The notes beneath the pieces are model-generated. The model ran no database searches, was not told where the DNA came from, and saw only the letters and a list, made by a program, of their open reading frames with translations. The position numbers and the translations under genes were made by a program. From assembly GCA_013122435.1 (NCBI GenBank), contig WYDT01000031.1:1-64000 (forward strand): a stretch of 64,000 nucleotides of DNA, read 5' to 3'. Below are positions 1 to 64,000 of this stretch, piece by piece; the stretch's first letter is position 1; each line of letters starts with the position of its first letter. Origin of the DNA: Chloroflexi bacterium AL-N1 (lineage in GTDB: Bacteria; Chloroflexota; Chloroflexia; Chloroflexales; Roseiflexaceae).

Positions 1-155
1 CGAGAGGGCGAGAGGGCAGTGGGGCGAGAGGGCGAGGGGGCGAGAGGGCGGTGGGGCGAGGGGGCGGTGGGACGAGGGGCGAGAGGGCGAGGGGCGAGAG
101 GGCGAGGGGGCGAGAGGGCGAGAGGGCGAGGGGGCAGTGGGTGGTAGGGCGAAGG
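1..155. repeat. G-rich 8-bp tandem word array
   Basis: From the first base the sequence is a run of 8-bp words of the type CGAGAGGG, CGAGGGGG, CGGTGGGG and CAGTGGGG, with a few 7-bp slips. The array begins before the window. The closely spaced runs of three to five G could allow G-quadruplex formation (inference). Open frames that cross it are artefacts of the periodicity. Confidence 0.85.
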
Positions 156-167
156 GATCAACTCCTG

Positions 168-431
168 TTCCAACGCCCCAACGCTGCACCGTTCCAACGC
201 CCCAACGCCCCAACGCTGCACCGTTCCAACGCCCCAACGCTGCACCGTTCCAACGCCCCAACGCTGCAACGCTGCACCGTTCCAACGCCCCAACGCTGCA
301 CCGCTGCACCGCTTCACCGCTGCACCACTTCACCGCCCCAACGCTGCACCGTTCCAACGCCCCAACGCTGCACCGCTGCACCGCTGCACCGTTTCACCGC
401 TGGCCCGTTCCAACGCCCCAACGCTGCACCG
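168..431. repeat. 8-bp tandem word array (TTCCAACG / CCCCAACG / CTGCACCG)
   Basis: This stretch parses without a phase slip into 33 consecutive 8-bp words drawn from a small vocabulary: TTCCAACG, CCCCAACG, CTGCACCG, CTTCACCG and close variants. The period is not a multiple of three and two overlapping plus-strand frames stay open across it, so it is very unlikely to be coding. It ends 71 bp before the start of the EVE-AAA gene. The same words recur just after the partner nuclease gene. Confidence 0.9.
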
Positions 432-502
432 CTTCTTCTGTGGTATCATAGTAACGTCGTACGACGAAGGCAAAACCATACTGAGGCAAGCAGGAGACCA
501 GG

Positions 503-3500
503 ATGAGTGACCATACCACCGACGACGCTCCCACAACACCATCAACGGTCGAGCGGCTGACCCGTGCGCTTGATCACGTCCAGCACGGCGACAACCCACC
601 GTCTGCATGGATCTTCCAGTGCAATCCGCGCGACTATGACCTCTCTGCCGCACTCGATGAACTCGATGAGCTTACCTGGGTGGTGCGCCGCCACGCCAGC
701 GAAATCCAACCCGGCGATCTGGTCTATCTCTGGGAGTCCGGCAACGACGGAGGCATCGCTGCGGTCGCACGGGTGCTCACACCACCGACAGAACAACCCA
801 GAGACGAGCGCGAAGCACAATTCTATCGTGTCCCCGAGCGCTTCGAGGGAAACGATCCCCGTGTACGACTACGCATCGAACAGGTGCTTGGCGAACGCCT
901 GACCCGCGATGAACTCCAACACGACCCACAACTACACGACATGGCCATCCTCAAGAGTCCTCAAGGCACCAATTTCTCACTTACTGCTGCAGAAGCCGAG
1001 CGGCTGGTGGAACTCAGAGCAGATCGCGCAGAGGATGCCAACCGATATATGACTGGCGCAGAGGCCGGTCTCAAGCAGCAACAACAAATGGTCATTGCGC
1101 TCCAAGAGATGGTCAGACAGGGTGGTAAGGCCAGCAATCAAAATCTCTATGATGCCATTGAAGCCCATATGGATGGGCGCAAACTCTCACAGCAGGGCAA
1201 AGATACACTGCGAAGCTACATTAATCGTGATGCATGTGATGAGGGCTATGTACATCCGTATGATAGCGACCAGCCAGGATGGTCTATCACACCAGAAGGA
1301 CGGGCAATGGTGGAACAATATAACCTTGATATAGATGATGATGGGCGAACTGATGCCGAGGAACTTCAAACCGACGGGCCAGGTCTGCGACGTGCCGATT
1401 GGGAGGCCGACTTTGCCACAACCAACACACTCTCCCAAAAACTTTTTGATGAGTATATGCCCTGGATCGAGCGGACTTTTGGTCGCCGGACCTACCTGCG
1501 TTTTTACAAAGACCAGAAATTTGGTATCTTTCGACGGGGCCGCTGGATCCAGTTTTGCAACCTTAACATACGTCGTAATCCCTCGATTCTGATTGCCAAC
1601 CCCAGCGACGAAATCGTAGCGTTGCTTAGTAAGCAGTTGAGTGATCCACAAACACTACGGCCACGGGGCCATGGTGTCTCGGACGGTTATCGCTTCACGA
1701 TCAGCACCGAGAGAGATCACGCACTCTTGCAGGACATCACACAACAACTGTTTGAACAGATAAGCGATGAATGGCCACCCCGGCCACTCGATGGCCCGGC
1801 CTTTATGGTCACCCACAGCAAAGATGGGGAACACCAATTGTATGGCCAGACCTATGCGTTTAGTAACTTCACCAGCGGGGCCAGCAAAGAACTGATCCGG
1901 GTACTCGAAACTTTTGAGGAGAGTATGCCCGTCTACTTTATCATCTATCGTACACGACCATATCACGGCTTTACTGCCTGGGCACAGGTTACCAATGTGC
2001 GAACCGAGACCGTGTCCAACCGCAACAACCAGCAAATCTGGATCGTCGATCTGGACCAGCAGGAATTTCCCGTTGCTTTATATCTCAAGGATGCCGATAC
2101 CAAGCTTACCCACAGGCTTAGTTGGCTACGTCAGGGAGCATCCGACCTGCGCGGATCGAGTATTCGTGCTATCACACCCAGCGACTTTGCCACGATTATC
2201 AATGCTGCACGCCGGGCTGGAGCACAGCCGATGAGTGCCGGCGATGTGGCCTTTACCGTTTTGCGCCAGGCCGAGAACGATGTGCTCACTCTGAAAGAGA
2301 TCTACGAACAGGCCCAACAACAGCATCTGATCGACGACCAGGTATCACAACTCGATCTGGCACGGGCACTCCAACAGGATGCCGCGCGTTTTACCGATTT
2401 AGGGGATAATCACTGGGAGCTAAACCATGTACCAACCGACGCTGAAGCGTATGTCAACGATGCGTTTGCACCCAAGATCCATGCCGGTTCTGATGCAGCA
2501 TTCTGGCGGATTCATATTCCAAATGAACGGTGGGAAGAAGCTCGCCAGCACAATGTGATTGGGATCAATCATGATAATCCCAATAACCAGAGTTTCACCC
2601 GCTTTCGTCGTATCAATGTGGGCGACCGGATCGTGGCCTATGTGCAGGGCGGCGTAGTTGGTGGCATTGGTGTGGTCACCCAGGCATACACGCCCGGAAG
2701 CACACAGAATAGTCTGTTTAACGGTGAGTATCCCTATCAGATCGCGGTTGCATGGGCCGACGCGCCGAACCAGCCTGTTCCGCTCTACCAGGAACTAAAG
2801 GCTGAGCACTACACCGACCTGTATAATCGGCTCAAAAACCCGCACACGGTGGTCCCGCTGAGCCGTGAAGATTATGTCGATCTACTACGTCTCATGCAGG
2901 TGGATGACGCCGGAACGCCCGAAGACGACACGCGCTTACCACCCGCATGGGAGAAGCTGAACGCTTTCTACGATTACATCCAGACACTGGAAAATCGTCC
3001 CTACAACGCTACGGAACTTTTGCACATGGCGCGGGAGCAGGTTGCATTTAATGATCAGCTTGACGAGGACGACCTGGTCACCGATTTACAGCAGTTGCGC
3101 CTGATCACCCCGGTTGAGAGTAACAAATATCAGCGGCAACCCTACACTGAAGGGCAGACCTCGGCAGTGTTACGGTTCATGGCACTGGCATTACTCGTTC
3201 CGTTGGAAGGCACTGCCGAGACCTATGTGTTGCCGGCACAAGACATTCTGCCACAGCTACGCAGCATTACCGAGCCACAACCACACGACAGCTTTGCGCC
3301 CAAACTCGGCAATAATGGCATGACGCTGCTGCAATGGTACGCCGAGGCTGGGCTGGTCACCATCGATGAGGAGACATGGCAGCCTACCGACGAGGCATTG
3401 GAAGCACTGAGCGGAGAGGATAGCGCTACCGCGGCCCATAACCAGTTTCTCGCAACGCTGACCGCCGCTATCGATGGGAGTCTCACACACGATCTGGCAC

Positions 3501-4927
3501 AGGCCAGTGGCCCATTGCTCCCCATCACCGATCTTGATGAGCGCTTGCGCGAGTTGGGCCAGGTGCTGTTGATCGACGAAATGATCGTACGGCGGATCTA
3601 CCGCTCGTTGATGGCAGGCCGCCACGTGGTCCTCAGTGGGCCACCAGGGACGGGCAAAACCGAACTGGCGCAGCGGCTTCCTTCATTGTTGTGGCGCGAG
3701 CCACCACAAACCTTTCACCGTCTCACCAACCGCCTGGATCAGCCCCCTGTGCTAGAGATCACCGAAACACGCCACGGCTATGCGGCAGTGGTGGTAACGG
3801 CGACTGAGGATTGGGGCGTCCGTGATGTTATCGGTGGTATTGGTCCCCAGCTTGATGGCAGCAAAAATCTAAGCTATACGATGCAGTATGGTGCGCTCAC
3901 CCGTGTGATTTTGCAGCACTACGAAGGCACCGACAAAGGCCGCCGCCTGCCCTCTCGCATCAGCGAACTGCAACGCCGTGATTATCATGACGACACCGGC
4001 ACGCGCTACCGAGGGGCTTGGCTGGTGATCGATGAGTTTACGCGTGCCCCTGTTGACGCGGCCTTTGGGAGCCTGCTAACCACGCTGAGTGGCGGCCAGC
4101 ATGCCTCGCTGGCCGTACCAGCATCTTCGGGCGAACAGGTCGATATTCCGCTACCTGCAGATTTTCGTATTATCGGGACACTGAATTCATTTGACCGTCA
4201 CTTCCTGAACCAGCTGAGTGAGGCGCTCAAACGTCGGTTTGATTTTATCGATGTGCCACCACCTGCCCCTGAGCTTGAGCGATACGAACAAGGCATTGCA
4301 GCGGCACAGGCATTCAAACGATTGCACGCCAGTGGATTTGACCAGATCAGCGTCGAGGGTGCTCCACCGACATATCGCTGGAGCGACACGCAGGGTGTGG
4401 TGGCTGTAATTCCCACAGGTGAGCATTATCAACTTGATGTGCACCATCCGAATGCACAACGGGCCTTCGATAGCTTCTGGCGACTCTTTCGTGCTATCCG
4501 TGTCTTTCGGCAGCTTGGCACAGCACAAGCCGTCGCGGTCTACACCAATCTGCTGACGGGGGTGGTGATTGCCGGTATGGATTGGAGTGCTGCACTCGAC
4601 ACAGCACTGGCCGACTCGCTGGCCGATCAGCTACAGGTGCTAACCCGCGATGAACAACAGGTGATTGAAGCCTATACACGAACATCGGGAGCAGACTTTG
4701 TCAAAGAACTTCACAATATCTTTAACCGCTTGACTGACGGTCAGCGTCGCGCCCTGTTGCACACCATGCACGAAGCTGATCAGCGCCGCCACGGTGTCAG
4801 CACAATCACTGATCGTAAAGATCTTGCCGAGACCGACATCCGACGCGTATTTGAGCCAGGTGACGTTCTCGATCTGTTGAGCTTCCGGAAGCGATTGCGT
4901 GATTTTATGGGCGAACGTGGATTGTAG
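503..4927 (+). CDS. EVE-domain McrB-like AAA+ ATPase
   Basis: A 1474-residue protein, probably the motor and modified-base sensor of a type IV (McrBC-like) restriction system. Residues about 34-130 look like an EVE domain (start WIFQCNPRDYDL), a fold known to read modified bases in DNA or RNA. A second EVE-like block lies near 660-760 (FWRIHIPNERW), and a weaker block near 430-590 may be a further reader module. The AAA+ motor is C-terminal: Walker A GPPGTGKT at 1046-1053, Walker B LVIDEF at 1174-1179, sensor GTLNSFD near 1224, and an ALKRRFDFID segment with likely arginine fingers near 1242. The start has a good ribosome site (AGGAGACCAGG-ATG). The nuclease gene follows after 9 bp, so the two are surely one operon. 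It is much longer than classical McrB. McrB-like assignment is firm; target and defence function are inferred. Confidence 0.85.
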   Translation: MSDHTTDDAPTTPSTVERLTRALDHVQHGDNPPSAWIFQCNPRDYDLSAALDELDELTWVVRRHASEIQPGDLVYLWESGNDGGIAAVARVLTPPTEQPRDEREAQFYRVPERFEGNDPRVRLRIEQVLGERLTRDELQHDPQLHDMAILKSPQGTNFSLTAAEAERLVELRADRAEDANRYMTGAEAGLKQQQQMVIALQEMVRQGGKASNQNLYDAIEAHMDGRKLSQQGKDTLRSYINRDACDEGYVHPYDSDQPGWSITPEGRAMVEQYNLDIDDDGRTDAEELQTDGPGLRRADWEADFATTNTLSQKLFDEYMPWIERTFGRRTYLRFYKDQKFGIFRRGRWIQFCNLNIRRNPSILIANPSDEIVALLSKQLSDPQTLRPRGHGVSDGYRFTISTERDHALLQDITQQLFEQISDEWPPRPLDGPAFMVTHSKDGEHQLYGQTYAFSNFTSGASKELIRVLETFEESMPVYFIIYRTRPYHGFTAWAQVTNVRTETVSNRNNQQIWIVDLDQQEFPVALYLKDADTKLTHRLSWLRQGASDLRGSSIRAITPSDFATIINAARRAGAQPMSAGDVAFTVLRQAENDVLTLKEIYEQAQQQHLIDDQVSQLDLARALQQDAARFTDLGDNHWELNHVPTDAEAYVNDAFAPKIHAGSDAAFWRIHIPNERWEEARQHNVIGINHDNPNNQSFTRFRRINVGDRIVAYVQGGVVGGIGVVTQAYTPGSTQNSLFNGEYPYQIAVAWADAPNQPVPLYQELKAEHYTDLYNRLKNPHTVVPLSREDYVDLLRLMQVDDAGTPEDDTRLPPAWEKLNAFYDYIQTLENRPYNATELLHMAREQVAFNDQLDEDDLVTDLQQLRLITPVESNKYQRQPYTEGQTSAVLRFMALALLVPLEGTAETYVLPAQDILPQLRSITEPQPHDSFAPKLGNNGMTLLQWYAEAGLVTIDEETWQPTDEALEALSGEDSATAAHNQFLATLTAAIDGSLTHDLAQASGPLLPITDLDERLRELGQVLLIDEMIVRRIYRSLMAGRHVVLSGPPGTGKTELAQRLPSLLWREPPQTFHRLTNRLDQPPVLEITETRHGYAAVVVTATEDWGVRDVIGGIGPQLDGSKNLSYTMQYGALTRVILQHYEGTDKGRRLPSRISELQRRDYHDDTGTRYRGAWLVIDEFTRAPVDAAFGSLLTTLSGGQHASLAVPASSGEQVDIPLPADFRIIGTLNSFDRHFLNQLSEALKRRFDFIDVPPPAPELERYEQGIAAAQAFKRLHASGFDQISVEGAPPTYRWSDTQGVVAVIPTGEHYQLDVHHPNAQRAFDSFWRLFRAIRVFRQLGTAQAVAVYTNLLTGVVIAGMDWSAALDTALADSLADQLQVLTRDEQQVIEAYTRTSGADFVKELHNIFNRLTDGQRRALLHTMHEADQRRHGVSTITDRKDLAETDIRRVFEPGDVLDLLSFRKRLRDFMGERGL

Positions 4928-4936
4928 GAGGACACG

Positions 4937-7246
4937 ATGGTACATCCTACCGCCGCCGAGCGTGACGCGTTTCTCTGGATGCAGGCACGCATGGTCGAGT
5001 TGTTGTTGCGCTACGACGCTCAACGCTTTAGTGTTACGTTTCGCGAGCAAATCGCAGATCAGGCCGATCCATTAAAAGATACCTTTCTGAGACACTACCG
5101 CGATCTGGCGGTGCTCTTCTATCTCCGCGATGAGCTGTTTGAGTCAATCCTGCCACGCATCAAACGACGTTTGAGTTTTGCGGCACCACGTGAGCATACC
5201 GTCGAGAGGCTGCCACCGCGTGGGCGTGTCGATTGGGGACACACTGCTACAACCACCCTGCACACCTACCCCGGCGAGATGCCGCTCGAAGTACAGACCC
5301 GCCAGCGCCGCCGTCACTTTGCCACACCCGAAAACCTGTTGACTGTCGCAACATTGCTGGCATACCGCAAATCTGTGCAACGCCTGCTCGATGAGGAAGA
5401 TCGCTATGACCACATTCTGGCCCTCCGACATCCGTTGCATGGAATTGTGGAGTCGTGTACACGTGAGTTGGCGTTTTTGCAATTTGCTGGGCTGGTGCGT
5501 GAGGCGCAGGCTCTTGTAGAGGGCTTTGCAAAAACGAGTATCGACGATCTCGAAGCCACCGTCGCCGATCACCTGCTGCCGGGGCGCAATAGTGCTTACG
5601 ACGATCTGTTAGACTGGCGCAGACGACTACGATCACTTGAACTGCTCGACCGCACTGCTACAGATGCCACGACCATGTTGGGAGCAAACCCTGACCGCGA
5701 TAATTATCTGTACCAGCTCTGGCTATTCTACGAAATCGCCGATCTGCTGCGGCGGACCCACAGGCTTCAGGAGTGGAATATCAACAGGATGCAGCTCACG
5801 TTTCGGTGGGGCGATGCTGATTCGGCTGTGGACTACACGCTGACCCATGATCAAGCCATTGTGCAACATTGGCACAACGCTCCCGGTGTTCGGCCCGATC
5901 TGTATGTACGGCAAAACAACGCAATAGAGATCCGAGATGGCAACGATCTGATCTGGCGCGAAATGGGCTATGTGCTGGATGCAAAATACTACCGGCCAGA
6001 CGAAAATGGGGCAACGCCTGCCAGCCCGATCAAACGCATGATCGCCGATCTCCATCTGACAGGGCAACAACACGGGGCATTGCTCTTTGCATTTCACCAA
6101 GGACCGGAATTATCTGACGAAGCCCACCTTTTCAAGGTGCAAGTTATGCCAGATACGCATGGTATCCATGCCATGTTGCCCGAGACACATATCGACATCT
6201 GGTGTTTTCAACCTGAAAGTACCGTATCAACACAACAACTTGCTACACAACTCACAACATTACTCGAAACGATTCACACAACTCTCAAAGATCCGGTACC
6301 AATCATTTGTCATGGCTTTCTCCCCGATGTCGACACGATCAATCCCAGTAGCACACCTCTAGAACGGTGTACACAATGCAACGAACTCCTGGCGTACTGC
6401 CCCAAACCGCATGTGCGTCACGGCCATATCGACCGAGTCTGTCCCCGCTGCGATTGTCTCCGCACCAAGCGTATGTGTCACATCATTGGTCAGGGGACCA
6501 TCACTGCACCACCATTCGTCAAACGTGTGCTGACTCAGGACGATCTGTTCACCAATATAGGAAAACTTCGCACATGGCTCCAAGAAATGGTCCAAGCAGA
6601 TGATGAAAGCGACGAAGCTGAACAGCAGCGACAGTATGTGCTACGTACTATTGGCGAACTCACAGAGTCATATATCAAACTCACGCGTGCTGATACAACG
6701 CAAACCGAGCAGACATTACGCGAGTGGGTCTTTGGCACGTACTGGGATATGACAAAAACACCTCGTGGCCTATCGCAACTCGCACGACAAATGCTAATCT
6801 CAGGTGAGTATGTATGGAACCAATTTCAACAAAGCACTGTGGAGGATTGGGCAGCCTGTGCTGTGCAATACACCCGCACACTTGAGCACGAATTGCATCG
6901 CCGTCTGTATGACCCTTGTGGTAGGCGTTTGCGTAACAGATATGGCAAACCAATGATATCTAAAGATTTTACTATAGGAACGCCTGGGAATGCCTATGAT
7001 TATCGTCATGACAACCACAATTGGCAAACACTGCTCGATTACGCCGCGAAACCCAGTGGTATTGATGAGGCGACACTCGTACAATTGGTTGCAGACATTG
7101 AGTCAGTGCGCCCAATGCGTAACAAAGTAGCCCACACCGATCATGTGGACACCCACCTCGCCCGTGAGCTACGCGAGACGCTTCTGGGGGCTCATGGAAA
7201 ACAGGGATTGCTGCTGCGGCTAATCTCAGTGCTCGATCCAGGGTAG
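4937..7246 (+). CDS. McrC-like (DUF2357-type) PD-(D/E)XK nuclease with zinc ribbon and HEPN-like tail
   Basis: A 769-residue predicted nuclease partner of the upstream AAA+ protein. A PD-(D/E)XK core sits near residues 318-352: RPDLYV, an internal acidic stretch, then VLDAKYYRP with the D-A-K catalytic triplet. The upstream part resembles the DUF2357 region of McrC-family proteins. A zinc ribbon with CxxC pairs (CTQC, CPRC) lies at about 476-520. The last 120 residues are helical and contain RNKVAH at 728-733, which fits the R-N/D-xxx-H signature of HEPN ribonucleases. If that is right, one polypeptide carries both a DNA-type and an RNA-type nuclease. The ribosome site TAGGAGGACACG precedes the ATG, 9 bp after the upstream stop. 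Nuclease partner: well supported. HEPN activity: inference. Confidence 0.8.
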   Translation: MVHPTAAERDAFLWMQARMVELLLRYDAQRFSVTFREQIADQADPLKDTFLRHYRDLAVLFYLRDELFESILPRIKRRLSFAAPREHTVERLPPRGRVDWGHTATTTLHTYPGEMPLEVQTRQRRRHFATPENLLTVATLLAYRKSVQRLLDEEDRYDHILALRHPLHGIVESCTRELAFLQFAGLVREAQALVEGFAKTSIDDLEATVADHLLPGRNSAYDDLLDWRRRLRSLELLDRTATDATTMLGANPDRDNYLYQLWLFYEIADLLRRTHRLQEWNINRMQLTFRWGDADSAVDYTLTHDQAIVQHWHNAPGVRPDLYVRQNNAIEIRDGNDLIWREMGYVLDAKYYRPDENGATPASPIKRMIADLHLTGQQHGALLFAFHQGPELSDEAHLFKVQVMPDTHGIHAMLPETHIDIWCFQPESTVSTQQLATQLTTLLETIHTTLKDPVPIICHGFLPDVDTINPSSTPLERCTQCNELLAYCPKPHVRHGHIDRVCPRCDCLRTKRMCHIIGQGTITAPPFVKRVLTQDDLFTNIGKLRTWLQEMVQADDESDEAEQQRQYVLRTIGELTESYIKLTRADTTQTEQTLREWVFGTYWDMTKTPRGLSQLARQMLISGEYVWNQFQQSTVEDWAACAVQYTRTLEHELHRRLYDPCGRRLRNRYGKPMISKDFTIGTPGNAYDYRHDNHNWQTLLDYAAKPSGIDEATLVQLVADIESVRPMRNKVAHTDHVDTHLARELRETLLGAHGKQGLLLRLISVLDPG

Positions 7247-7256
7247 ATGGCGGGGG

Positions 7257-7371
7257 CATTGGGACGTTGGAACAAACGAGCGGGTACACAGAAGGAGCGG
7301 TGGAACAAGATTTGATTGCTCTTCTCCCGCGCCCCAACGTCCTAACGTTCCAACGCTCAACTGCCCAATCG
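7257..7371. repeat. 8-bp word repeats, inverted pair of short arrays
   Basis: Immediately after the nuclease gene come two words in inverted orientation (CATTGGGA, CGTTGGAA at 7257-7272). A forward run in exact 8-bp phase follows at 7332-7371 (CCCCAACG, TCCTAACG, TTCCAACG, CTCAACTG, CCCAATCG). This is the same vocabulary as the array upstream of the cassette, so the two-gene system is bracketed by one repeat family. Confidence 0.7.
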
Positions 7372-7379
7372 CTCAAAAA

Positions 7380-7697
7380 TTAAAAGAACCCTAATTCATC
7401 GCGCGCTTCTTCGGTCATCATGGATGGATTCCAGAACGGCGTCCAGACCAGATTGATCTGCACCTCCGACAGGTTTTTGTAGACATCGCCCAACGACATG
7501 ACTTCCTGGCGAGCCTGCTCAATAATTTGTGGACCTGCCGGACATGCCGGCGTTGTCAATGTCATATCAACAGCGACCGTCTCTCCACCATCTTGAACGT
7601 CAATACCATAGACCAAACCCAGGTTTACAATGTCCAAACCAATTTCAGGATCAATTACATTTTTGAGTGCTGTACGCACCATTTCTTCAGATACCAT
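7380..7697 (-). CDS. MIP18/DUF59 family metal-sulfur cluster assembly protein
   Basis: A 105-residue protein of the MIP18 (DUF59) family, which includes SufT and PaaD and acts in maturation or insertion of iron-sulfur clusters. The family pattern is clear: IDPEIGLDIVNLGLVY near residues 15-30, and the TTPACPAG segment with the conserved cysteine near residue 52. Length is normal for a stand-alone member. The start has GAGGAG upstream. It lies 141 bp downstream of the ArsA-type ATPase on the same strand. P-loop ATPases and DUF59 proteins often work together in cluster delivery, but a joint role here is only inferred. Confidence 0.88.
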   Translation of the reverse strand: MVSEEMVRTALKNVIDPEIGLDIVNLGLVYGIDVQDGGETVAVDMTLTTPACPAGPQIIEQARQEVMSLGDVYKNLSEVQINLVWTPFWNPSMMTEEARDELGFF

Positions 7698-7838
7698 TAA
7701 ACACTCCTCTACGGATGTACTTAATACATAATATGTTTATGAATGTTGCTTATACAATACATGTATCATATCATGCATACGCCAAAAATGCTTTGTAGGA
7801 TCTGAACAGCACCCGTTGAGTCTGTCCCGCCGGATGTA

Positions 7839-9029
7839 CTACGAAGCGACCTCTTCAGTTTTCACTGACGTCTCAGATGTTCCAAAGCGTACTTCTAATA
7901 CCCCATTCTTGAAAACGGCACGCTTTGCCGGACGTTCTGCCAGTGTCATCGGCAGGATCATATCGCGCTTAAAGTTGCCGATGGAGATAAACATCTCATC
8001 ACCACGTTTGGTAATGGATACTTTGCCAATCTCGACATGTGGTAATGGCAAACGCAACAGGTATTCGTCGTCTTCTTTCACAATCTCCTGGGTTAAGCCA
8101 CGATGAAAGACTTGTGTTGGATCCTGGTCACCGAACAGTGCCTGACCAACTGCAGATAACCGCTCGAGGCCTGTTACATCATGTGGATAGTGAGGGGCTT
8201 CCCAGATGGGGAGCGGGGCAAACAGATCGTACACTTGTTGGCGGTAGGTAGCTTGCATATCGTGCAATTGCTGCGTGAACGCACCCTCAACAGCATTCTG
8301 AGGCAACACACGATTGAGCACAACCCCGTCAACAGGATAACCAAATAGCGAAAGATAGGTTGATGCCCGCTGGGCTTCTTTAATCACAATTCGTTCGGCA
8401 TTCACTACCAGTCGATATGAGCTGATATCTGGATCAGTCAATGTGGCACGCAGTGCTTCAACACCCTTTGTCAGCTTCTGGAGTGTTTCAAACATGTTGG
8501 TTGCCGGAATGAGTGTCCGTACCAACGGCTTGGCAACACTAAGCATTGCAGGGTCCCAATCCATAATACGTGCGGCATACCATTGAAATGTTTCTGGCAT
8601 CGTCAACAGTCGGATCGTCTCACCAGTTGGTGCTGCATCAACAAAGACGGCATCGAAATTACCATCGCGTGCCTGACGGCGGATGTGTAACAGGCTCACG
8701 ACCTCTTCCATGCCAGGAATGATCGCTAACTCCTCAGAGGCCACCTCATCGACACCGCGACGGCGCAATAATCCCGCCAGATAGTTCCGTAGTTCACCCC
8801 AGTGCTGGCGAACCTCATCTAAAACATTAATTTCCTGTCCCCATAATCGATCTGTGAGTTGTGTAGGTTGGGGGCCAAGTGGATGATCAACGGCGTCAGC
8901 CAGACTGTGCGCGACATCAGTACTGACTACGAGGGTACGATAACCAAGTTCGGCTGCGCGCATGGCAGTTGCCGCTGTCGTTGTTGTCTTCCCTACTCCA
9001 CCCTTACCAAGATACAAAATTAGGCGCAT
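7839..9029 (-). CDS. ArsA/GET3-family P-loop ATPase
   Basis: A 396-residue single-domain ArsA-family ATPase. The deviant Walker A GKGGVGKTTT is at residues 8-17, followed by a DVAHSLADA switch-like segment near 39-47. FVDAAPTGETIRLL near 130-143 matches the nucleotide-sensing region of the family. The last 90 residues are a small beta domain like the HSP20-type C-terminus of bacterial ArsA homologs. No arsR, arsB or arsD gene is nearby, so an arsenite pump role is unlikely; a targeting or chaperone role is more probable but unknown. The ribosome site GAGGA lies six bases before the ATG. Confidence 0.88.
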   Translation of the reverse strand: MRLILYLGKGGVGKTTTTAATAMRAAELGYRTLVVSTDVAHSLADAVDHPLGPQPTQLTDRLWGQEINVLDEVRQHWGELRNYLAGLLRRRGVDEVASEELAIIPGMEEVVSLLHIRRQARDGNFDAVFVDAAPTGETIRLLTMPETFQWYAARIMDWDPAMLSVAKPLVRTLIPATNMFETLQKLTKGVEALRATLTDPDISSYRLVVNAERIVIKEAQRASTYLSLFGYPVDGVVLNRVLPQNAVEGAFTQQLHDMQATYRQQVYDLFAPLPIWEAPHYPHDVTGLERLSAVGQALFGDQDPTQVFHRGLTQEIVKEDDEYLLRLPLPHVEIGKVSITKRGDEMFISIGNFKRDMILPMTLAERPAKRAVFKNGVLEVRFGTSETSVKTEEVAS

Positions 9030-9456
9030 TGTTGTTCCTCGTTGCGTGCAAATAACGTTTATGTTACTGGCTTAACAGCCTTGTGCACTATGAATACAGC
9101 ATAAATACACTAAAATGACGTTCACATGGTGGAAAAAGTTGCGTTTTGCGACACATAATAGAGACTGACCCCAATCTCAGTCTTTTTATTGTACGGTCTG
9201 CAAAGAACAACTGTCAAACACGGCCATAAGATACACTTGTCATGTTACCGTATTTTGTCGCAATGTTGACAATATTCTGATCGCTATTTACCACGTACCA
9301 TCTTGGACACGCTATCTTGCTTTGTGCTACTGTATAATCTTAGTTTGGACATGGAGTTTGAGCTTGTTTTTGTCGCTGTTATCTATAAAAATAGACCCAT
9401 ATACGGACAATGATAGTGCTCATTGTTTCCACAATCATTAAAAGCATAAGGGGATT
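9030..9456. other. Intergenic region between divergent genes
   Basis: 427 bp separate the ArsA-type gene (minus) from the PAS-STAS gene (plus), so both promoters must lie here. It is AT-rich with scattered TATAAT-like hexamers, but I could not pick a convincing -35/-10 pair. No RNA gene, repeat or strong hairpin was seen. An AAGGGG ribosome site precedes 9457. Confidence 0.4.
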
Positions 9457-10626
9457 ATGATGGTACATCTCTCGTCTATCAATCTTGAAAACGCAATGGC
9501 AGCCCACGACATCCCCATGCATATTGTCGAGCGCACAGGAACTGGCCCCCAGGCAGAGATACGTATGTACCCCCTAAATGCAGCAGCACAGATTGGATAT
9601 GGCGATTTTCGTGAACAACAAGGGCTATTGTTAGAAGAGTATATCAGTGAACCCGAATTTATTCCCTTCTTTCGCAATGTGTACGCCCCGGTGTTAGAAG
9701 ACGGTGCTGAGCAAACAACCTATGAGATTGCTTACCCTATTGCAGATGGCACCATCCATAATTTCAGTTCGACGGTCTATCGCATCTCGTGGTCATATGA
9801 GCAGTCACAGGCTTTCATCATTACACAAGATATCACTGAACAAAAACGTGCAGAGCATGAATTAAGAATGACTCAGCAACGTCTTCAATCCATTATTGAT
9901 AATATTCCAATGGTGTTATTTGGCATTAACACCGAGGGTGTATTCACGTTATCTGAGGGGAAAGGACTTATCAATCTGGGGCTTGAGTCTGGTCAAGTCG
10001 TAGGGATGCCCGCAAAGAATATCTATAAAGATATTCCAGAGGTGCTTGATGATCTAGACAGAGCAACTCAGGGGGGTGAGTTTACAGTATCACGAAATGT
10101 CGGTGGTGTCTCTTTCGAGACATGGTATACACCAATGCACGACCAGAATGGTCAATTACTAGGCACTACTGGTGTCTCCATGGACATTACAGCACGTGTC
10201 AAGGCTGAACAAGAGCAACGCCAATTACAAGAACAAATCATCAGTACACAGGCCAGTGCCCTGGCCGAACTCACCACACCGATCATTCCTATTAGTGATG
10301 CGATTGTGGTTATGCCCCTTATCGGTCTGATCGACTCTCTTAGGGCACAACATATTATGGACACGCTTCTTGAAGGTATTACGAAACAACGTGCCCAAAT
10401 CGCAATTCTGGACATTACCGGGATGAGTGTGGTTGACACACAAGTCGCCAACGCACTCATCCAGGTCGCCCAGGCTGTACAACTCCTTGGAGCGCGGGTA
10501 ATATTAACCGGTATTCGCCCTGAGATCGCCCAAACCATCGTTGGTCTGGGCATCAATCTCCGTGGTATTGCCACCCACAGCACCCTACAAGAAGGCATCG
10601 CACTTGCCCTTGCCAAGAAGAGTTAG
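9457..10626 (+). CDS. PAS-PAS-STAS regulator (RsbR-like anti-sigma antagonist)
   Basis: A 389-residue soluble signalling protein. Two PAS-type sensor domains occupy about residues 10-130 and 145-255; each ends in a PAC-like segment (ITQDITEQKRAE, VSMDITARVKAE). A short coiled linker leads to a C-terminal STAS domain at about 275-389. The STAS domain has the RsbR-type phosphorylation region DITGMSVVDT and a second threonine in LTGIRPEIAQT. Known RsbR proteins form stressosomes and are phosphorylated by an RsbT kinase; no rsbS, rsbT or phosphatase gene is adjacent, so partners must be elsewhere. It converges with the ELWxSDGT gene 44 bp away, with no clear terminator between. Confidence 0.88.
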   Translation: MMVHLSSINLENAMAAHDIPMHIVERTGTGPQAEIRMYPLNAAAQIGYGDFREQQGLLLEEYISEPEFIPFFRNVYAPVLEDGAEQTTYEIAYPIADGTIHNFSSTVYRISWSYEQSQAFIITQDITEQKRAEHELRMTQQRLQSIIDNIPMVLFGINTEGVFTLSEGKGLINLGLESGQVVGMPAKNIYKDIPEVLDDLDRATQGGEFTVSRNVGGVSFETWYTPMHDQNGQLLGTTGVSMDITARVKAEQEQRQLQEQIISTQASALAELTTPIIPISDAIVVMPLIGLIDSLRAQHIMDTLLEGITKQRAQIAILDITGMSVVDTQVANALIQVAQAVQLLGARVILTGIRPEIAQTIVGLGINLRGIATHSTLQEGIALALAKKS

Positions 10627-10670
10627 TTTGTCGAATCAGCAACATCGGTCATTCTCGTACCAATAACCTG

Positions 10671-13600
10671 TTAGCGACTCACGATAGGCAGGGCAGTCTG
10701 CCGTGCGACCATCAACTCCATCTCGACGAGGTTTGGCACCGCGTGATGATTCTCCTCTGCAGACATTATCTCAACTGTCACCCGGTAGCGGGTGCCATAG
10801 GGTGCCTCCGGGACCCGCACCCGTAGATTCCACGCAGCACCATCCAAATACCCTATATCTGGCAGATCCCAGACCATACGCTCACCATCGATAGTAGGCG
10901 TACTATCACTCGTATCCGAGACATAGGCCAGCGCATCATCCATCGTAGCTGTAACCTGAACATCCGTAGCGGTTGTACGCCCGACATTCATGTACCGAAT
11001 CGGTAGATTGAATTCACTCGCGGGTGGCGCACCCAAAAGCTGTGGAAGATAGACAGTCTGGGCTACATCTGCATAGGCAGGCATAGACCATAGCTCTTCA
11101 CCTGCCTGATCATCACTCGCACTGAAGAGTAGTGTGTCATTAAGCAAAAAGAGATGCTCTGGATTATAAATATAGTCTGCTGTTGATCCAGGCATACTGC
11201 GCCAGACCGGCATTGTTCCTTCAGAGGTGCCATCACTGCGCCAGAGCAGCCATTGATCAGCTGTAATCCATTCCGAAAAGAAAAAGATCCCCTCGATGCC
11301 ATCAACAGTCGTTAGATTGGTTGCGTCTGTGGGGGATAAGGGTTCTCGCAACTCGGCTATCATGTAGGTGCCACTATCCGTGCCATCACTTACCCACAAG
11401 CCGTACTGTTCAGGGCCATTTGCTGTAAAGAAGAGGCGCCCATTCATTACCGTCAACCAAGATGGATTACTGGCTTCGGCACCTGGATTGATATCCTTAA
11501 CTAGGCGAGTTCCCTCAGCAGTACCATCTGTCATCCATAATTCTCGGTGTAGATCGAAGGTGCCTGCTGTAAAAAATACATAATCCCCCATTACAGTGAA
11601 GTCCTCAGGATTACTACCATATGCCCCTGCCACAATATCTTTCACCAGTGTCGTGCCAGATGGCGTGCCATCACTCCGCCACAACTCGGGTCCACGCTGA
11701 GCATCATCTGCCGCAAAGATGACAGCATTTCCCATGTCAGCAAACCCATTAATAGAACCAAACTCTTGATTACCTGGACAGATATCCTTCATCAATGTTG
11801 TCCCTTCTTCAGTACCATCGCTCCGCCATACCTCAAGCCCGGTCTGTCCATCATCAGCAGCCAACCATATGGTATCGTCAGTATATATAACTGTTTCAAT
11901 AAGCTTGAATTGCTTTATAGGTATCGTGCCATTTGCCGTCCCATCACTGGCCCACAAGAAACTATGCTTATTAGAATCAGAATCGTATCCAGTGGAGGTG
12001 AAGTAAAGGGTATCTTCCATCACCTTCATATTGTCTACACCCCATACAAAGCGTTTATCAAAAAGAACTTGTGTGGTACCAGCCTCAGTGCCATCACTCT
12101 GCCACAATCCACTCCTATCATCGCCAATATACATGGTCGAGAAAAATATCTGTCCTTTGAACTCAACCATTTCGGTAACGGGCGCCAAACTATCAGCTAT
12201 ACCGGGGGCAATATCCTTCACCAATCGAGTACCTTCAGGAGTACCATCTGTCCGCCACAACTCGAAACCAAGCAATTCATCCTTAGCTGTAAAGAGCGCA
12301 TAATCTCCTACTTGTGCAAACCCAGACAGATTTGAACCCTTTGGATAGGTGTTGATATCTTTCACACGGGTTGTACCTTCTTCGGTCCCGTCACTGCGCC
12401 AGAGTTCAACATCGCCTTCTCCCCAGATACCTGAAGATCGATCCATGGCTGCAAAGAAAAGCTGGTCATTCACGTTGGCCAGACGTTGTGGCCCTGCATT
12501 ACCATTTGGAAAAATGTCTTTGACAAGCGCTGTGCCCGCTTCAGTCCCGTCACTACTCCACAACTTGTGCCCACCCGGCTGGCCATCACTGGCAACAAAG
12601 AATAGTATGCCTCCTACATTTACTAACTCGTGTGAGGCAGAACTTAGTGATCCAGGCAAAATATCTTTCACCATACGTGTCCCTACAGCAGTTCCATCAC
12701 TAATCCATAATTCTTGACCTACATCCGTTTCGTTAGTAATTGCAGAAAAGAAGAGATCATTGTTTACTGGTGTAAAATGTCCTGGAGGTTGATTTACGGG
12801 GAAAACTCTCACTAACTGTGTGCCTTCAGGAGTACCATCGCTGCGCCATAAACCAGGCTGTGACTGCTCATCTTCCCCAACAAAAAACAAAGTAGGACCA
12901 ACCGGCGTTAACTCTTTAGGGAATATACCTTCGGCACCTGGAACAGCATCGACAACTAGTCGGGTGCCTTCATAAGTACCATCACTGGTCCAGAGTTCGT
13001 GTCCATGTTCTGCATCATAACCACGGAAGAAGAGGGTGCCATTGACATTCGTCAATGCACTAATCGTCATAATATCAGGACCTGGTGGTGGGGGTGCAGG
13101 AATGGTTGGTTCTAGATCATTTTGTACCATTGTCAGGTCTGCTTGAGATCTGGTTCCTTCCAAATACGTGATGAGCACAGTTCCTTCGGAGGTGCCATCA
13201 CTGCGCCATAGGCGATATCCATCAGTAACCGGTGTCGCAAAATACAAGACATTCTGTATTGCGATCATATCGGTGTTACCCCGAAACCCCTGAGACAACT
13301 CTTTCACAAGTTCAGCGTTGCCTGGAGAACCATCACTCTTCCACAAACCTAATACTCCATCAAAGTTGGTAGATAGGAAGAATAGAGTTCCATTCATTGC
13401 TGTCAAATGGCCGGATGTTCCATCACTCCCGCCAGGTATAATATTAGCAACCATATACGTTCCTGCGGTTGTACCATCACTTGTCCACAATGAGCGCCGT
13501 GACTCACCATTACGAGCAGAGAAGAAAAGGCGATTACCAACCATTATCAGATCATCAGGACCACTCCCTGCTTCTCCTGAACCAACATCTTTGATAGCCC

Positions 13601-13880
13601 GTGTTCCAGCTTCTGTACCATCACTAAACCATAAAATCCTATTTGCTGCAGGTCTTGAGATTGACTCGCGTGGACCTGATGCTACAAAATAGAAGCCTTG
13701 CTCAGTTGGTGTGATATCGCTGGGAAACGATCCTACAGTACTGTTCTCAATATCCTTCACTAAATCGGCGACGACAGGCGAGTTCTGTACAGGACTCGCC
13801 ATCGTAGTCATGCCTATCAACGACAGAACCATAAGGGGTATACAGACACCCCACCATCTCTTAGATACATGGCCTCGCAT
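10671..13880 (-). CDS. Secreted ELWxSDGT-repeat protein, paralog 1
   Basis: A 1069-residue exported protein. A signal peptide is evident at the N-terminus (KRWWGVCIPLMVLSLIGM, cleavage near residues 28-31). The body holds 17 copies of the ELWxSDGT(x)xGT motif at roughly 47-60 residue spacing, a family typical of large bacterial surface proteins and probably beta-propeller-like. The last 130 residues form a separate domain like the Ig-type repeats of DUF11 proteins, with a YMNVGRTTATDV segment, ending in ALPIVSR. The ribosome site AAAGGGGG precedes the ATG. It is the third of three tandem paralogs on this strand. Function is unknown; adhesion, predation or sheath roles are speculation. Confidence 0.85.
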   Translation of the reverse strand: MRGHVSKRWWGVCIPLMVLSLIGMTTMASPVQNSPVVADLVKDIENSTVGSFPSDITPTEQGFYFVASGPRESISRPAANRILWFSDGTEAGTRAIKDVGSGEAGSGPDDLIMVGNRLFFSARNGESRRSLWTSDGTTAGTYMVANIIPGGSDGTSGHLTAMNGTLFFLSTNFDGVLGLWKSDGSPGNAELVKELSQGFRGNTDMIAIQNVLYFATPVTDGYRLWRSDGTSEGTVLITYLEGTRSQADLTMVQNDLEPTIPAPPPPGPDIMTISALTNVNGTLFFRGYDAEHGHELWTSDGTYEGTRLVVDAVPGAEGIFPKELTPVGPTLFFVGEDEQSQPGLWRSDGTPEGTQLVRVFPVNQPPGHFTPVNNDLFFSAITNETDVGQELWISDGTAVGTRMVKDILPGSLSSASHELVNVGGILFFVASDGQPGGHKLWSSDGTEAGTALVKDIFPNGNAGPQRLANVNDQLFFAAMDRSSGIWGEGDVELWRSDGTEEGTTRVKDINTYPKGSNLSGFAQVGDYALFTAKDELLGFELWRTDGTPEGTRLVKDIAPGIADSLAPVTEMVEFKGQIFFSTMYIGDDRSGLWQSDGTEAGTTQVLFDKRFVWGVDNMKVMEDTLYFTSTGYDSDSNKHSFLWASDGTANGTIPIKQFKLIETVIYTDDTIWLAADDGQTGLEVWRSDGTEEGTTLMKDICPGNQEFGSINGFADMGNAVIFAADDAQRGPELWRSDGTPSGTTLVKDIVAGAYGSNPEDFTVMGDYVFFTAGTFDLHRELWMTDGTAEGTRLVKDINPGAEASNPSWLTVMNGRLFFTANGPEQYGLWVSDGTDSGTYMIAELREPLSPTDATNLTTVDGIEGIFFFSEWITADQWLLWRSDGTSEGTMPVWRSMPGSTADYIYNPEHLFLLNDTLLFSASDDQAGEELWSMPAYADVAQTVYLPQLLGAPPASEFNLPIRYMNVGRTTATDVQVTATMDDALAYVSDTSDSTPTIDGERMVWDLPDIGYLDGAAWNLRVRVPEAPYGTRYRVTVEIMSAEENHHAVPNLVEMELMVARQTALPIVSR

Positions 13881-13935
13881 AAACGCCCCCTTTCCTAAAT
13901 GGCTACTATGCTACATTGTATATTACGTTGTGATA

Positions 13936-16900
13936 TTATCGCCCTATAATGGGTAATACAGTCTGTCGTGCGACCATCACCTCCATTTCGGCCCGTTGTG
14001 GCACCGCGTGATGGTTCTCCTCTGCTGATGACACGTCGACTGTCACACGATAGCGGGTGCCATAGGGCACCTCCGGGACCTGTACGCGCAGATTCCACGC
14101 TGCACTATCCAGATACCCCATATCCGGCAGATCCCAGACTATGTGCTCGCCATCAATAGCAGACGTAATCTCACTTGCATCAGAAATATAGGTTAATGCT
14201 GAGTCCATAGTAACGGTAAGACGCACATCAGCAGCAGTCATACGGCCAACATTCATGTACCGAATCGGGATATCTACTTCATCGGCGGGAGGCACCCCAA
14301 AGAGAGGAGGGACAAGCACTGTCTGCGCTACGCCAGCATATGATGGTAATGACCATAACTCTTCCCCTGTTTCGACATCTTCGGTACTGAACAGAAGTGC
14401 ATTTTCCAAGAACACCATGTGATCAGGATTGTAGATATATGAGGAGGTATTTCCAGGGGTGCCATTCCGAACTGGTCTGGTTCCTTCAGCGGTACTATCG
14501 CTGCGCCACAAAACAATATTCTCTTTGCTATTGGGCGCAGAAAAAAAGAGCATATCATCAATACTGGTCAGCCAAATATCATTAGAAACATTTATATATG
14601 GTGGTAATTCGGCTATTAACTGCGTCCCTTCATCTGTACCATCACTCACCCATAAACCATATTGAGATTTATCGTATGCTAGAAAGAAGAGTTGTTCACC
14701 CATTACTGTAAACCATGTTGCATCCATCCTACCACCATCTACTCTGATATGTTTCAGCCAACGTGTGCCCGCTGTAGTCCCATCGGAGACCCATAGATCC
14801 TCACCAAAATCCTCTTTACTGTATCCTCGTGTATCAGCAGTAAAGAACACATACTTCCCAACGGCAGTTACGATTTTTGGATTACTGGGATCGGCTCCTG
14901 GAACAATATCTTTCACCTGTACTGTACCTGTAGTCGTCCCATCACTCTTCCATAACTCTAAACCGGTTGCTCCATCATTTCCTGCAAACAATATGTCATC
15001 ACCAATACCGGCAAATCCATCACCTATAAATCCATTAGAAAACTCATCGCCCAACTGAATATCCCTCACCCATACGGTCCCTTCTGTCGTTCCATCACTT
15101 TTCCACAAACCTACTGCCCCGTTATCAGCAGCTAACCACAATGTTCCATTAATATTGACCATATGGTCAATATGATTAAGCTGTTTGACTGGTACCGTTC
15201 CAGATGTGGTTCCATCACTCTTCCATAATGTCTGATCATCAGAGGAGATAAAGTAGAGTTGGTCATCTAATACTGTCATATCTCGTAAATAGGTGCCTGC
15301 TTGTTCAAAATCAAACACCATGTTTGTTCCATCAGATGTGCCATCACTGCGCCAAAGTTCTGGAGCGTCTGATTGATTGACCCTAACAAAGAACAAATTT
15401 CCGTTTGTATATATCATCTGTGGAATCCAACTTAGTTCATTATTCTCACCATTCTGAATATCTCTTATTAGTGTAGTACCTTGCACCGTACCATCAGTGC
15501 GCCAGAGTTCCCATCCATTCACCATATCAAACGCAGTAAAAAAAGCCGTATCATCTCCTTGAGTGAGTGACACAGAAAATGAGTTATCCGACCTTGTATT
15601 AATATCTTTTACTTCTACTGTCCCTGCTGCTGTCCCATCACTTCTCCATAATTCTGAATCATAATATGGTTGGGTTCCTCCTTGAAAAAACAATATTTCA
15701 TTCACACCTACTAAATTCGTAGGTTCTACACTTGCTTCAACTACATATGTCCCTGCTGCTGTCCCATCACTTCTCCACAAACGTCTGTCCAGGTGTGAAG
15801 ATGGATCATCAGCCGAAAAGAAAAGTAGTCCATTTACTGTTGTTAACTCAAAAGGAAATGAACCTGTAGATCCAGGCACAATCTCCTTCACCTGGACCGT
15901 CCCTGCTGCTGTCCCATCACTTTTCCACAACTCTCGATTAAAAATTTCCTCGCCATCACTGGCTGAAAAAAAGAGCATATTGTCAACGACGGTCAAAGCT
16001 GCCGGTGGCGACTCTGGGCGAGGAAAACTCCTAATCTCCCGGGTACCCTCAGCTGTCCCATCACTAGACCAGATGCCGCGTTCCGTTGCATAATTAATAC
16101 CAACATAAAAGAGCTTATCCCCTATAACAGTTAGCTCTTTGGGAAAATTGCTGATGACACCAGCGGTAGCATCTACCACCATGCGCGTCCCCTCAGATGT
16201 ACCATCACTGATCCAAAGTTCATGACCATGCACTTCGTCGTAGCCACGGAAGAAGAGCGTCCCATCCACATTGGTCAGTTCGCGGGGTGAAAAAGGCCAG
16301 ATTGGATCATTGGATGATGGAATAAAAGAAAGTGCTACATCTTTTGGTGCTGTATTAAGGGCTGCATACCCAAAATGTTTGAGGACAGCTGTACCGTCAG
16401 GGCTACCATCGCTCTTCCAGAGATTAGAACCAACTTCTGACTGAGCAATAATATATAGCGTATTTTCGATTGCAATCATTTCAGCCCAACCAGTTACACC
16501 AGAGGAAGCTAACTGTGCAACCAACGTCATATCACCGGGATCACCATTGCTTTTCCAAAGAGAAAAGTTGCCATTTTCATCTTCTGCTGTAAAGAAAAGC
16601 TGACCGTTGAGATCAGTAAAGTTCGTTAATTCTGCATAAGACTCACTTAACACAATTGGGTGCACAAGATACGTTCCTTTAGAGGTCCCATCACTCACCC
16701 ATAACTCATTATTATCAGTTCTGTCTTCATTCACGGTAAAAAAGAGGCGGTCACCGATGATTGTAAGACGAGATGGGTTGCTACTCTTTTTTCCAGGAAC
16801 AATATCCTTAACCATCTGTGTTCCAGCCTCTGTTCCATTACTGATCCATAATTCATACCCACGATGGCCGTCATTTGCGATGAAGAAAAATCTGTCTTTG

Positions 16901-17073
16901 TATGGAGTGATAGAGGATGGCGATGAAGACAATGTGGTAATGTTAATATCTTTAATTACTGTGGGTTGTGTAGGAGGAATGGGCTTTTGGCTAACAGCAG
17001 TTGGCGTAACCAAAAGTACTACCATCAAACAAATACTAATATAGATACAAGATAAAAATGTGCGGTAAAGCAT
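13936..17073 (-). CDS. Secreted ELWxSDGT-repeat protein, paralog 2
   Basis: A 1045-residue exported paralog of its two neighbours. The signal peptide is in the first 30 residues (SCIYISICLMVVLLVTPTAV). By eye there are again 17 repeats, a few degenerate (ELWISNGT, LWKSNGDP, LWRSDSTA). The C-terminal domain is close to that of paralog 1 (YMNVGRMTAADV, MDSALTYISD) and ends in VLPIIGR. The ribosome site AAAGGAAGG precedes the ATG. It starts 162 bp downstream of paralog 3 and ends 55 bp upstream of paralog 1, so the three may be co-transcribed. A perfect 12-bp palindrome (AGAGATATCTCT, 17145-17156) lies 72 bp before the start and could be an operator. Confidence 0.85.
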   Translation of the reverse strand: MLYRTFLSCIYISICLMVVLLVTPTAVSQKPIPPTQPTVIKDINITTLSSSPSSITPYKDRFFFIANDGHRGYELWISNGTEAGTQMVKDIVPGKKSSNPSRLTIIGDRLFFTVNEDRTDNNELWVSDGTSKGTYLVHPIVLSESYAELTNFTDLNGQLFFTAEDENGNFSLWKSNGDPGDMTLVAQLASSGVTGWAEMIAIENTLYIIAQSEVGSNLWKSDGSPDGTAVLKHFGYAALNTAPKDVALSFIPSSNDPIWPFSPRELTNVDGTLFFRGYDEVHGHELWISDGTSEGTRMVVDATAGVISNFPKELTVIGDKLFYVGINYATERGIWSSDGTAEGTREIRSFPRPESPPAALTVVDNMLFFSASDGEEIFNRELWKSDGTAAGTVQVKEIVPGSTGSFPFELTTVNGLLFFSADDPSSHLDRRLWRSDGTAAGTYVVEASVEPTNLVGVNEILFFQGGTQPYYDSELWRSDGTAAGTVEVKDINTRSDNSFSVSLTQGDDTAFFTAFDMVNGWELWRTDGTVQGTTLIRDIQNGENNELSWIPQMIYTNGNLFFVRVNQSDAPELWRSDGTSDGTNMVFDFEQAGTYLRDMTVLDDQLYFISSDDQTLWKSDGTTSGTVPVKQLNHIDHMVNINGTLWLAADNGAVGLWKSDGTTEGTVWVRDIQLGDEFSNGFIGDGFAGIGDDILFAGNDGATGLELWKSDGTTTGTVQVKDIVPGADPSNPKIVTAVGKYVFFTADTRGYSKEDFGEDLWVSDGTTAGTRWLKHIRVDGGRMDATWFTVMGEQLFFLAYDKSQYGLWVSDGTDEGTQLIAELPPYINVSNDIWLTSIDDMLFFSAPNSKENIVLWRSDSTAEGTRPVRNGTPGNTSSYIYNPDHMVFLENALLFSTEDVETGEELWSLPSYAGVAQTVLVPPLFGVPPADEVDIPIRYMNVGRMTAADVRLTVTMDSALTYISDASEITSAIDGEHIVWDLPDMGYLDSAAWNLRVQVPEVPYGTRYRVTVDVSSAEENHHAVPQRAEMEVMVARQTVLPIIGR

Positions 17074-17235
17074 TATCCTTCCTTTCCCACTGTAGTAGTC
17101 TGATATTATAGAGTAGCAAACTACAAGCTAAGTAGAGATGCGTGAGAGATATCTCTTATTGTCACAACCAAATCATGACAAAAGAACGTGCCATCAGCTA
17201 ACAAAACTGACAGCACGTCTCATTGTCCAATGGTA

Positions 17236-20200
17236 TCAGCTAATCAATGGCAAGGCTATCTGCCGCGCAACCATTAATTCGATATGTGCCATGTGGGGCA
17301 CATCTGCATGATTCACCTGTGCTGCACCTATCTGTAGCATCACTGTATAGCGAGTGCCATAGGGTGCCTCTGGGACTTGCAGACGAATCGTCCAAGCGTG
17401 GCGTTCCAAATAGGACAGATCTGGCAATTCCCAAAACAGATGACTCTCACTGACAGCAGGAGTATGATCGCTAGTATCCGAGACATAGGTTAATGCTTCG
17501 TCTATTGTGGCAGTAAGTTGCACATCGGTGGCGACTGTACGGCCCATATTCACATAGTGGACAGGGATATTTACTTCACTGGCTGGTGATACACCCAAGA
17601 AGGGTGAGGTATACAACATATGTGCCACACCCTCATAGGCCCGTATGGACCACAATTCCTGACCTGCCTGTTCATCATATGCACTCAGAAGTATAGAGTC
17701 ATTAAACAAAAACATCTCACTTGGTTTGTTGATGTATGCAGGTGACTGGCCAGGTGCCTCCTGCCATACCAGTTGTGTGCCGTCGCGGGTACCATCACTA
17801 CGCCAGAGCACCTGTTCATCATTTAGTGCAGAGAAGAACAAAAGGCCATCAATATTAGTCAACGAGCGCGGGTCGGAACCGTCGGGACCACTGCGGATGT
17901 CGCTGACGAGTACCGTACCTTGCTCCGTCCCATCACTGGTCCATAACTCACGACCTACTTTGCCATCGTCGGCAGAGAAGAACAGGTTGCGACCAACTGC
18001 CGTCAGATCACGTGGTTCGCTTGAATTGCTGCCATTTTTGATATCTTTGAGTAACCGTGTGCCTGCCTCCGTTCCATCCGTCACCCAAACCTCCTCACCA
18101 TGCACACCATCATCAACAATCAAGAAAACTCGTCCGTCTGTCGAAGTCAAATTGTAGAGATAGGTAGATTCTGATCCTAGTTTAATATCCTTGACGAGCA
18201 CCGTCCCTTGCTCGGTCCCATCACTCCGCCACAACTCCGTCCCACGCTGACCATCATTGGCGGTAAACAGCACACCGTCATTCAGCTCAACCAACCAACC
18301 TATCTCGCCAGAAGGTCCGGGCCATATATCCTTGACGAGCACCGTCCCTTGCTCAGTCCCATCACTCCGCCACAACTCCGTCCCACGCTGACCATCATTG
18401 GCGGAGAACCATAAGCTACCATTCACCTGAATGACCCGTCCGATAGCATTAAATTGTTTTACCGCTACTGTACCATTTGCCGTCCCGTCACTCGCCCACA
18501 ACACACTACGGTTATCGAAGGTATGCGTGGTGAAGTAGAGGGTATCATTCATCACTAGCATATTCCATAAGGAACTCCCCAACACCTCGTCTCCAAGAAC
18601 TAACTCGGTGCCTGCTTCCGTTCCATCACTGCGCCACAATGTAGCACTCTGTGTATCACCGGAAAAGAACAGCTTTCCATCAAACGCAACTATATCACTA
18701 AAACGCGACATTCCGTCTTCAATACCAGGGGCAATATCCTTCACCATCTGCGTTCCTTCAGTCGTGCCATCTGTTTGCCAGAGTTCCAAGCCCAGCAATT
18801 CATCATTAGCTATAAAGAACGCTCTATCTCCGACCTGAACGAAATGATCAGGCTCAGACCCCTTTGGCGAGGTATTAATATCTTTAACACGCTGTGTACC
18901 TGCCTCAGTCCCATCACTCCGCCAGAGTTCAACATCCCCATCCTGAAACACATTAAAAGATCGGTCCTTAGCAGCGAAAAACAACGTACCATTGACATTG
19001 GTTAACCACATGGGGGTGGAGTCACTCGTTGGAAAAATATCCTTAACAATAGTTGTACCCGCTTCGGTACCATCACTCTTCCATAGCTCCGTTCCATGTT
19101 GACCATCATTGGCACTAAAAAAGACCACTCCCTCGACATTCACAAGTTCTCTAGCTCCTGAACTCTCTGCTCCAGGCCAAATATCCTTCACCATCTGCGT
19201 TCCTTCAGTGGTCCCATCACTTTTCCATAACTCTCTGTTGGTACCCGTTTCATCATCACTTGCGGAAAAAAAGAGCGTATTGTCAACAACGGTCAAAAAC
19301 GATGGTGGCTCTTCTGGTCGAGGAAAACTTCTAATTTCGCGAGTGCCTGCTTCGGTCCCATCACTGGACCAGATACCACGTTCTGTTGCATAATTGACCC
19401 CTACATAAAAAAACGCATTTCCCATAACGGTCAGCTCTCTGGGGAAATTACTGATGACACCAGGTGTCGCGTCAATGACCATCTGGGTACCTTCTTGTGT
19501 ACCATCACTGCGCCAGAGTTCATATCCATGTGCGCCATCATAGCCACGGAAAAACAAGGTACCATTCACATCGGTTAACTCGCCGACCAATATTCTCTCA
19601 ATATCTGGAGGAATCGAAGGGATCATCGGTTGCACATCATCCGGAGTAGTTACTCCAGTAGTTGATGTGTCTATTTCAAACCGTTTGAGCATCATGGTGC
19701 CAGTTGGTGTTCCATCACTGCGCCAGAGTTCTGCCCCACCAGCAATGGGAACGATGATGTACAACGTATCTTGTACTGCAATCATGTCAAGCGTACCAGG
19801 ATTATCTGGCACTAATTCTTTGACAAGTGTTACCCCTCCTGGCGACCCATCGCTCTTCCAAAGACTTAGCATGTTGTTTTCTGAAAGGGCCAAAAAGAAC
19901 AATGTATCATTAAAGTCAGTCAGATTGTTAGGATCTGAGCCACGCTGACCGGGGAAGAGATCAGCCACCATAAACGTTCCTGCTTCGGTCCCATCACTGG
20001 TCCATAATTCTGACCCATGACGACCATCACCGAAGGAGAAAAAGAGTTGCTCACCAACTGTGGTCAGACCAGATGGGCCACTACCACCATCAGGGCCAAC
20101 AGCAAGTTTGCGAACTAGACGTGTCCCATTAGTTGTGCCATCACTAAACCACAAACCACCAACAGAATCAATCGCCGTGAAATAGAATCCTTGCTCCGTT

Positions 20201-20379
20201 GGGGTGATATTACCTGGAAGTGATGCAAAGGTACTCTCGTCAATATCCTTTAGGAGCCCCGCTGTACCTGCAAACTCCTGTGAAGTAGAAGTATTGGCAG
20301 TAACTGTGGTGTTAATGAGCAGCATGCCTATAATCATCGTACACACACTAATCCATCGTACACACACACGATTTCGCAT
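17236..20379 (-). CDS. Secreted ELWxSDGT-repeat protein, paralog 3
   Basis: A 1047-residue exported paralog. I place the start at 20379 rather than at the longer in-frame start 20490: AAAGGAGAATGAT lies directly before this ATG, and a normal signal peptide then follows (MRNRVCVRWISVCTMIIGML). There are 17 ELWxSDGT motifs by eye. Two neighbouring repeats at about 18191-18405 are nearly identical in DNA, a sign of recent duplication. The C-terminal Ig-like domain ends in ALPLIS. It is the promoter-proximal member of the three-gene array and is transcribed divergently from the nSTAND-WD40 gene, with 125 bp between the two starts. Confidence 0.87.
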   Translation of the reverse strand: MRNRVCVRWISVCTMIIGMLLINTTVTANTSTSQEFAGTAGLLKDIDESTFASLPGNITPTEQGFYFTAIDSVGGLWFSDGTTNGTRLVRKLAVGPDGGSGPSGLTTVGEQLFFSFGDGRHGSELWTSDGTEAGTFMVADLFPGQRGSDPNNLTDFNDTLFFLALSENNMLSLWKSDGSPGGVTLVKELVPDNPGTLDMIAVQDTLYIIVPIAGGAELWRSDGTPTGTMMLKRFEIDTSTTGVTTPDDVQPMIPSIPPDIERILVGELTDVNGTLFFRGYDGAHGYELWRSDGTQEGTQMVIDATPGVISNFPRELTVMGNAFFYVGVNYATERGIWSSDGTEAGTREIRSFPRPEEPPSFLTVVDNTLFFSASDDETGTNRELWKSDGTTEGTQMVKDIWPGAESSGARELVNVEGVVFFSANDGQHGTELWKSDGTEAGTTIVKDIFPTSDSTPMWLTNVNGTLFFAAKDRSFNVFQDGDVELWRSDGTEAGTQRVKDINTSPKGSEPDHFVQVGDRAFFIANDELLGLELWQTDGTTEGTQMVKDIAPGIEDGMSRFSDIVAFDGKLFFSGDTQSATLWRSDGTEAGTELVLGDEVLGSSLWNMLVMNDTLYFTTHTFDNRSVLWASDGTANGTVAVKQFNAIGRVIQVNGSLWFSANDGQRGTELWRSDGTEQGTVLVKDIWPGPSGEIGWLVELNDGVLFTANDGQRGTELWRSDGTEQGTVLVKDIKLGSESTYLYNLTSTDGRVFLIVDDGVHGEEVWVTDGTEAGTRLLKDIKNGSNSSEPRDLTAVGRNLFFSADDGKVGRELWTSDGTEQGTVLVSDIRSGPDGSDPRSLTNIDGLLFFSALNDEQVLWRSDGTRDGTQLVWQEAPGQSPAYINKPSEMFLFNDSILLSAYDEQAGQELWSIRAYEGVAHMLYTSPFLGVSPASEVNIPVHYVNMGRTVATDVQLTATIDEALTYVSDTSDHTPAVSESHLFWELPDLSYLERHAWTIRLQVPEAPYGTRYTVMLQIGAAQVNHADVPHMAHIELMVARQIALPLIS
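18191..18405. repeat. Recent 141-bp duplication inside paralog 3
   Basis: The 74-bp stretch at 18191-18264 recurs at 18332-18405 with essentially one visible difference. The 141-bp spacing equals 47 codons, one ELWxSDGT unit. The other repeats in the gene have diverged much more, so this copy is recent. Confidence 0.8.
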
Positions 20380-20467
20380 ATCATTCTCCTTTCCTACGTG
20401 CCTATGAGAAAGAACAGCATTATTAGACAACAATTCTGATGCAGAAACAAGCACTTTAGGGTACAAT

Positions 20468-20503
20468 AAGCGGTATAAAAAGCGGGACAAAAAGCGGTAA
20501 AAA
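20468..20503. promoter_or_regulatory. Three 12-bp direct repeats (AAGCGGNANAAA), putative operator
   Basis: Three perfectly phased 12-bp units at 20468, 20480 and 20492 read AAGCGGTATAAA, AAGCGGGACAAA and AAGCGGTAAAAA. The last unit ends one base before the ATG of the nSTAND-WD40 gene. That protein has an N-terminal XRE helix-turn-helix, so autoregulation is a natural inference. The repeats also lie in the shared promoter region of the divergent ELWxSDGT genes. No strong ribosome site is otherwise visible before 20505. Confidence 0.5.
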
Positions 20504-20504
20504 C

Positions 20505-23500
20505 ATGGAGAAAGAGACCCGTTTTGGGCTTCAAATCAAACAATTACGCAAGTCCCTTGATTTGACCCAGGTGGCACTGGGCGAGCGCGTTGGTTGCTCG
20601 CCCGAAACCATTCGTAAGATCGAGGCAGGACGTATTCGACCATCGCGACAAATTGCCGAACGTCTTGCCAATCAACTTGCCATACCCATGGACGAACGCT
20701 CATCGTTTATCCAGCGTGCCCGATCGCCTATTTCTACATCTGCAACAAAAAATGGTTCAACGTTAGCATCAACTAATGGTCAGACCAATACCCCTACACG
20801 CGCCCCATATGTCGGATTAGATACTTTTCAGGAAGAGGATGCGGATGTGTTCTTTGGGAGGACACAGCTGGTTGAACAGCTGATCAATAAGGTAGCGCAA
20901 AGCAACTTTCTGGTCGTCCTTGGCCCTTCTGGGAGTGGCAAAAGTAGCCTTGTTCTGGCTGGCGTGTTGCCTCGATTGCGCCAGGGGGCGGTAACAGGCA
21001 GCGAAACCTGGCATTATGTCACCATAAAGCCAGGTGCACGCCCACTTGATACGCTTGCTGTCGCCTTAACACAGATCCATGAACACAATTTGCCTGAAGC
21101 GTTGGAACTAAGCCATCAGCTTGCCGAAAATGAGCGTGCCTTGTTACTCGCTGCCGACCTGTTAGATACGTCCTCACGATTAGTGCTTGTGATTGATCAG
21201 TTTGAGGAGTTGTGGACACAGGCACCAGCTGACCCCCACACTTCACAAAACCTTGTACAACAACATCTCCCCTTTATACAACAACTCCTTACTGCAGCGG
21301 CTGCACCAGATCATCCAGTGTTTATCATCATCACCATGCGTGCAGATTTTCTTCACCGCGCTGCTGAGTATAGCGAACTCGCACAATGGATTGGAGAGCA
21401 CGATGTCATTGTCAGTCCTATGCAACCGGAAGAGCTACGGCAAGCTATTGAACATCCAGCACAGATCGTCGGTGGTCGCTTTGAAGCTGGTCTTACCGAT
21501 GAACTCATCAAGCAGGTCGTTGAACAGCCTGGGGCATTGCCATTACTTGGTTACACACTTCTTGAGTTGTGGAATGCTCGCCAACCAAATGGGACGATGA
21601 CATGGGCCACGTATCATGTGCTGGGTGGCGTGGAGGGAGCGCTGGCGATGCGTGCCGACGATATCATCCACTCTACCTATAACGCCGAAGAACAAGCTAT
21701 GGTGCAGCAGATTCTGATACGATTAGTGCAACCCGGTGAAAATGTGATCGACACTCGTCAACGGGTGTCCATCGAGGATCTGGTTCCAGCCACGCATAGT
21801 ACTGATGAAATCATAAAATTACTTACACCACTCATTGATGCACGCCTACTTACAGCTGGATATGATATGTTGCATGACACCGACACAATTGAAGTCTCAC
21901 ATGAGGCGCTTATCCGTGCCTGGCCAGCACTCAATGATTGGATTACTCAGTCACGTGATGATCTCCGACTCCATCTGCAACTTGAGCAAGCAGCGAAAGA
22001 ATGGCTGGCCAACGACAAAAACCAGGATCTGTTGTGGATGGGCGTACGACTCGAGCGTGCTGAGGCATGGGTAGCGCGTACAGCACCACAGCTTACTGAA
22101 CGGGACATGCACTTTCTCCAAATCAGCCGACAACACGTCGATGAACACACAGCCAGAGAGATTGCTGCCCAACGTGAGCGAGAACGGCTCCTTGCAGAAC
22201 GTGCTGTCGGGCAACGTTATACAACACGGTTACGCTGGCTCCTGACGATTGTTGGTATCGCCGGAGTCTTGGCACTTGTGTTTGGTATTCTTGCACTGAT
22301 GAGCCGCCAGGAAGCCCAGCAGCAACGCTCCCAGGCCGAAGTGGCGGCCCAATCATCACAAGCTGCTGCCTATGCTGGAGAAGCACTCTTTGAGTTAGAA
22401 CGACAACCAGAACAGGCATTATTACTGGCATTTGCTGCATACACCAATGAATCACCAAACCCATCCCCTTTTGTCACACGAGCCTTCCATCAGACCTTTG
22501 AAAACACCTTGCTCCGCGCATCACTTGAGGGACATACTGCACCTATCCGAGCAACGGCCTGGAGTCCCAATGGACGTTGGGTACTCACCGGCAGCGATGA
22601 TACAACCGTTCGTGTGTGGGACCCAACCAGTGGTGAGCAGGTTGGCACCTTTGAGGGCCATACCCAACCCATTCGAGCCATCGCGTGGGGACCCAATAGC
22701 GAATCCGTCATCACGGGAAGCGCCGATCAAACGGCACGCATCTGGCATGTATCAACCAAACAAACCATCCACATATTGCAAGGACACGATGGATGGGTAA
22801 GCGCCGCTGCATGGCACCCGGATGGGCAGTTTGTCGTGACAGGAAGTTATGATGCAACAGCACGGATCTGGGATGCTACGTCGGGTACCACCATACGCAC
22901 ACTGCGCGGTCACACCGAGGCGATTCGATCTGTAGCGTGGAGTCCCGACGGTCGCTCGATTACTACCAGTGGTGATGATGGCAGTATTCGTGTTTGGGAT
23001 GCTCAGGACGGCACAATACAGCAGACCATTACAGATCATCCTGGCGGGGTATGGTCGGTCGCGTGGAGCCCTGACGGTCAACAACTTGTCTCTGGCAGTA
23101 CCGATGGAGCCGTGCGGGTTTGGGATATCACGACTGGTGATCTCATTCAAACACTCACAGGGCATGTTGGTTGGATCTGGTCAGTCGCATGGAGTCCTGA
23201 TGGTCAACATATCGTGAGTGGCAGTTTTGATGGCACGGCACGCATATGGAATGTCTCAAACGGATCAACTGCACATACATTGTATGGACACACCGGAACT
23301 GTATGGTCCGTCGGGTGGTCTCCCGATGGTCAACAGGTTATCACTGGCAGTGACGACTCACGTGCACGCATATGGGAAACCAGCAATAAGGTCTCAACAC
23401 ATCACCTACAGGGCGATACTGCACCACGAAACCTGGCAACCTGGAGTCCTGATACACAATATGTGGCACGATGGGATCAGGATGACATCATGCAAATCTG

Positions 23501-24413
23501 GGATACTACTATTGGCAAGGTCACACAACAGATTGATTATGGTGATGGCCCAGTACGCTGGGTAAACTGGTCTGCTAATAGCCAAACGATTTTGATTGCT
23601 ACTGATGATGGGGCAATTCAAGTCTGGAATGCGTTAACCGGAAAACTGATTCAATCTCTCGATAGCTCACAACAGCAGGTACATTGGATGTATACCAGTC
23701 CCGGTGAAAATCTCCTCGTGGTTGGATATGATGATGGGACAAGCTATGTACACAATCTTACAGATGGCACGCTCCTCCGTGAATTTCCCAGGATTGCACA
23801 AGAGGTAAAAAGTCTGGCGTGGCAAACTGATGAAAGCGCTATTGCTGTTGGGCTGATGGATGGCACCCTACAGATCTGGGAAGTCGCAACCGGCAAGATA
23901 CTGCAGACATGGCAGGGACATCAGGGTGTCGTGCGCTCAATCTCCTGGAGTCCAGATAGTACATTGCTTTTGACCGGGAGTGATGATCGTACGGCAGCGA
24001 TCTGGGATGTTTCAACGGGAACAGAACTTCAGCGAGTGGCTGGACATACGGGCAATATCGCCTCCGTTGCATGGCATCCCACCGGGCACCAGATTGTCAC
24101 AGGCAGCAGTGACGGTACAGCCCACATATGGAGTACATACAGCGGTACGCTTGTTCGAACACTTGATAACCATACTGGCGGAGTGCTCGAAGTAGGATGG
24201 CGTCATAATGGTTACAATCTTGTCACAGGTAGTGATGATGGAACAACCCATGTGTGGCTAGCTGATCAGGAGGAAATTCTTGCGCTCATCACCGAGCGGC
24301 TATGTACGCTTTTCTCCGAAGAGTCACTAAACAATGTCATTACAAACTGGCGTGGTTGTGCGATTGAAACACAGGCTACTGGGAGCCAACTCATCGATTC
24401 TGAGCGACCGTAG
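20505..24413 (+). CDS. XRE HTH - nSTAND NTPase - TM - 14x WD40 protein
   Basis: A 1302-residue multidomain protein. Residues 8-65 are an XRE-type helix-turn-helix (LTQVALGERVGCSPETIRKI). Residues about 104-560 form an nSTAND1-type NTPase: YVGLDTF and FFGR, Walker A GPSGSGKS at 140-147, and Walker B LVLVIDQFEELW near 226-237. A winged-helix-like region follows. One membrane span sits at about 575-598 (LLTIVGIAGVLALVFGILAL). From about residue 674 there are 14 WD40 repeats by eye, enough for two seven-bladed propellers; repeats 8-11 are the most degenerate. STAND proteins with this layout are known from filamentous and multicellular bacteria and are thought to act as sensors in conflict, defence or cell-death circuits. 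Its ligand and effector are not evident; it may itself be a membrane-linked transcription switch for the divergent ELWxSDGT genes. Confidence 0.88.
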   Translation: MEKETRFGLQIKQLRKSLDLTQVALGERVGCSPETIRKIEAGRIRPSRQIAERLANQLAIPMDERSSFIQRARSPISTSATKNGSTLASTNGQTNTPTRAPYVGLDTFQEEDADVFFGRTQLVEQLINKVAQSNFLVVLGPSGSGKSSLVLAGVLPRLRQGAVTGSETWHYVTIKPGARPLDTLAVALTQIHEHNLPEALELSHQLAENERALLLAADLLDTSSRLVLVIDQFEELWTQAPADPHTSQNLVQQHLPFIQQLLTAAAAPDHPVFIIITMRADFLHRAAEYSELAQWIGEHDVIVSPMQPEELRQAIEHPAQIVGGRFEAGLTDELIKQVVEQPGALPLLGYTLLELWNARQPNGTMTWATYHVLGGVEGALAMRADDIIHSTYNAEEQAMVQQILIRLVQPGENVIDTRQRVSIEDLVPATHSTDEIIKLLTPLIDARLLTAGYDMLHDTDTIEVSHEALIRAWPALNDWITQSRDDLRLHLQLEQAAKEWLANDKNQDLLWMGVRLERAEAWVARTAPQLTERDMHFLQISRQHVDEHTAREIAAQRERERLLAERAVGQRYTTRLRWLLTIVGIAGVLALVFGILALMSRQEAQQQRSQAEVAAQSSQAAAYAGEALFELERQPEQALLLAFAAYTNESPNPSPFVTRAFHQTFENTLLRASLEGHTAPIRATAWSPNGRWVLTGSDDTTVRVWDPTSGEQVGTFEGHTQPIRAIAWGPNSESVITGSADQTARIWHVSTKQTIHILQGHDGWVSAAAWHPDGQFVVTGSYDATARIWDATSGTTIRTLRGHTEAIRSVAWSPDGRSITTSGDDGSIRVWDAQDGTIQQTITDHPGGVWSVAWSPDGQQLVSGSTDGAVRVWDITTGDLIQTLTGHVGWIWSVAWSPDGQHIVSGSFDGTARIWNVSNGSTAHTLYGHTGTVWSVGWSPDGQQVITGSDDSRARIWETSNKVSTHHLQGDTAPRNLATWSPDTQYVARWDQDDIMQIWDTTIGKVTQQIDYGDGPVRWVNWSANSQTILIATDDGAIQVWNALTGKLIQSLDSSQQQVHWMYTSPGENLLVVGYDDGTSYVHNLTDGTLLREFPRIAQEVKSLAWQTDESAIAVGLMDGTLQIWEVATGKILQTWQGHQGVVRSISWSPDSTLLLTGSDDRTAAIWDVSTGTELQRVAGHTGNIASVAWHPTGHQIVTGSSDGTAHIWSTYSGTLVRTLDNHTGGVLEVGWRHNGYNLVTGSDDGTTHVWLADQEEILALITERLCTLFSEESLNNVITNWRGCAIETQATGSQLIDSERP

Positions 24414-24450
24414 CATTCGTGAAGTATAGATTATTGGGAATGAACATCTT

Positions 24451-25251
24451 ATGCAACGACTCTTGATGCCAATCATCCTTATTATGGCAGGTGTTGGTGT
24501 GCTCTGGATCACCAACGCACAGGCCCACAGGTCACTACAGAGTAATCAGCGTTGTTTTGCCGAAACAGATGTCTGTATTGAAGGCCCAATCAGAACGTTT
24601 TGGGAACAGTACAACGGTCTGTACACCTTTGGCTTCCCACTCGCACCACAAGAAGAGGCACGGGTCGAAGGACAAAGACTCCATGTACAGTGGTTTGAAC
24701 GTGTGCGATTGGAAGTGCACCCAGACAACCCACCTTCATATCGTGTATTAATTGGGCGGTTGGGTGAAGAACGACTCGCCCAACAGGGGCGTTCATGGCA
24801 AGAATCTGCGAGTAACACTCCAGATAATGATTGTCGCTTTTTTGCTGAGACAGGCTACAACGTATGCGGCACTTTTCTCGAAACGTGGGAGCATAGCATT
24901 GATCCAAATGGTGGCGCATCGAATGACTTAACCAGCCTCCGTATCTTTGGTTTGCCATTGAGCGAGGCCCGCGTTGAGACATTGGAAGATGGCAGAACAT
25001 ACACGGTCCAGTGGTTTGAGCGAACTCGTTTCGAGCTACATCCCGAAAACGAACCACCCTACGATGTACTGATCGGTCGACTCGGCGACGAGGTACGTAG
25101 CTATGTTTCCCCAACAGCCACACCACAACCAACTACCACACCAACGTTTACCCCTACGCCCGAACCTACCAGTAAACCACGACGCCGCAAACCACAACCA
25201 ACCAGCGAACCAACGATAACACCCGTCCCAACTTTTCCGCTGTACCCATAA
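24451..25251 (+). CDS. Secreted two-repeat protein with Pro/Thr-rich tail
   Basis: A 266-residue exported protein of unknown function. An N-terminal hydrophobic segment (LLMPIILIMAGVGVLWIT) is followed by two homologous repeats of about 80-90 residues (roughly 30-110 and 127-210). Each has a CF(A)E(T) start, a FW or FLETW segment, an F.F.P or F.LPL motif, QWFER, a R(L/F)E(L/V)HP block and VLIGRLG. This QWFER/VLIGRLG module is common in extracellular Chloroflexota proteins, but its function is unknown to me. The last 55 residues are Pro/Thr-rich with a basic cluster (KPRRRKP), as in wall-spanning linkers. It follows the nSTAND gene by 37 bp and may share its transcript. The ribosome site is weak, so the exact start (24451 or 24466) is uncertain. 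Confidence 0.75.
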   Translation: MQRLLMPIILIMAGVGVLWITNAQAHRSLQSNQRCFAETDVCIEGPIRTFWEQYNGLYTFGFPLAPQEEARVEGQRLHVQWFERVRLEVHPDNPPSYRVLIGRLGEERLAQQGRSWQESASNTPDNDCRFFAETGYNVCGTFLETWEHSIDPNGGASNDLTSLRIFGLPLSEARVETLEDGRTYTVQWFERTRFELHPENEPPYDVLIGRLGDEVRSYVSPTATPQPTTTPTFTPTPEPTSKPRRRKPQPTSEPTITPVPTFPLYP

Positions 25252-25258
25252 AACAGAT

Positions 25259-25284
25259 GAGAGGGCCTCACTTGAAGCCCTCTC
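25259..25284 (-). terminator. Stem-loop terminator between convergent genes
   Basis: An 8-bp perfect stem (GAGAGGGC / GCCCTCTC) closes a 10-nt loop. On the minus strand it is followed by ATCTGTTTT, a short T-tract, so it mainly serves the pyrophosphatase-paralog operon. On the plus strand there is no T-tract, but it could also block read-through from the secreted-protein gene. Confidence 0.65.
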
Positions 25285-25312
25285 GGATTACATCAACTTA
25301 CGGTTTACGTTC

Positions 25313-27607
25313 TTACACGCGTCGTGCCGTGCCTGTGCGCGTCCGTGACTCAGTTGCTGCTGCACCATCACGCCTTCCAAGCACAATCGCAGTAACAAGC
25401 AGCACATTACACACAGCTATCACACCGATAACGACAGGTGACCAGCCACCTGCAGCATGTATCACAAGCACAATGGGCGTAATCAGCAGCGCAATCAGAG
25501 TCATCATTTTGACGACTACGCCTACCGCCGAACCAGCGGCATTCTTAAGGACATCGCCAATCGATGCTCCTACCACCGAAGCAGTATGCGCATCGGAGTA
25601 TTTCCCACCCACATTGCCGTCTTCAATATAACGTTGGGTATTTTGCCATGCGCTTCCGGCATTATTTTGAAAGAATGCCATGGAAAAAGTAGAAAGAAGT
25701 ACACCCAGAATAAAACCACTTAGTGCTGCAACTCCCAGCCAAAAACCCAGGAGAATTGGCAATACGACTACAACCATGGCCAACCCCAACAACTCACGCT
25801 GGGCCGCTTGCGTTGAGACCTTGATGATATGTGCGTAATCAATCGCCGTATCGGTCTCAGAGGTACTGGTGGCCTGCATTTGGCGTTGAGTTTCTTTTGA
25901 TACAGTCACAGATGCACGTGTAATGGCGCGCAGCACAAAGGACGCACACAAGAAAGACATCACACTACCAACTAATACTGCAAGTAGTGTGAGTGGTGCT
26001 CCCAGGTTGATAAATGTTGCCTGCTCAGACGGCATTTGTAGTAACCCGGCAGTATGAAGCAATGCACCCAATAGTGCAATGACTGATACGAGTGATGCGC
26101 TCGTCAGGATACCTTTCGTGGTCGCTGTCGTGGTTGCACCAGTAGCACGCAGATCATCCATCACATTACGGGCATTCTTATCAATACCTGAGAGTAAGCC
26201 AATTGTGCTTGCACTTTGACAGACTGCACCAACCACACCCATTGAGGTAATGTTGCCAGAGAGGGTCAACATGCCAATGCCTGCCAGGGCCACTCCATAG
26301 AACACCGCGATAGCCTGAGTAGCTATTGGTTCATTGCTATAGATAAAAACAGCACTGAGAACAGCCATGCCGCTCACAATAACAGACCATACGCTTGACT
26401 CAAAGCTTAACGATATGCCCGACAGGACGTTCGCAGCAGGGCCAGATCGAGACGAGCGACTGAGTTGTTTCACAGGACTATATTGTGTGGCGATAAAGAA
26501 TTCAGTTATTCTCCCTAGCAATAGTGCGAGAATGACGCCAGTTAAGACAGCGAGAAATGGGCGCCAATCGACAACATTGGTTGTAGGGTTGCCCATAAGA
26601 AAGAAGGAAGCCACTGCTAAGCCAACAAGTTCAAGGAAAGCTGCAACATACAGACCACGGCTCATTGCAGCCAGAGCATTGCGACGGCGCTCATCGGTGC
26701 GTACCGCCATATTGCCAATCAGCGATGCCAGTATGCCCATGCCCCGAATAATGAGAGGAAAGAGCACATATCGTGGATCAAAACTACTACCATCTGCTGC
26801 AACCAAACCTAACCCAACCCCGAGAATCAGCGCCGCAACTGTCGCAATTTCGACACTTTCAAAGACATCACTGCCGGTGCCTGAAGTATGGCCTGCCTGT
26901 TCACCAATGGCACGTGACAGTGTAGCTAGTTCTTGTGGATCGTCCTCACCAGCAGGCAGATCTTGCTCCGTACCAAGACGCGTTGTCTCAGTAAACACCC
27001 CACCACCAACACGTAACAGCAGTACGGCGAGTGAGCCACCCAACGCAAACCCAATCAACACATCGGGCGCAGCCACCCCAAATATCAGCAAGCAGATGGC
27101 AACACTTAGCAATCCCAAACTAACACCAAGTATACCTGTTACGATAGCAGAGCGATAAGCCACCCGTAATGCAGCAAAATAGCCCTTGCGTGCGGCAGCC
27201 GCAACACGTACTGTACTTTCAGATGCCAGACGTGTTCCGAGAAAAGCCGCTAGATAAGCTACCAAAGCCCCCAAGATACCAGTCACTGCACGCCCACCAG
27301 CCACCCATGTACGCGCACTCTGTTCACCAAAACGCTCAACAGCCGCTGCTGTCGGCGGTATCACGAGGACACTCACGGCCAACAGGAGGGCACCGATGAT
27401 AGCCAGTAACAGGAGCATGCGTAGTTGGCTACTGAGGTACTCGTTGGTACCAGTCTTGATATGTGTCCATAACTCTTGCATGCGAGCGGTACCAGTATCC
27501 TGAGCAACAACTTGGGAACGCAGGAGGATAGCCGACAGAATCCCCAGGATTGCTGTGCCAATAGCTGAATATACCACGATAGATTGCGTCTGACTTAACG
27601 CCTGCAT
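25313..27607 (-). CDS. Membrane pyrophosphatase paralog lacking catalytic aspartates (pseudoenzyme)
   Basis: A 764-residue polytopic membrane protein homologous along its length to the canonical pyrophosphatase encoded just upstream. Structural landmarks are kept: [15 protein letters not shown] and the [14 protein letters not shown] block. All three acidic catalytic motifs are eroded. DVGAD becomes RLGTE (about residue 206), DNVGDNVGD becomes RAIGEQAGH (about 232), [12 protein letters not shown] becomes [12 protein letters not shown] (about 455), and [15 protein letters not shown] becomes [15 protein letters not shown] (about 676). Pyrophosphate hydrolysis is therefore very unlikely. The N-terminal part is longer and a C-terminal extension adds a membrane span and a basic tail (GRRDG...TARRV). 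It starts 48 bp after the intact gene, clearly in the same operon. The open frame is intact, so it is a maintained protein and not a decaying gene. A regulatory or heteromeric subunit role is inference. Confidence 0.85.
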
Positions 27608-27655
27608 TCAAATACTCCTTGTAAAAGCCGCAACATATCAAACACGTAACAAAAT

Positions 27656-29671
27656 CTACAACTGTGCAAACAATGGTGCAAATACCAAAGCTACAATACT
27701 CATAAGTTTAATCAAAATATTGAGAGACGGCCCCGAAGTATCCTTAAAAGGATCACCAACCGTATCGCCGACGACTGTAGCCTTATGAACATCGGAACCC
27801 TTGCCACCATGCTGACCTGACTCGACGTATTTCTTCGCATTATCCCATGCACCACCAGCATTTGCCATAAAGATAGCCATCAAAACACCTGTGGTTAATG
27901 AGCCCGCTAACAGACCGCCAAGAGCCACGGTGCCAAGGAGAAACCCAACGAGTAATGGTGCCAGGATAGCCATTAAACCAGGTATAACCATCTCACGTAA
28001 AGCCGCAGCCGTCGAAATACTTACACAACGAGCGTAATCTGGTTCTGCCGTGCCTTCCATCAATCCCGGAATGTCACGAAACTGGCGACGGACTTCTTCA
28101 ATCATCTGATTTGCCGCACGACCAACCGCTTCCATGGTCATCGCAGAAAAGAAGAAGGGTAACATACCACCGATAAACAAGCCCACAATCAAGTTCGGAT
28201 CGGTCAGACTCACACTGGTGAGATTTACCGCTGTTGTGAAGGCTGCAAAGAGCGCTAATGCCGTTAGGGCAGCAGAACCAATGGCAAAACCTTTGCCAAT
28301 TGCCGCAGTGGTGTTACCCACCGAATCCAGTGCATCAGTAATTTTACGCACTCCCGGATCCAGATGTGCCATTTCAGCAATACCACCAGCATTATCGGCG
28401 ATAGGACCATAAGCATCAACCGCAACGGTCATGCCGGTAATACTCAACATCCCAACGGCGGCCAGGGCAATTGCAAAAAGACCCTGACCATTTAGCTCAC
28501 CAATATAGTAAGCCGTCAGCGTCGCGGCTCCAATAATGAGGATTGGCATCGCGGTGGAACGCATCCCAACCGCTAACCCCGAAATAATAGTCGTAGCTGG
28601 TCCTGTCACCGATTGTTCAGCAATGGACTTTACCGGTTTATAATCAAATGATGTGTAGTATTCAGTAACTAAGCCAATGGCAATACCCGCAATCAAACCC
28701 GCGACTGTTGCACCAAGATAAATCCAGGTATCATACACTACCAGCGAGAGGATTGCGACGAATACCAGGGTAATACCACCTGCCAGGAATGTTGCTACCC
28801 GCATAGCACGTGCCGGATTATTGCCTCCTAGAGTACGCACAAGTAACACACTTACAACACACGCAAGCGTCCCAGCACTAGCAATAATCAATGGTAATAA
28901 GACTAATTCGGAGGGTACGTTAGGCAGAAGAATGGCCAGGGCCATTGTCGCAATAATGGAACCAACGAAACTTTCGAACAAGTCGGCACCCATACCCGCG
29001 ACATCACCAACATTATCCCCGACATTATCGGCAATCACCGCAGGATTACGCGGATCGTCTTCTGGAATACCCGCTTCCACTTTCCCTACCAGATCAGCGC
29101 CAACATCAGCAGCTTTGGTATAAATACCACCGCCAACACGCGCAAATAACGCAATTGATGAAGCACCCAGGGCAAAACCGTTAATAATTCCGTTTTGAAC
29201 CCCTTCATCACCAAAAATAATATATAGGGTGCTCACGCCAAGCAGTCCTAAGCCAACTACGGATAATCCCATTACTGCGCCGCCAGAGAAGGCTACTTGG
29301 AGCGCCTTTGACAGACCGCTTTGTGCGGCCTGAGCGGTACGGACATTTGCCTTTGTCGCAACCCGCATACCGATAAAGCCCGCTAACACCGATGCAGCAG
29401 CGCCGAACAAAAATGCCACTGCCGTCAATGGCTGCATCGCTGTTGTTGTAAAACCAACAATGGCAATGATAGCGGCAACACCAAAGACAAAAAAGACCAG
29501 CACCCGATACTCACGTGTCAAAAATGCCATTGCCCCCTGCTGAATAGCACCAGCAATCTGCTGCATACGGGCATTACCTGCATCACTACGATTAATAGAA
29601 ATCGTCGTTATCCAAGCAACCAGTAACGCAACGACTCCAGTAAAAGGGACCGACAATACTATTGCTTCCAT
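27656..29671 (-). CDS. hppA: Membrane-bound ion-pumping pyrophosphatase, K+-dependent type
   Basis: A 671-residue integral membrane pyrophosphatase that hydrolyses pyrophosphate to pump H+ or Na+. The catalytic aspartate motifs are complete: [11 protein letters not shown] near 189, [20 protein letters not shown] near 215-235, [12 protein letters not shown] near 416, and [15 protein letters not shown] near 632. The GNTTAA segment carries alanine at the position where K+-independent enzymes have lysine (GNTTKA), so K+ dependence is predicted. H+ versus Na+ specificity was not determined. About 16 hydrophobic spans are expected for the family. It is the first gene of a two-gene operon with a degenerate paralog, preceded by a long leader region. 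Confidence 0.95.
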
Positions 29672-30620
29672 ACTGTTTGTTACCTTTGTCCTACTGCATG
29701 AAATGATGACCGTAAAGAGACAGAACAGCCAGATACGACAGTTAATACTGATACGTATGTCGAAGAAGCACTTTTGTACCTGCTAACTATATCGTAATCG
29801 AACATATCAGCACTGGAATAAATATATCGTAACTTCATTGTAAGAAACAGCGATATTTACAACACCTTTGTTATTATTCGCAATGTACCCCTTTCTCTTT
29901 ATAGATAGGCTCCATGAAGTCTCATACAGCAAGCTTCTTAGCACAACTGATAGTAGTGCAGGGCACCAAGACTGCTCAGTCTATCTCTGAAACAGACCAG
30001 AGATACCTGGACTTACTCATACTACAGTTGGAAACTATCGCTATAGTGAAAAAGCCTTCGCATTCTAGCACAAGGCTGTAAGGCTTGCAAAAAAGAGGGG
30101 ATTAAGTAACCTAATCATTTCGGAAGATCAGATATGTACTAAAATTACACCGCCAAGCGACTTCCGTTGACAACCATCCAAGTTCTTCATACTGGCACAC
30201 CTGTGACACAGCGGGGAGTGCTGTTACAACCTCCAATACAGGTACTTGATAAACCCCCATCTAGTCCAATAGGTTCCCACACCTGTGCTAAACAAATACA
30301 CCCGAGTATAACCAGCACTGGCTGCTGAATGAAGTGCGTGTTGAGTCAGGGCTGCACCAATTCCCTACCCCCGCCATAACGGCAGAACACTTGTCCTTCG
30401 CAAAAGGACTGCATCTGCACCTCACTCCAGGCCAATCGTTTCCACCACCCGATGTTGTACATTTTCCGCCAACCAATAGCGCGTGCGCTGAAAGTCCGGT
30501 CGCATCCGATACATTGTATATCTGATGGATGTCATCTCCAGTTGCTTCACAAATGAACAAAGGAGATTTCATATTGTGCAGGTATTCCGTGAGCCTATAA
30601 ACGAATGAACGACCTATAAC
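29672..30620. other. Long intergenic region with two hairpins
   Basis: 949 bp without a convincing gene. A perfect 8-bp stem with an 8-nt loop lies at 29982-30005 (TATCTCTG / CAGAGATA). A second inverted repeat at 30052-30086 (AAGCCTT / AAGGCTT) is followed on the minus strand by a T-run and could be a terminator for minus-strand transcripts. The segment 30120-30600 is less AT-rich and may be the remnant of a lost gene, but neither strand gives a recognisable product. The promoter of the pyrophosphatase operon must lie near 29680-29900. Confidence 0.4.
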
Positions 30621-31649
30621 TCAAGAGCTGTGTACAGCAGTAACGGTTGAGCGCCATACATCATCCATTTCACCTGGTGTATAGGGCAGATAGTAAGCAA
30701 TACGATCTAAAACACCTTTGTATCGCGCACACAATGCATGCCCGATCTGATCGAGGGGTGCTTGAACCGTAAATACATCAAGCATATCATCAGTAATAAG
30801 TTGCCCCATCTCGTTCCAGCGCTTCATAGACGCCAGTTTGGACAACTGCTCACCGACGGCTTCCCATCCATGACAGACCAAGACGACCCGATAGGTCGGC
30901 GTCGAGGCATAAAATGCAATTTGTTCACGTGCGGCTTCACGCATTTTCGCCATGGTCACTTGATCAGGACCAGTAATGATGAACACACTGGCGACCAACA
31001 CCACATCAGACATGGCGCGGCCTGTCCGCTGTGCTCCATCAGCTACTTGTGGTTTGATAAATTCATGTATATATTTCACACTATGAAACGGATGCACATG
31101 AAAACCATCACACAATTCCCCCGCCAATCTTGCTAATCCTTCATTGACACCTGCGATGTAGACCGGAATATGGGGATGTTCAATGGGGCCTGGGTCGAAG
31201 AAGGGTGTCATCAACGTATGATTATAGAACTGGCCACGAAAATCGAGTCGCTCACGGGTTTGCCAGGCATGCCAGATCGCACGTACTGCTTCGATGTACT
31301 CACGCAACCGTGCTACCGGCTGCCCTCCCCATGGCATGCCAAAACGACGCTCAATATGCGAACGTACTTGTGTTCCCAAGCCTAGCACAAAGCGTCCATG
31401 TGATAATGCCTGCAGATCCCATGCCATCTGTGCGGTCACCATGGGACTACGCGCAAACGCAATCGCAACCGCAGTTCCCAACTCAATATGCTGCGTATGC
31501 TCTGCAGCCAATATGAGTGGTAGAAACCCATTATGCTGTGTTTCGGGTGTCCACAAACCAGCAAACCCAATGGACTCGGCAGACTGCGCTATGCGCGGCA
31601 AATCTTGCAGATGCTGCGTATCTACGGCAAGGATAGCATCGAACTTCAT
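30621..31649 (-). CDS. F420-dependent LLM-class oxidoreductase (TIGR03617-like)
   Basis: A 342-residue luciferase-like TIM-barrel oxidoreductase, probably using coenzyme F420. I use the start at 31649 (MKFDAILAVDTQ) because AGGGAGACGACC precedes it; the in-frame upstream extension to 31751 has no support. Family marks are FAGLWTPETQHNGFLPL, IELGTAVAIAFARSPM, the GLGTQV segment, the ERRFGMPW segment, PIEHPHIPVYIAGVN and DGFHVHPFHS. These strongly resemble the TIGR03617 subgroup. Substrate is unknown. It is a single gene with no F420-related neighbour. Confidence 0.85.
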   Translation of the reverse strand: MKFDAILAVDTQHLQDLPRIAQSAESIGFAGLWTPETQHNGFLPLILAAEHTQHIELGTAVAIAFARSPMVTAQMAWDLQALSHGRFVLGLGTQVRSHIERRFGMPWGGQPVARLREYIEAVRAIWHAWQTRERLDFRGQFYNHTLMTPFFDPGPIEHPHIPVYIAGVNEGLARLAGELCDGFHVHPFHSVKYIHEFIKPQVADGAQRTGRAMSDVVLVASVFIITGPDQVTMAKMREAAREQIAFYASTPTYRVVLVCHGWEAVGEQLSKLASMKRWNEMGQLITDDMLDVFTVQAPLDQIGHALCARYKGVLDRIAYYLPYTPGEMDDVWRSTVTAVHSS

Positions 31650-31841
31650 TGGTCGTCTCCCTATATATAAGCAATATCTTGGATATCCAACTCCACATAG
31701 TATAACCGGATCTTGCTTAATCCGCAGCAGGCATATATACGCTATCTTCAAGGGGGAGAACGAGACATATCCCTATTGATACTTGGTACTGTCATCTGAT
31801 ATATACAAATACTAAAACTCCCAGCGGTCAAAAAGACAGGT

Positions 31842-31887
31842 GGCTCAACTGGCGGGTAGCCAACCAAACAATGGAAACAGTTGAGCC
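31842..31887. terminator. Orphan terminator-like hairpin
   Basis: A perfect 10-bp stem (GGCTCAACTG / CAGTTGAGCC) with a 26-nt loop is followed on the plus strand by TTTTTA. On the minus strand it is followed about eight bases later by CTTTTTG. No plus-strand gene lies upstream, so it may end the BlaI transcript (minus) or a small unannotated RNA (plus). The rest of 31650-32134 shows nothing else convincing. Confidence 0.5.
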
Positions 31888-32134
31888 TTTTTACTCAGGA
31901 CGTAGAGAGTGTATTACTGGCATATCTGAGAGGAAATCACGTTGTGCAGAGCTAATCTCAGCGATCGATGAATTGAACAGAAGATACAACACTGTTCCAA
32001 CAAGTCTGTTTGTACAACTGATACAATACATACCAGTATTGATAGTCAATATTCGAGAAGATCTGTGAACATCTGCATCCTGGGACATGTCTCATTGTAC
32101 GAGTCATACGCTAGCACGCACTGACTAAACCATC

Positions 32135-32578
32135 TTAGTCTTGGGTAGTTGCATACTTGGGTTCTTCCTGTTGATGCAACAACTCATGTAAGCGTGAGAG
32201 ACCACTTGGATCGTGACGTCCAAGGTATTCCACAATGTATGTAATAACCAGCTCTCCATAATCTTCCAGCAAACTGGTTAGCACCTGTTGGACGACCAAC
32301 TTATGAAAGTCTGGCATTGAAATGGCAGGTGTGTAAATATAGGCTGGCCCTGTCTCCGAAGGTGTTTGGATTAACAATCCCTTCTTAGTCAAGCGTTGCA
32401 TACACGTCAATACAGTGGTATATGCCAGTGAGCGTCGCTCAGACAAGACACGATGAACACTACGAACGGTCCCTTTAGAATTCTCCCAGAGATTCTGCAT
32501 AATTTCTGTTTCGAGGGGGCCAAGAACTTTTATCAGTCCTTCAGCGTTTGGGTGAAACCGAACATTGATAGAAGACAT
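32135..32578 (-). CDS. BlaI/MecI/CopY-family transcriptional repressor
   Basis: A 147-residue winged-helix repressor. Family features are the LGPLETEIMQNLWEN start of the DNA-binding domain, SVHRVLSERRSLAYTTVLT for the recognition helix, MQRLTKKGLL, then a helical dimerisation tail. I choose the ATG at 32578 (MSSINVRF), which has GGAG upstream, over a TTG 18 bases earlier. BlaI-type proteins are usually inactivated by proteolysis by a BlaR1-type membrane protease; no such gene is next door, and no beta-lactamase either. The target may be itself or the divergent glutamine cyclotransferase gene. Confidence 0.88.
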   Translation of the reverse strand: MSSINVRFHPNAEGLIKVLGPLETEIMQNLWENSKGTVRSVHRVLSERRSLAYTTVLTCMQRLTKKGLLIQTPSETGPAYIYTPAISMPDFHKLVVQQVLTSLLEDYGELVITYIVEYLGRHDPSGLSRLHELLHQQEEPKYATTQD

Positions 32579-33052
32579 AATATTGCTGTACTCCAAACTA
32601 TCTAAATGATTACCTTTGCTTCAGACAGGATCTCGCAAACATTTTCGCACTCTTTCTCAGCATGATGTATGTATTACACTCCTTTCAAGGTCTTACTGTT
32701 CAGACCAAACTACCGAAGGGGACAGTAACGATGCGTTGTGACACTACATTTGCAGTGAACGTTCTTCTCGCCCCGTGGCGTCGGATAAACAACTTCCTCT
32801 ACTACATATAACCTGTATGGATAATATCAGATAAAACAAGATATGTACAGCGTTACTAGCGTATTGCTATCACCATACAGATCACAAGTAAGCCCTATAG
32901 TACCACAGTACCAATTTTTCCGCTCTGAAAGCTTTTAAATACAAAATATCAGTTGGTTGTTATGTTACAATAATAGCATATTATACCAGACGCGTCGGTC
33001 AAAGTTAACCTCGTAATCCCGAAAAGATAATGAAGCATTAAGACTCACTCAT
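32579..33052. other. Intergenic region between divergent genes
   Basis: 474 bp, AT-rich. It holds the promoters of the BlaI-type gene (minus) and the glutamine cyclotransferase (plus). TACA and TGTA half-sites occur (for example 32803-32817, spaced seven bases), but none forms a classical BlaI dyad. No RNA gene or repeat was seen. Confidence 0.35.
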
Positions 33053-33931
33053 ATGAAACAACGTCTTCCATTCTATATATTGGGCAGTATCCTTTTAATA
33101 GGAACAATCTTGATCACGACTTTCGCGGTACGTTCTGCAACAGCGCCATGTTCAGCCAGTTCACACCGGGTATCCTTACCACTTGTAATTCAACAAACCA
33201 ATACTCAACCCCAAAGTACAACACACTATACGTACAACGTGCTCAATACATATCCCCATGACCCAGGTGCCTTCACCCAAGGGCTCATCTATGAGCAGGG
33301 AACGCTCTACGAAGGTACAGGCTTGTACGGCGAGTCCTCACTACGGCGAGTCGATCTCACAACTGGCGAAGTCTCACAGCAACATAATCTCGACGAGGAA
33401 TACTTTGGCGAAGGAATCACTATTTATGGAGACCGCATCGTTCAACTCACCTGGCAAGAGAACACAGGTTTCGTGTATAACAAAGACAGTTTTGAGCTGA
33501 TATGCACCTTTGAGTATCCTACAGAAGGATGGGGCATTACACACGACGGAAAACGACTAATTGTGAGTGATGGCACATCAACACTGTATTTCTGGGACCC
33601 TCATACACTAGCTGAAATTGGTCGTATTACAGTTTCCGATAGTGGTACCGCTATTGATAGAATTAATGAATTGGAATATATCGGGGGAGAAATTTATGCC
33701 AACATTTGGCAGACAGATCAGATAGTTCGCATCGATCCACAGACCGGTCAGGTTCGTGGTTGGATCGATCTGACAAGCCTCCTACCCGATGAAGATCATA
33801 CACAAACAACCGATGTACTTAATGGAATTGCGTATGATGCCGAGAATGATCGGTTGTTTGTAACTGGGAAATTGTGGCCCAAACTCTTTGAGATTGAACT
33901 CGCCGCAATTGACCAGACCAGTGCGCCGTAA
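33053..33931 (+). CDS. Glutaminyl-peptide (glutamine) cyclotransferase, exported
   Basis: A 292-residue protein of the plant/bacterial glutamine cyclotransferase family, which converts N-terminal glutamine of peptides to pyroglutamate. The first 30 residues form a membrane anchor or signal peptide. A short segment HRVSLPLVIQQ follows, resembling the LPLV motif found at the ends of Chloroflexia surface proteins. The five-bladed propeller domain starts near residue 63 (YNVLNTYPHDPGAFTQGL). It includes YEGTGLYGESSLR, YFGEGIT, LTWQENTGFVY, EGWGIT, INELEYIGGEIYANIW and LNGIAYD, all typical of the family. It appears monocistronic and is followed by a 140-bp tandem repeat array. Confidence 0.9.
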   Translation: MKQRLPFYILGSILLIGTILITTFAVRSATAPCSASSHRVSLPLVIQQTNTQPQSTTHYTYNVLNTYPHDPGAFTQGLIYEQGTLYEGTGLYGESSLRRVDLTTGEVSQQHNLDEEYFGEGITIYGDRIVQLTWQENTGFVYNKDSFELICTFEYPTEGWGITHDGKRLIVSDGTSTLYFWDPHTLAEIGRITVSDSGTAIDRINELEYIGGEIYANIWQTDQIVRIDPQTGQVRGWIDLTSLLPDEDHTQTTDVLNGIAYDAENDRLFVTGKLWPKLFEIELAAIDQTSAP

Positions 33932-33943
33932 AACATACCTGAA

Positions 33944-34487
33944 ATTGCTCACCCACCAGACATCCAATTTGCCCCTCAGCTTCGTTATATTAAGTAGCAT
34001 AGATCTCCTTCCCTCCTCTTTCGTGGTTATCCTAAACGGGTGACCGCGAAACCTTTTTTGGCCCTTTTGCAGGTTTACCCAGAATTGCTCACCCACCAGA
34101 CATCCAATTTGCCCCTCAGCTTCGTTATATTAAGTAGCATAGATCTCCTTCCCTCCTCTTTCGTGGTTATCCTAAACGGGTGACCGCGAAACCTTTTTTG
34201 GCCCTTTTGCAGGTTTACCCAGAATTGCTCACCCACCAGACATCCAATTCGCCCCTCAGCTTCGTTATATTAAGTAGCATAGATCTCCTTCCCTCCTCTT
34301 TCGTGGTTATCCTAAACGGGTGACCGCGAAACCTTTTTTGGCCCTTTTGCAGGTTTACCCAGAATTGCTCACCCACCAGACATCCAATTCGCCCCTCAGC
34401 TTCGTTATATTAAGTAGCATAGATCTCCTTCCCTCCTCTTTCGTGGTTATCCTAAATGGGTGACCGCGAAACCTTTTTTGGCCCCTT
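33944..34487. repeat. 140-bp tandem repeat, 3.9 copies
   Basis: Units start at 33944, 34084, 34224 and 34364, exactly 140 bp apart, and the last copy stops at about 34487. The copies are almost identical: units 1-2 read CAATTT where units 3-4 read CAATTC, and unit 4 has AAATGGG for AAACGGG. Each junction carries imperfect inverted repeats (GGGTGA...TCACCC enclosing AAACC...GGTTT on the minus strand), so RNA from it could fold. No open frame respects the unit. Confidence 0.95.
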
Positions 34488-34688
34488 AACATCAACTTCA
34501 ACAACGCCCTGAGTAAGAGTTACCTGTTCGCCTCCAATATGATGGATCGCATAAGGTTGCAAAACCTTGAAAATCCTACTGGGCGTACAATCACATTGAG
34601 CATTTCTATGCAAGAAACAGAACGATACAACGTTCTTATATAACGATATGATTGAAAACCTTATGCCACCTAATATTACGAGGACTGT

Positions 34689-34829
34689 ATGGAAGGGCTG
34701 ATTTTACCCATAGTCGGAATTATTGTACTGATTGTGTTATGGAAGATTCTGACGAAATTACTACGTTTTGTGTTGACGATTGGAATCCTATTGGGGATTG
34801 CCTATGTATTATTCACCTATGTGAGTTGA
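34689..34829 (+). CDS. Small hydrophobic membrane protein, 46 aa
   Basis: A short frame with a clear ribosome site (GAGGACTGT-ATG). The 46 residues are nearly all hydrophobic: a first span (LILPIVGIIVLIVLW), a short basic loop (KILTKLLR), and a second span (FVLTIGILLGIAYVLFTYV). Gene-like signs are the ribosome site, the basic hinge and the clean stop; the alternative overlapping frame is not protein-like. Function is unknown. Confidence 0.55.
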   Translation: MEGLILPIVGIIVLIVLWKILTKLLRFVLTIGILLGIAYVLFTYVS

Positions 34830-34895
34830 CCCAATACAAACGCCTCCGCTTCTATAACAACTTGGTCTGAAATCACCACATCCCGCGACAAACTA

Positions 34896-35255
34896 TCAAG
34901 GCTTCGTGTTGTGCGACTCTAAACGACGGAGATGTACTGCCACAGCTATATTATGCGCCATTATATCTGTGTAGGGTTCAACTGGTGGATATATACCAGA
35001 GCTTGTGAACATAACATTCGTATGCAAGAGATTGAAAAGATGTACAGCCTCTTGTTCTGGGTTCAATGGTACAAATTGTTCAATATGCGATAGAATAATA
35101 CGACGTGCAGCACTAACCTCAATCGGCATCCGCACAGATCGTAACAATATCTGATCAGATTGTGCTTCATAACTGACAGAAGGAACGATTTTAAGTAGTT
35201 GACTGTGCAAATAGGCGATCAAGGCTACCGTATCACGGGCATATTCTCGTTCCAC
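34896..35255 (-). CDS. Hypothetical protein, 119 aa
   Basis: A small soluble protein that I do not recognise. It is helical and acidic-to-neutral, with no signal peptide, cysteine motif or membrane span. A central segment (IEVSAARRIILSHIEQF) looks like an amphipathic helix. No strong ribosome site is visible beyond GGAGCC about 8 bases before the ATG. It stands alone between the small membrane protein and the glycosyltransferase operon. Coding is likely from frame length and codon use but not certain. Confidence 0.55.
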   Translation of the reverse strand: MEREYARDTVALIAYLHSQLLKIVPSVSYEAQSDQILLRSVRMPIEVSAARRIILSHIEQFVPLNPEQEAVHLFNLLHTNVMFTSSGIYPPVEPYTDIMAHNIAVAVHLRRLESHNTKP

Positions 35256-35583
35256 AGTGGCTCCTTAAACATAGATACAAAGGAACATGACACTTAATCG
35301 TGTTCAAATGTGTCTCTTACTGCTCCATAGCATATGCCCCTTAATGGCTATAACAAAGGGCATAGAAATCCCCCAAGTACCGGCAACGACACACCGTTGG
35401 CGGGCAGCTGTAGCAGCCGTCTGGTATTATATGTCCATCCAGAAAGGCCATTACTGTCTTCCACTGAGCACAATTCCCGATATTTCTTCGAAACTGATCA
35501 AAGAGTGTTGGTGATTATAGCATGATGTAGCGCCCTTTTGCTCAAAATATGACCATGTCGCTCACTCATGCTCAAAGCGTATC
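35256..35583. other. Intergenic region upstream of polysaccharide operon
   Basis: 328 bp. Short plus-strand frames exist (for example 35287-35514), but their products look random and lack ribosome sites. No hairpin, RNA gene or repeat was seen. A perfect TATAAT occurs downstream, at 35627-35632, inside the longest form of the next gene. Confidence 0.35.
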
Positions 35584-38500
35584 ATGAACGTTTCAGTTGC
35601 ATATCACCCTCTTGATCGTATTTCGCGGTATAATAGCGCCGTGCAAACAGAGACGATGAAAACAAGTTCAACAACGTGGCAGCACCAACGTCGCAATCAC
35701 AACCAGATACGAACACTCCTATCTGACCGCCGATTCGCCATCGTTGTCGTGCTTGCCTGTCTCGTTGGGGTATTGGCATTCCAGGCGCCCCCTACCACCG
35801 ATATCGCTATGGGGTGGTTTGGTGACCGACTGTTCTTTAGCAATGCGGACGGTTGGATGGGCGATGAACTTAGCGACTCGCAAAGTGGACGTAGTCGCTG
35901 GGCAGGGGAGATCGTGTCTATCCATCTGCCGGGTATTCGCACCGATCGCGACTTGCTATTGAAACTTCGCGCACAGGGCTGGCCAGACGATGCCATCATC
36001 CCACAATGCGACTCGGCCAGTACCCCCGATTGTATACAGCAACCCACCATAACAGTAGAAGTCAACGGCAGCCCAATTGGTCAGTTTGAACCTCAAGCTG
36101 TGTGGGAAGATTATGCCGCGACAATACCGGCATCCGCCCGACCACAGGATAACCTGACCATCATACTCCGCTCCTCGGCCACATTTACCAACTCTGAGCG
36201 CTATGTGGACCCACGCGAGAAAGCTATTCGGGTGGAATACATTGGGGTAAGTAGTTCAACCATTACCGGGCCATCACTCCCCGTATGGTTCCCACTGGGC
36301 TTACTCATCCTCAACAGTGCCTTAAGCTATATTGCCATGGCAGCATTGACACGACGACACACCCTTGCATTTGTGGTCACAGTTGTGCTCGTGAGTCTCA
36401 TGGCAACTGGTATTGTGCTGGCACGTTCGTGGGCGATTATCCTGCTCCCATGGATCACAGGTGCACTGCTCCTGCTCTTACTCATAGCCAAGTGGCAATC
36501 CATCGCCGTTCTGATCCGCCAGATACTCTATCGCTATGCACAAGGGAATACACTCAACTATGGCTTGATTACCGCTGCCGCTGCGTGGATGGCCTACGTT
36601 GTCGCGCGGGCAAGCGCCAACGTCAGCCTTCCCGGTATGCCAGCATTACGCGCCAATTTTGCCGACACCCTCTTATTTGGCATGCTTGGGACGGGGGTGC
36701 TCATCTTGCTTCTGGTGTTGGGGCGGCGCGGCTTACCATGGCTCTGCAACACACTGGTAGATTGGGCAGCATCTCGCCAGGGCGCGTACACCATCCTGAG
36801 CACCTTTCTCATCATCTGGATCGGCTATGAGGCGTACGTTATCACCCAACTCAACTATGTAGGCCATGCTGATTACGCTGACAACGCCGTTGTCGCACGC
36901 AACCTGGTTGAGGGGCGCGGTTGGGTCGTCGATTATGTCACCCAGTTCTATTACCTCAACGATAATGGCGTCACACGCCCACAGGAAACATGGCCATTGC
37001 TCCAGCCGGTCTGGATTGCGCCATTTTTTGCCTGGCTTGGCCCAACCGACCTCGCAGCACGCCTGCCCAACCTGGTTTTTATGACAATTCTGGCAGTACT
37101 CCTGTATGCCATTGGCACCCGCCTGTGGGATCGTCGTGTCGGCCTCACAACTGCTGTCTTTGTGCTCACGAGCCATCTCTTCTTTAAGTTAGCCATCTAC
37201 GCGACGACTGATCTGGCATTTGTTGTTTTTTCAATAGTAGCTATGTATCTCGTTTATCGTTGGGCTGTCGATGATGAGACTCGTATCGATACAACCACTC
37301 AGCGGAGACTCAACATCTGGCGAGGGCGTTGGGGTATCGTGGTCGTCTCAGGTCTGTTCACGGGGCTGATGATGCTCCAGAAGCCCGCTAGCGGCGTCCT
37401 CATCGCATTTGGTACTGGGCTATGGTTGCTCATCTGGGCATGGCAAAGCCAACTCCAGACCACCGAACGACGTGCCTTATTTGCCAACCGACTGCGCCGT
37501 ATCGCACCTATCGCAGCATGGACAATCACTGCGCTGCTGGTATTCTCACCCTATCTGGTTCGCAATGTCACGACCTTTGATGGCCGTATCTTCTACTCAA
37601 CCGAAAGCTATGATGCCTGGGTGATTGAGTATGCTGCTTCATGGGAAGATATTTATAAAGTCTACACCACCGATGCCGATCTGAGTGAGACCGGTGGCCT
37701 CCCAGAAGCAAACTGGATTTTACGTTGGGGGTTTGATCGCACAGTACATAAATTGATTGTTCAGATTGAAGCAGTACGTAATTACATACTCCCACCATGG
37801 CGTAATCTCCCACTTGGTATGACTGACATCATGAGCGGGTACCGTGATCAACAAACCCCAGAAAGACTAGACGGAGACTTGCGGTTGCTCTTTAGCGTAG
37901 GTGCATGGCTCTCATTCCTGGGTGTGCTAGGGGCGATCCGTTTACGGCGACGTCTCATTATCCTGTTGTTGTTGGCCTTCACACCCTATACCATCTTCTT
38001 GATTACCTACTGGCACTCCAACGAAGAACGTTACTTTGTGATGGTCCTGCCCTGGCTGGCATTGTTTGCTGCATACGCCTTGTGGCGCGGCTATGATCGT
38101 ATCGCCGAGATCGGGGATGGTCGCTGGACCCCGGTTGGTCTGGCACTAGCAATCACCACCATCGTGTTTGTAATTCAACCGTCATGGCCTATTATTTCCG
38201 AGAAAGTACAGACTGAGCCATGGATAAAAGCATCCGATCTTGACGCATACGAATGGATAAGGGAAAATACCGATCCCGATGATGTTATTATGACCCGTGT
38301 TCCCTGGCAGTTCAACTGGCACACTGAACGACCAGCCGTGATGATACCAAATACAACAGACCCGGATACACTTATGCAAATTGCACGCTACTATGATGCT
38401 AAATATCTTATTTCAACGGTGCAGACACGCCCATATAGAAGCGTTCAAAAAATGCTTGATGAGCAATTAGTCAAGACCGACACTCTACGACAAGTATATG

Positions 38501-38601
38501 AGTCGTCTAGTTACGACACACAGGCAGGTAGACAACTGGGCCCAACATATGTGTATAGATTCCCCGCAGATTATGACGGGGTTGCGGAGCTACGCCCGTG
38601 A
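35584..38601 (+). CDS. GT39/PMT-like membrane glycosyltransferase
   Basis: A protein of up to 1005 residues with about 12-14 membrane spans, of the ArnT/PMT (GT-C) glycosyltransferase type that moves sugars from lipid-linked donors. An N-terminal span is followed by an extracellular beta-rich insert (about 60-230). The GT-C core starts near residue 410: YVGHADYADNAVVARNLVEG with the acidic catalytic-loop residues, QETWPLLQPVWIAPFFAW, then hydrophobic spans. A soluble C-terminal domain follows. The start is uncertain: 35584 has no ribosome site, and a TATAAT at 35627 suggests the in-frame GTG at 35641 or ATG at 35656. The stop overlaps the GTG start of the next gene, so they are translationally coupled. 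Confidence 0.8.
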   Translation: MNVSVAYHPLDRISRYNSAVQTETMKTSSTTWQHQRRNHNQIRTLLSDRRFAIVVVLACLVGVLAFQAPPTTDIAMGWFGDRLFFSNADGWMGDELSDSQSGRSRWAGEIVSIHLPGIRTDRDLLLKLRAQGWPDDAIIPQCDSASTPDCIQQPTITVEVNGSPIGQFEPQAVWEDYAATIPASARPQDNLTIILRSSATFTNSERYVDPREKAIRVEYIGVSSSTITGPSLPVWFPLGLLILNSALSYIAMAALTRRHTLAFVVTVVLVSLMATGIVLARSWAIILLPWITGALLLLLLIAKWQSIAVLIRQILYRYAQGNTLNYGLITAAAAWMAYVVARASANVSLPGMPALRANFADTLLFGMLGTGVLILLLVLGRRGLPWLCNTLVDWAASRQGAYTILSTFLIIWIGYEAYVITQLNYVGHADYADNAVVARNLVEGRGWVVDYVTQFYYLNDNGVTRPQETWPLLQPVWIAPFFAWLGPTDLAARLPNLVFMTILAVLLYAIGTRLWDRRVGLTTAVFVLTSHLFFKLAIYATTDLAFVVFSIVAMYLVYRWAVDDETRIDTTTQRRLNIWRGRWGIVVVSGLFTGLMMLQKPASGVLIAFGTGLWLLIWAWQSQLQTTERRALFANRLRRIAPIAAWTITALLVFSPYLVRNVTTFDGRIFYSTESYDAWVIEYAASWEDIYKVYTTDADLSETGGLPEANWILRWGFDRTVHKLIVQIEAVRNYILPPWRNLPLGMTDIMSGYRDQQTPERLDGDLRLLFSVGAWLSFLGVLGAIRLRRRLIILLLLAFTPYTIFLITYWHSNEERYFVMVLPWLALFAAYALWRGYDRIAEIGDGRWTPVGLALAITTIVFVIQPSWPIISEKVQTEPWIKASDLDAYEWIRENTDPDDVIMTRVPWQFNWHTERPAVMIPNTTDPDTLMQIARYYDAKYLISTVQTRPYRSVQKMLDEQLVKTDTLRQVYESSSYDTQAGRQLGPTYVYRFPADYDGVAELRP

Positions 38602-39866
38602 AAATCTGCATGCTCACTTCATCGTATCCAAAGTACCGTGGTGAAACAACCGCACCATTCATCGAAGAGATCGCCGCCGGATTAGTGCGTCGTGGGCATA
38701 CCGTTCATGTTGTTGCGCCATTCCATCGGGATGTCCGTCGTGAGGCTGTTGAGCGTGGGGTGTACCTGCATTTTTTTCGCTACAGCCCAAATGAGGCGCT
38801 CAACATCTGGGGCTACGCCGAATCGCTGCACGCCGATGTCACGCTCCGTAGAAATGTGCTAGTCACAGCGCCCCTCGCGTTAAGCGCTTCACTCTTGACG
38901 GTGATGCAACTGATCAATCAAGCAGAGCAACACACCGGCCAGAACAACTCAGGTGACACCACACCCTTCGATATCGTGCATGCCCACTGGGTGTTACCGA
39001 ACGGGGTTCCAGCAGCCATCGCCGCCCGTCTCTATCACTTACCTCTAGTGATTAGCCTACATGGTTCTGATGTTTTTCTGGCCGAACGCAACGCACCATT
39101 GTCGCTGACAGCAACATCGGCGCTGCGTGCTGCTGGTGGTATTACCGCCTGTAGTAGCGATCTTCGTGAGCGAGCCCTACGGCTTGGTGCACGCATCCAC
39201 AACTTTGATGTCGTCCCCTATGGTGTCGACCCAACGGTATTTCGGCCCGACCCGAGCAGTGCCGCATTCGTTCGCACAGAACTTGGGCTGGAACCCGACA
39301 CACCATTGATTGTGACCATTGGACGTCTGGTGTACAAAAAAGGGCTCACCTACTTGTTGGAAGCCTTTCACAACATACACCAGCACCATCCTCAAGCTGT
39401 GCTCATCATTGCTGGTTATGGCGACCTGCGCGAAACATTGGAACAACGAGCCCACGAACTAGGTATCGCATCGCACGTCTATTTTCCTGGTAAGCTCGAA
39501 CGCGAGCGAGCTGCACGCTATATCAGCGCTGCCGATGTCTACACCATTCCATCGATCCGCGACCAGGATGGTAACGTTGATGGATTGCCCAACGTCCTGC
39601 TCGAGGGCATGGGCTCGGGTCGACCCATCGTAGCCTCACGTGTCGCCGGTATCCCCGAAGTTATCGATGATGGTGTGCACGGTTTGTTGGTGCCAGAACG
39701 CGATGCTGATGCACTTGCCAACGCCATCACACAACTGCTTGATAACCGGATTCTCGCGCACCAACTAGGCGTTGCGGCACGACGACGTATCGAAGAAGAA
39801 CTCACCTGGGATGCGACTGCAGCACGCTTTGAACGAGTGTATCATCATGCACTTCAAACAACATAA
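38598..39866 (+). CDS. Glycosyltransferase family 4
   Basis: A 422-residue GT-B glycosyltransferase of family GT4. The N-terminal domain has SSYPKYRGETTAPFIEEIAAGLVRRGH and DIVHAHWVLPNG. The donor-binding C-terminal domain has TIGRLVYKKGLTYLLEAF, YFPGKLERERAARYISAADVY, and the family's E-x7-E signature in LPNVLLEGMGSGRPIVAS. A GTG start overlaps the upstream stop (GTGA). It probably adds a hexose during synthesis of an exported or lipid-linked polysaccharide together with its neighbours. Exact sugar is unknown. Confidence 0.92.
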   Translation: MKICMLTSSYPKYRGETTAPFIEEIAAGLVRRGHTVHVVAPFHRDVRREAVERGVYLHFFRYSPNEALNIWGYAESLHADVTLRRNVLVTAPLALSASLLTVMQLINQAEQHTGQNNSGDTTPFDIVHAHWVLPNGVPAAIAARLYHLPLVISLHGSDVFLAERNAPLSLTATSALRAAGGITACSSDLRERALRLGARIHNFDVVPYGVDPTVFRPDPSSAAFVRTELGLEPDTPLIVTIGRLVYKKGLTYLLEAFHNIHQHHPQAVLIIAGYGDLRETLEQRAHELGIASHVYFPGKLERERAARYISAADVYTIPSIRDQDGNVDGLPNVLLEGMGSGRPIVASRVAGIPEVIDDGVHGLLVPERDADALANAITQLLDNRILAHQLGVAARRRIEEELTWDATAARFERVYHHALQTT

Positions 39867-39888
39867 CGACTTACAACACGAGGTAGGT

Positions 39889-41214
39889 ATGACAATGTTT
39901 AGTGAACTTGCAACAAAAATTGAGCAGCGCAACGCCCGCATCGGGGTCGTAGGGCTAGGATATGTCGGGCTACCACTTGCCGCACATGCCGGAAAACGTG
40001 GATTTCAGGTCATCGGGTTGGATACCAGCCCGGGTAAGGTTGAAACGATCAATCGTGGCGAGAGCGATGTCGATGACGTACCATCGGAAGTTATCGCGCA
40101 CCTGCGCGAAAGCGGACACTTTGAAGCCACCACCGATGTGCGGCGACTCCGCGCATGTGATGTTGTCATTATCTGTGTTCCTACTCCTCTCAACAAAACA
40201 CGCGACCCTGACATGTCGTATGTCGAGCGTGCTGCCGACGATATTGCCCGAACGCTCCGCACGGCTCAGCTGATCGTCCTTGAAAGCACGACATGGCCAG
40301 GAACAACCGAAGAGATTATTTTGCCGCGACTCGAGGCAACTGGGCTAAAAGTGGGAGAAGACTTTTTCTTAGCATTCTCCCCAGAACGAATCGACCCCGG
40401 ACAGACCAGCAGCAAAGGCTACACAGTGGACAATGTCCCGAAAGTAGTTGGTGGCGTTACTCCAGCATGTGTCGAGATTGCAAGTGCTTTCTACAGCCAT
40501 ATCACCAGTCAGGTTGTGCCGGTTTCCTCTCCACGTGTTGCGGAACTGACCAAGTTGTTTGAGAATGTCTTTCGCAATGTCAATATTGCCCTCGTAAACG
40601 AACTGGCCCTGCTCTGCGACCGAATGGGAATTAGCGTGTGGGAAGTGATCGACGCGGCGGCAACCAAGCCTTTTGGTTTTATGAAGTTTGCGCCGGGACC
40701 AGGTTGGGGGGGGCACTGTATCCCCATTGACCCCTTTTACCTCACCTGGAAAGCACACGAGTTTGGTTTTAATACACGTTTTACTGAACTAGCTGGTGAG
40801 ATTAATGTGCAGATGCCACGTCATGTGCGAGAACTCACGATACGTGCACTTAATCAGCACAGTAAGGCGCTGCGGGGCTCACACGTTTTGCTCTTAGGCG
40901 TTGCATACAAACCCAATGTTGCCGACTACCGAGAAGCGCCTGTGTTCAAAATCATGGAATTGTTGGAAGAAGATGGTGCCAGAATCACTTCTGTCGATCC
41001 GCATGTCGCCGAGTTTCAAGCGCATGACGGCCAGACTTATGTTACCACACCTCTCTCAGATGACTTGCTCCAAAGCGCCGACTGTGCGATTATCGTCACC
41101 AATCATGACGGATTTGACTACCAACACATTGTCGCCAACTCACAAGCCATTGTAGACACACGCAACGCGACACGTGATGTACGTGAGGGTCGTGAAAAAA
41201 TTATTTCTTTATAA
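39889..41214 (+). CDS. UDP-sugar 6-dehydrogenase (WecC/UDP-GlcNAc or ManNAc type)
   Basis: A 441-residue nucleotide-sugar dehydrogenase that oxidises the C6 of a UDP-sugar to a uronic acid with two NAD+. The start is the ATG at 39889 after GAGGTAGGT; longer in-frame readings overlap the preceding glycosyltransferase gene. Seen motifs are IGVVGLGYVGLPLA for NAD, ESTTWPGTTEE, the central-domain helix segment ELTKLFENVFRNVNIAL, GWGGHCIPIDPFYL with the catalytic cysteine, and LLLGVAYKPNVADYREAP. The HCIPIDPFYL form favours the UDP-N-acetyl-hexosamine (WecC-like) branch over plain UDP-glucose dehydrogenase. It is the last gene of the operon, with a terminator 11 bp downstream. Confidence 0.9.
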   Translation: MTMFSELATKIEQRNARIGVVGLGYVGLPLAAHAGKRGFQVIGLDTSPGKVETINRGESDVDDVPSEVIAHLRESGHFEATTDVRRLRACDVVIICVPTPLNKTRDPDMSYVERAADDIARTLRTAQLIVLESTTWPGTTEEIILPRLEATGLKVGEDFFLAFSPERIDPGQTSSKGYTVDNVPKVVGGVTPACVEIASAFYSHITSQVVPVSSPRVAELTKLFENVFRNVNIALVNELALLCDRMGISVWEVIDAAATKPFGFMKFAPGPGWGGHCIPIDPFYLTWKAHEFGFNTRFTELAGEINVQMPRHVRELTIRALNQHSKALRGSHVLLLGVAYKPNVADYREAPVFKIMELLEEDGARITSVDPHVAEFQAHDGQTYVTTPLSDDLLQSADCAIIVTNHDGFDYQHIVANSQAIVDTRNATRDVREGREKIISL

Positions 41215-41224
41215 CTACAAACCG

Positions 41225-41244
41225 GGCGGCATATCAGGGCCGCC
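41225..41244 (+). terminator. Terminator of the polysaccharide operon
   Basis: A perfect 6-bp GC stem (GGCGGC / GCCGCC) with an 8-nt loop is followed by TTGCTCTT. The T-tract is weak. The remaining 275 bp up to 41520 hold only the promoter region of the next gene; nothing else stood out. Confidence 0.6.
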
Positions 41245-41520
41245 TTGCTCTTAAAATGTACCACTAACATACTCTAAAATCACAATATCGCTCAGGCTTT
41301 GGATAAAAGCACCTACTTCCGATCGCCTTCTTCATCACACTTGTTTACGATAGCAGCGCCTTGTTCGTTATTTAAGACTTTGTAGAATGCAGTTCCTAAC
41401 CTACATTTCACCGCAACTATGTAATGCCGTTGTAACATAGATGTCTTGCCCCACGCAGACCAACGCGATAGCATAGAAATAACAAAACAACTGCAACTAT
41501 GAACAGAAATAGTAGTCGCT

Positions 41521-44500
41521 ATGAATGCTGTGCAACGTCTACGCCAACGCAATGAATTCCGAACCCATCGCCGCAAAATAGCCACCGACATTATCAGCCA
41601 CCCACTCCTGAGCCTGCTGCCGACATTGCTTGAGATACCTATCGAATTGATAGGGCCAGATGGCGATCCATGGAATCTTAATGAAATTATGGCGCAGCAC
41701 CATCGCGTTGTTCTGACTGGCATAGTAGGAAGTGGGCGTAGTCTCGTCCTGCACCAACTTGCGCGGCAGTGGGCTACATCTGGTAGCTCATATCCTCTGC
41801 CACTATGTATTACGCTTCCCACATTTGATGATGGCTGTACAGCACCAGACATACTGCTCACTGAATGGATCAGACAGTTTCGCGAAGAGTCTCATGCAAA
41901 ATCAAGCGGAACCCTCCTGTCACGTATGACCTCAGCACGTTTACCCACAGAGCCATTGCATGACTGCGGATTGCTGATTGATGGATGGGAAGAACTCCCG
42001 ATCAGCCGACAAGAGGTGTGGCGTACTCTTCTTGTGCAGGCGTCACAACACTGGCCTCAAACAGATATTATGGTAGTACTCCCACTGACCGAGGCAACAT
42101 GGCCTGGATTTACCTCACTTGCGATCCCTGCACCAACACCGGAAATAATCAACCTCTGGTTACAATACATGCTGCCAGACCACTATGACACCGTCGTACA
42201 GTCACTACAACCAGGAGGCTCACTAGCAACGCTCAATGAACGTCTGACCGAAATAGCGCTGCTGGCCTGGGTTGTTCCACAGACAGATTTCCCCAAACAC
42301 CGTGCTGATCTTTATGCACAGACACTACGTTCTCTATTGGCAGCACGAGCCACGCAAGAATCACCGACGAATATACTGGCTGAATTACAACTGCTTGCCG
42401 CTTATGATGAAATACCTGCTGTTGCTATGGCAGAACTGGTTACTCCAACACCAACCGGAACACTCCGCTTTACCAATCCACTTTTTCGCATGTATCTTGC
42501 CGCCACCCAACTTGTCCAAGAAACACGCTTTGATCTCATACGAAAACTTGCCCCTACTGAAGGTCTGGAAGTAGCCCGGTTTAGTGTTACGATGATCGAT
42601 GATCCATCTCAAGTGTATAAACACCTTTGGAACAAGGGCAAACCACACGTCGACGACATTATTACGCTTGGGCATTGTTTATATGAGCGTCAGACCGCCA
42701 CCCCTTTATGGAATTTACGTATTCTGAGTGCGCTGGCTCAAGTTGCACGCAACCACGAACAGGCACAACAATACGAAGCATACGCACTTTTATGTCAATT
42801 AACACCAGCACTTGACACACTTTTACAGCAGTTACTACATGCGCCCAACCACACAGCTTACGTTATCCCTCGCCTACTCGCAATACTTCCCACCAATCTG
42901 GCGCATCCCCGTGCGACACAGCTTGCCTTCGAACAGAACATTCCAGACGAGTTTGGCTGGGCCTTAACAGATGTACTCATTCAGATAACCAATCCCTCTG
43001 TAGAAGCATCGATTGCTCCCGAGGAGACACAAGCCCTGGCACGATGGGCGTATGTCCACGTTTTACAAGAAACACACAATCGGTCGTATGTAATGCAGAC
43101 CATCCAAGATGGAATTGCGACAACCTTTAAGGACTCAGCAGCCGGGGATGTCCGCCTTTTGCGACTTGCAGCTACTCTGATCGATGATACAGATGCACCA
43201 ACAAGAGCCCGTGTTGATGCTTTATTATTGTTATCGCACAATAATCAGCCTTCTGCTCTTACTGTGATAGAACGCGCCTGTCATGATCATACTGCTGAGG
43301 TGCGGCAAAAAGCATTAGCCATGCTCGTCGAACGTGATCCATCACGTGCATATGCCACTCTCAGCCGAACCGTGCTCAATCAAGAACTCGTGTGGGAAGT
43401 ACGCCTCGGAGCCATTCAATACCTGGGTACATTGGCAGATCAAGGTTCTGAAACACTTGTGGCTCGTTGTGCTGCCGATACAAGTTTGCCTCTCTACGCC
43501 CAACTCGTAAGTATTGCCACATTACAAGCACACCACATCGATATTTTGGAAAGCATTTTGCACGATGGCACACGTCATCCCGACATACGCGCTGCGGCTG
43601 CACGTCGCCTGGGGACTCTTCAGCATATGCCATGCATACCTGATATGCTCGTATTACTGAGTAACCCAGTGGTGCCAACTCCGCTTATTGAAGGGATATG
43701 TGATAGTTTAGGAGCCTTAGGTAGTTTATCTGCTATTCCAGTGCTGCTTGAACGCCTTGAAGACACAGCTGCCAATCTACCTGCCACGTTGGCGATCATA
43801 CAAACTCTGGGTCAATTACGTACCAACACAGCAATTGTCCCATTAAGTAATCTCTTGGGAAACGGTGCCTTCAAACGACTGCGGGGTGCGATTGGCAGTG
43901 CCGATATTACACAATCAGCCAGCACCTTTCTTGAACAGAATGCACTCCCGGAAGCACTGGCACAACGACTGGCACTTATGCTTGCGGAGAACACTACCAG
44001 TGCAGATCGCCCTACCACACTGGAAGAATTTATCCATCGTGAAGCTGCTCAATTATGTGAAACCGTAGCACAGGCACTCAGCACTATCGGCGGAAACACC
44101 GCACATACAGCATTATTGACAGCCCTGACCGATGGTGCAACCGGACAGGCAGCTACCAGTATGATTAAGGCACTAGCCTCTATTGATAGCGCCAACCGCC
44201 TCGAAACATTTAGCTCCATACTCACCACATCAGCGATAGAACCATTAGTGCGCTGGTTAACAGTTGATTGCCTGCGGAAGCACCCTCTGGGAGTCTCAAT
44301 TATGCGGCCATTGCTTGGACAACCAGAACTCGATCCGTTTATTCGTGGTGCACTGGCGGAAGCACTTGGTCAACGGGGTGAAAACAGCGTTTTGCCACTC
44401 TTACGACAAATTGCTGACGACTCCCATGCCAATCTACAGCTTCGCATACAATCAATCGTTGGGCTTGGCCTACTCGACGAAGCAGAATCGGAAGTCGTTT

Positions 44501-45378
44501 TGCTGCGGCTTGTAAGCTCACACAGGGAACCCGAACAACTCCGCGCTACAGCTGCCGAACATCTACCTTCAAAGCTCAGCATAGATGGGCGACGCTTTCT
44601 CCGCAATATGCTCCAAAATGAGCAACCACCGCTACCAATCACCGTTGGTATTTTGCGAGCCCTTGGGCGTGCCCAAGACCGTGAATCGCTCCCAGCATTG
44701 CTGCGCTACTGTCAGGATAATCAGGCTAATCTCGTCCAGGCCGCCCTCAAGGCACTGGCAACCATTGGCGATGCCAGCGTGGCACCGATCTTCGTACGTG
44801 TCGTGCAAAACACACACCTCGACCATGCCACTCGTCTTCAGGCCGTTGGTGCACTGATCAAACTAGGTGGAGCTAGTTATCGCCCGCTGATTCAAACATA
44901 TCTCCGCCACGGACCACTCCCACTACGCATGCAGGCACTTGAACACCTTATTGAGGCAAACGGATCACAGGAAGAAACACACAAACTCCTGCTCGATACC
45001 ACGACACCGCTACCGATGCGTCTGCGTATTCTGGAGACACACACAGCGCTTCCAGATGGAGTGACATCACTTTTATCGATTTTGGCAGATGAGCATGATC
45101 ATCTGCAAATACGTTATCTCATCACCGATAAACTGGCAAGTTATGACTCCAGGATAATATCACCCACACTTGCTAATATTGCCCGTCATTCCGACACCGC
45201 CATTGGCCTACGACTACGTTGTATCAAGTTACTTGGTACACACGGCACCACAGATACATGCTTGACACTCAGTCAATTGGCGGAGAACGATCGTCAATCA
45301 TCGCTTATTCAACAAACAGTCATCATTGCCCTTCGACATATGTCTGAACGTGACTGGCATCACACGACAGGAGACTAG
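41521..45378 (+). CDS. NACHT-like NTPase with HEAT repeats
   Basis: A 1285-residue protein. Residues about 55-240 look like a NACHT/STAND NTPase. The P-loop is TGIVGSGRS with GIVGSGRS at 67-74, where arginine replaces the normally invariant lysine. The Walker B region LLIDGWEEL has D154 followed by glycine and an acidic pair, as NACHT domains do. From about residue 400 to the end the sequence is a chain of HEAT/armadillo-type alpha repeats (for example LLLSHNNQPSALTVIERAC, EVRQKALAMLVERDP, ALGQRGENSVLPLLRQIA), probably more than 15. No membrane span is seen. Bacterial NACHT proteins include antiphage effectors, but no effector domain is recognisable here, so a scaffold or sensor role is equally possible. 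The ribosome site before 41521 is weak. Confidence 0.78.
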   Translation: MNAVQRLRQRNEFRTHRRKIATDIISHPLLSLLPTLLEIPIELIGPDGDPWNLNEIMAQHHRVVLTGIVGSGRSLVLHQLARQWATSGSSYPLPLCITLPTFDDGCTAPDILLTEWIRQFREESHAKSSGTLLSRMTSARLPTEPLHDCGLLIDGWEELPISRQEVWRTLLVQASQHWPQTDIMVVLPLTEATWPGFTSLAIPAPTPEIINLWLQYMLPDHYDTVVQSLQPGGSLATLNERLTEIALLAWVVPQTDFPKHRADLYAQTLRSLLAARATQESPTNILAELQLLAAYDEIPAVAMAELVTPTPTGTLRFTNPLFRMYLAATQLVQETRFDLIRKLAPTEGLEVARFSVTMIDDPSQVYKHLWNKGKPHVDDIITLGHCLYERQTATPLWNLRILSALAQVARNHEQAQQYEAYALLCQLTPALDTLLQQLLHAPNHTAYVIPRLLAILPTNLAHPRATQLAFEQNIPDEFGWALTDVLIQITNPSVEASIAPEETQALARWAYVHVLQETHNRSYVMQTIQDGIATTFKDSAAGDVRLLRLAATLIDDTDAPTRARVDALLLLSHNNQPSALTVIERACHDHTAEVRQKALAMLVERDPSRAYATLSRTVLNQELVWEVRLGAIQYLGTLADQGSETLVARCAADTSLPLYAQLVSIATLQAHHIDILESILHDGTRHPDIRAAAARRLGTLQHMPCIPDMLVLLSNPVVPTPLIEGICDSLGALGSLSAIPVLLERLEDTAANLPATLAIIQTLGQLRTNTAIVPLSNLLGNGAFKRLRGAIGSADITQSASTFLEQNALPEALAQRLALMLAENTTSADRPTTLEEFIHREAAQLCETVAQALSTIGGNTAHTALLTALTDGATGQAATSMIKALASIDSANRLETFSSILTTSAIEPLVRWLTVDCLRKHPLGVSIMRPLLGQPELDPFIRGALAEALGQRGENSVLPLLRQIADDSHANLQLRIQSIVGLGLLDEAESEVVLLRLVSSHREPEQLRATAAEHLPSKLSIDGRRFLRNMLQNEQPPLPITVGILRALGRAQDRESLPALLRYCQDNQANLVQAALKALATIGDASVAPIFVRVVQNTHLDHATRLQAVGALIKLGGASYRPLIQTYLRHGPLPLRMQALEHLIEANGSQEETHKLLLDTTTPLPMRLRILETHTALPDGVTSLLSILADEHDHLQIRYLITDKLASYDSRIISPTLANIARHSDTAIGLRLRCIKLLGTHGTTDTCLTLSQLAENDRQSSLIQQTVIIALRHMSERDWHHTTGD

Positions 45379-45428
45379 TCACCACAGTTTCGTTATATCC
45401 ATCAGTTTTCTTGTCTTTGGGAGTTGTT

Positions 45429-46274
45429 ATGACCACGAAAATCATGGTAATTGATGATGAACCAGCCATCGGCAACTTATTGATCTACCAATTACGAGAA
45501 TACGGCTATCAGGTCGTCTACATTTCCGATGCACTGGTAGCTATACAATGCCTGGAACGTGAGCGGCCTGATCTTATTCTGCTTGATGTGATGATGCCAG
45601 CTATAAGTGGGTGGGATCTCTGTCGCGAAATTCGCGTCGGGTCAGATGTTCCCATCATTATGATCACGGCCAAACATGCCGATAGCGACATTGCAACCGG
45701 GCTACAGGCAGGTGCTGATGACTACGTGACCAAACCATTCAGCATGACCCAGCTACATGCGCGTATTGAGTCGGTGCTACGGCGTTCAACAAACCATGCT
45801 CAACCAACCAGCACGCGCGCCCATACCCGTACGACGACTAATTTGCGACAACACTCTGTTTTCCTAGCACACATGGAGCAAAGACCCAGGTATCAAAAAA
45901 ATCTCGAAGCGCTGACACATCCGCATGTTCCACCCACCACCATCCCATCACCATCACCAGCATCCCTCGGACGACGGCTCCGTGAGGAGCGTCTGTCGCG
46001 TGGTCTCTCGTTGGCGCAGATAGAGCACGACTGCAAAATTCGGTGGGAATTCCTGCAAGCCATCGAACAAGATAACTATGCCTATGTACCACGTCCGCAA
46101 CTACGAGTCATTCTGCATGCCTACGCCAGCTATTTTGGTCTCGATATACGCCAGCTCGCCAACCACACCGCAAGTCAGGCATTATCGCTCTCGATGCTGC
46201 GATATGCCGTTTTCGCTACCGCGATGTTGTTGGTTGTCGTGGTGAGTTTTTACGTGATACGTATTGTGGCCTAG
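45429..46274 (+). CDS. Response regulator fused to RodZ-like HTH and membrane anchor
   Basis: A 281-residue protein with an unusual layout. Residues 4-120 are a CheY-type receiver: IDDEP acidic pair, LILLDVMMP with the phospho-acceptor aspartate near 53, a conserved threonine in MITAKHAD, and lysine in YVTKPF. A low-complexity basic linker follows. Residues about 182-245 form an HTH_25/RodZ-type helix-turn-helix (LGRRLREERLSRGLSLAQIEHDCKI, FLQAIEQDNYAYVP). The C-terminus is one membrane span (YAVFATAMLLVVVVSFYVIRIV). I start at the ATG at 45429, after GGGAG. No histidine kinase is adjacent. A link between phosphorylation and cell-shape or envelope machinery is inference from the RodZ resemblance. 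Confidence 0.82.
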   Translation: MTTKIMVIDDEPAIGNLLIYQLREYGYQVVYISDALVAIQCLERERPDLILLDVMMPAISGWDLCREIRVGSDVPIIMITAKHADSDIATGLQAGADDYVTKPFSMTQLHARIESVLRRSTNHAQPTSTRAHTRTTTNLRQHSVFLAHMEQRPRYQKNLEALTHPHVPPTTIPSPSPASLGRRLREERLSRGLSLAQIEHDCKIRWEFLQAIEQDNYAYVPRPQLRVILHAYASYFGLDIRQLANHTASQALSLSMLRYAVFATAMLLVVVVSFYVIRIVA

Positions 46275-46385
46275 GAGAGCTGGAAGCTAGGGACGAGAGG
46301 CTAGTATTGAGAACACCTGCACCATCAATTGTTCCCGTTTGAACTATTGCAGCTTAGCACCTCTGCGTTATGTCACTCAGACATT

Positions 46386-47420
46386 TCAGTGCTCTTCTTT
46401 AGTCGTTATGGTTAACCTGCGATTTCGTAGAAGCCTCCGCTGACGAAGAAACACAAAAAGCCCGACACCAATACCAGCAACCACTAATAATATAAGCGTG
46501 CTGTTGGTGACGATAAAGAGGAGTACGCCGATCAAAACCAGCAAAACACCCACTAACGACGAGTCTACCTCGGGCAGCGGAAGCATCACCGGTCCATCTT
46601 GTGCGCTTTCCACATCCCCATCAGCATAACGCGATGACTCAACACGATTGCCTGCTTTTCCTTCAAACACTTCCGGCGGCAACGGCGCACCAGGGATGGG
46701 CTTTTCACGTGCTTCAGCCAGATATGCCGCGCGCCAATTCAGTTCTGGTTGGAGTTTGCTCTGAAAAAGATGGAACGCCGCACGTTGTAGATACGCCGGA
46801 TGGGCCTGGCTCACTTCAGCTATGCTATGCAACTCTCCTGATGTAAACACCACACCCGTGTCATCAAGATACGCCTCAGCAAACAGACGCACCTCCGGCA
46901 TCGCAAAAGCTCCCAGACCAATCGTGGCAAACCGTTCACTCAAGGCTGGCGGCGTACCGTTCATCGCCACCACCACAAACAGCGGATTCCGACGACTGAT
47001 GCGAGCCAGTTCTTCCAGAAGTTCAGTTCCCCAGCCTGCGGCCAGCGCAGTTTGTGCATCATCAAGACACAACAGCACCGGCAAACCCGCTGTAATCAGT
47101 GCCACATCAAGTCCCGCAGGCGTATCACCCTTCTGGCGCAACGCCTGTACGACGACACCGTACACCTCGGTGGCATTTGTGGCAACTTGCAGGTTGAGAT
47201 AAAAGGACTGGAGATCGGGCAGTTCCAGAGTCGCTGAGGCCGATTGCGACACATGCGTTAATAGCGATGACTTACCAATCCCCGGCGAACCCGTGATGAG
47301 AACAGGTCGTCGCCCTTCGAGACGCTCAAACAGTAACGAGAGTTCTCCCCAGCGTCCGGTAAATTTGTGCGGATCGGTAATCCGACCACGCTCGGTAAAA
47401 GGATTTATGCCGTCCTGCAA
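46386..47420 (-). CDS. AAA-family ATPase with C-terminal membrane hairpin
   Basis: A 344-residue P-loop ATPase of the AAA_16/STAND-like type. FTGRWGELSLLFERL precedes the Walker A GSPGIGKSS near residues 44-52. The Walker B is LLCLDDAQ near 116-123. The C-terminal 65 residues hold two adjacent membrane spans (SLVGVLLVLIGVLLFIVT and LILLVVAGIGVGLFVFL) and a basic tail. It lies next to the acyl-CoA mutase gene on the same strand but has no MeaB-like GTPase features, so a cofactor-chaperone role is not supported. Function is unknown. Confidence 0.78.
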   Translation of the reverse strand: MQDGINPFTERGRITDPHKFTGRWGELSLLFERLEGRRPVLITGSPGIGKSSLLTHVSQSASATLELPDLQSFYLNLQVATNATEVYGVVVQALRQKGDTPAGLDVALITAGLPVLLCLDDAQTALAAGWGTELLEELARISRRNPLFVVVAMNGTPPALSERFATIGLGAFAMPEVRLFAEAYLDDTGVVFTSGELHSIAEVSQAHPAYLQRAAFHLFQSKLQPELNWRAAYLAEAREKPIPGAPLPPEVFEGKAGNRVESSRYADGDVESAQDGPVMLPLPEVDSSLVGVLLVLIGVLLFIVTNSTLILLVVAGIGVGLFVFLRQRRLLRNRRLTITTKEEH

Positions 47421-47485
47421 GCACTACGCTCCATCGCAGTGAGATGATGCTATGATAGCAACATCATCCCACCAATACACATTCA

Positions 47486-49159
47486 TTAAACAGCAATCGT
47501 CTCCTGATGCACTCCAAACACTTCACGTAACACATCACACATTTCACCGATAGTCGCATAGGCCCGTACACAATCGAGGATCAGCGGCATCAGGTTCGCA
47601 TCACCCTTGGCACCCATTCTGAGCGCAGACAAGCGTCCTTCCACAAGCACATTATCACGTGTGGTACGAACATGATTGAGCCGTGCCATGTGGCGGGTCT
47701 CACCCTCTGGGTCCATCTCCAGAATGGGAATCTCCAGTGGCACCTTAACGACCTGCTGATTCACACCAATGATGCCACGCACATGACCATCGATCTCTTG
47801 CTGATAGCGATAGGCTGCATCGGCGATTTCGTTCTGGAAATAACCATTGCGAATCGCGGGAATGACGCCACCCTGATCATCAATTTTCTGGAAATACTCC
47901 AAACACTCGTGTTCCATACAATCCGTCAGTGCCTCAACAAAATACGAACCACCAAGCGGATCAACGGTATTGGTAACACCACTTTCCTCGGCGATAATTT
48001 GCTGTGTACGCAATGCAATCGTCGCGGCCTTCTCCGAGGGTAAGGCCAGCGCCTCGTCCATCGAATTGGTGTGGAGCGACTGCGTGCCACCGAGCACCGC
48101 TGCCAGCGCTTGAATCGTCGTACGCGCAATGTTCATCTCTGGTTGTTGCGCCGTGAGCGAACACCCCGCCGTCTGTGAGTGGAAGCGGAGCCACCACGAA
48201 CGCGGATTCTTCGCACCAAAACGTTCACGCATCGTACGTGCCCACACCCGCCGGGCAGCTCGATACTTCGCAATCTCTTCAAAGAAATCGTTGTGAGCAT
48301 TGAAGAAGAAAGACAGTCGTGGCGCAATACTATCGACATCCAGACCACGGTCAACAGCCGCCTGGACGTAGGCAATGCCATCCGCTAGCGTAAACGCGAG
48401 TTCTTGCGCGGCGGTGCTACCTGCCTCACGAATATGATAACCACTGATCGAAATGGTATTCCACTGCGGGACCTCCTGCGCCCCAAAATCAAACGTATCT
48501 ACCACCAGCCGCATCGAGGGCTCGGGCGGGAAGATGTACTCATTCTGTGCGATATATTCCTTCAGAATATCGTTCTGCAAGGTTCCCCGTAGCTTAGTTA
48601 GCGGAATACCCCACTTCTCTGCCACCACAAGATACATTGCCCACACCATTGCCGCCGGAGAGTTAATCGTCATGGAAGTACTAATCTCATCAAGCGGCAA
48701 ACCATCAAGCAGGATTTCCATATCGGCCAGCGAAGAAATAGCCACGCCACACTTGCCAAACTCACCCTCGACCAGCGGATGATCAGTGTCGCGGCCATAC
48801 AATGTTGGCATATCAAACGCAATCGACAAACCGGTCTGGCCTTGCTCAAGCAAATACTTGAAGCGCGCATTGGTCTCTTCCGCACTCCCAAAACCGGCAA
48901 ACATCCGCATCGTCCACATCTTGCCACGATATCCGGTTGGGTGGATACCACGTGTGTATGGATACTCACCAGGATGAGCAATATCATTCAGGTAGTCGTT
49001 TTCGGCCAGATCCAGCGGCGTATAGAGCCGATTGATTGGTGCGCTTGATGTGGTGATGAAAGCCGCATCGCGCTCAGACTTCTTATTGAGTGATGGCCAG
49101 AGCGTTTGTTGCTCCCATTGTTCCTGTGCTTGTTGTATCTTATCTTGTGGTTCAAACAT
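47486..49159 (-). CDS. B12-dependent acyl-CoA mutase large subunit (methylmalonyl-CoA mutase family)
   Basis: A 557-residue catalytic large subunit of the methylmalonyl-CoA mutase family. It has the substrate-binding TIM barrel ([85 protein letters not shown]) but no cobalamin-binding domain. That module (DxHxxG) must be a separate small subunit, and none is encoded in this window. Methylmalonyl-CoA is the likeliest substrate, but isobutyryl-type mutases share this architecture. In Chloroflexia such enzymes serve propionate metabolism or the 3-hydroxypropionate route. No ribosome-site problem; the start is at MFEPQDK. Confidence 0.88.
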
Positions 49160-49346
49160 CGTTGTTGCCCCCGCAGTAGCTGTATCATCGAATCAAATGG
49201 CTTGTAATGGCATTATAGCATAGGCATACTGATAATAGGCACTCTCGCATGAACGATACAAGTATGCCGATGACAATAGGAAAAAATGTTATTTTGAAAA
49301 AAGAAATAGTTGTGTTGAGAAAAAATACAATACTGCTCGATCAAGC

Positions 49347-50093
49347 TTACGCCATCCGCCATCCACCATCGACTGCCAGCGTTTGACCGGTAATGTACGA
49401 GGCCAGAGGTGAAGCCAGAAAGAGGATGGCCGCTGCAACCTCCTCAGGTTGACCAACCCGCTGCAACGCGATAATCCGCTCACCCCAGGTGCGCTGCTCA
49501 TCTGGTACCACATCGAGCATCTCGGTTTCGATCAGACCGGGGGCAATCGCATTTACCGTGATGTTCCACGCTGCTGCCTCACGCGAGATGGCACGTGTCA
49601 AACCCAGCACACCACCTGTGGCAGCCGAGTAATCTGACTGACAGGGCCCACCAGCCACACCATGGAGTGCCGCAACGTTCACAATACGCCCATAGCGACG
49701 CCGCATCATCGGACGTAGTACAGCCTTACAGGTATAATACACACTATCAAGATTACTCGACAACGTGTCCTTCCACTGTTCCAGAGAAAGCTGAGAAAAA
49801 GGGGTGTAGAGCGCAGTTCCCGCACAATTAATCAGCACATCGATCCGTCCCCAACGCTCCACAGTGGCTGCCACAAGAGCATCAACCGATTCGCGCTGCC
49901 GCACATCCACCTGATGAGCAACAACGTCGCCCGGCAAGCCTTCGCAGGATGCTACGGTCTCGGCAGCAGCATCGGCACGCACCCGATAGCCAGCCACGAC
50001 ACACGCGCCACGTTCTGCGAGCATACGCACAGCGGCCCGTCCAATCCCACGCGAGCCGCCGGTCACAATCACAATGTGATTACGAAAGTCCAT
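49347..50093 (-). CDS. FabG-like SDR protein lacking catalytic Ser and Lys
   Basis: A 248-residue short-chain dehydrogenase/reductase-fold protein. I start at the ATG at 50093 ([13 protein letters not shown]), which has AGGA at a workable distance; a GTG nine bases earlier is too close to it. The NAD(P) motif TGGSRGIG and the INCAG segment are intact. In the active site Tyr155 is kept (DYSAATGG), but the YxxxK lysine is threonine (residue 159, codon ACA), and the catalytic serine 13 residues before the tyrosine is alanine (residue 142, in NVAALHG). Normal ketoreductase chemistry is therefore doubtful. It begins 21 bp after fabD, in a fatty-acid gene context where automatic annotation would call it fabG. 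Confidence 0.83.
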
Positions 50094-50113
50094 CGATAAC
50101 ACATCCTACAGTA

Positions 50114-51115
50114 TCATTCATCAGATGGTATAACTTCTTCTTCTTGTTTATCAGTTAGTTTAGCTTCTTCTTCTCGTCTTTTTTGCACAAATGCTCGTAT
50201 GTCCTGGAGGCTGCTGATATGAATCAGACGTGCTTCTGGAGCAATCCGCTTGATCAGTCCGGTGAGCACCCTTCCGGGGCCAACCTCAACAAAGGTATCC
50301 ACACCCGAAGCAACCATATGTTGAACCGATGCAATCCAACGAACCGGAGCAGTAACCTGTACAGCTAACTCCCGACGAATACGTGGCGCATACTTGAGTG
50401 GCGTTGCTGTCACATTCGATACAACCGGAACCTGAGCATTTTTAATTGACACTGTACTGGCTGCTTCAGCCAGACCCGATGCTGCCTCACGCATCAGTGG
50501 GGAATGAAACGCAGCATTGACTTTCAACGGTAGCACCCGCTTCGCACCCCGAGCACGTGCCAGATCCACTGCTTTTTCTACGGATGCAGTTGCGCCACTA
50601 ATGACAAGTTGGCCTGGTGCGTTGTAGTTTGCAATAACAACTGGTTCCTCATCCGTTGAAGCTTCATGACAGACCTGCTCTAGCATTTCATCACTCAATC
50701 CAATCACAGCCGCCATGGTTCCCTGATCGGCAGATGCCATCAACTCACCGCGACGACGCACCAACTTGAGGGCACTGGCAAAATCGAGCGCCTTTGCAGA
50801 AACAAGCGCAGAAAACTTACCCAGACTATGTCCGGCCACAAACGATGAACCGCCCGATACTATTCCAGTCGTCCGAGCCTCCATCGCCAGCACAACGAGA
50901 AGTGCGATACTTACTGTAAGAATGGCCGGTTGAGCATTCTCCGTAGCAGTCAACTTCTCTTCAGGGCCTTCAAAACATAATTCTGATAACGCAAAACCAA
51001 GCGTATCATCAGCTTCCTCAAATATGACCCGGGCAGCCGAAGATGCCTGGTAAAGATCGCGACCCATACCGACAATCTGTGAACCTTGACCTGGAAAAAC
51101 AAGTGCCGTTTTCAC
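50114..51115 (-). CDS. fabD: Malonyl-CoA:ACP transacylase
   Basis: A 333-residue FabD that loads malonyl groups onto acyl carrier protein for fatty acid synthesis. MKTALVFPGQGSQIVGMG is the canonical N-terminus. The nucleophile sits in AGHSLGKFSAL, with lysine where most FabD have glutamate after GHSLG. The catalytic histidine is in NAAFHSPLM, and VEVGPGRVLTGLIKRI closes the core. A charged tail of about 20 residues (RREEEAKLTDKQEEE) extends beyond the usual end. It is followed by the SDR gene in the same operon; a palindromic element lies about 50 bp upstream. Confidence 0.93.
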   Translation of the reverse strand: MKTALVFPGQGSQIVGMGRDLYQASSAARVIFEEADDTLGFALSELCFEGPEEKLTATENAQPAILTVSIALLVVLAMEARTTGIVSGGSSFVAGHSLGKFSALVSAKALDFASALKLVRRRGELMASADQGTMAAVIGLSDEMLEQVCHEASTDEEPVVIANYNAPGQLVISGATASVEKAVDLARARGAKRVLPLKVNAAFHSPLMREAASGLAEAASTVSIKNAQVPVVSNVTATPLKYAPRIRRELAVQVTAPVRWIASVQHMVASGVDTFVEVGPGRVLTGLIKRIAPEARLIHISSLQDIRAFVQKRREEEAKLTDKQEEEVIPSDE

Positions 51116-51161
51116 GTTATTAACCCTACCATCCTTTGTTTAGATGTTAATTTACATTGCA

Positions 51162-51180
51162 TTACACTAACGAGTGTTAG
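51162..51180. promoter_or_regulatory. Overlapping palindromes upstream of fabD
   Basis: On the minus strand the sequence CTAACACTCGTTAG is a 5-bp inverted repeat with a 4-bp spacer, and it overlaps ACACT-AACG-AGTGT. It is 47-65 bp upstream of the fabD start, where a TetR-type or FapR-like lipid regulator could bind. Position and symmetry are seen; the regulator is a guess. Confidence 0.3.
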
Positions 51181-51287
51181 ACGTAAAACATCGTTTTGTA
51201 TCGTTCTCATCGTAGCACAACTGCCACCATCAGGTAACGCAAAAGAATGACAATTCCGTCTCGCTTCACCCATGTTTCACACAAACG

Positions 51288-52295
51288 TTATCGAGCAATC
51301 AGACCCTCACGACCCCAACGCACAACCGCCGATCCCCATGTCAGACCACCACCAAAAGCGGTAAGCAGCACATGATCGCCATCTTTGATGCGGCCCTGCT
51401 CGACCGCCTCTACAAGAGCAATGGGGACACTTGCTGCTGATGTATTCCCATAGCGCTCAAGGTTAACAAAGATATTTTCGCGGGGCATTTTTAATCGTTT
51501 TGCGATGGCTTCAATAATCCGTAGATTAGCCTGATGGGGGATCACCAGCGCAATATCCGATGGCTGAAGTCCTGCCTGTTCAACGGCTTGAAGTGAAGAG
51601 GCGGCCATGTCACGAACAGCGTACTTAAAGATTTCACGCCCCTGCATGTAAACATACTGACGTCCCTCTTCGAGCAACTCAGGTGTTGTCGGCAATCGGG
51701 TACCACCTGCTTCAACCGCCATCAAATCTTCATGTTCGCCAGCAGAGCCTAACACACACGATAACTGTCCGTAGGCTTCCTGGCTTGGTTGGAGCACGAC
51801 AGCGCCTGCACCATCGCCAAAAAGCACACAGGTATTCCGATCCTGCCAATTAATATAATGGGTAAAAATATCGGCGGCAATAAATAACACATTGCGTGCA
51901 ACACCAGCACGGAGCATGCTGGTAACAACCTGGAGGCCATAAACAAAACCACTACAGGCTGCTGCAACATCAAAAGCCACGGCTCCAGCGGGAATTCCAA
52001 GATTGGCCTGCACAGTGCAAGCAGTCGCAGGAAAGGGGCGATCCGGTGTACATGTAGCCAAGACAATCAGGTCGATATCTTTTGGGGAGAGACCAGCTTG
52101 TGCTAAAGCATGTTGACCTGCTTTGGTCGCAAAAGTTGAGGTTCGTTCACCGGGTTGGGCAACACGTCGTTCACGGATGCCAGTACGTGTTTGTATCCAC
52201 TCATCGGAAGTATCTACAAACTGCTCAAGATCATCATTTGTTACTATACGTTCGGGCAATGCCATGCCCCAACCGGTAATTGCCGCATAATTCAC
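51288..52295 (-). CDS. fabH: 3-oxoacyl-ACP synthase III
   Basis: A 335-residue ketoacyl-ACP synthase III that starts fatty acid synthesis by condensing acyl-CoA with malonyl-ACP. I use the GTG at 52295 (VNYAAITGWGMALP), which has a strong GGAGG eight bases upstream; the frame extends further upstream, but that part is not FabH-like. The catalytic triad is visible: Cys in VAAACSGFVYGL near 113, His in VIPHQANLRII near 260, Asn in ERYGNTSAASVP near 290. Nearby rpmF upstream and fabD downstream match the usual bacterial lipid/ribosome cluster. Confidence 0.93.
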   Translation of the reverse strand: MNYAAITGWGMALPERIVTNDDLEQFVDTSDEWIQTRTGIRERRVAQPGERTSTFATKAGQHALAQAGLSPKDIDLIVLATCTPDRPFPATACTVQANLGIPAGAVAFDVAAACSGFVYGLQVVTSMLRAGVARNVLFIAADIFTHYINWQDRNTCVLFGDGAGAVVLQPSQEAYGQLSCVLGSAGEHEDLMAVEAGGTRLPTTPELLEEGRQYVYMQGREIFKYAVRDMAASSLQAVEQAGLQPSDIALVIPHQANLRIIEAIAKRLKMPRENIFVNLERYGNTSAASVPIALVEAVEQGRIKDGDHVLLTAFGGGLTWGSAVVRWGREGLIAR

Positions 52296-52396
52296 GATAC
52301 CATCCTCCAAGTAAGGGTGCCAGTAGAACCACTTCACATATATTACATCACTGTCTCGACACAGTATAACAATGAGCAATGGTTTGCAGCAAGAGG

Positions 52397-52433
52397 AAAG
52401 GGCTATCAGCAGATAATCCGCCAACAGCCCTTT
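52397..52433 (-). terminator. Hairpin between rpmF and fabH
   Basis: An 8-bp perfect stem (AAAGGGCT / AGCCCTTT) with a 21-nt loop lies between rpmF and the fabH start. It is followed on the minus strand by CCTCTTG, only weakly T-rich. It may attenuate or end the upstream transcript. Confidence 0.45.
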
Positions 52434-52454
52434 TAAGTATGCATTATGAGAAAA

Positions 52455-52652
52455 CTAACTCACATCCACAGAATCATCAACTTCAACAACCTGACGTCCA
52501 CGATACATGCCACATTTTTTACACATCGTATGGGCACGCGCCAACGCACCACAGCTCTGACATGTGACCAGTGTGGGGCCTTCTAAGCGCTGATTTCGGC
52601 GGCGGTTGCCACGACGATGGCGTGATACTTTTGTTTTTGGTACAGCTCCCAT
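52455..52652 (-). CDS. rpmF: 50S ribosomal protein L32
   Basis: A 65-residue bL32. The N-terminus MGAVPKTKVSRHRRGNRRR is typical. It keeps four zinc-binding cysteines: CQSC near residue 31 and CKKC near 44, so it is the zinc-containing (C+) form. It follows the DUF177 gene by 40 bp on the same strand, the standard arrangement. Confidence 0.97.
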   Translation of the reverse strand: MGAVPKTKVSRHRRGNRRRNQRLEGPTLVTCQSCGALARAHTMCKKCGMYRGRQVVEVDDSVDVS

Positions 52653-52692
52653 CGGACCATTAGCTCCTTATAGGTAACACTCTATAAATAGA

Positions 52693-53232
52693 TTAATCAA
52701 GCAAGCTTTTGAGAATACTCAATCGTTCATCCTCTTCACCGCTCGGACAATCACATGATATGTCGTTTAAATTTACACCACATGTAGGGCAAAGGCCTTT
52801 ACAATCACCCCGACACAATGCTTGCATAGGCAGTTCAATCAATGTATATTCACGAATTGCCTGCCCCACATCAACCAGATGATTCTCATTGATAAAGAAG
52901 GGATCTTCTTCATCTGGTTGAGGCAACGGAGCACCCGTGTTTACCTCGATTTTGGAATGAAATTCATCGCAAAAATGTAATGCAATCGATTGATCGACCT
53001 GATCTAAGCAGCGTGTACACAAACGTTCAACAACTCCACGAACACGCGCTTCGGTCAAAACACCACTAGGGGTACGTGTAAAACGGACATCTCCAGTGAT
53101 TTTTTGGAGACTCACGTCATTGTCCAGCGACAAATTCTCTTCGTCAAACGTATATTCGCGCCGCCCGCCTACTGGTTCACGCAGTAGTTGAGCAACGTTA
53201 AACTGCAAATCAACTTGTTTTTTTAGGTGCAT
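52693..53232 (-). CDS. DUF177 (YceD) family protein
   Basis: A 179-residue member of the DUF177/YceD family, encoded next to rpmF in most bacteria and linked to 23S rRNA and ribosome assembly. I use the start at 53232 (MHLKKQVDLQFNVAQLL); an in-frame extension of 25 residues is not family-like. Core segments are GVLTEARVRGVVERLCTRCLDQV and REYTLIELPMQALCRGDCKGLCPTCG, with two cysteine clusters that probably bind zinc. It is directly upstream of rpmF (40 bp). Confidence 0.88.
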   Translation of the reverse strand: MHLKKQVDLQFNVAQLLREPVGGRREYTFDEENLSLDNDVSLQKITGDVRFTRTPSGVLTEARVRGVVERLCTRCLDQVDQSIALHFCDEFHSKIEVNTGAPLPQPDEEDPFFINENHLVDVGQAIREYTLIELPMQALCRGDCKGLCPTCGVNLNDISCDCPSGEEDERLSILKSLLD

Positions 53233-53331
53233 ATGTATAAGCGCTCCCGCGCACAACGAAGGCACATTATAGGCTACGCCTACGGTACTGTCAAATAGTC
53301 GTAACAAACTCCGCAGGCGTAATGTTCTCGT

Positions 53332-53736
53332 TTATCGTAACGCTTTCAAGCCATTCTGCACATTTAGTGTCAGTTTTTCGAGCCGTTGTTCAAGCTCTTC
53401 AAGCACCTGGCGTGCATAATCATCAGCACCGCCACGCACATTCGTCGCATCAAGTTCTGCCTGATCAAGTAAGCGCTCCCGTTCCTCTTCAACAGCTTTT
53501 AATAAACCTTGTTCTTCCATCGCTTGATGCACACGTTGTTGTGCTTCTTGCAATAAGCGGTCTTGCTCACTCACAATACGCCGGGCTTGTTTGAGTTCTT
53601 CAGGCACCGAAACCCGCATCCGATCAATGATGTCAAGAATGCGATTCTCATCAACCATGAGTCGACCACTAAATGGGACTCGACGACCTTCAGCAAGGAC
53701 ATCTTCTAATTCATCAATTAAATCATCGAGTTCGAT
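53332..53736 (-). CDS. Coiled-coil protein of the coaD region, likely ATC start
   Basis: A mostly helical, coiled-coil protein (EELKQARRIVSEQDRLLQEAQQR, RQVLEELEQRLEKL) of the kind found near coaD in Chloroflexota; function unknown. With the first ATG at 53658 it would be 108 residues, but the frame continues upstream through a family-like N-terminus (IELDDLIDELEDVLAEGRRVP). An excellent ribosome site, AGGGGGTGAT, lies five bases before an ATC codon at 53736, and no ATG, GTG or TTG occurs between that site and the inner ATG. I therefore extend it to 134 residues with a non-canonical ATC start. The ATG at 53658 is the conservative alternative. Confidence 0.65.
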   Translation of the reverse strand: MELDDLIDELEDVLAEGRRVPFSGRLMVDENRILDIIDRMRVSVPEELKQARRIVSEQDRLLQEAQQRVHQAMEEQGLLKAVEEERERLLDQAELDATNVRGGADDYARQVLEELEQRLEKLTLNVQNGLKALR

Positions 53737-53801
53737 AGAAGATCACCCCCTATCCAATCCTACAATGTAATCATGATACAACATATTTTTACCACATCCC
53801 G

Positions 53802-54290
53802 TTACACAGAATGCCCATAGATATTCTCGACCGCTGCTGTCACATGTGGCGGCACTAACCACGAGATGTCAGCCCCGAGAGAGGCAAGTTCACGCACAGT
53901 GCTCGAACTAAACGACGTGTAGGCGTGGTCAGACATCAACATAACAATCTCGATATCAGGTGCAATCGTACGATTGATCTGCGCCATACGGAATTCCGGC
54001 TCAAAATCACTTTGACTCCGCATCCCACGCAAAATAACACGCGCTCCCATCTGCCGTGCATACTCAACTGTGAGAATAGTATAGCTGTCAACGTGCACAT
54101 ACGGCAGATCTTGGGTGGCTTCACGGAGCAATGCTAGTCGCTTAGAGACATCAAACAGAGGTTGCTTACTAATAGGCCGATCAAAAACGGCCATAATCAC
54201 CTTATCAAAGATCCGTGATGCTCTTGTTGCGATATCCAGATGTCCATTTGTAACCGGATCAAAGCTGCCTGGATAGACCGCTATCGTCAC
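53802..54290 (-). CDS. coaD: Phosphopantetheine adenylyltransferase
   Basis: A 162-residue CoaD that makes dephospho-CoA from 4'-phosphopantetheine and ATP, the penultimate step of CoA synthesis. MTIAVYPGSFDPVTNGHLDI carries the nucleotidyltransferase T/HxGH motif, and the second signature is in SFSSSTVRELASLGAD near residues 128-143. Length is standard. It lies 41 bp downstream of rsmD, the usual pairing. Confidence 0.97.
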   Translation of the reverse strand: MTIAVYPGSFDPVTNGHLDIATRASRIFDKVIMAVFDRPISKQPLFDVSKRLALLREATQDLPYVHVDSYTILTVEYARQMGARVILRGMRSQSDFEPEFRMAQINRTIAPDIEIVMLMSDHAYTSFSSSTVRELASLGADISWLVPPHVTAAVENIYGHSV

Positions 54291-54331
54291 GTCTTTTTCT
54301 CCTTAGTCCAACAAAGAAGAGGAAATGCCAA

Positions 54332-54898
54332 TTACGTTTTTGGTATCGTTTCGGGTTCATAAATGGAGAAACAAGAATCACCCAAACGGCGGTACTTGAT
54401 ACGTTTTAGTTGCCCATACGTATCCTCAAGGTCAACCCGCGGTGAGTGACCAACTATCAATATACCTTCATGATCGAGTAATCCCAACTCCGCTACTTTG
54501 CGGATAGTATCGTGAATTGCCGGATCGGCGTAGGGTGGATCCATCGTGATTATAGCATACTTTTGATCTGGTTGCACCGTCGCCAGAAACCGCTCTACAG
54601 AGAGTTGTACCACCTGCGCCCGATCCTGCAAACGAGTATGTTGCAGGTTGTCTTGAATGATCCGACAGACCTGGCTACTGCGTTCGACAAAGTCTGTCCA
54701 CTCAGCCCCACGCGAGAGACACTCGATACCAAGTGAGCCCGTTCCTGCATACAAATCAAGGACACGCCCGTGAATGGCATTATAGCCTTCGAGCACAGAG
54801 AACAGCGCCTCTTTCACCCGATCAAGCATCGGACGAGTCCCCATTCCCTTGGGTGCTTTGAGTTTATGACCTTTGGCAGAACCTGTAATAACACGCAT
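54332..54898 (-). CDS. rsmD: 16S rRNA (guanine(966)-N(2))-methyltransferase
   Basis: A 188-residue RsmD, which methylates G966 of 16S rRNA using S-adenosylmethionine. The start is placed at MRVITGSAKGHKL (54898), the conserved N-terminus; 12 upstream residues are not family-like. Motifs are RPMLDRVKEALFSVL, VLDLYAGTGSLGIECLSRGA for AdoMet, and the catalytic DPPY in IITMDPPYADPAI. It is upstream of coaD on the same strand. Confidence 0.95.
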   Translation of the reverse strand: MRVITGSAKGHKLKAPKGMGTRPMLDRVKEALFSVLEGYNAIHGRVLDLYAGTGSLGIECLSRGAEWTDFVERSSQVCRIIQDNLQHTRLQDRAQVVQLSVERFLATVQPDQKYAIITMDPPYADPAIHDTIRKVAELGLLDHEGILIVGHSPRVDLEDTYGQLKRIKYRRLGDSCFSIYEPETIPKT

Positions 54899-54940
54899 AA
54901 TAATCACAATACTGCAGCAACACAAGGCATACAAATTGTG

Positions 54941-55804
54941 CTACTGTAGCGCTTTATATATCTGCTGCATCGTCGTTTCAATAAGCATTATAGCAGTATT
55001 CACCGTACGATGATCGACATCTTGGTCTGGGTTGACTGCTGTCAATGCCAGTGCTGATATAGTACTCACTTCGCCTACCAGTTGGATGTAGTGTTGCAAT
55101 TCGCTCAACGACAATCCCTGCTCAGTTGGATAATTCACACCAGGAACCTCAACTGGATCAAGCACATCAATATCAATGTGCAAGTAGACAGAGCTATGTG
55201 CCAGCCGTTGTCGCACTTGCACCCATACTGTTTGGTCACGCTGCATCAGATATGGTGTCAGCACCAACACATTTGATGAGTCCAACGCCTGGCGCTCTGC
55301 CACATCCAGATCACGCACACCACATAACACAACCTGTGACTCGGGTATCGGTGTGGTTAATCCAATATCATTGCGGAGACTCATCAATCCACGACCAACC
55401 GCACATGCAAGGGGCATACCACCAATATAGCCACTCGGCGTGGTATCAGGTGTATTAAAATCTCCATGAGCATCAAACCAGACAATACCCGTATGCGCGG
55501 AATCATTCAAACCGGCGAGGACACCCAGTGATGTTACGCAATCGCCACCCAGCACCAGGGGAAACGACCCTGCCAAACGAGCCTGAGTAATCGCCGTGCC
55601 GACCTGCGCGTGTACCTGACCGATGCGATCCTGCTGGGTGACTCCATCTGGCACACCGTCGATCATTTCAAGTGCGACATCGGTGAAGCCAACAACCTGT
55701 AATCGCTGCATCAAATCATTATCCAACAAAAATTGAGGAGCTTTTCCCATGCCGCTGTGATAAAGATCAAGATCGTAAGGGACACCAATAATCGTCACAT
55801 GCAT
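54941..55804 (-). CDS. Arginase/agmatinase-family enzyme
   Basis: A 287-residue ureohydrolase-fold enzyme. The start at 55804 (MHVTIIGVPYD) has GAGAGG upstream. Manganese-ligand motifs are present as WFDAHGDFNTP and HIDIDVLDP. In the first motif, GGDCVTS, cysteine replaces the metal-binding histidine of classical arginases (GGDH). Because of that change the substrate (arginine, agmatine, formiminoglutamate or another guanidino compound) cannot be assigned. The gene sits 42 bp upstream of rsmD and 36 bp downstream of a phosphoesterase, and is probably co-transcribed. Confidence 0.82.
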   Translation of the reverse strand: MHVTIIGVPYDLDLYHSGMGKAPQFLLDNDLMQRLQVVGFTDVALEMIDGVPDGVTQQDRIGQVHAQVGTAITQARLAGSFPLVLGGDCVTSLGVLAGLNDSAHTGIVWFDAHGDFNTPDTTPSGYIGGMPLACAVGRGLMSLRNDIGLTTPIPESQVVLCGVRDLDVAERQALDSSNVLVLTPYLMQRDQTVWVQVRQRLAHSSVYLHIDIDVLDPVEVPGVNYPTEQGLSLSELQHYIQLVGEVSTISALALTAVNPDQDVDHRTVNTAIMLIETTMQQIYKALQ

Positions 55805-55840
55805 ATATGTATCAACCTCTCTACGATAGCGCAAATCGAG

Positions 55841-56575
55841 CTACATACCATATTCTAATCTACGAATCAAGGCCGAAGGCAACCGTGCCTCGCGCATCTG
55901 ACGTTGGGTTTTGGCGATATCATATTCAACGCGGTTCAGGCGTATGGTGTTCGCATCCGTATCCAGTAGCGCATAAGACGCCCGTGGATCTTGATCACGT
56001 GGTTGGCCAACACTCCCCGGATTAATGAAGTAACGTTGTTTTTCATCAAGCTCGATCGTTTGACCAGCTTTCAAAATCAACGCCTCATCGTGAAACTTCT
56101 GCCTGTGTTCAAAAAATACCAATGGTACATGCGAGTGACCAATAAAGCAGATCTGATGTGCAAAGAGTGCAAAATTGATCCGCGCCTGTTCACCACTCAA
56201 CATATATTCCCAGACAGGTTCACGAGGGCTGCCATGAGCCATCATAAAACGTTCATCAACCTCTTTTTTTGGTGGCAAAGACTCTAATACCATTCGGTGA
56301 TCTGCTGCTAACTGCTCGCCATTCCACAAGTTAGCAGACCGCGCATCGGGATTAAAATCATTGAGATCCACCTTTCCCAGACACGCTAAATCATGATTCC
56401 CAGCGATCATGACTGTTGCAAGTTGACGCATTGACGCCATACACTCATTGGGGCATGGCCCATAGCCAATGGTATCTCCCAGGTTCCACAATTGGTCAAA
56501 CGAACCAGCACAGGACAGGACAGTCTCAAGCGCAACATAGTTTGAATGAATGTCAGAAATGATGAGAACACGCAT
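55841..56575 (-). CDS. Calcineurin-like metallophosphoesterase (YfcE/MJ0936-like)
   Basis: A 244-residue binuclear-metal phosphoesterase. The start at 56575 (MRVLIISDIHSNYVAL) follows AGGAATG; the longer frame adds ten unlikely residues. All metallophosphatase motifs are seen: DIHSN, GDTIGYGPCP, AGNHDLA, FMMAHGSP and GHSHVP, and the end-motif region NPGSVGQPRD. It probably acts on a cyclic-nucleotide or phosphodiester substrate; the exact one is unknown. It is the first gene of the minus-strand run that continues to the arginase-family gene. Confidence 0.88.
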   Translation of the reverse strand: MRVLIISDIHSNYVALETVLSCAGSFDQLWNLGDTIGYGPCPNECMASMRQLATVMIAGNHDLACLGKVDLNDFNPDARSANLWNGEQLAADHRMVLESLPPKKEVDERFMMAHGSPREPVWEYMLSGEQARINFALFAHQICFIGHSHVPLVFFEHRQKFHDEALILKAGQTIELDEKQRYFINPGSVGQPRDQDPRASYALLDTDANTIRLNRVEYDIAKTQRQMREARLPSALIRRLEYGM

Positions 56576-56806
56576 AGTTATACATTCCTGCCTACACCCG
56601 TGCAACTACACCTACAACGGGATGTATCTAGTAGATTATGTCGACAACTTACCTTGAACAGTTATGGAGGAGAAGACGATGCAACAATAATAGGATGCAA
56701 TTCGTAATCGTGTAGTAATCGTTAGGCTTTGCAGCGACGCAATCCGAACCATATAATATGAATAGAGAACGCAATTATCAGGCTTAAAGGAGCCGCAGAA
56801 ATAATC

Positions 56807-58363
56807 ATGACCGACCCATCAGGACATTGCCCATACATAGGTCTTAAACACAATCAATCTATACGATTTGCCTCCCCGACCTCAGAACATCGTTGTTATC
56901 TCAGTGGTGAGCCACTCAATATCCCGGTTGATCAGGCAAGCTTTTGCCTTTCACCCAATCATGTGCACTGTCCATTATACATGGGTTTAAGTGTGCCTAC
57001 AACTGCCACAACGATGTCTGAATCTGGCGAACTATCGCTGGGGATGCCTTCGCAAGGCTTGCGGGGCTGGCTCGCCACACTGTCACACCGTGATCGCTTG
57101 ATCTACACTGCGATGCTGATTGCTTTGATGATGGTCATCACCATCTACCTGATTGCTGGTGTCAATGCTCTGCTACGTGAGAACGGTATCATCGGTAGTG
57201 GGCCAGTCAGTGAGGTGACCGCACCAACCACCACTAACACGCCAACAATACAAACAAGTACAGGCATGACGCCTATGCTACCCAACGTGACCGAAGAACC
57301 CACGATGCCAACCCCAACAGCATTGCCAACCAACACACCATCGCCAACTCCAACAACAGAACCGACCAGAACACGACTGTATATCGCGCCAACAGACATG
57401 CCAACTGCAAGTCCAGATGTGTCACCAACCACGATAGGGACCCCTGAAGCAACACGCGAAACAGCAGAAACACCCACAATACCGTCGCCGACCTCCACAC
57501 GTGGGACAAATTCACCAACGACCACACCAACACCAAGTCAGGCAATAGCAACAACTCCGATCACACTCTACTTTGTCGATAGTGCTGCAAGGTTTTTTGT
57601 TCCGATACAAAGAAGCGTGCAAGTTCCTGAGCAACAGATCGCATCAACGGCAGTGCGTGAACTTATTGCCGGAGTCTCTGCACCATTACGATCACTTTTA
57701 ATCCCTGAAACACAGCTATTAGATCTCCAGATCAACAATCAGACCGCGCGGGTCAATTTTGATCGTTATCCAACCAAAGAGGATGATACACGTGGCCTAG
57801 AAGCCCTCGTCTTAACCCTCACAGAATTTGAGAATATCACTCGCGTCCAGGTACAAGTCAATGGGCAAAATATTGGTATCAATGGTACAGGAGCCATTGC
57901 ACGCCCTGTTGTCAATCCACTTGACCCAGATGGCCTACTTGCTCAAGCTCTGGAAATAACACCGCTACCGCTCTATTTCCTTAGCGAAGATGGTTATGAC
58001 GTGCGTGTTATGCGGATTGTTCCCAGAACAAATCAAACAGCAACGGAAACAATTCGTAAGCTTTTGGAAGGTCCGGGGAGTTATGACTTCGCGCTGCAAC
58101 GGGTGATACCTGAAAACACTGAGTTACGCGGGCTACGTATTGAGCAGGGCGTCGTCGTACTCGACTTTACCCAATCCTTTGTCAATGCGACTGATCGTGC
58201 TGCAGCCATTCACACCACTGCTGCGTCGCTGTTCACGCTCGCACAATCAACCGATGTAGAATTTGTGGGTGTACAGTTTCTCGTAGAAGGGCGTTCCCTT
58301 GCTGAATATTGGGGAAATGAGTATGGCAACATTTTCCTTCAGCCACAAATTAACCCACAGTAG
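56807..58363 (+). CDS. Membrane-anchored GerMN-domain protein with Cys-rich N-terminus
   Basis: A 518-residue single-pass membrane protein. The cytoplasmic N-terminus (1-60) has a Cys/His pattern (CPYIGLK, HRCYLS, FCLSPNHVHCPLY) found in several Chloroflexota membrane proteins, perhaps a metal site. One membrane span lies near 103-122 (LIYTAMLIALMMVITIYLIAGV). A long Thr/Pro-rich linker follows (about 140-245), then two GerMN domains (about 250-360 and 385-505; LYFVDSAARFFVPIQRSV, LYFLSEDGYDVRVMRIV). GerMN domains occur in spore-germination and envelope lipoproteins, but no sporulation genes are nearby, so an envelope or peptidoglycan-binding role is inferred. AAGGAG precedes the ATG. Confidence 0.82.
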   Translation: MTDPSGHCPYIGLKHNQSIRFASPTSEHRCYLSGEPLNIPVDQASFCLSPNHVHCPLYMGLSVPTTATTMSESGELSLGMPSQGLRGWLATLSHRDRLIYTAMLIALMMVITIYLIAGVNALLRENGIIGSGPVSEVTAPTTTNTPTIQTSTGMTPMLPNVTEEPTMPTPTALPTNTPSPTPTTEPTRTRLYIAPTDMPTASPDVSPTTIGTPEATRETAETPTIPSPTSTRGTNSPTTTPTPSQAIATTPITLYFVDSAARFFVPIQRSVQVPEQQIASTAVRELIAGVSAPLRSLLIPETQLLDLQINNQTARVNFDRYPTKEDDTRGLEALVLTLTEFENITRVQVQVNGQNIGINGTGAIARPVVNPLDPDGLLAQALEITPLPLYFLSEDGYDVRVMRIVPRTNQTATETIRKLLEGPGSYDFALQRVIPENTELRGLRIEQGVVVLDFTQSFVNATDRAAAIHTTAASLFTLAQSTDVEFVGVQFLVEGRSLAEYWGNEYGNIFLQPQINPQ

Positions 58364-58387
58364 TGGCTGACACGACATCTATGTCCC

Positions 58388-58753
58388 CTACTCTGAAGAT
58401 GCGTCTGATGTATGATTAGGCACACCAGAATGATGATGGTGTTGATCTGAAGCAGTGTTCAGGCAATGCTCGCAAATACAGAAGGGAATGCCATCCATGT
58501 ACTCTCTTAACAAATGCTCACGTGCACCACAACAACGACAGGTGCTCAGATTCTCGATATCATCAGCACGCCAGAGTTCAGGAGTCACATGTAGAGTGAT
58601 CTGTCCCCGATCATTTAACGAGAGCATACCTATTTTGACACAGGCTGCCGCAGGGAACACTTCAATAACGTGAGCAAAAATACGTTTCGAATGTAGATAT
58701 ATCTCATCGTCAATCTGGACATTTTGCATACGAGGATGTTGCCGGATTTTCAT
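58388..58753 (-). CDS. Small zinc-ribbon-like protein, unknown function
   Basis: A 121-residue protein that I do not recognise. The N-terminal two-thirds are beta-like (VQIDDEIYLHSKRIFAHVIEV). A zinc-ribbon-type cluster follows near residues 70-98 (CRCCGAREHLL, CICEHCLN), then a histidine-rich tail (DQHHHHSG) that may also bind metal. Its start overlaps the stop of the upstream gene by four bases (ATGA), so it is translationally coupled to it and is the last gene of the rseP-downstream operon. Confidence 0.7.
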   Translation of the reverse strand: MKIRQHPRMQNVQIDDEIYLHSKRIFAHVIEVFPAAACVKIGMLSLNDRGQITLHVTPELWRADDIENLSTCRCCGAREHLLREYMDGIPFCICEHCLNTASDQHHHHSGVPNHTSDASSE

Positions 58754-59052
58754 GCCATATTCAGCCGTTTCACTAAATCGTGTAATTCAGTTTCAGACAG
58801 ACAAAACGAGGGGTCATCCCCAAACATGAGTACATCGAGCACGTCTGCAATCAGTGGTTCACGTCCTTCTTCGTAATCTTCCGCACCAACTTCTTCAGCA
58901 TAAAAACGATCAAAGGCCCACGATGACAGAGAGGCATCGTCGATCTGTCCGGCCAAGCGTGCTTCAATGCGTTCAGTCAATAGTTCAGATGTCAAGACAA
59001 ATATGTGCTCATCCGGTTGTTCAACAGTCGTAGGTTTTGTTTGCTCTGTCAC
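58750..59052 (-). CDS. Small acidic protein, unknown function
   Basis: A 100-residue acidic helical protein. The pattern EARLAGQIDDASLSSWAFDRFYAEE followed by a leucine-rich acidic end (LSETELHDLVKRLN) resembles a widespread family of small uncharacterised proteins, some of which are annotated as immunity-like; I cannot assign a function. Start MTEQTKP; 37 bp separate it from the Cas4-like C-half, and its stop overlaps the next start by four bases. Confidence 0.7.
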   Translation of the reverse strand: MTEQTKPTTVEQPDEHIFVLTSELLTERIEARLAGQIDDASLSSWAFDRFYAEEVGAEDYEEGREPLIADVLDVLMFGDDPSFCLSETELHDLVKRLNMA

Positions 59053-59089
59053 GGAATGTATCCCTATCCTTATTTACTGCATGATAACG

Positions 59090-59602
59090 TCAGGTCAATG
59101 CATCATCACACTGGTCAAAGAAACCACAATTCCGACAGCGATAGACGTCATTATGGCTCCGTACACAATCAGTCTCATCCAGCAAGTCACGCATTTCTGT
59201 CACGATAGCCAGGACCCTATCACGAACGTGTGGAGTGTAGTCAAGACGAAACGTGTGTTCAGCATAGCGTAACAGTCCATAGGGAGGTCTAACACCGCTT
59301 GTTTCCTCGATAAGCAGACAATACACCGCCAGTTGCATCAGATCCGACTCGTATGGGCGCCGCGCCGTGCGACCCGGCTTCACTTCCACCGGTATCGAAT
59401 GGGTACGTAGTTCAAGGATGTAGTCTGGTTTACCAGTTACCCCGATACGTCGTGCAAATAGTGCTTTTTCGGGCTGTTGTGCATCAGTATCTCGATAGGT
59501 AATAGGCACCCACGGCAATCCGGTACGACGACGCAAGATGATTGACCAGATACCACACACGATGGCAAGAAGTAGTATTGCCAGAGTGAGCGAGATATGC
59601 AT
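59090..59602 (-). CDS. Cas4-like PD-(D/E)XK nuclease, C-terminal half, membrane-anchored
   Basis: A 170-residue protein with one N-terminal membrane span (residues 3-23) followed by the catalytic half of a Cas4/RecB-type nuclease. GKPDYIL supplies Asp60, VEVK supplies Glu73 and Lys75, and the QLAVY motif supplies Gln90 and Tyr94. Three cysteines at the end (C156, C159, C165 in CRNCGFFDQC) match the C-terminal iron-sulfur ligands of Cas4. The fourth cysteine and the metal-binding histidine are missing here but are present in the gene directly upstream. The ATG overlaps that gene's TGA (TGATG), so the two halves are coupled. No cas1, cas2 or CRISPR array is in the window. Confidence 0.8.
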   Translation of the reverse strand: MHISLTLAILLLAIVCGIWSIILRRRTGLPWVPITYRDTDAQQPEKALFARRIGVTGKPDYILELRTHSIPVEVKPGRTARRPYESDLMQLAVYCLLIEETSGVRPPYGLLRYAEHTFRLDYTPHVRDRVLAIVTEMRDLLDETDCVRSHNDVYRCRNCGFFDQCDDALT

Positions 59603-59853
59603 CAGGCCCCCACAATAATTAACACAATCACCAGAATGACAAGTATGATAGCCACACTCAATAACAAACTGCTTCCTGCAACCATCTGCCCATGTCGACG
59701 ATGGAGCATCTCACCACGCTCACGACGTTCAGGATAGAGTGGTTCGAGGCCAACAACACGGTGTAGCCACCAGGAACGCGCACAGTAGACATATTCACCT
59801 ACTTCACTGGCACGAATAGTCTGACGTTTTTTAGTTGTTTTGTGTTCACCCAA
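59602..59853 (-). CDS. Cas4-like nuclease, N-terminal half, membrane-anchored
   Basis: An 83-residue protein matching the N-terminal part of Cas4. RASEVGEYVYCARSWWLHR supplies the first iron-sulfur cysteine (C24), and GEMLHRRH (residues 47-54) supplies the metal-ligand histidine. The C-terminal 21 residues are one strong membrane span (LLLSVAIILVILVIVLIIVG). Together with the next protein it completes all Cas4 motifs, with two membrane spans between the halves. It starts 17 bp after the rseP stop, so it probably shares the rseP transcript. Stand-alone function is unlikely. Confidence 0.75.
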   Translation of the reverse strand: MGEHKTTKKRQTIRASEVGEYVYCARSWWLHRVVGLEPLYPERRERGEMLHRRHGQMVAGSSLLLSVAIILVILVIVLIIVGA

Positions 59854-59870
59854 AACTTTTTCCTACCAGA

Positions 59871-60974
59871 CTAGCCACCAGGAAGCACGGGTTGTCCACT
59901 GATCCAGTTGGCAACATCAGAAATAGTTACTACCACCATAAGACCCAGGACCATGATAAAGCCCACTGCATGGACCATGGCTTCTTTTTCAGGTGGTATC
60001 TTTTTCCCACGCCGCACAATCTCAATCAACGAGAACATAATATGGCTGCCATCCAGCGCAGGAATGGGCAACAAATTGATGACAAACAGATTCAGACTAA
60101 TCAGTGCTGTCCAATACCAAAAGCCCGTTAGTCCCTCGCGTTCAATAATCTCACCGGTACCACGTGCGATACCCACGACTCCGGCGACCCCACCTTCAGG
60201 TGGATCACTCTGACCGAAAAGGCCACCAATCAACTGCCCGATGCCATCCATAAACAAACCCAGAACCACAAATGTTCTGGTAAAACCCATGCCAATGGCC
60301 TGTAATGGACCAACCTGTTCTATCTCGTTGACATAGAGAATACCCAGACCAACACGATCTATACCATCTTCGGTGGTCCATGGCCCAGGGGTAACCTCAA
60401 GTGTCACAAGTTCTCCATCACGTTCTACCACCACATCAATGGGGGTACCCGCATTTCCTTCTGCCACAGCCGTAACAGCCGCAGTATCACCAGGTTCGAT
60501 AGTGACTCCATCAAATTCCATAAGTCGATCACCAGATGCAAAACCGGCAGCATCTGCTGGTGTACCCTCATAGACAGTATCGATCACTGTATCGACCGTA
60601 GAAGCCCCATTGACGGCAATCAGACCAGCAAAAATAACAAATGTCAGTACGAGATTCATCAACGGTCCTGCAATCAGAACCAGAATTTTTTTCCAGGGCG
60701 CCGCCAGGGCTAAACTACCCACACCATAGATCTCCTCACCTTCACCACCAAAACGAACAAACCCCCCAATCGGGAGCCAATTAAGGGTGTATTTGACACC
60801 CTCATGTTCGAAGAGGGTTACTGCGCGTGGAGGGTATCCGATCCCAAATTCATCCACTTTAATGCCTAGCCGACGAGCCGTGAGAAAATGGCCTAGTTCA
60901 TGCACCAACACTAACAGCCCTAACATAAAGATAAAGGCTGTCATAGTGACCAGGCCACCGATAAAGCTATCCAA
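59871..60974 (-). CDS. rseP: Site-2 intramembrane metalloprotease (M50)
   Basis: A 367-residue RseP/site-2 protease that cuts membrane-bound regulators such as anti-sigma factors. HELGH is at residues 25-29 in the first membrane segment. A PDZ domain lies at about 115-205, and the third motif is in NLLPIPALDGSH near 315 (LDGSH where many have LDGGH). Several membrane spans flank it. It is part of the pyrH-frr-uppS-cdsA-rseP group; dxr, often found between cdsA and rseP, is absent here. Confidence 0.93.
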   Translation of the reverse strand: MDSFIGGLVTMTAFIFMLGLLVLVHELGHFLTARRLGIKVDEFGIGYPPRAVTLFEHEGVKYTLNWLPIGGFVRFGGEGEEIYGVGSLALAAPWKKILVLIAGPLMNLVLTFVIFAGLIAVNGASTVDTVIDTVYEGTPADAAGFASGDRLMEFDGVTIEPGDTAAVTAVAEGNAGTPIDVVVERDGELVTLEVTPGPWTTEDGIDRVGLGILYVNEIEQVGPLQAIGMGFTRTFVVLGLFMDGIGQLIGGLFGQSDPPEGGVAGVVGIARGTGEIIEREGLTGFWYWTALISLNLFVINLLPIPALDGSHIMFSLIEIVRRGKKIPPEKEAMVHAVGFIMVLGLMVVVTISDVANWISGQPVLPGG

Positions 60975-61184
60975 AGGTGAACTCCTTCATTGTGCAGGCA
61001 CCTACTGACACGAGAGGAAACACATATACGCACCAGAAGGTGAACACAGTCTGAATATATTCAAACCTGCTTCATATATATTCTTTATAATAGGGTAGTG
61101 TACCCCATCGACCATGGGCTGTCAACCATTTAGACAGCTCCTGCAATGTGTCGCAAAGCCAAATAATAACAGATATGGAACCTA

Positions 61185-62087
61185 CTACGTGAGGATAGTA
61201 ATGCAGTAAAACAGGACTGGAGCAACGAAGAAAAGACTATCTGCACGATCAAGTAATCCACCATGACCCGGTATGAGATGACCAGCATCCTTGAGACCCA
61301 CTTGTCGCTTAAAAAAAGACTCGGCCAGATCGCCCAAAGGCCCCACAATACCACCAATCGCACCTAACAATGCACCCATCCCAAGTGAGACAGGCAGGCC
61401 AAAAATCGGTACAAATATGATACCCACCAGAACGGAGATCGCCATGCCACCCCAAGCCCCTTCCCATGTCTTCTTTGGGCTTAAAATAGGGGCCAATTTC
61501 CGCTGCCCAAAGGTACGCCCCACAAAGTATGCCATCGTATCTTGTAGCCATGTAATACCAAAGACCAGGTAAATCCAGGCAGCACCAGGGGGCATAGGGA
61601 GAAAACCCAGTAAGCCACCGTCTAAAGGGTATTCGAGTGATCGCAACAGGATAAAATGCCCCAACGCTCCGCCAATATAAAATGCTCCTGCCAGAGTCAA
61701 CGCCCAATCCGCCAACATTTTCGAGTGCTCTTCATACCGCCGAATCTCGACCACGAGACTCACGATGATCGCACCAAACATCACCAGTAAAGTGAGATCA
61801 AATGTCACATTCAGGGACTGTTTCAAAGCACTCGCAAGACACAATGCTACACCCACTGTATAACCAAGCATCAGACGTGGGCGATACCCTCCATGTTGGA
61901 GAATTGTATACAGCTCACGCAAGCCCACAACAGTAAGAATAGATACTACAGTGACTACACCCCAATAGCTCCACGCAAGTGTCAGCAACAAGGGGATGAG
62001 GATAGCAGCACTCAATAAACGTTGAAACAAGAAACTCCTAATCTTCCGAGAGGCCGCCGAATCGTCGTTTTCGCCGTCCATAGTCAC
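61185..62087 (-). CDS. cdsA: Phosphatidate cytidylyltransferase
   Basis: A 300-residue polytopic CDP-diacylglycerol synthase, which activates phosphatidic acid with CTP for phospholipid synthesis. The signature is near the C-terminus: [13 protein letters not shown] near 210, [19 protein letters not shown] near 250-268, and [12 protein letters not shown] near 273-284. The start (MTMDGENDD) overlaps the end of uppS by 50 bp in another frame; no later start exists before the first span, so the overlap is probably real. Confidence 0.95.
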
Positions 62088-62757
62088 GGATCGCCTGCTT
62101 TAACTGATCTGGTCCAAAGTCGGGCCAATACGTAGGCGTCGTCCAATATTCACTGTAGGCAGCCTCCCAGACGAGGAAATTTGAAAGACGCCATTCACCA
62201 CTTGTACGAATAATGAGATCGGGATCAGGGACGGGGTGTGTTGAGAGATGTTCGGTGAGACACTGTTCATTAATGGCTTCAGGGGGCACACCATGTGCGA
62301 TAATACTACGTACAGCATCCACAATATCAGCACGGCCACCATAATTAAGCGCAACCGTCAGGATCAAGCGTGTGTTATCCTGGGTCAATGAGACAGCTTC
62401 ACGAATTTTGTGTTGCAATACTGATGAGAGGCTTTCTATTCTACCAACATGACGCAACTGCACTTGTTCTGCGTGTAACTCCCTCAACTGACTATCAATA
62501 AACTCGCTCAATATATTCATGAGCCCATTGACTTCTAAGCGTGGACGTTTCCAGTTTTCCGTGGAGAACGCATAGAGCGTAAGATAACGTACGCCCAGAT
62601 TCACGCACTCGATCAGAATTTTACGAATATTCTCCGTACCTGCCCGATGTCCAGCAAGCCGTGGGAGGCCTCGTTGTTTTGCCCAACGACCATTCCCATC
62701 CATGATGATAGCAATATGTTCTGGTACTTTGAGGATTTCTTGCTGTTCCGACGTCAT
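62038..62757 (-). CDS. uppS: Undecaprenyl pyrophosphate synthase
   Basis: A 239-residue cis-prenyltransferase that builds the C55 lipid carrier for cell-wall and polysaccharide synthesis. [17 protein letters not shown] has the catalytic aspartate. [42 protein letters not shown] and [14 protein letters not shown] are the conserved blocks. It overlaps cdsA downstream and lies 108 bp after frr. Confidence 0.97.
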
Positions 62758-62819
62758 AGTTGTTCTTGTATTCTACATCAGATTGGCGACACCAGTAGCG
62801 CAAAACAAGCGACAGGCAG

Positions 62820-62837
62820 CCACCCCACAAAGGGTGG
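62820..62837 (-). terminator. GC hairpin between frr and uppS
   Basis: A 6-bp perfect stem (CCACCC / GGGTGG) with a 6-nt loop lies between frr and uppS. There is no T-tract, so it may modulate rather than end transcription. Confidence 0.3.
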
Positions 62838-62865
62838 GCCAATCGCACATTTGCATACCGTAGCT

Positions 62866-63423
62866 TTAGACTTCCATCACCTCAGCCTCTTTGGTCTCAC
62901 CAATCTGATCCATCTCACGTGTATAACGATTAGTTATATCCTGAACCCGCTCTTGTGCACGGTGATGCTCATCTTCCGAGATCTGCTTGTCGCTTTCAAG
63001 TTGTCGTAATTCATCGAGCGCATCACGTCGAATATTCCGTAGCGCGACTTTGCTTTCCTCAACCCGCGAACGCACCTGTTTTGTCAGATCACGGCGGCGT
63101 TCTTCGGTAAGTTGTGGAATTGCCAGACGAATGGTCCGCCCATCGTTAGAAGGGTTGATACCAAGCTCTGAGTTTTGAATAGCCTTCTCAATATCTTTAA
63201 TCGTACTGGCATCGTATGGCTGCACCAGCAACATGCGCGCCTCTGGAACACTGATACCTGCTAACTGATTCAGTGGCATCGACGTACCATATGCGTCAAC
63301 CGACAGATGTTCCACAAGCGCTGGTGATGCACGTCCAGTTCGAATGGTCGCTAAATTATGACGTAACGCCTCAACCGATTTTTTCATACGTGCTTCGGAT
63401 TCTCGTAAGACATCGTCTACCAT
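62866..63423 (-). CDS. frr: Ribosome recycling factor
   Basis: A 185-residue RRF that splits the post-termination ribosome with EF-G. The start at 63423 ([20 protein letters not shown]) has GAGGT five bases before it and gives the normal family length; a frame starting 12 bases earlier is less likely. [39 protein letters not shown] and the helical C-terminus ([24 protein letters not shown]) are typical. It lies 36 bp downstream of pyrH. Confidence 0.97.
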
Positions 63424-63459
63424 AATCAACCTCACATTACTCGCCAGATGTGCATCTAG

Positions 63460-64000
<541 letters not shown>

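Follow-up and report, generated by a model that had tools for sequence, protein, structure and literature searches.

A probable two-gene McrBC-type defence module of Chloroflexota with several predicted modified-base readers and a predicted HEPN domain on its McrC-like nuclease

The window, a stretch of 64,000 nucleotides from Chloroflexi bacterium AL-N1, carries near its start two forward-strand genes separated by 9 bp. A strong ribosome-binding site precedes both genes, that of gene 2 overlapping the stop of gene 1, and the homologues of the two are adjacent throughout the homologous loci. The genes upstream of the pair are missing because the contig begins at base 1; those downstream, as scanned, are largely housekeeping. 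The features of the pair are as follows:

491–497, forward: ribosome-binding site of gene 1 (AGGAGA), from the sequence
503–4927, forward: gene 1, 1474 aa, McrB-like GTPase with several readers (open reading frame and Pfam)
605–1012, forward: EVE domain 1 (EVE1), residues 35–170 (Pfam; whole-genome search match at these bases)
1049–1321, forward: wH2, winged-helix-like reader module, residues 183–273 (homologous stretches in GmrSD/Mrr-type fusions)
1385–1747, forward: MIDa, alpha/beta module, residues about 295–415 (phmmer and AlphaFold2 model)
1790–2221, forward: MIDb, PUA-superfamily module of predicted EVE/YTH-like fold, residues about 430–573 (AlphaFold2 and Foldseek)
2243–2422, forward: HARE-HTH domain, residues 581–640 (Pfam, as an isolated segment)
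2498–2905, forward: EVE domain 2 (EVE2), residues about 666–801 (Pfam and profile comparisons)
3515–4924, forward: McrB-type AAA+ GTPase, residues about 1005–1474 (Pfam and structure-sequence matches)
3638–3661, forward: Walker A, GPPGTGKT (alignment)
4184–4195, forward: NxxD GTPase signature, NSFD (alignment)
4925–4931, forward: ribosome-binding site of gene 2 (TAGGAGG), from the sequence
4937–7246, forward: gene 2, 769 aa, McrC-like nuclease bearing a zinc site and a predicted HEPN domain (open reading frame and profile comparison)
4937–5656, forward: DUF2357-like N-terminal region, residues about 1–240 (part of the profile alignment described below)
5882–6136, forward: PD-(D/E)xK nuclease core, RPD...LDAKYY, intact, residues 316–400 (motif and profile alignment)
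6308–6481, forward: zinc site C458, C488, H492, C507, C514, H515 (conservation among homologues)
6794–7243, forward: predicted HEPN domain, residues about 620–769 (hhalign and motif)
7118–7135, forward: RNxxxH motif RNKVAH, residues 728–733 (conservation)

Reader modules fill the N-terminal half of the gene 1 protein, and by profile and structure prediction at least three of them, EVE1, EVE2, and MIDb, are modified-base reader folds. An initial annotation of this DNA had marked an EVE-like block at the N-terminus, a second near residue 660, and possibly a third reader segment, and each of the three is borne out. EVE1 matches Pfam EVE at 1.3e-18. The EVE2 segment taken alone scores 0.0014 against Pfam EVE, under the curated cut-off; a profile built from eight homologues has UPF0310/EVE protein PH1033 as its sole near-significant match in the PDB (E 0.017), and its comparison with the EVE1 profile gives 27%, against 0.1–3.3% for the controls. 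The third reader, MIDb, owes its fold assignment to structure prediction: neither the search of its profile against PDB sequences nor the sequence-level profile comparison with the EVE/PUA superfamily gave a match. Foldseek pairs its AlphaFold2 model (pLDDT 81) with Rpa0253, an EVE protein (2gbs; E 3.7e-4, probability 1.00), and also with YTHDC2 (7.7e-4), 1zce (3.2e-3), and many YTH and ASCH domains. The initial annotation had hung its proposal on an EVE/PUA fold in the second and third segments, and EVE/PUA similarity was found in both.

The remaining modules of this half, namely wH2, MIDa, and HARE-HTH, were overlooked in that first inventory, as was the C-terminal HEPN domain of gene 2, while its EVE blocks, motor, McrC partner, and zinc site have all stood. 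A stretch 45–52% identical to wH2 is fused to GmrSD_N at three other loci and to Mrr_cat at a fourth. MIDa has phmmer matches at three loci, and by eye it is present without MIDb at another. MIDb is itself mobile, and one copy is C-terminal in a BrxL. HARE-HTH is matched by Pfam at 5.1e-7 in the window and at 5.1e-11 in a homologue. The C-terminal motor is of the McrB type, as originally proposed: it matches E. coli McrB structures (E 4.2e-10) and retains Walker A (GPPGTGKT), Walker B (IDE), and the NxxD signature (NSFD).

Gene 2, to judge from its sequence, is a divergent McrC with a DUF2357-like N-terminus, a PD-DxK nuclease, and a Cys/His zinc site. A 25-member DUF2357/PDDEXK_7 family served as the comparison set because the lone E. 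coli McrC sequence aligned with the gene 2 profile only at the DAKYY segment, which the two have in common. Against this family, hhalign gives 94% over 315 columns, and the DUF2357/PDDEXK_7 proteins stop where the zinc/HEPN part of gene 2 starts. This alignment and the PD...LDAK motif corroborate the earlier call of an McrC-like nuclease with a zinc site 9 bp downstream of the motor gene. The DUF2357-like N-terminus compared alone is weak (2%), and DUF2357 is weakly matched by Pfam in one of 20 family members. The family consensus sequences find only PDDEXK_7 in Pfam (0.0015, under its cut-off), and the profile of the McrC-like set, searched against PDB sequences, matched neither McrC nor HEPN. 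The PD-DxK site is intact in the window and in most homologues and degenerate in five. Within the zinc site, C458, C488, H492, C507, and C514 are invariant in 39 homologues, and H515 is kept in 95%.

The C-terminal domain of gene 2 is predicted by profile comparison to be a HEPN ribonuclease, and it is probably the most distinctive part of the system. In hhalign it scores 70–79% against HEPN_Swt1 and 58% against RiboL-PSP-HEPN, with controls at 0.1–0.4%; the positive control, HEPN_Swt1 against RiboL-PSP-HEPN, gives 32%. The R, N, and H of the RNxxxH motif are invariant in 39/39 complete homologues, including the five with a degenerate PD-DxK site. Single-sequence Pfam matches are weak (HEPN_Swt1 in 3/20 members and RiboL-PSP-HEPN in 2/20, best 0.0073). 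The AlphaFold2 model of the domain is all-helical (pLDDT 89) and found nothing significant in Foldseek against the PDB and viral structure libraries, so the case for HEPN is made by the profiles and the invariant motif. Other Chloroflexota proteins with HEPN_Swt1 or RiboL-PSP-HEPN matches were examined as possible bridges; the McrC-like profile matched none of them.

The pair shares with the McrBC systems of E. coli and T. gammatolerans an AAA+ GTPase that has the Walker A, Walker B, and NxxD motifs, a reader placed N-terminal to the motor, and an adjacent McrC with PD-DxK. It departs from them in having three PUA-fold readers and two winged-helix-type modules instead of a single reader, and an McrC homologue about twice as long (769 vs 348 aa) that adds the zinc site and the predicted HEPN domain. 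The CoCoNuTs (PMC11090510) likewise combine an McrB/McrC core, zinc-binding segments, a nuclease and a HEPN RNase in one system, and associations with other defence systems. However, their HEPN domain is on a separate CnuE protein and the one predicted here is fused to the McrC homologue; their McrB is fused to a long coiled coil, and here no such fusion was seen in the N-terminal half, which reader domains take up; and PD-DxK is here mostly intact. Membership requires an NxD motif, whereas N[ST]FD (NxxD) is found in 34/34 aligned GTPase rows, and because of this motif we do not classify the system as a CoCoNuT. EVE fused to McrB has been described (PMC7641849), as have canonical McrBC systems associated with DISARM (PMC12458937), with which the Ktedonobacterales relatives agree in having a DISARM-like cassette directly upstream of the pair; at keyword level, these two sources mention neither a multi-EVE McrB nor a HEPN-fused McrC. 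The HEPN endoRNases of restriction-modification loci (PMC3710099) share the RxxxxH motif and include general fusions of HEPN to restriction nucleases; in that paper a DUF4145 HEPN lies in an operon with McrB/C without being fused to it, and an McrC fusion is absent from the text. A predicted RNA-cutting domain on the nuclease partner appears to be unreported for such systems.

Across the roughly 85,000 species genomes scanned, the gene pair turned up essentially only in Chloroflexota. No homologues of the McrC-like protein were found on plasmids or viral contigs, and phages match only the GTPase part. The neighbourhood survey agrees with the defence context first suggested for the locus: many loci have the pair next to genes of DISARM, BREX, or Gabija or to methyltransferase genes. 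At one locus DrmA and DrmB are directly upstream, with neighbours of the same clusters at four more; BREX genes are near the pair at two loci and Gabija at one.

We consider it probable, with moderate confidence, that the pair is a type IV restriction-like McrBC defence module whose McrC partner carries tandem DNA and RNA nucleases; its targets are probably viruses with chemically modified DNA. Of the initial interpretation, the anatomy of several EVE/PUA readers, an McrB motor, and an McrC partner is supported, as is the proposal of a new type IV restriction variant within a defence context. In this model, the large protein would scan nucleic acid through interchangeable readers, with three PUA-fold pockets and two modules of winged-helix type. 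Once a target that is modified, or foreign in some other way, has been found, the McrB-type GTPase ring would assemble and drive the McrC-like partner, whose PD-DxK domain is expected to cut DNA. The C-terminal HEPN domain of this partner is expected to cleave RNA, most probably as an abortive fallback or as a means of shutting off viral transcripts. The domains with their motifs and conservation, the reader shuffling, and the defence-gene neighbourhoods are observed here; modified-base binding, GTP-driven assembly, both cleavages, and the order of events are what we infer. More tentatively, the HEPN RNase may be the conserved effector in this Chloroflexota clade: the GTPase would sense modified invader DNA, often with co-encoded DISARM/BREX, RNA cleavage would lead to dormancy or suicide, and DNA cutting would be dispensable, PD-DxK having been lost in some lineages.

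An ordinary McrBC, with PD-DxK as its sole catalytic output and a structural or dimerizing helical domain that retains a HEPN-like motif, would agree with the mostly intact nuclease sites and with the missing Foldseek match to a HEPN structure. We think it unlikely, however, since the RNxxxH residues persist even where PD-DxK is degenerate, and catalysis fits this better than scaffolding. If instead the YTH/EVE-like readers bound modified RNA for degradation by the GTPase/HEPN pair, as proposed for CoCoNuTs (PMC11090510), the predicted RNase and the resemblance of MIDb to YTH domains would be accommodated; the NxxD motif, the wH2 module common to Mrr and GmrSD enzymes, the intact PD-DxK, and the DISARM, BREX, and methyltransferase neighbours, which suggest DNA, make this quite improbable. 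We give equally little credence to a PcaI/LlaJI-like role, in which the readers would see unmodified sites and a neighbouring methyltransferase would shield self DNA. A DrmMI/Eco57I-type methyltransferase cluster does adjoin the pair at six loci, and PcaI, an McrBC-like enzyme with a Dcm-type methyltransferase (PMC8989522), is a precedent; but scans of the DISARM-like, BREX-tail, and Gabija loci showed no methyltransferase beside the pair, none is seen in the window, whose upstream side is missing, and EVE/YTH/HARE modules are expected to read modifications.

If the tandem-nuclease module is real, DNA restriction and RNA-cleaving shutdown would both reside in one McrC chain on the canonical branch of McrBC, with its NxxD motif, and not within the CoCoNuTs, for which the pairing of both outputs was proposed. 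The readers are shuffled among homologues, and several relatives have none of the named readers, which are therefore not universal in the family. Such turnover of modules, natural even among close relatives, provides a direct test of which module reads which modification: in one pair of sister species, with 98–99% nucleotide identity, readers were lost through a deletion of about 0.99 kb.

The two genes of the pair lie 9 bp apart at the start of the window, and the reader modules precede the motor in gene 1.

503–4927, plus strand: gene 1, multi-reader McrB-like GTPase, 1474 aa, strong ribosome-binding site
4937–7246, plus strand: gene 2, McrC-like partner, 769 aa, strong ribosome-binding site
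gene 1 residues 35–170: EVE domain 1 (EVE1), Pfam EVE 1.3e-18
gene 1 residues 183–273: wH2
gene 1 residues about 295–415: MIDa
gene 1 residues 581–640: HARE-HTH (HARE), Pfam 5.1e-7 when scanned as a segment

The motor matches E. coli McrB structures at 4.2e-10, and its GPPGTGKT, IDE, and N[ST]FD motifs are kept in 34/34 aligned GTPase rows, in agreement with the McrB-type motor of the initial annotation. Its GTPase signature is of the NxxD type, whereas CoCoNuTs, previously described McrBC-type systems, are defined by an NxD motif (PMC11090510); CoCoNuT membership of the gene pair is therefore ruled out.

A second EVE-like block and possibly a third reader segment had also been claimed, and both now show EVE similarity, the third in its predicted structure. 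The EVE2 block alone falls under the Pfam EVE cut-off (E 0.0014); when eight homologues are combined into a profile, comparison with the PDB ranks the EVE protein PH1033 first (E 0.017, near full-length alignment), and EVE2 and EVE1 profiles match with 27% probability, against 0.1–3.3% for unrelated controls. The third segment, MIDb, which together with MIDa forms MID, had no sequence match when its profile was compared with PDB sequences. A Foldseek search with an AlphaFold2 model of residues 285–645 (pLDDT 81) returned mostly EVE, YTH, and ASCH domains, with the EVE protein Rpa0253 in first place (E 3.7e-4, probability 1.00); the aligned length of ~150 and the strand order point to MIDb, not MIDa, as the matching part. 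The wH2 module, a putative winged helix by our reading, is homologous at 45–52% identity to the N-termini of three GmrSD_N proteins and one Mrr_cat protein, which belong to modification-dependent enzyme families.

The gene 2 protein of the window has no direct Pfam family match. A profile of 39 homologues aligns with 25 DUF2357/PDDEXK_7 proteins at 94% probability over 315 columns, the similarity ending ahead of the zinc/HEPN part. RPD...LDAKYY is intact in the window, and five Cys/His positions (C458, C488, H492, C507, and C514) are invariant in the homologues, which upholds the annotated McrC-like nuclease with a zinc site. PD-DxK is degenerate in 5/39 complete homologues, which retain RNxxxH (L125, L117, L121, L124, and L090, these handles denoting homologous loci in relatives' genomes). 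L117, L121, and L124 group together as a single clade in the GTPase tree; degeneration thus affected three or more lineages, provided that the partner genes have followed the history of that tree.

Profile comparison and motif invariance identify the C-terminal domain of gene 2 as a predicted HEPN domain. Its last 150 residues match HEPN_Swt1 at 79%, and a slightly longer stretch matches RiboL-PSP-HEPN at 58%; these two accepted HEPN families match each other at 32%, and reversed or unrelated segments score 0.1–0.4%. R728, N729, and H733 are invariant in 39/39 complete homologues. The AlphaFold2 model of the domain is confident and all-helical (pLDDT 89), with no Foldseek match in the PDB or among viral models. 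Searches of openly licensed papers on HEPN with McrC, DUF2357, DISARM, and McrBC turned up no HEPN-fused McrC; Bell et al. have announced a further paper on NxxD branches, so any claim of priority is provisional. Separately, at window positions 7061–7201 (protein 2 residues about 709–755), 9/35 homologues resemble the C-terminal end of NCBIfam HP0729_fam, though with scores far under the family cut-off (best 1.1e-5); HP0729 possibly has the RNxxxH domain too.

On the McrBC model, binding by the readers would load a GTPase hexamer, which would then activate the McrC-like partner. Because RNxxxH is invariant, conservation suggests RNA cleavage as the more constant output in the clade and DNA cutting as the more variable one. 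The response could be restriction, abortive infection, or both.

Scanning 84,980 species genomes for the gene pair gave 43 loci, 42 of them titled Chloroflexota or its orders or genera and one on a Gracilibacteria MAG contig; the scan required exact peptide patterns, which distant members outside Chloroflexota could escape. Searches of plasmids and viral contigs yielded no relative of the McrC-like protein.

Reader modules occur in many combinations across relatives: EVE1-MID-HARE-EVE2 (L128), EVE1-HARE-EVE2 (L096), MID-wH2-HARE-EVE2 (L092), MIDb-EVE2 (L095), wH2 as the sole named module (L106), or none. The multi-EVE architecture requires three changes on the 34-row GTPase tree, so multi-EVE proteins are not one clade. 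In two Chloroploca species, L096 and L118 share 98–99% identical flanking DNA, and L118 lacks ~989 bp spanning EVE1 and part of MIDa; its 952-aa McrB retains HARE, EVE2, and the motor. L093 encodes an McrB without any named reader, directly downstream of a BrxL (5649–7613) whose usual C-terminus is replaced by MIDb. At L080 (7963–12000), a 1345-aa protein combines EVE1, MID, and HARE modules; it matches AAA_5 weakly, has no strong match to the gene 1 GTPase or the McrC-like partner, and is a more distant relative bearing the same reader array.

Upstream genes were grouped into clusters with BLAST and scanned through representatives, giving raw locus counts, not enrichment. DrmA and DrmB lie upstream in L112 (scanned; four cluster-mates, L119, L120, L129, and L132), a DrmMI/Eco57I-type methyltransferase in L122 (scanned; five cluster-mates, L104, L106, L107, L115, and L117), PglZ and BrxL in L097, BrxL in L093 (scanned as L056), and Gabija GajA and GajB in L100. 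Some loci have DISARM, BREX, Gabija, or methyltransferase neighbours, in line with the expected defence context; at several others, none of the scanned genes was recognised as a defence gene. Base 1 of the window is base 1 of the 81-kb contig C32, so genes upstream of gene 1 are absent from the data. G- and C-rich tandem repeats (periods 8, 24, 32, 56, and 70) occupy 1–433, directly upstream of gene 1, and probably caused the assembly break.

A small protein of ~125 aa lies between the McrB and McrC genes in L093 and L097 and shortly before McrC in L108. One copy has a 3.7e-18 match to PF05635, the 23S rRNA intervening-sequence family, and the remaining copies cluster with it.

L093 9598–9972 and 18803–19174: ~125-aa protein
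L097 7790–8170: ~125-aa protein
L108 3–365: ~125-aa protein

Downstream in the window, the genes scanned encode Fe-S assembly, ArsA, and STAS proteins and three of no assigned family, followed by an nSTAND1-WD40 protein, possibly a conflict or signalling protein, one more without a family, and two H+-pyrophosphatases.

10671–20490, minus strand: three consecutive ORFs of 1045–1084 aa, Pfam-negative at 1e-6
20505–24413: nSTAND1 NTPase with WD40 repeats, 1302 aa
25313–29671, minus strand: two neighbouring inorganic H+-pyrophosphatase genes
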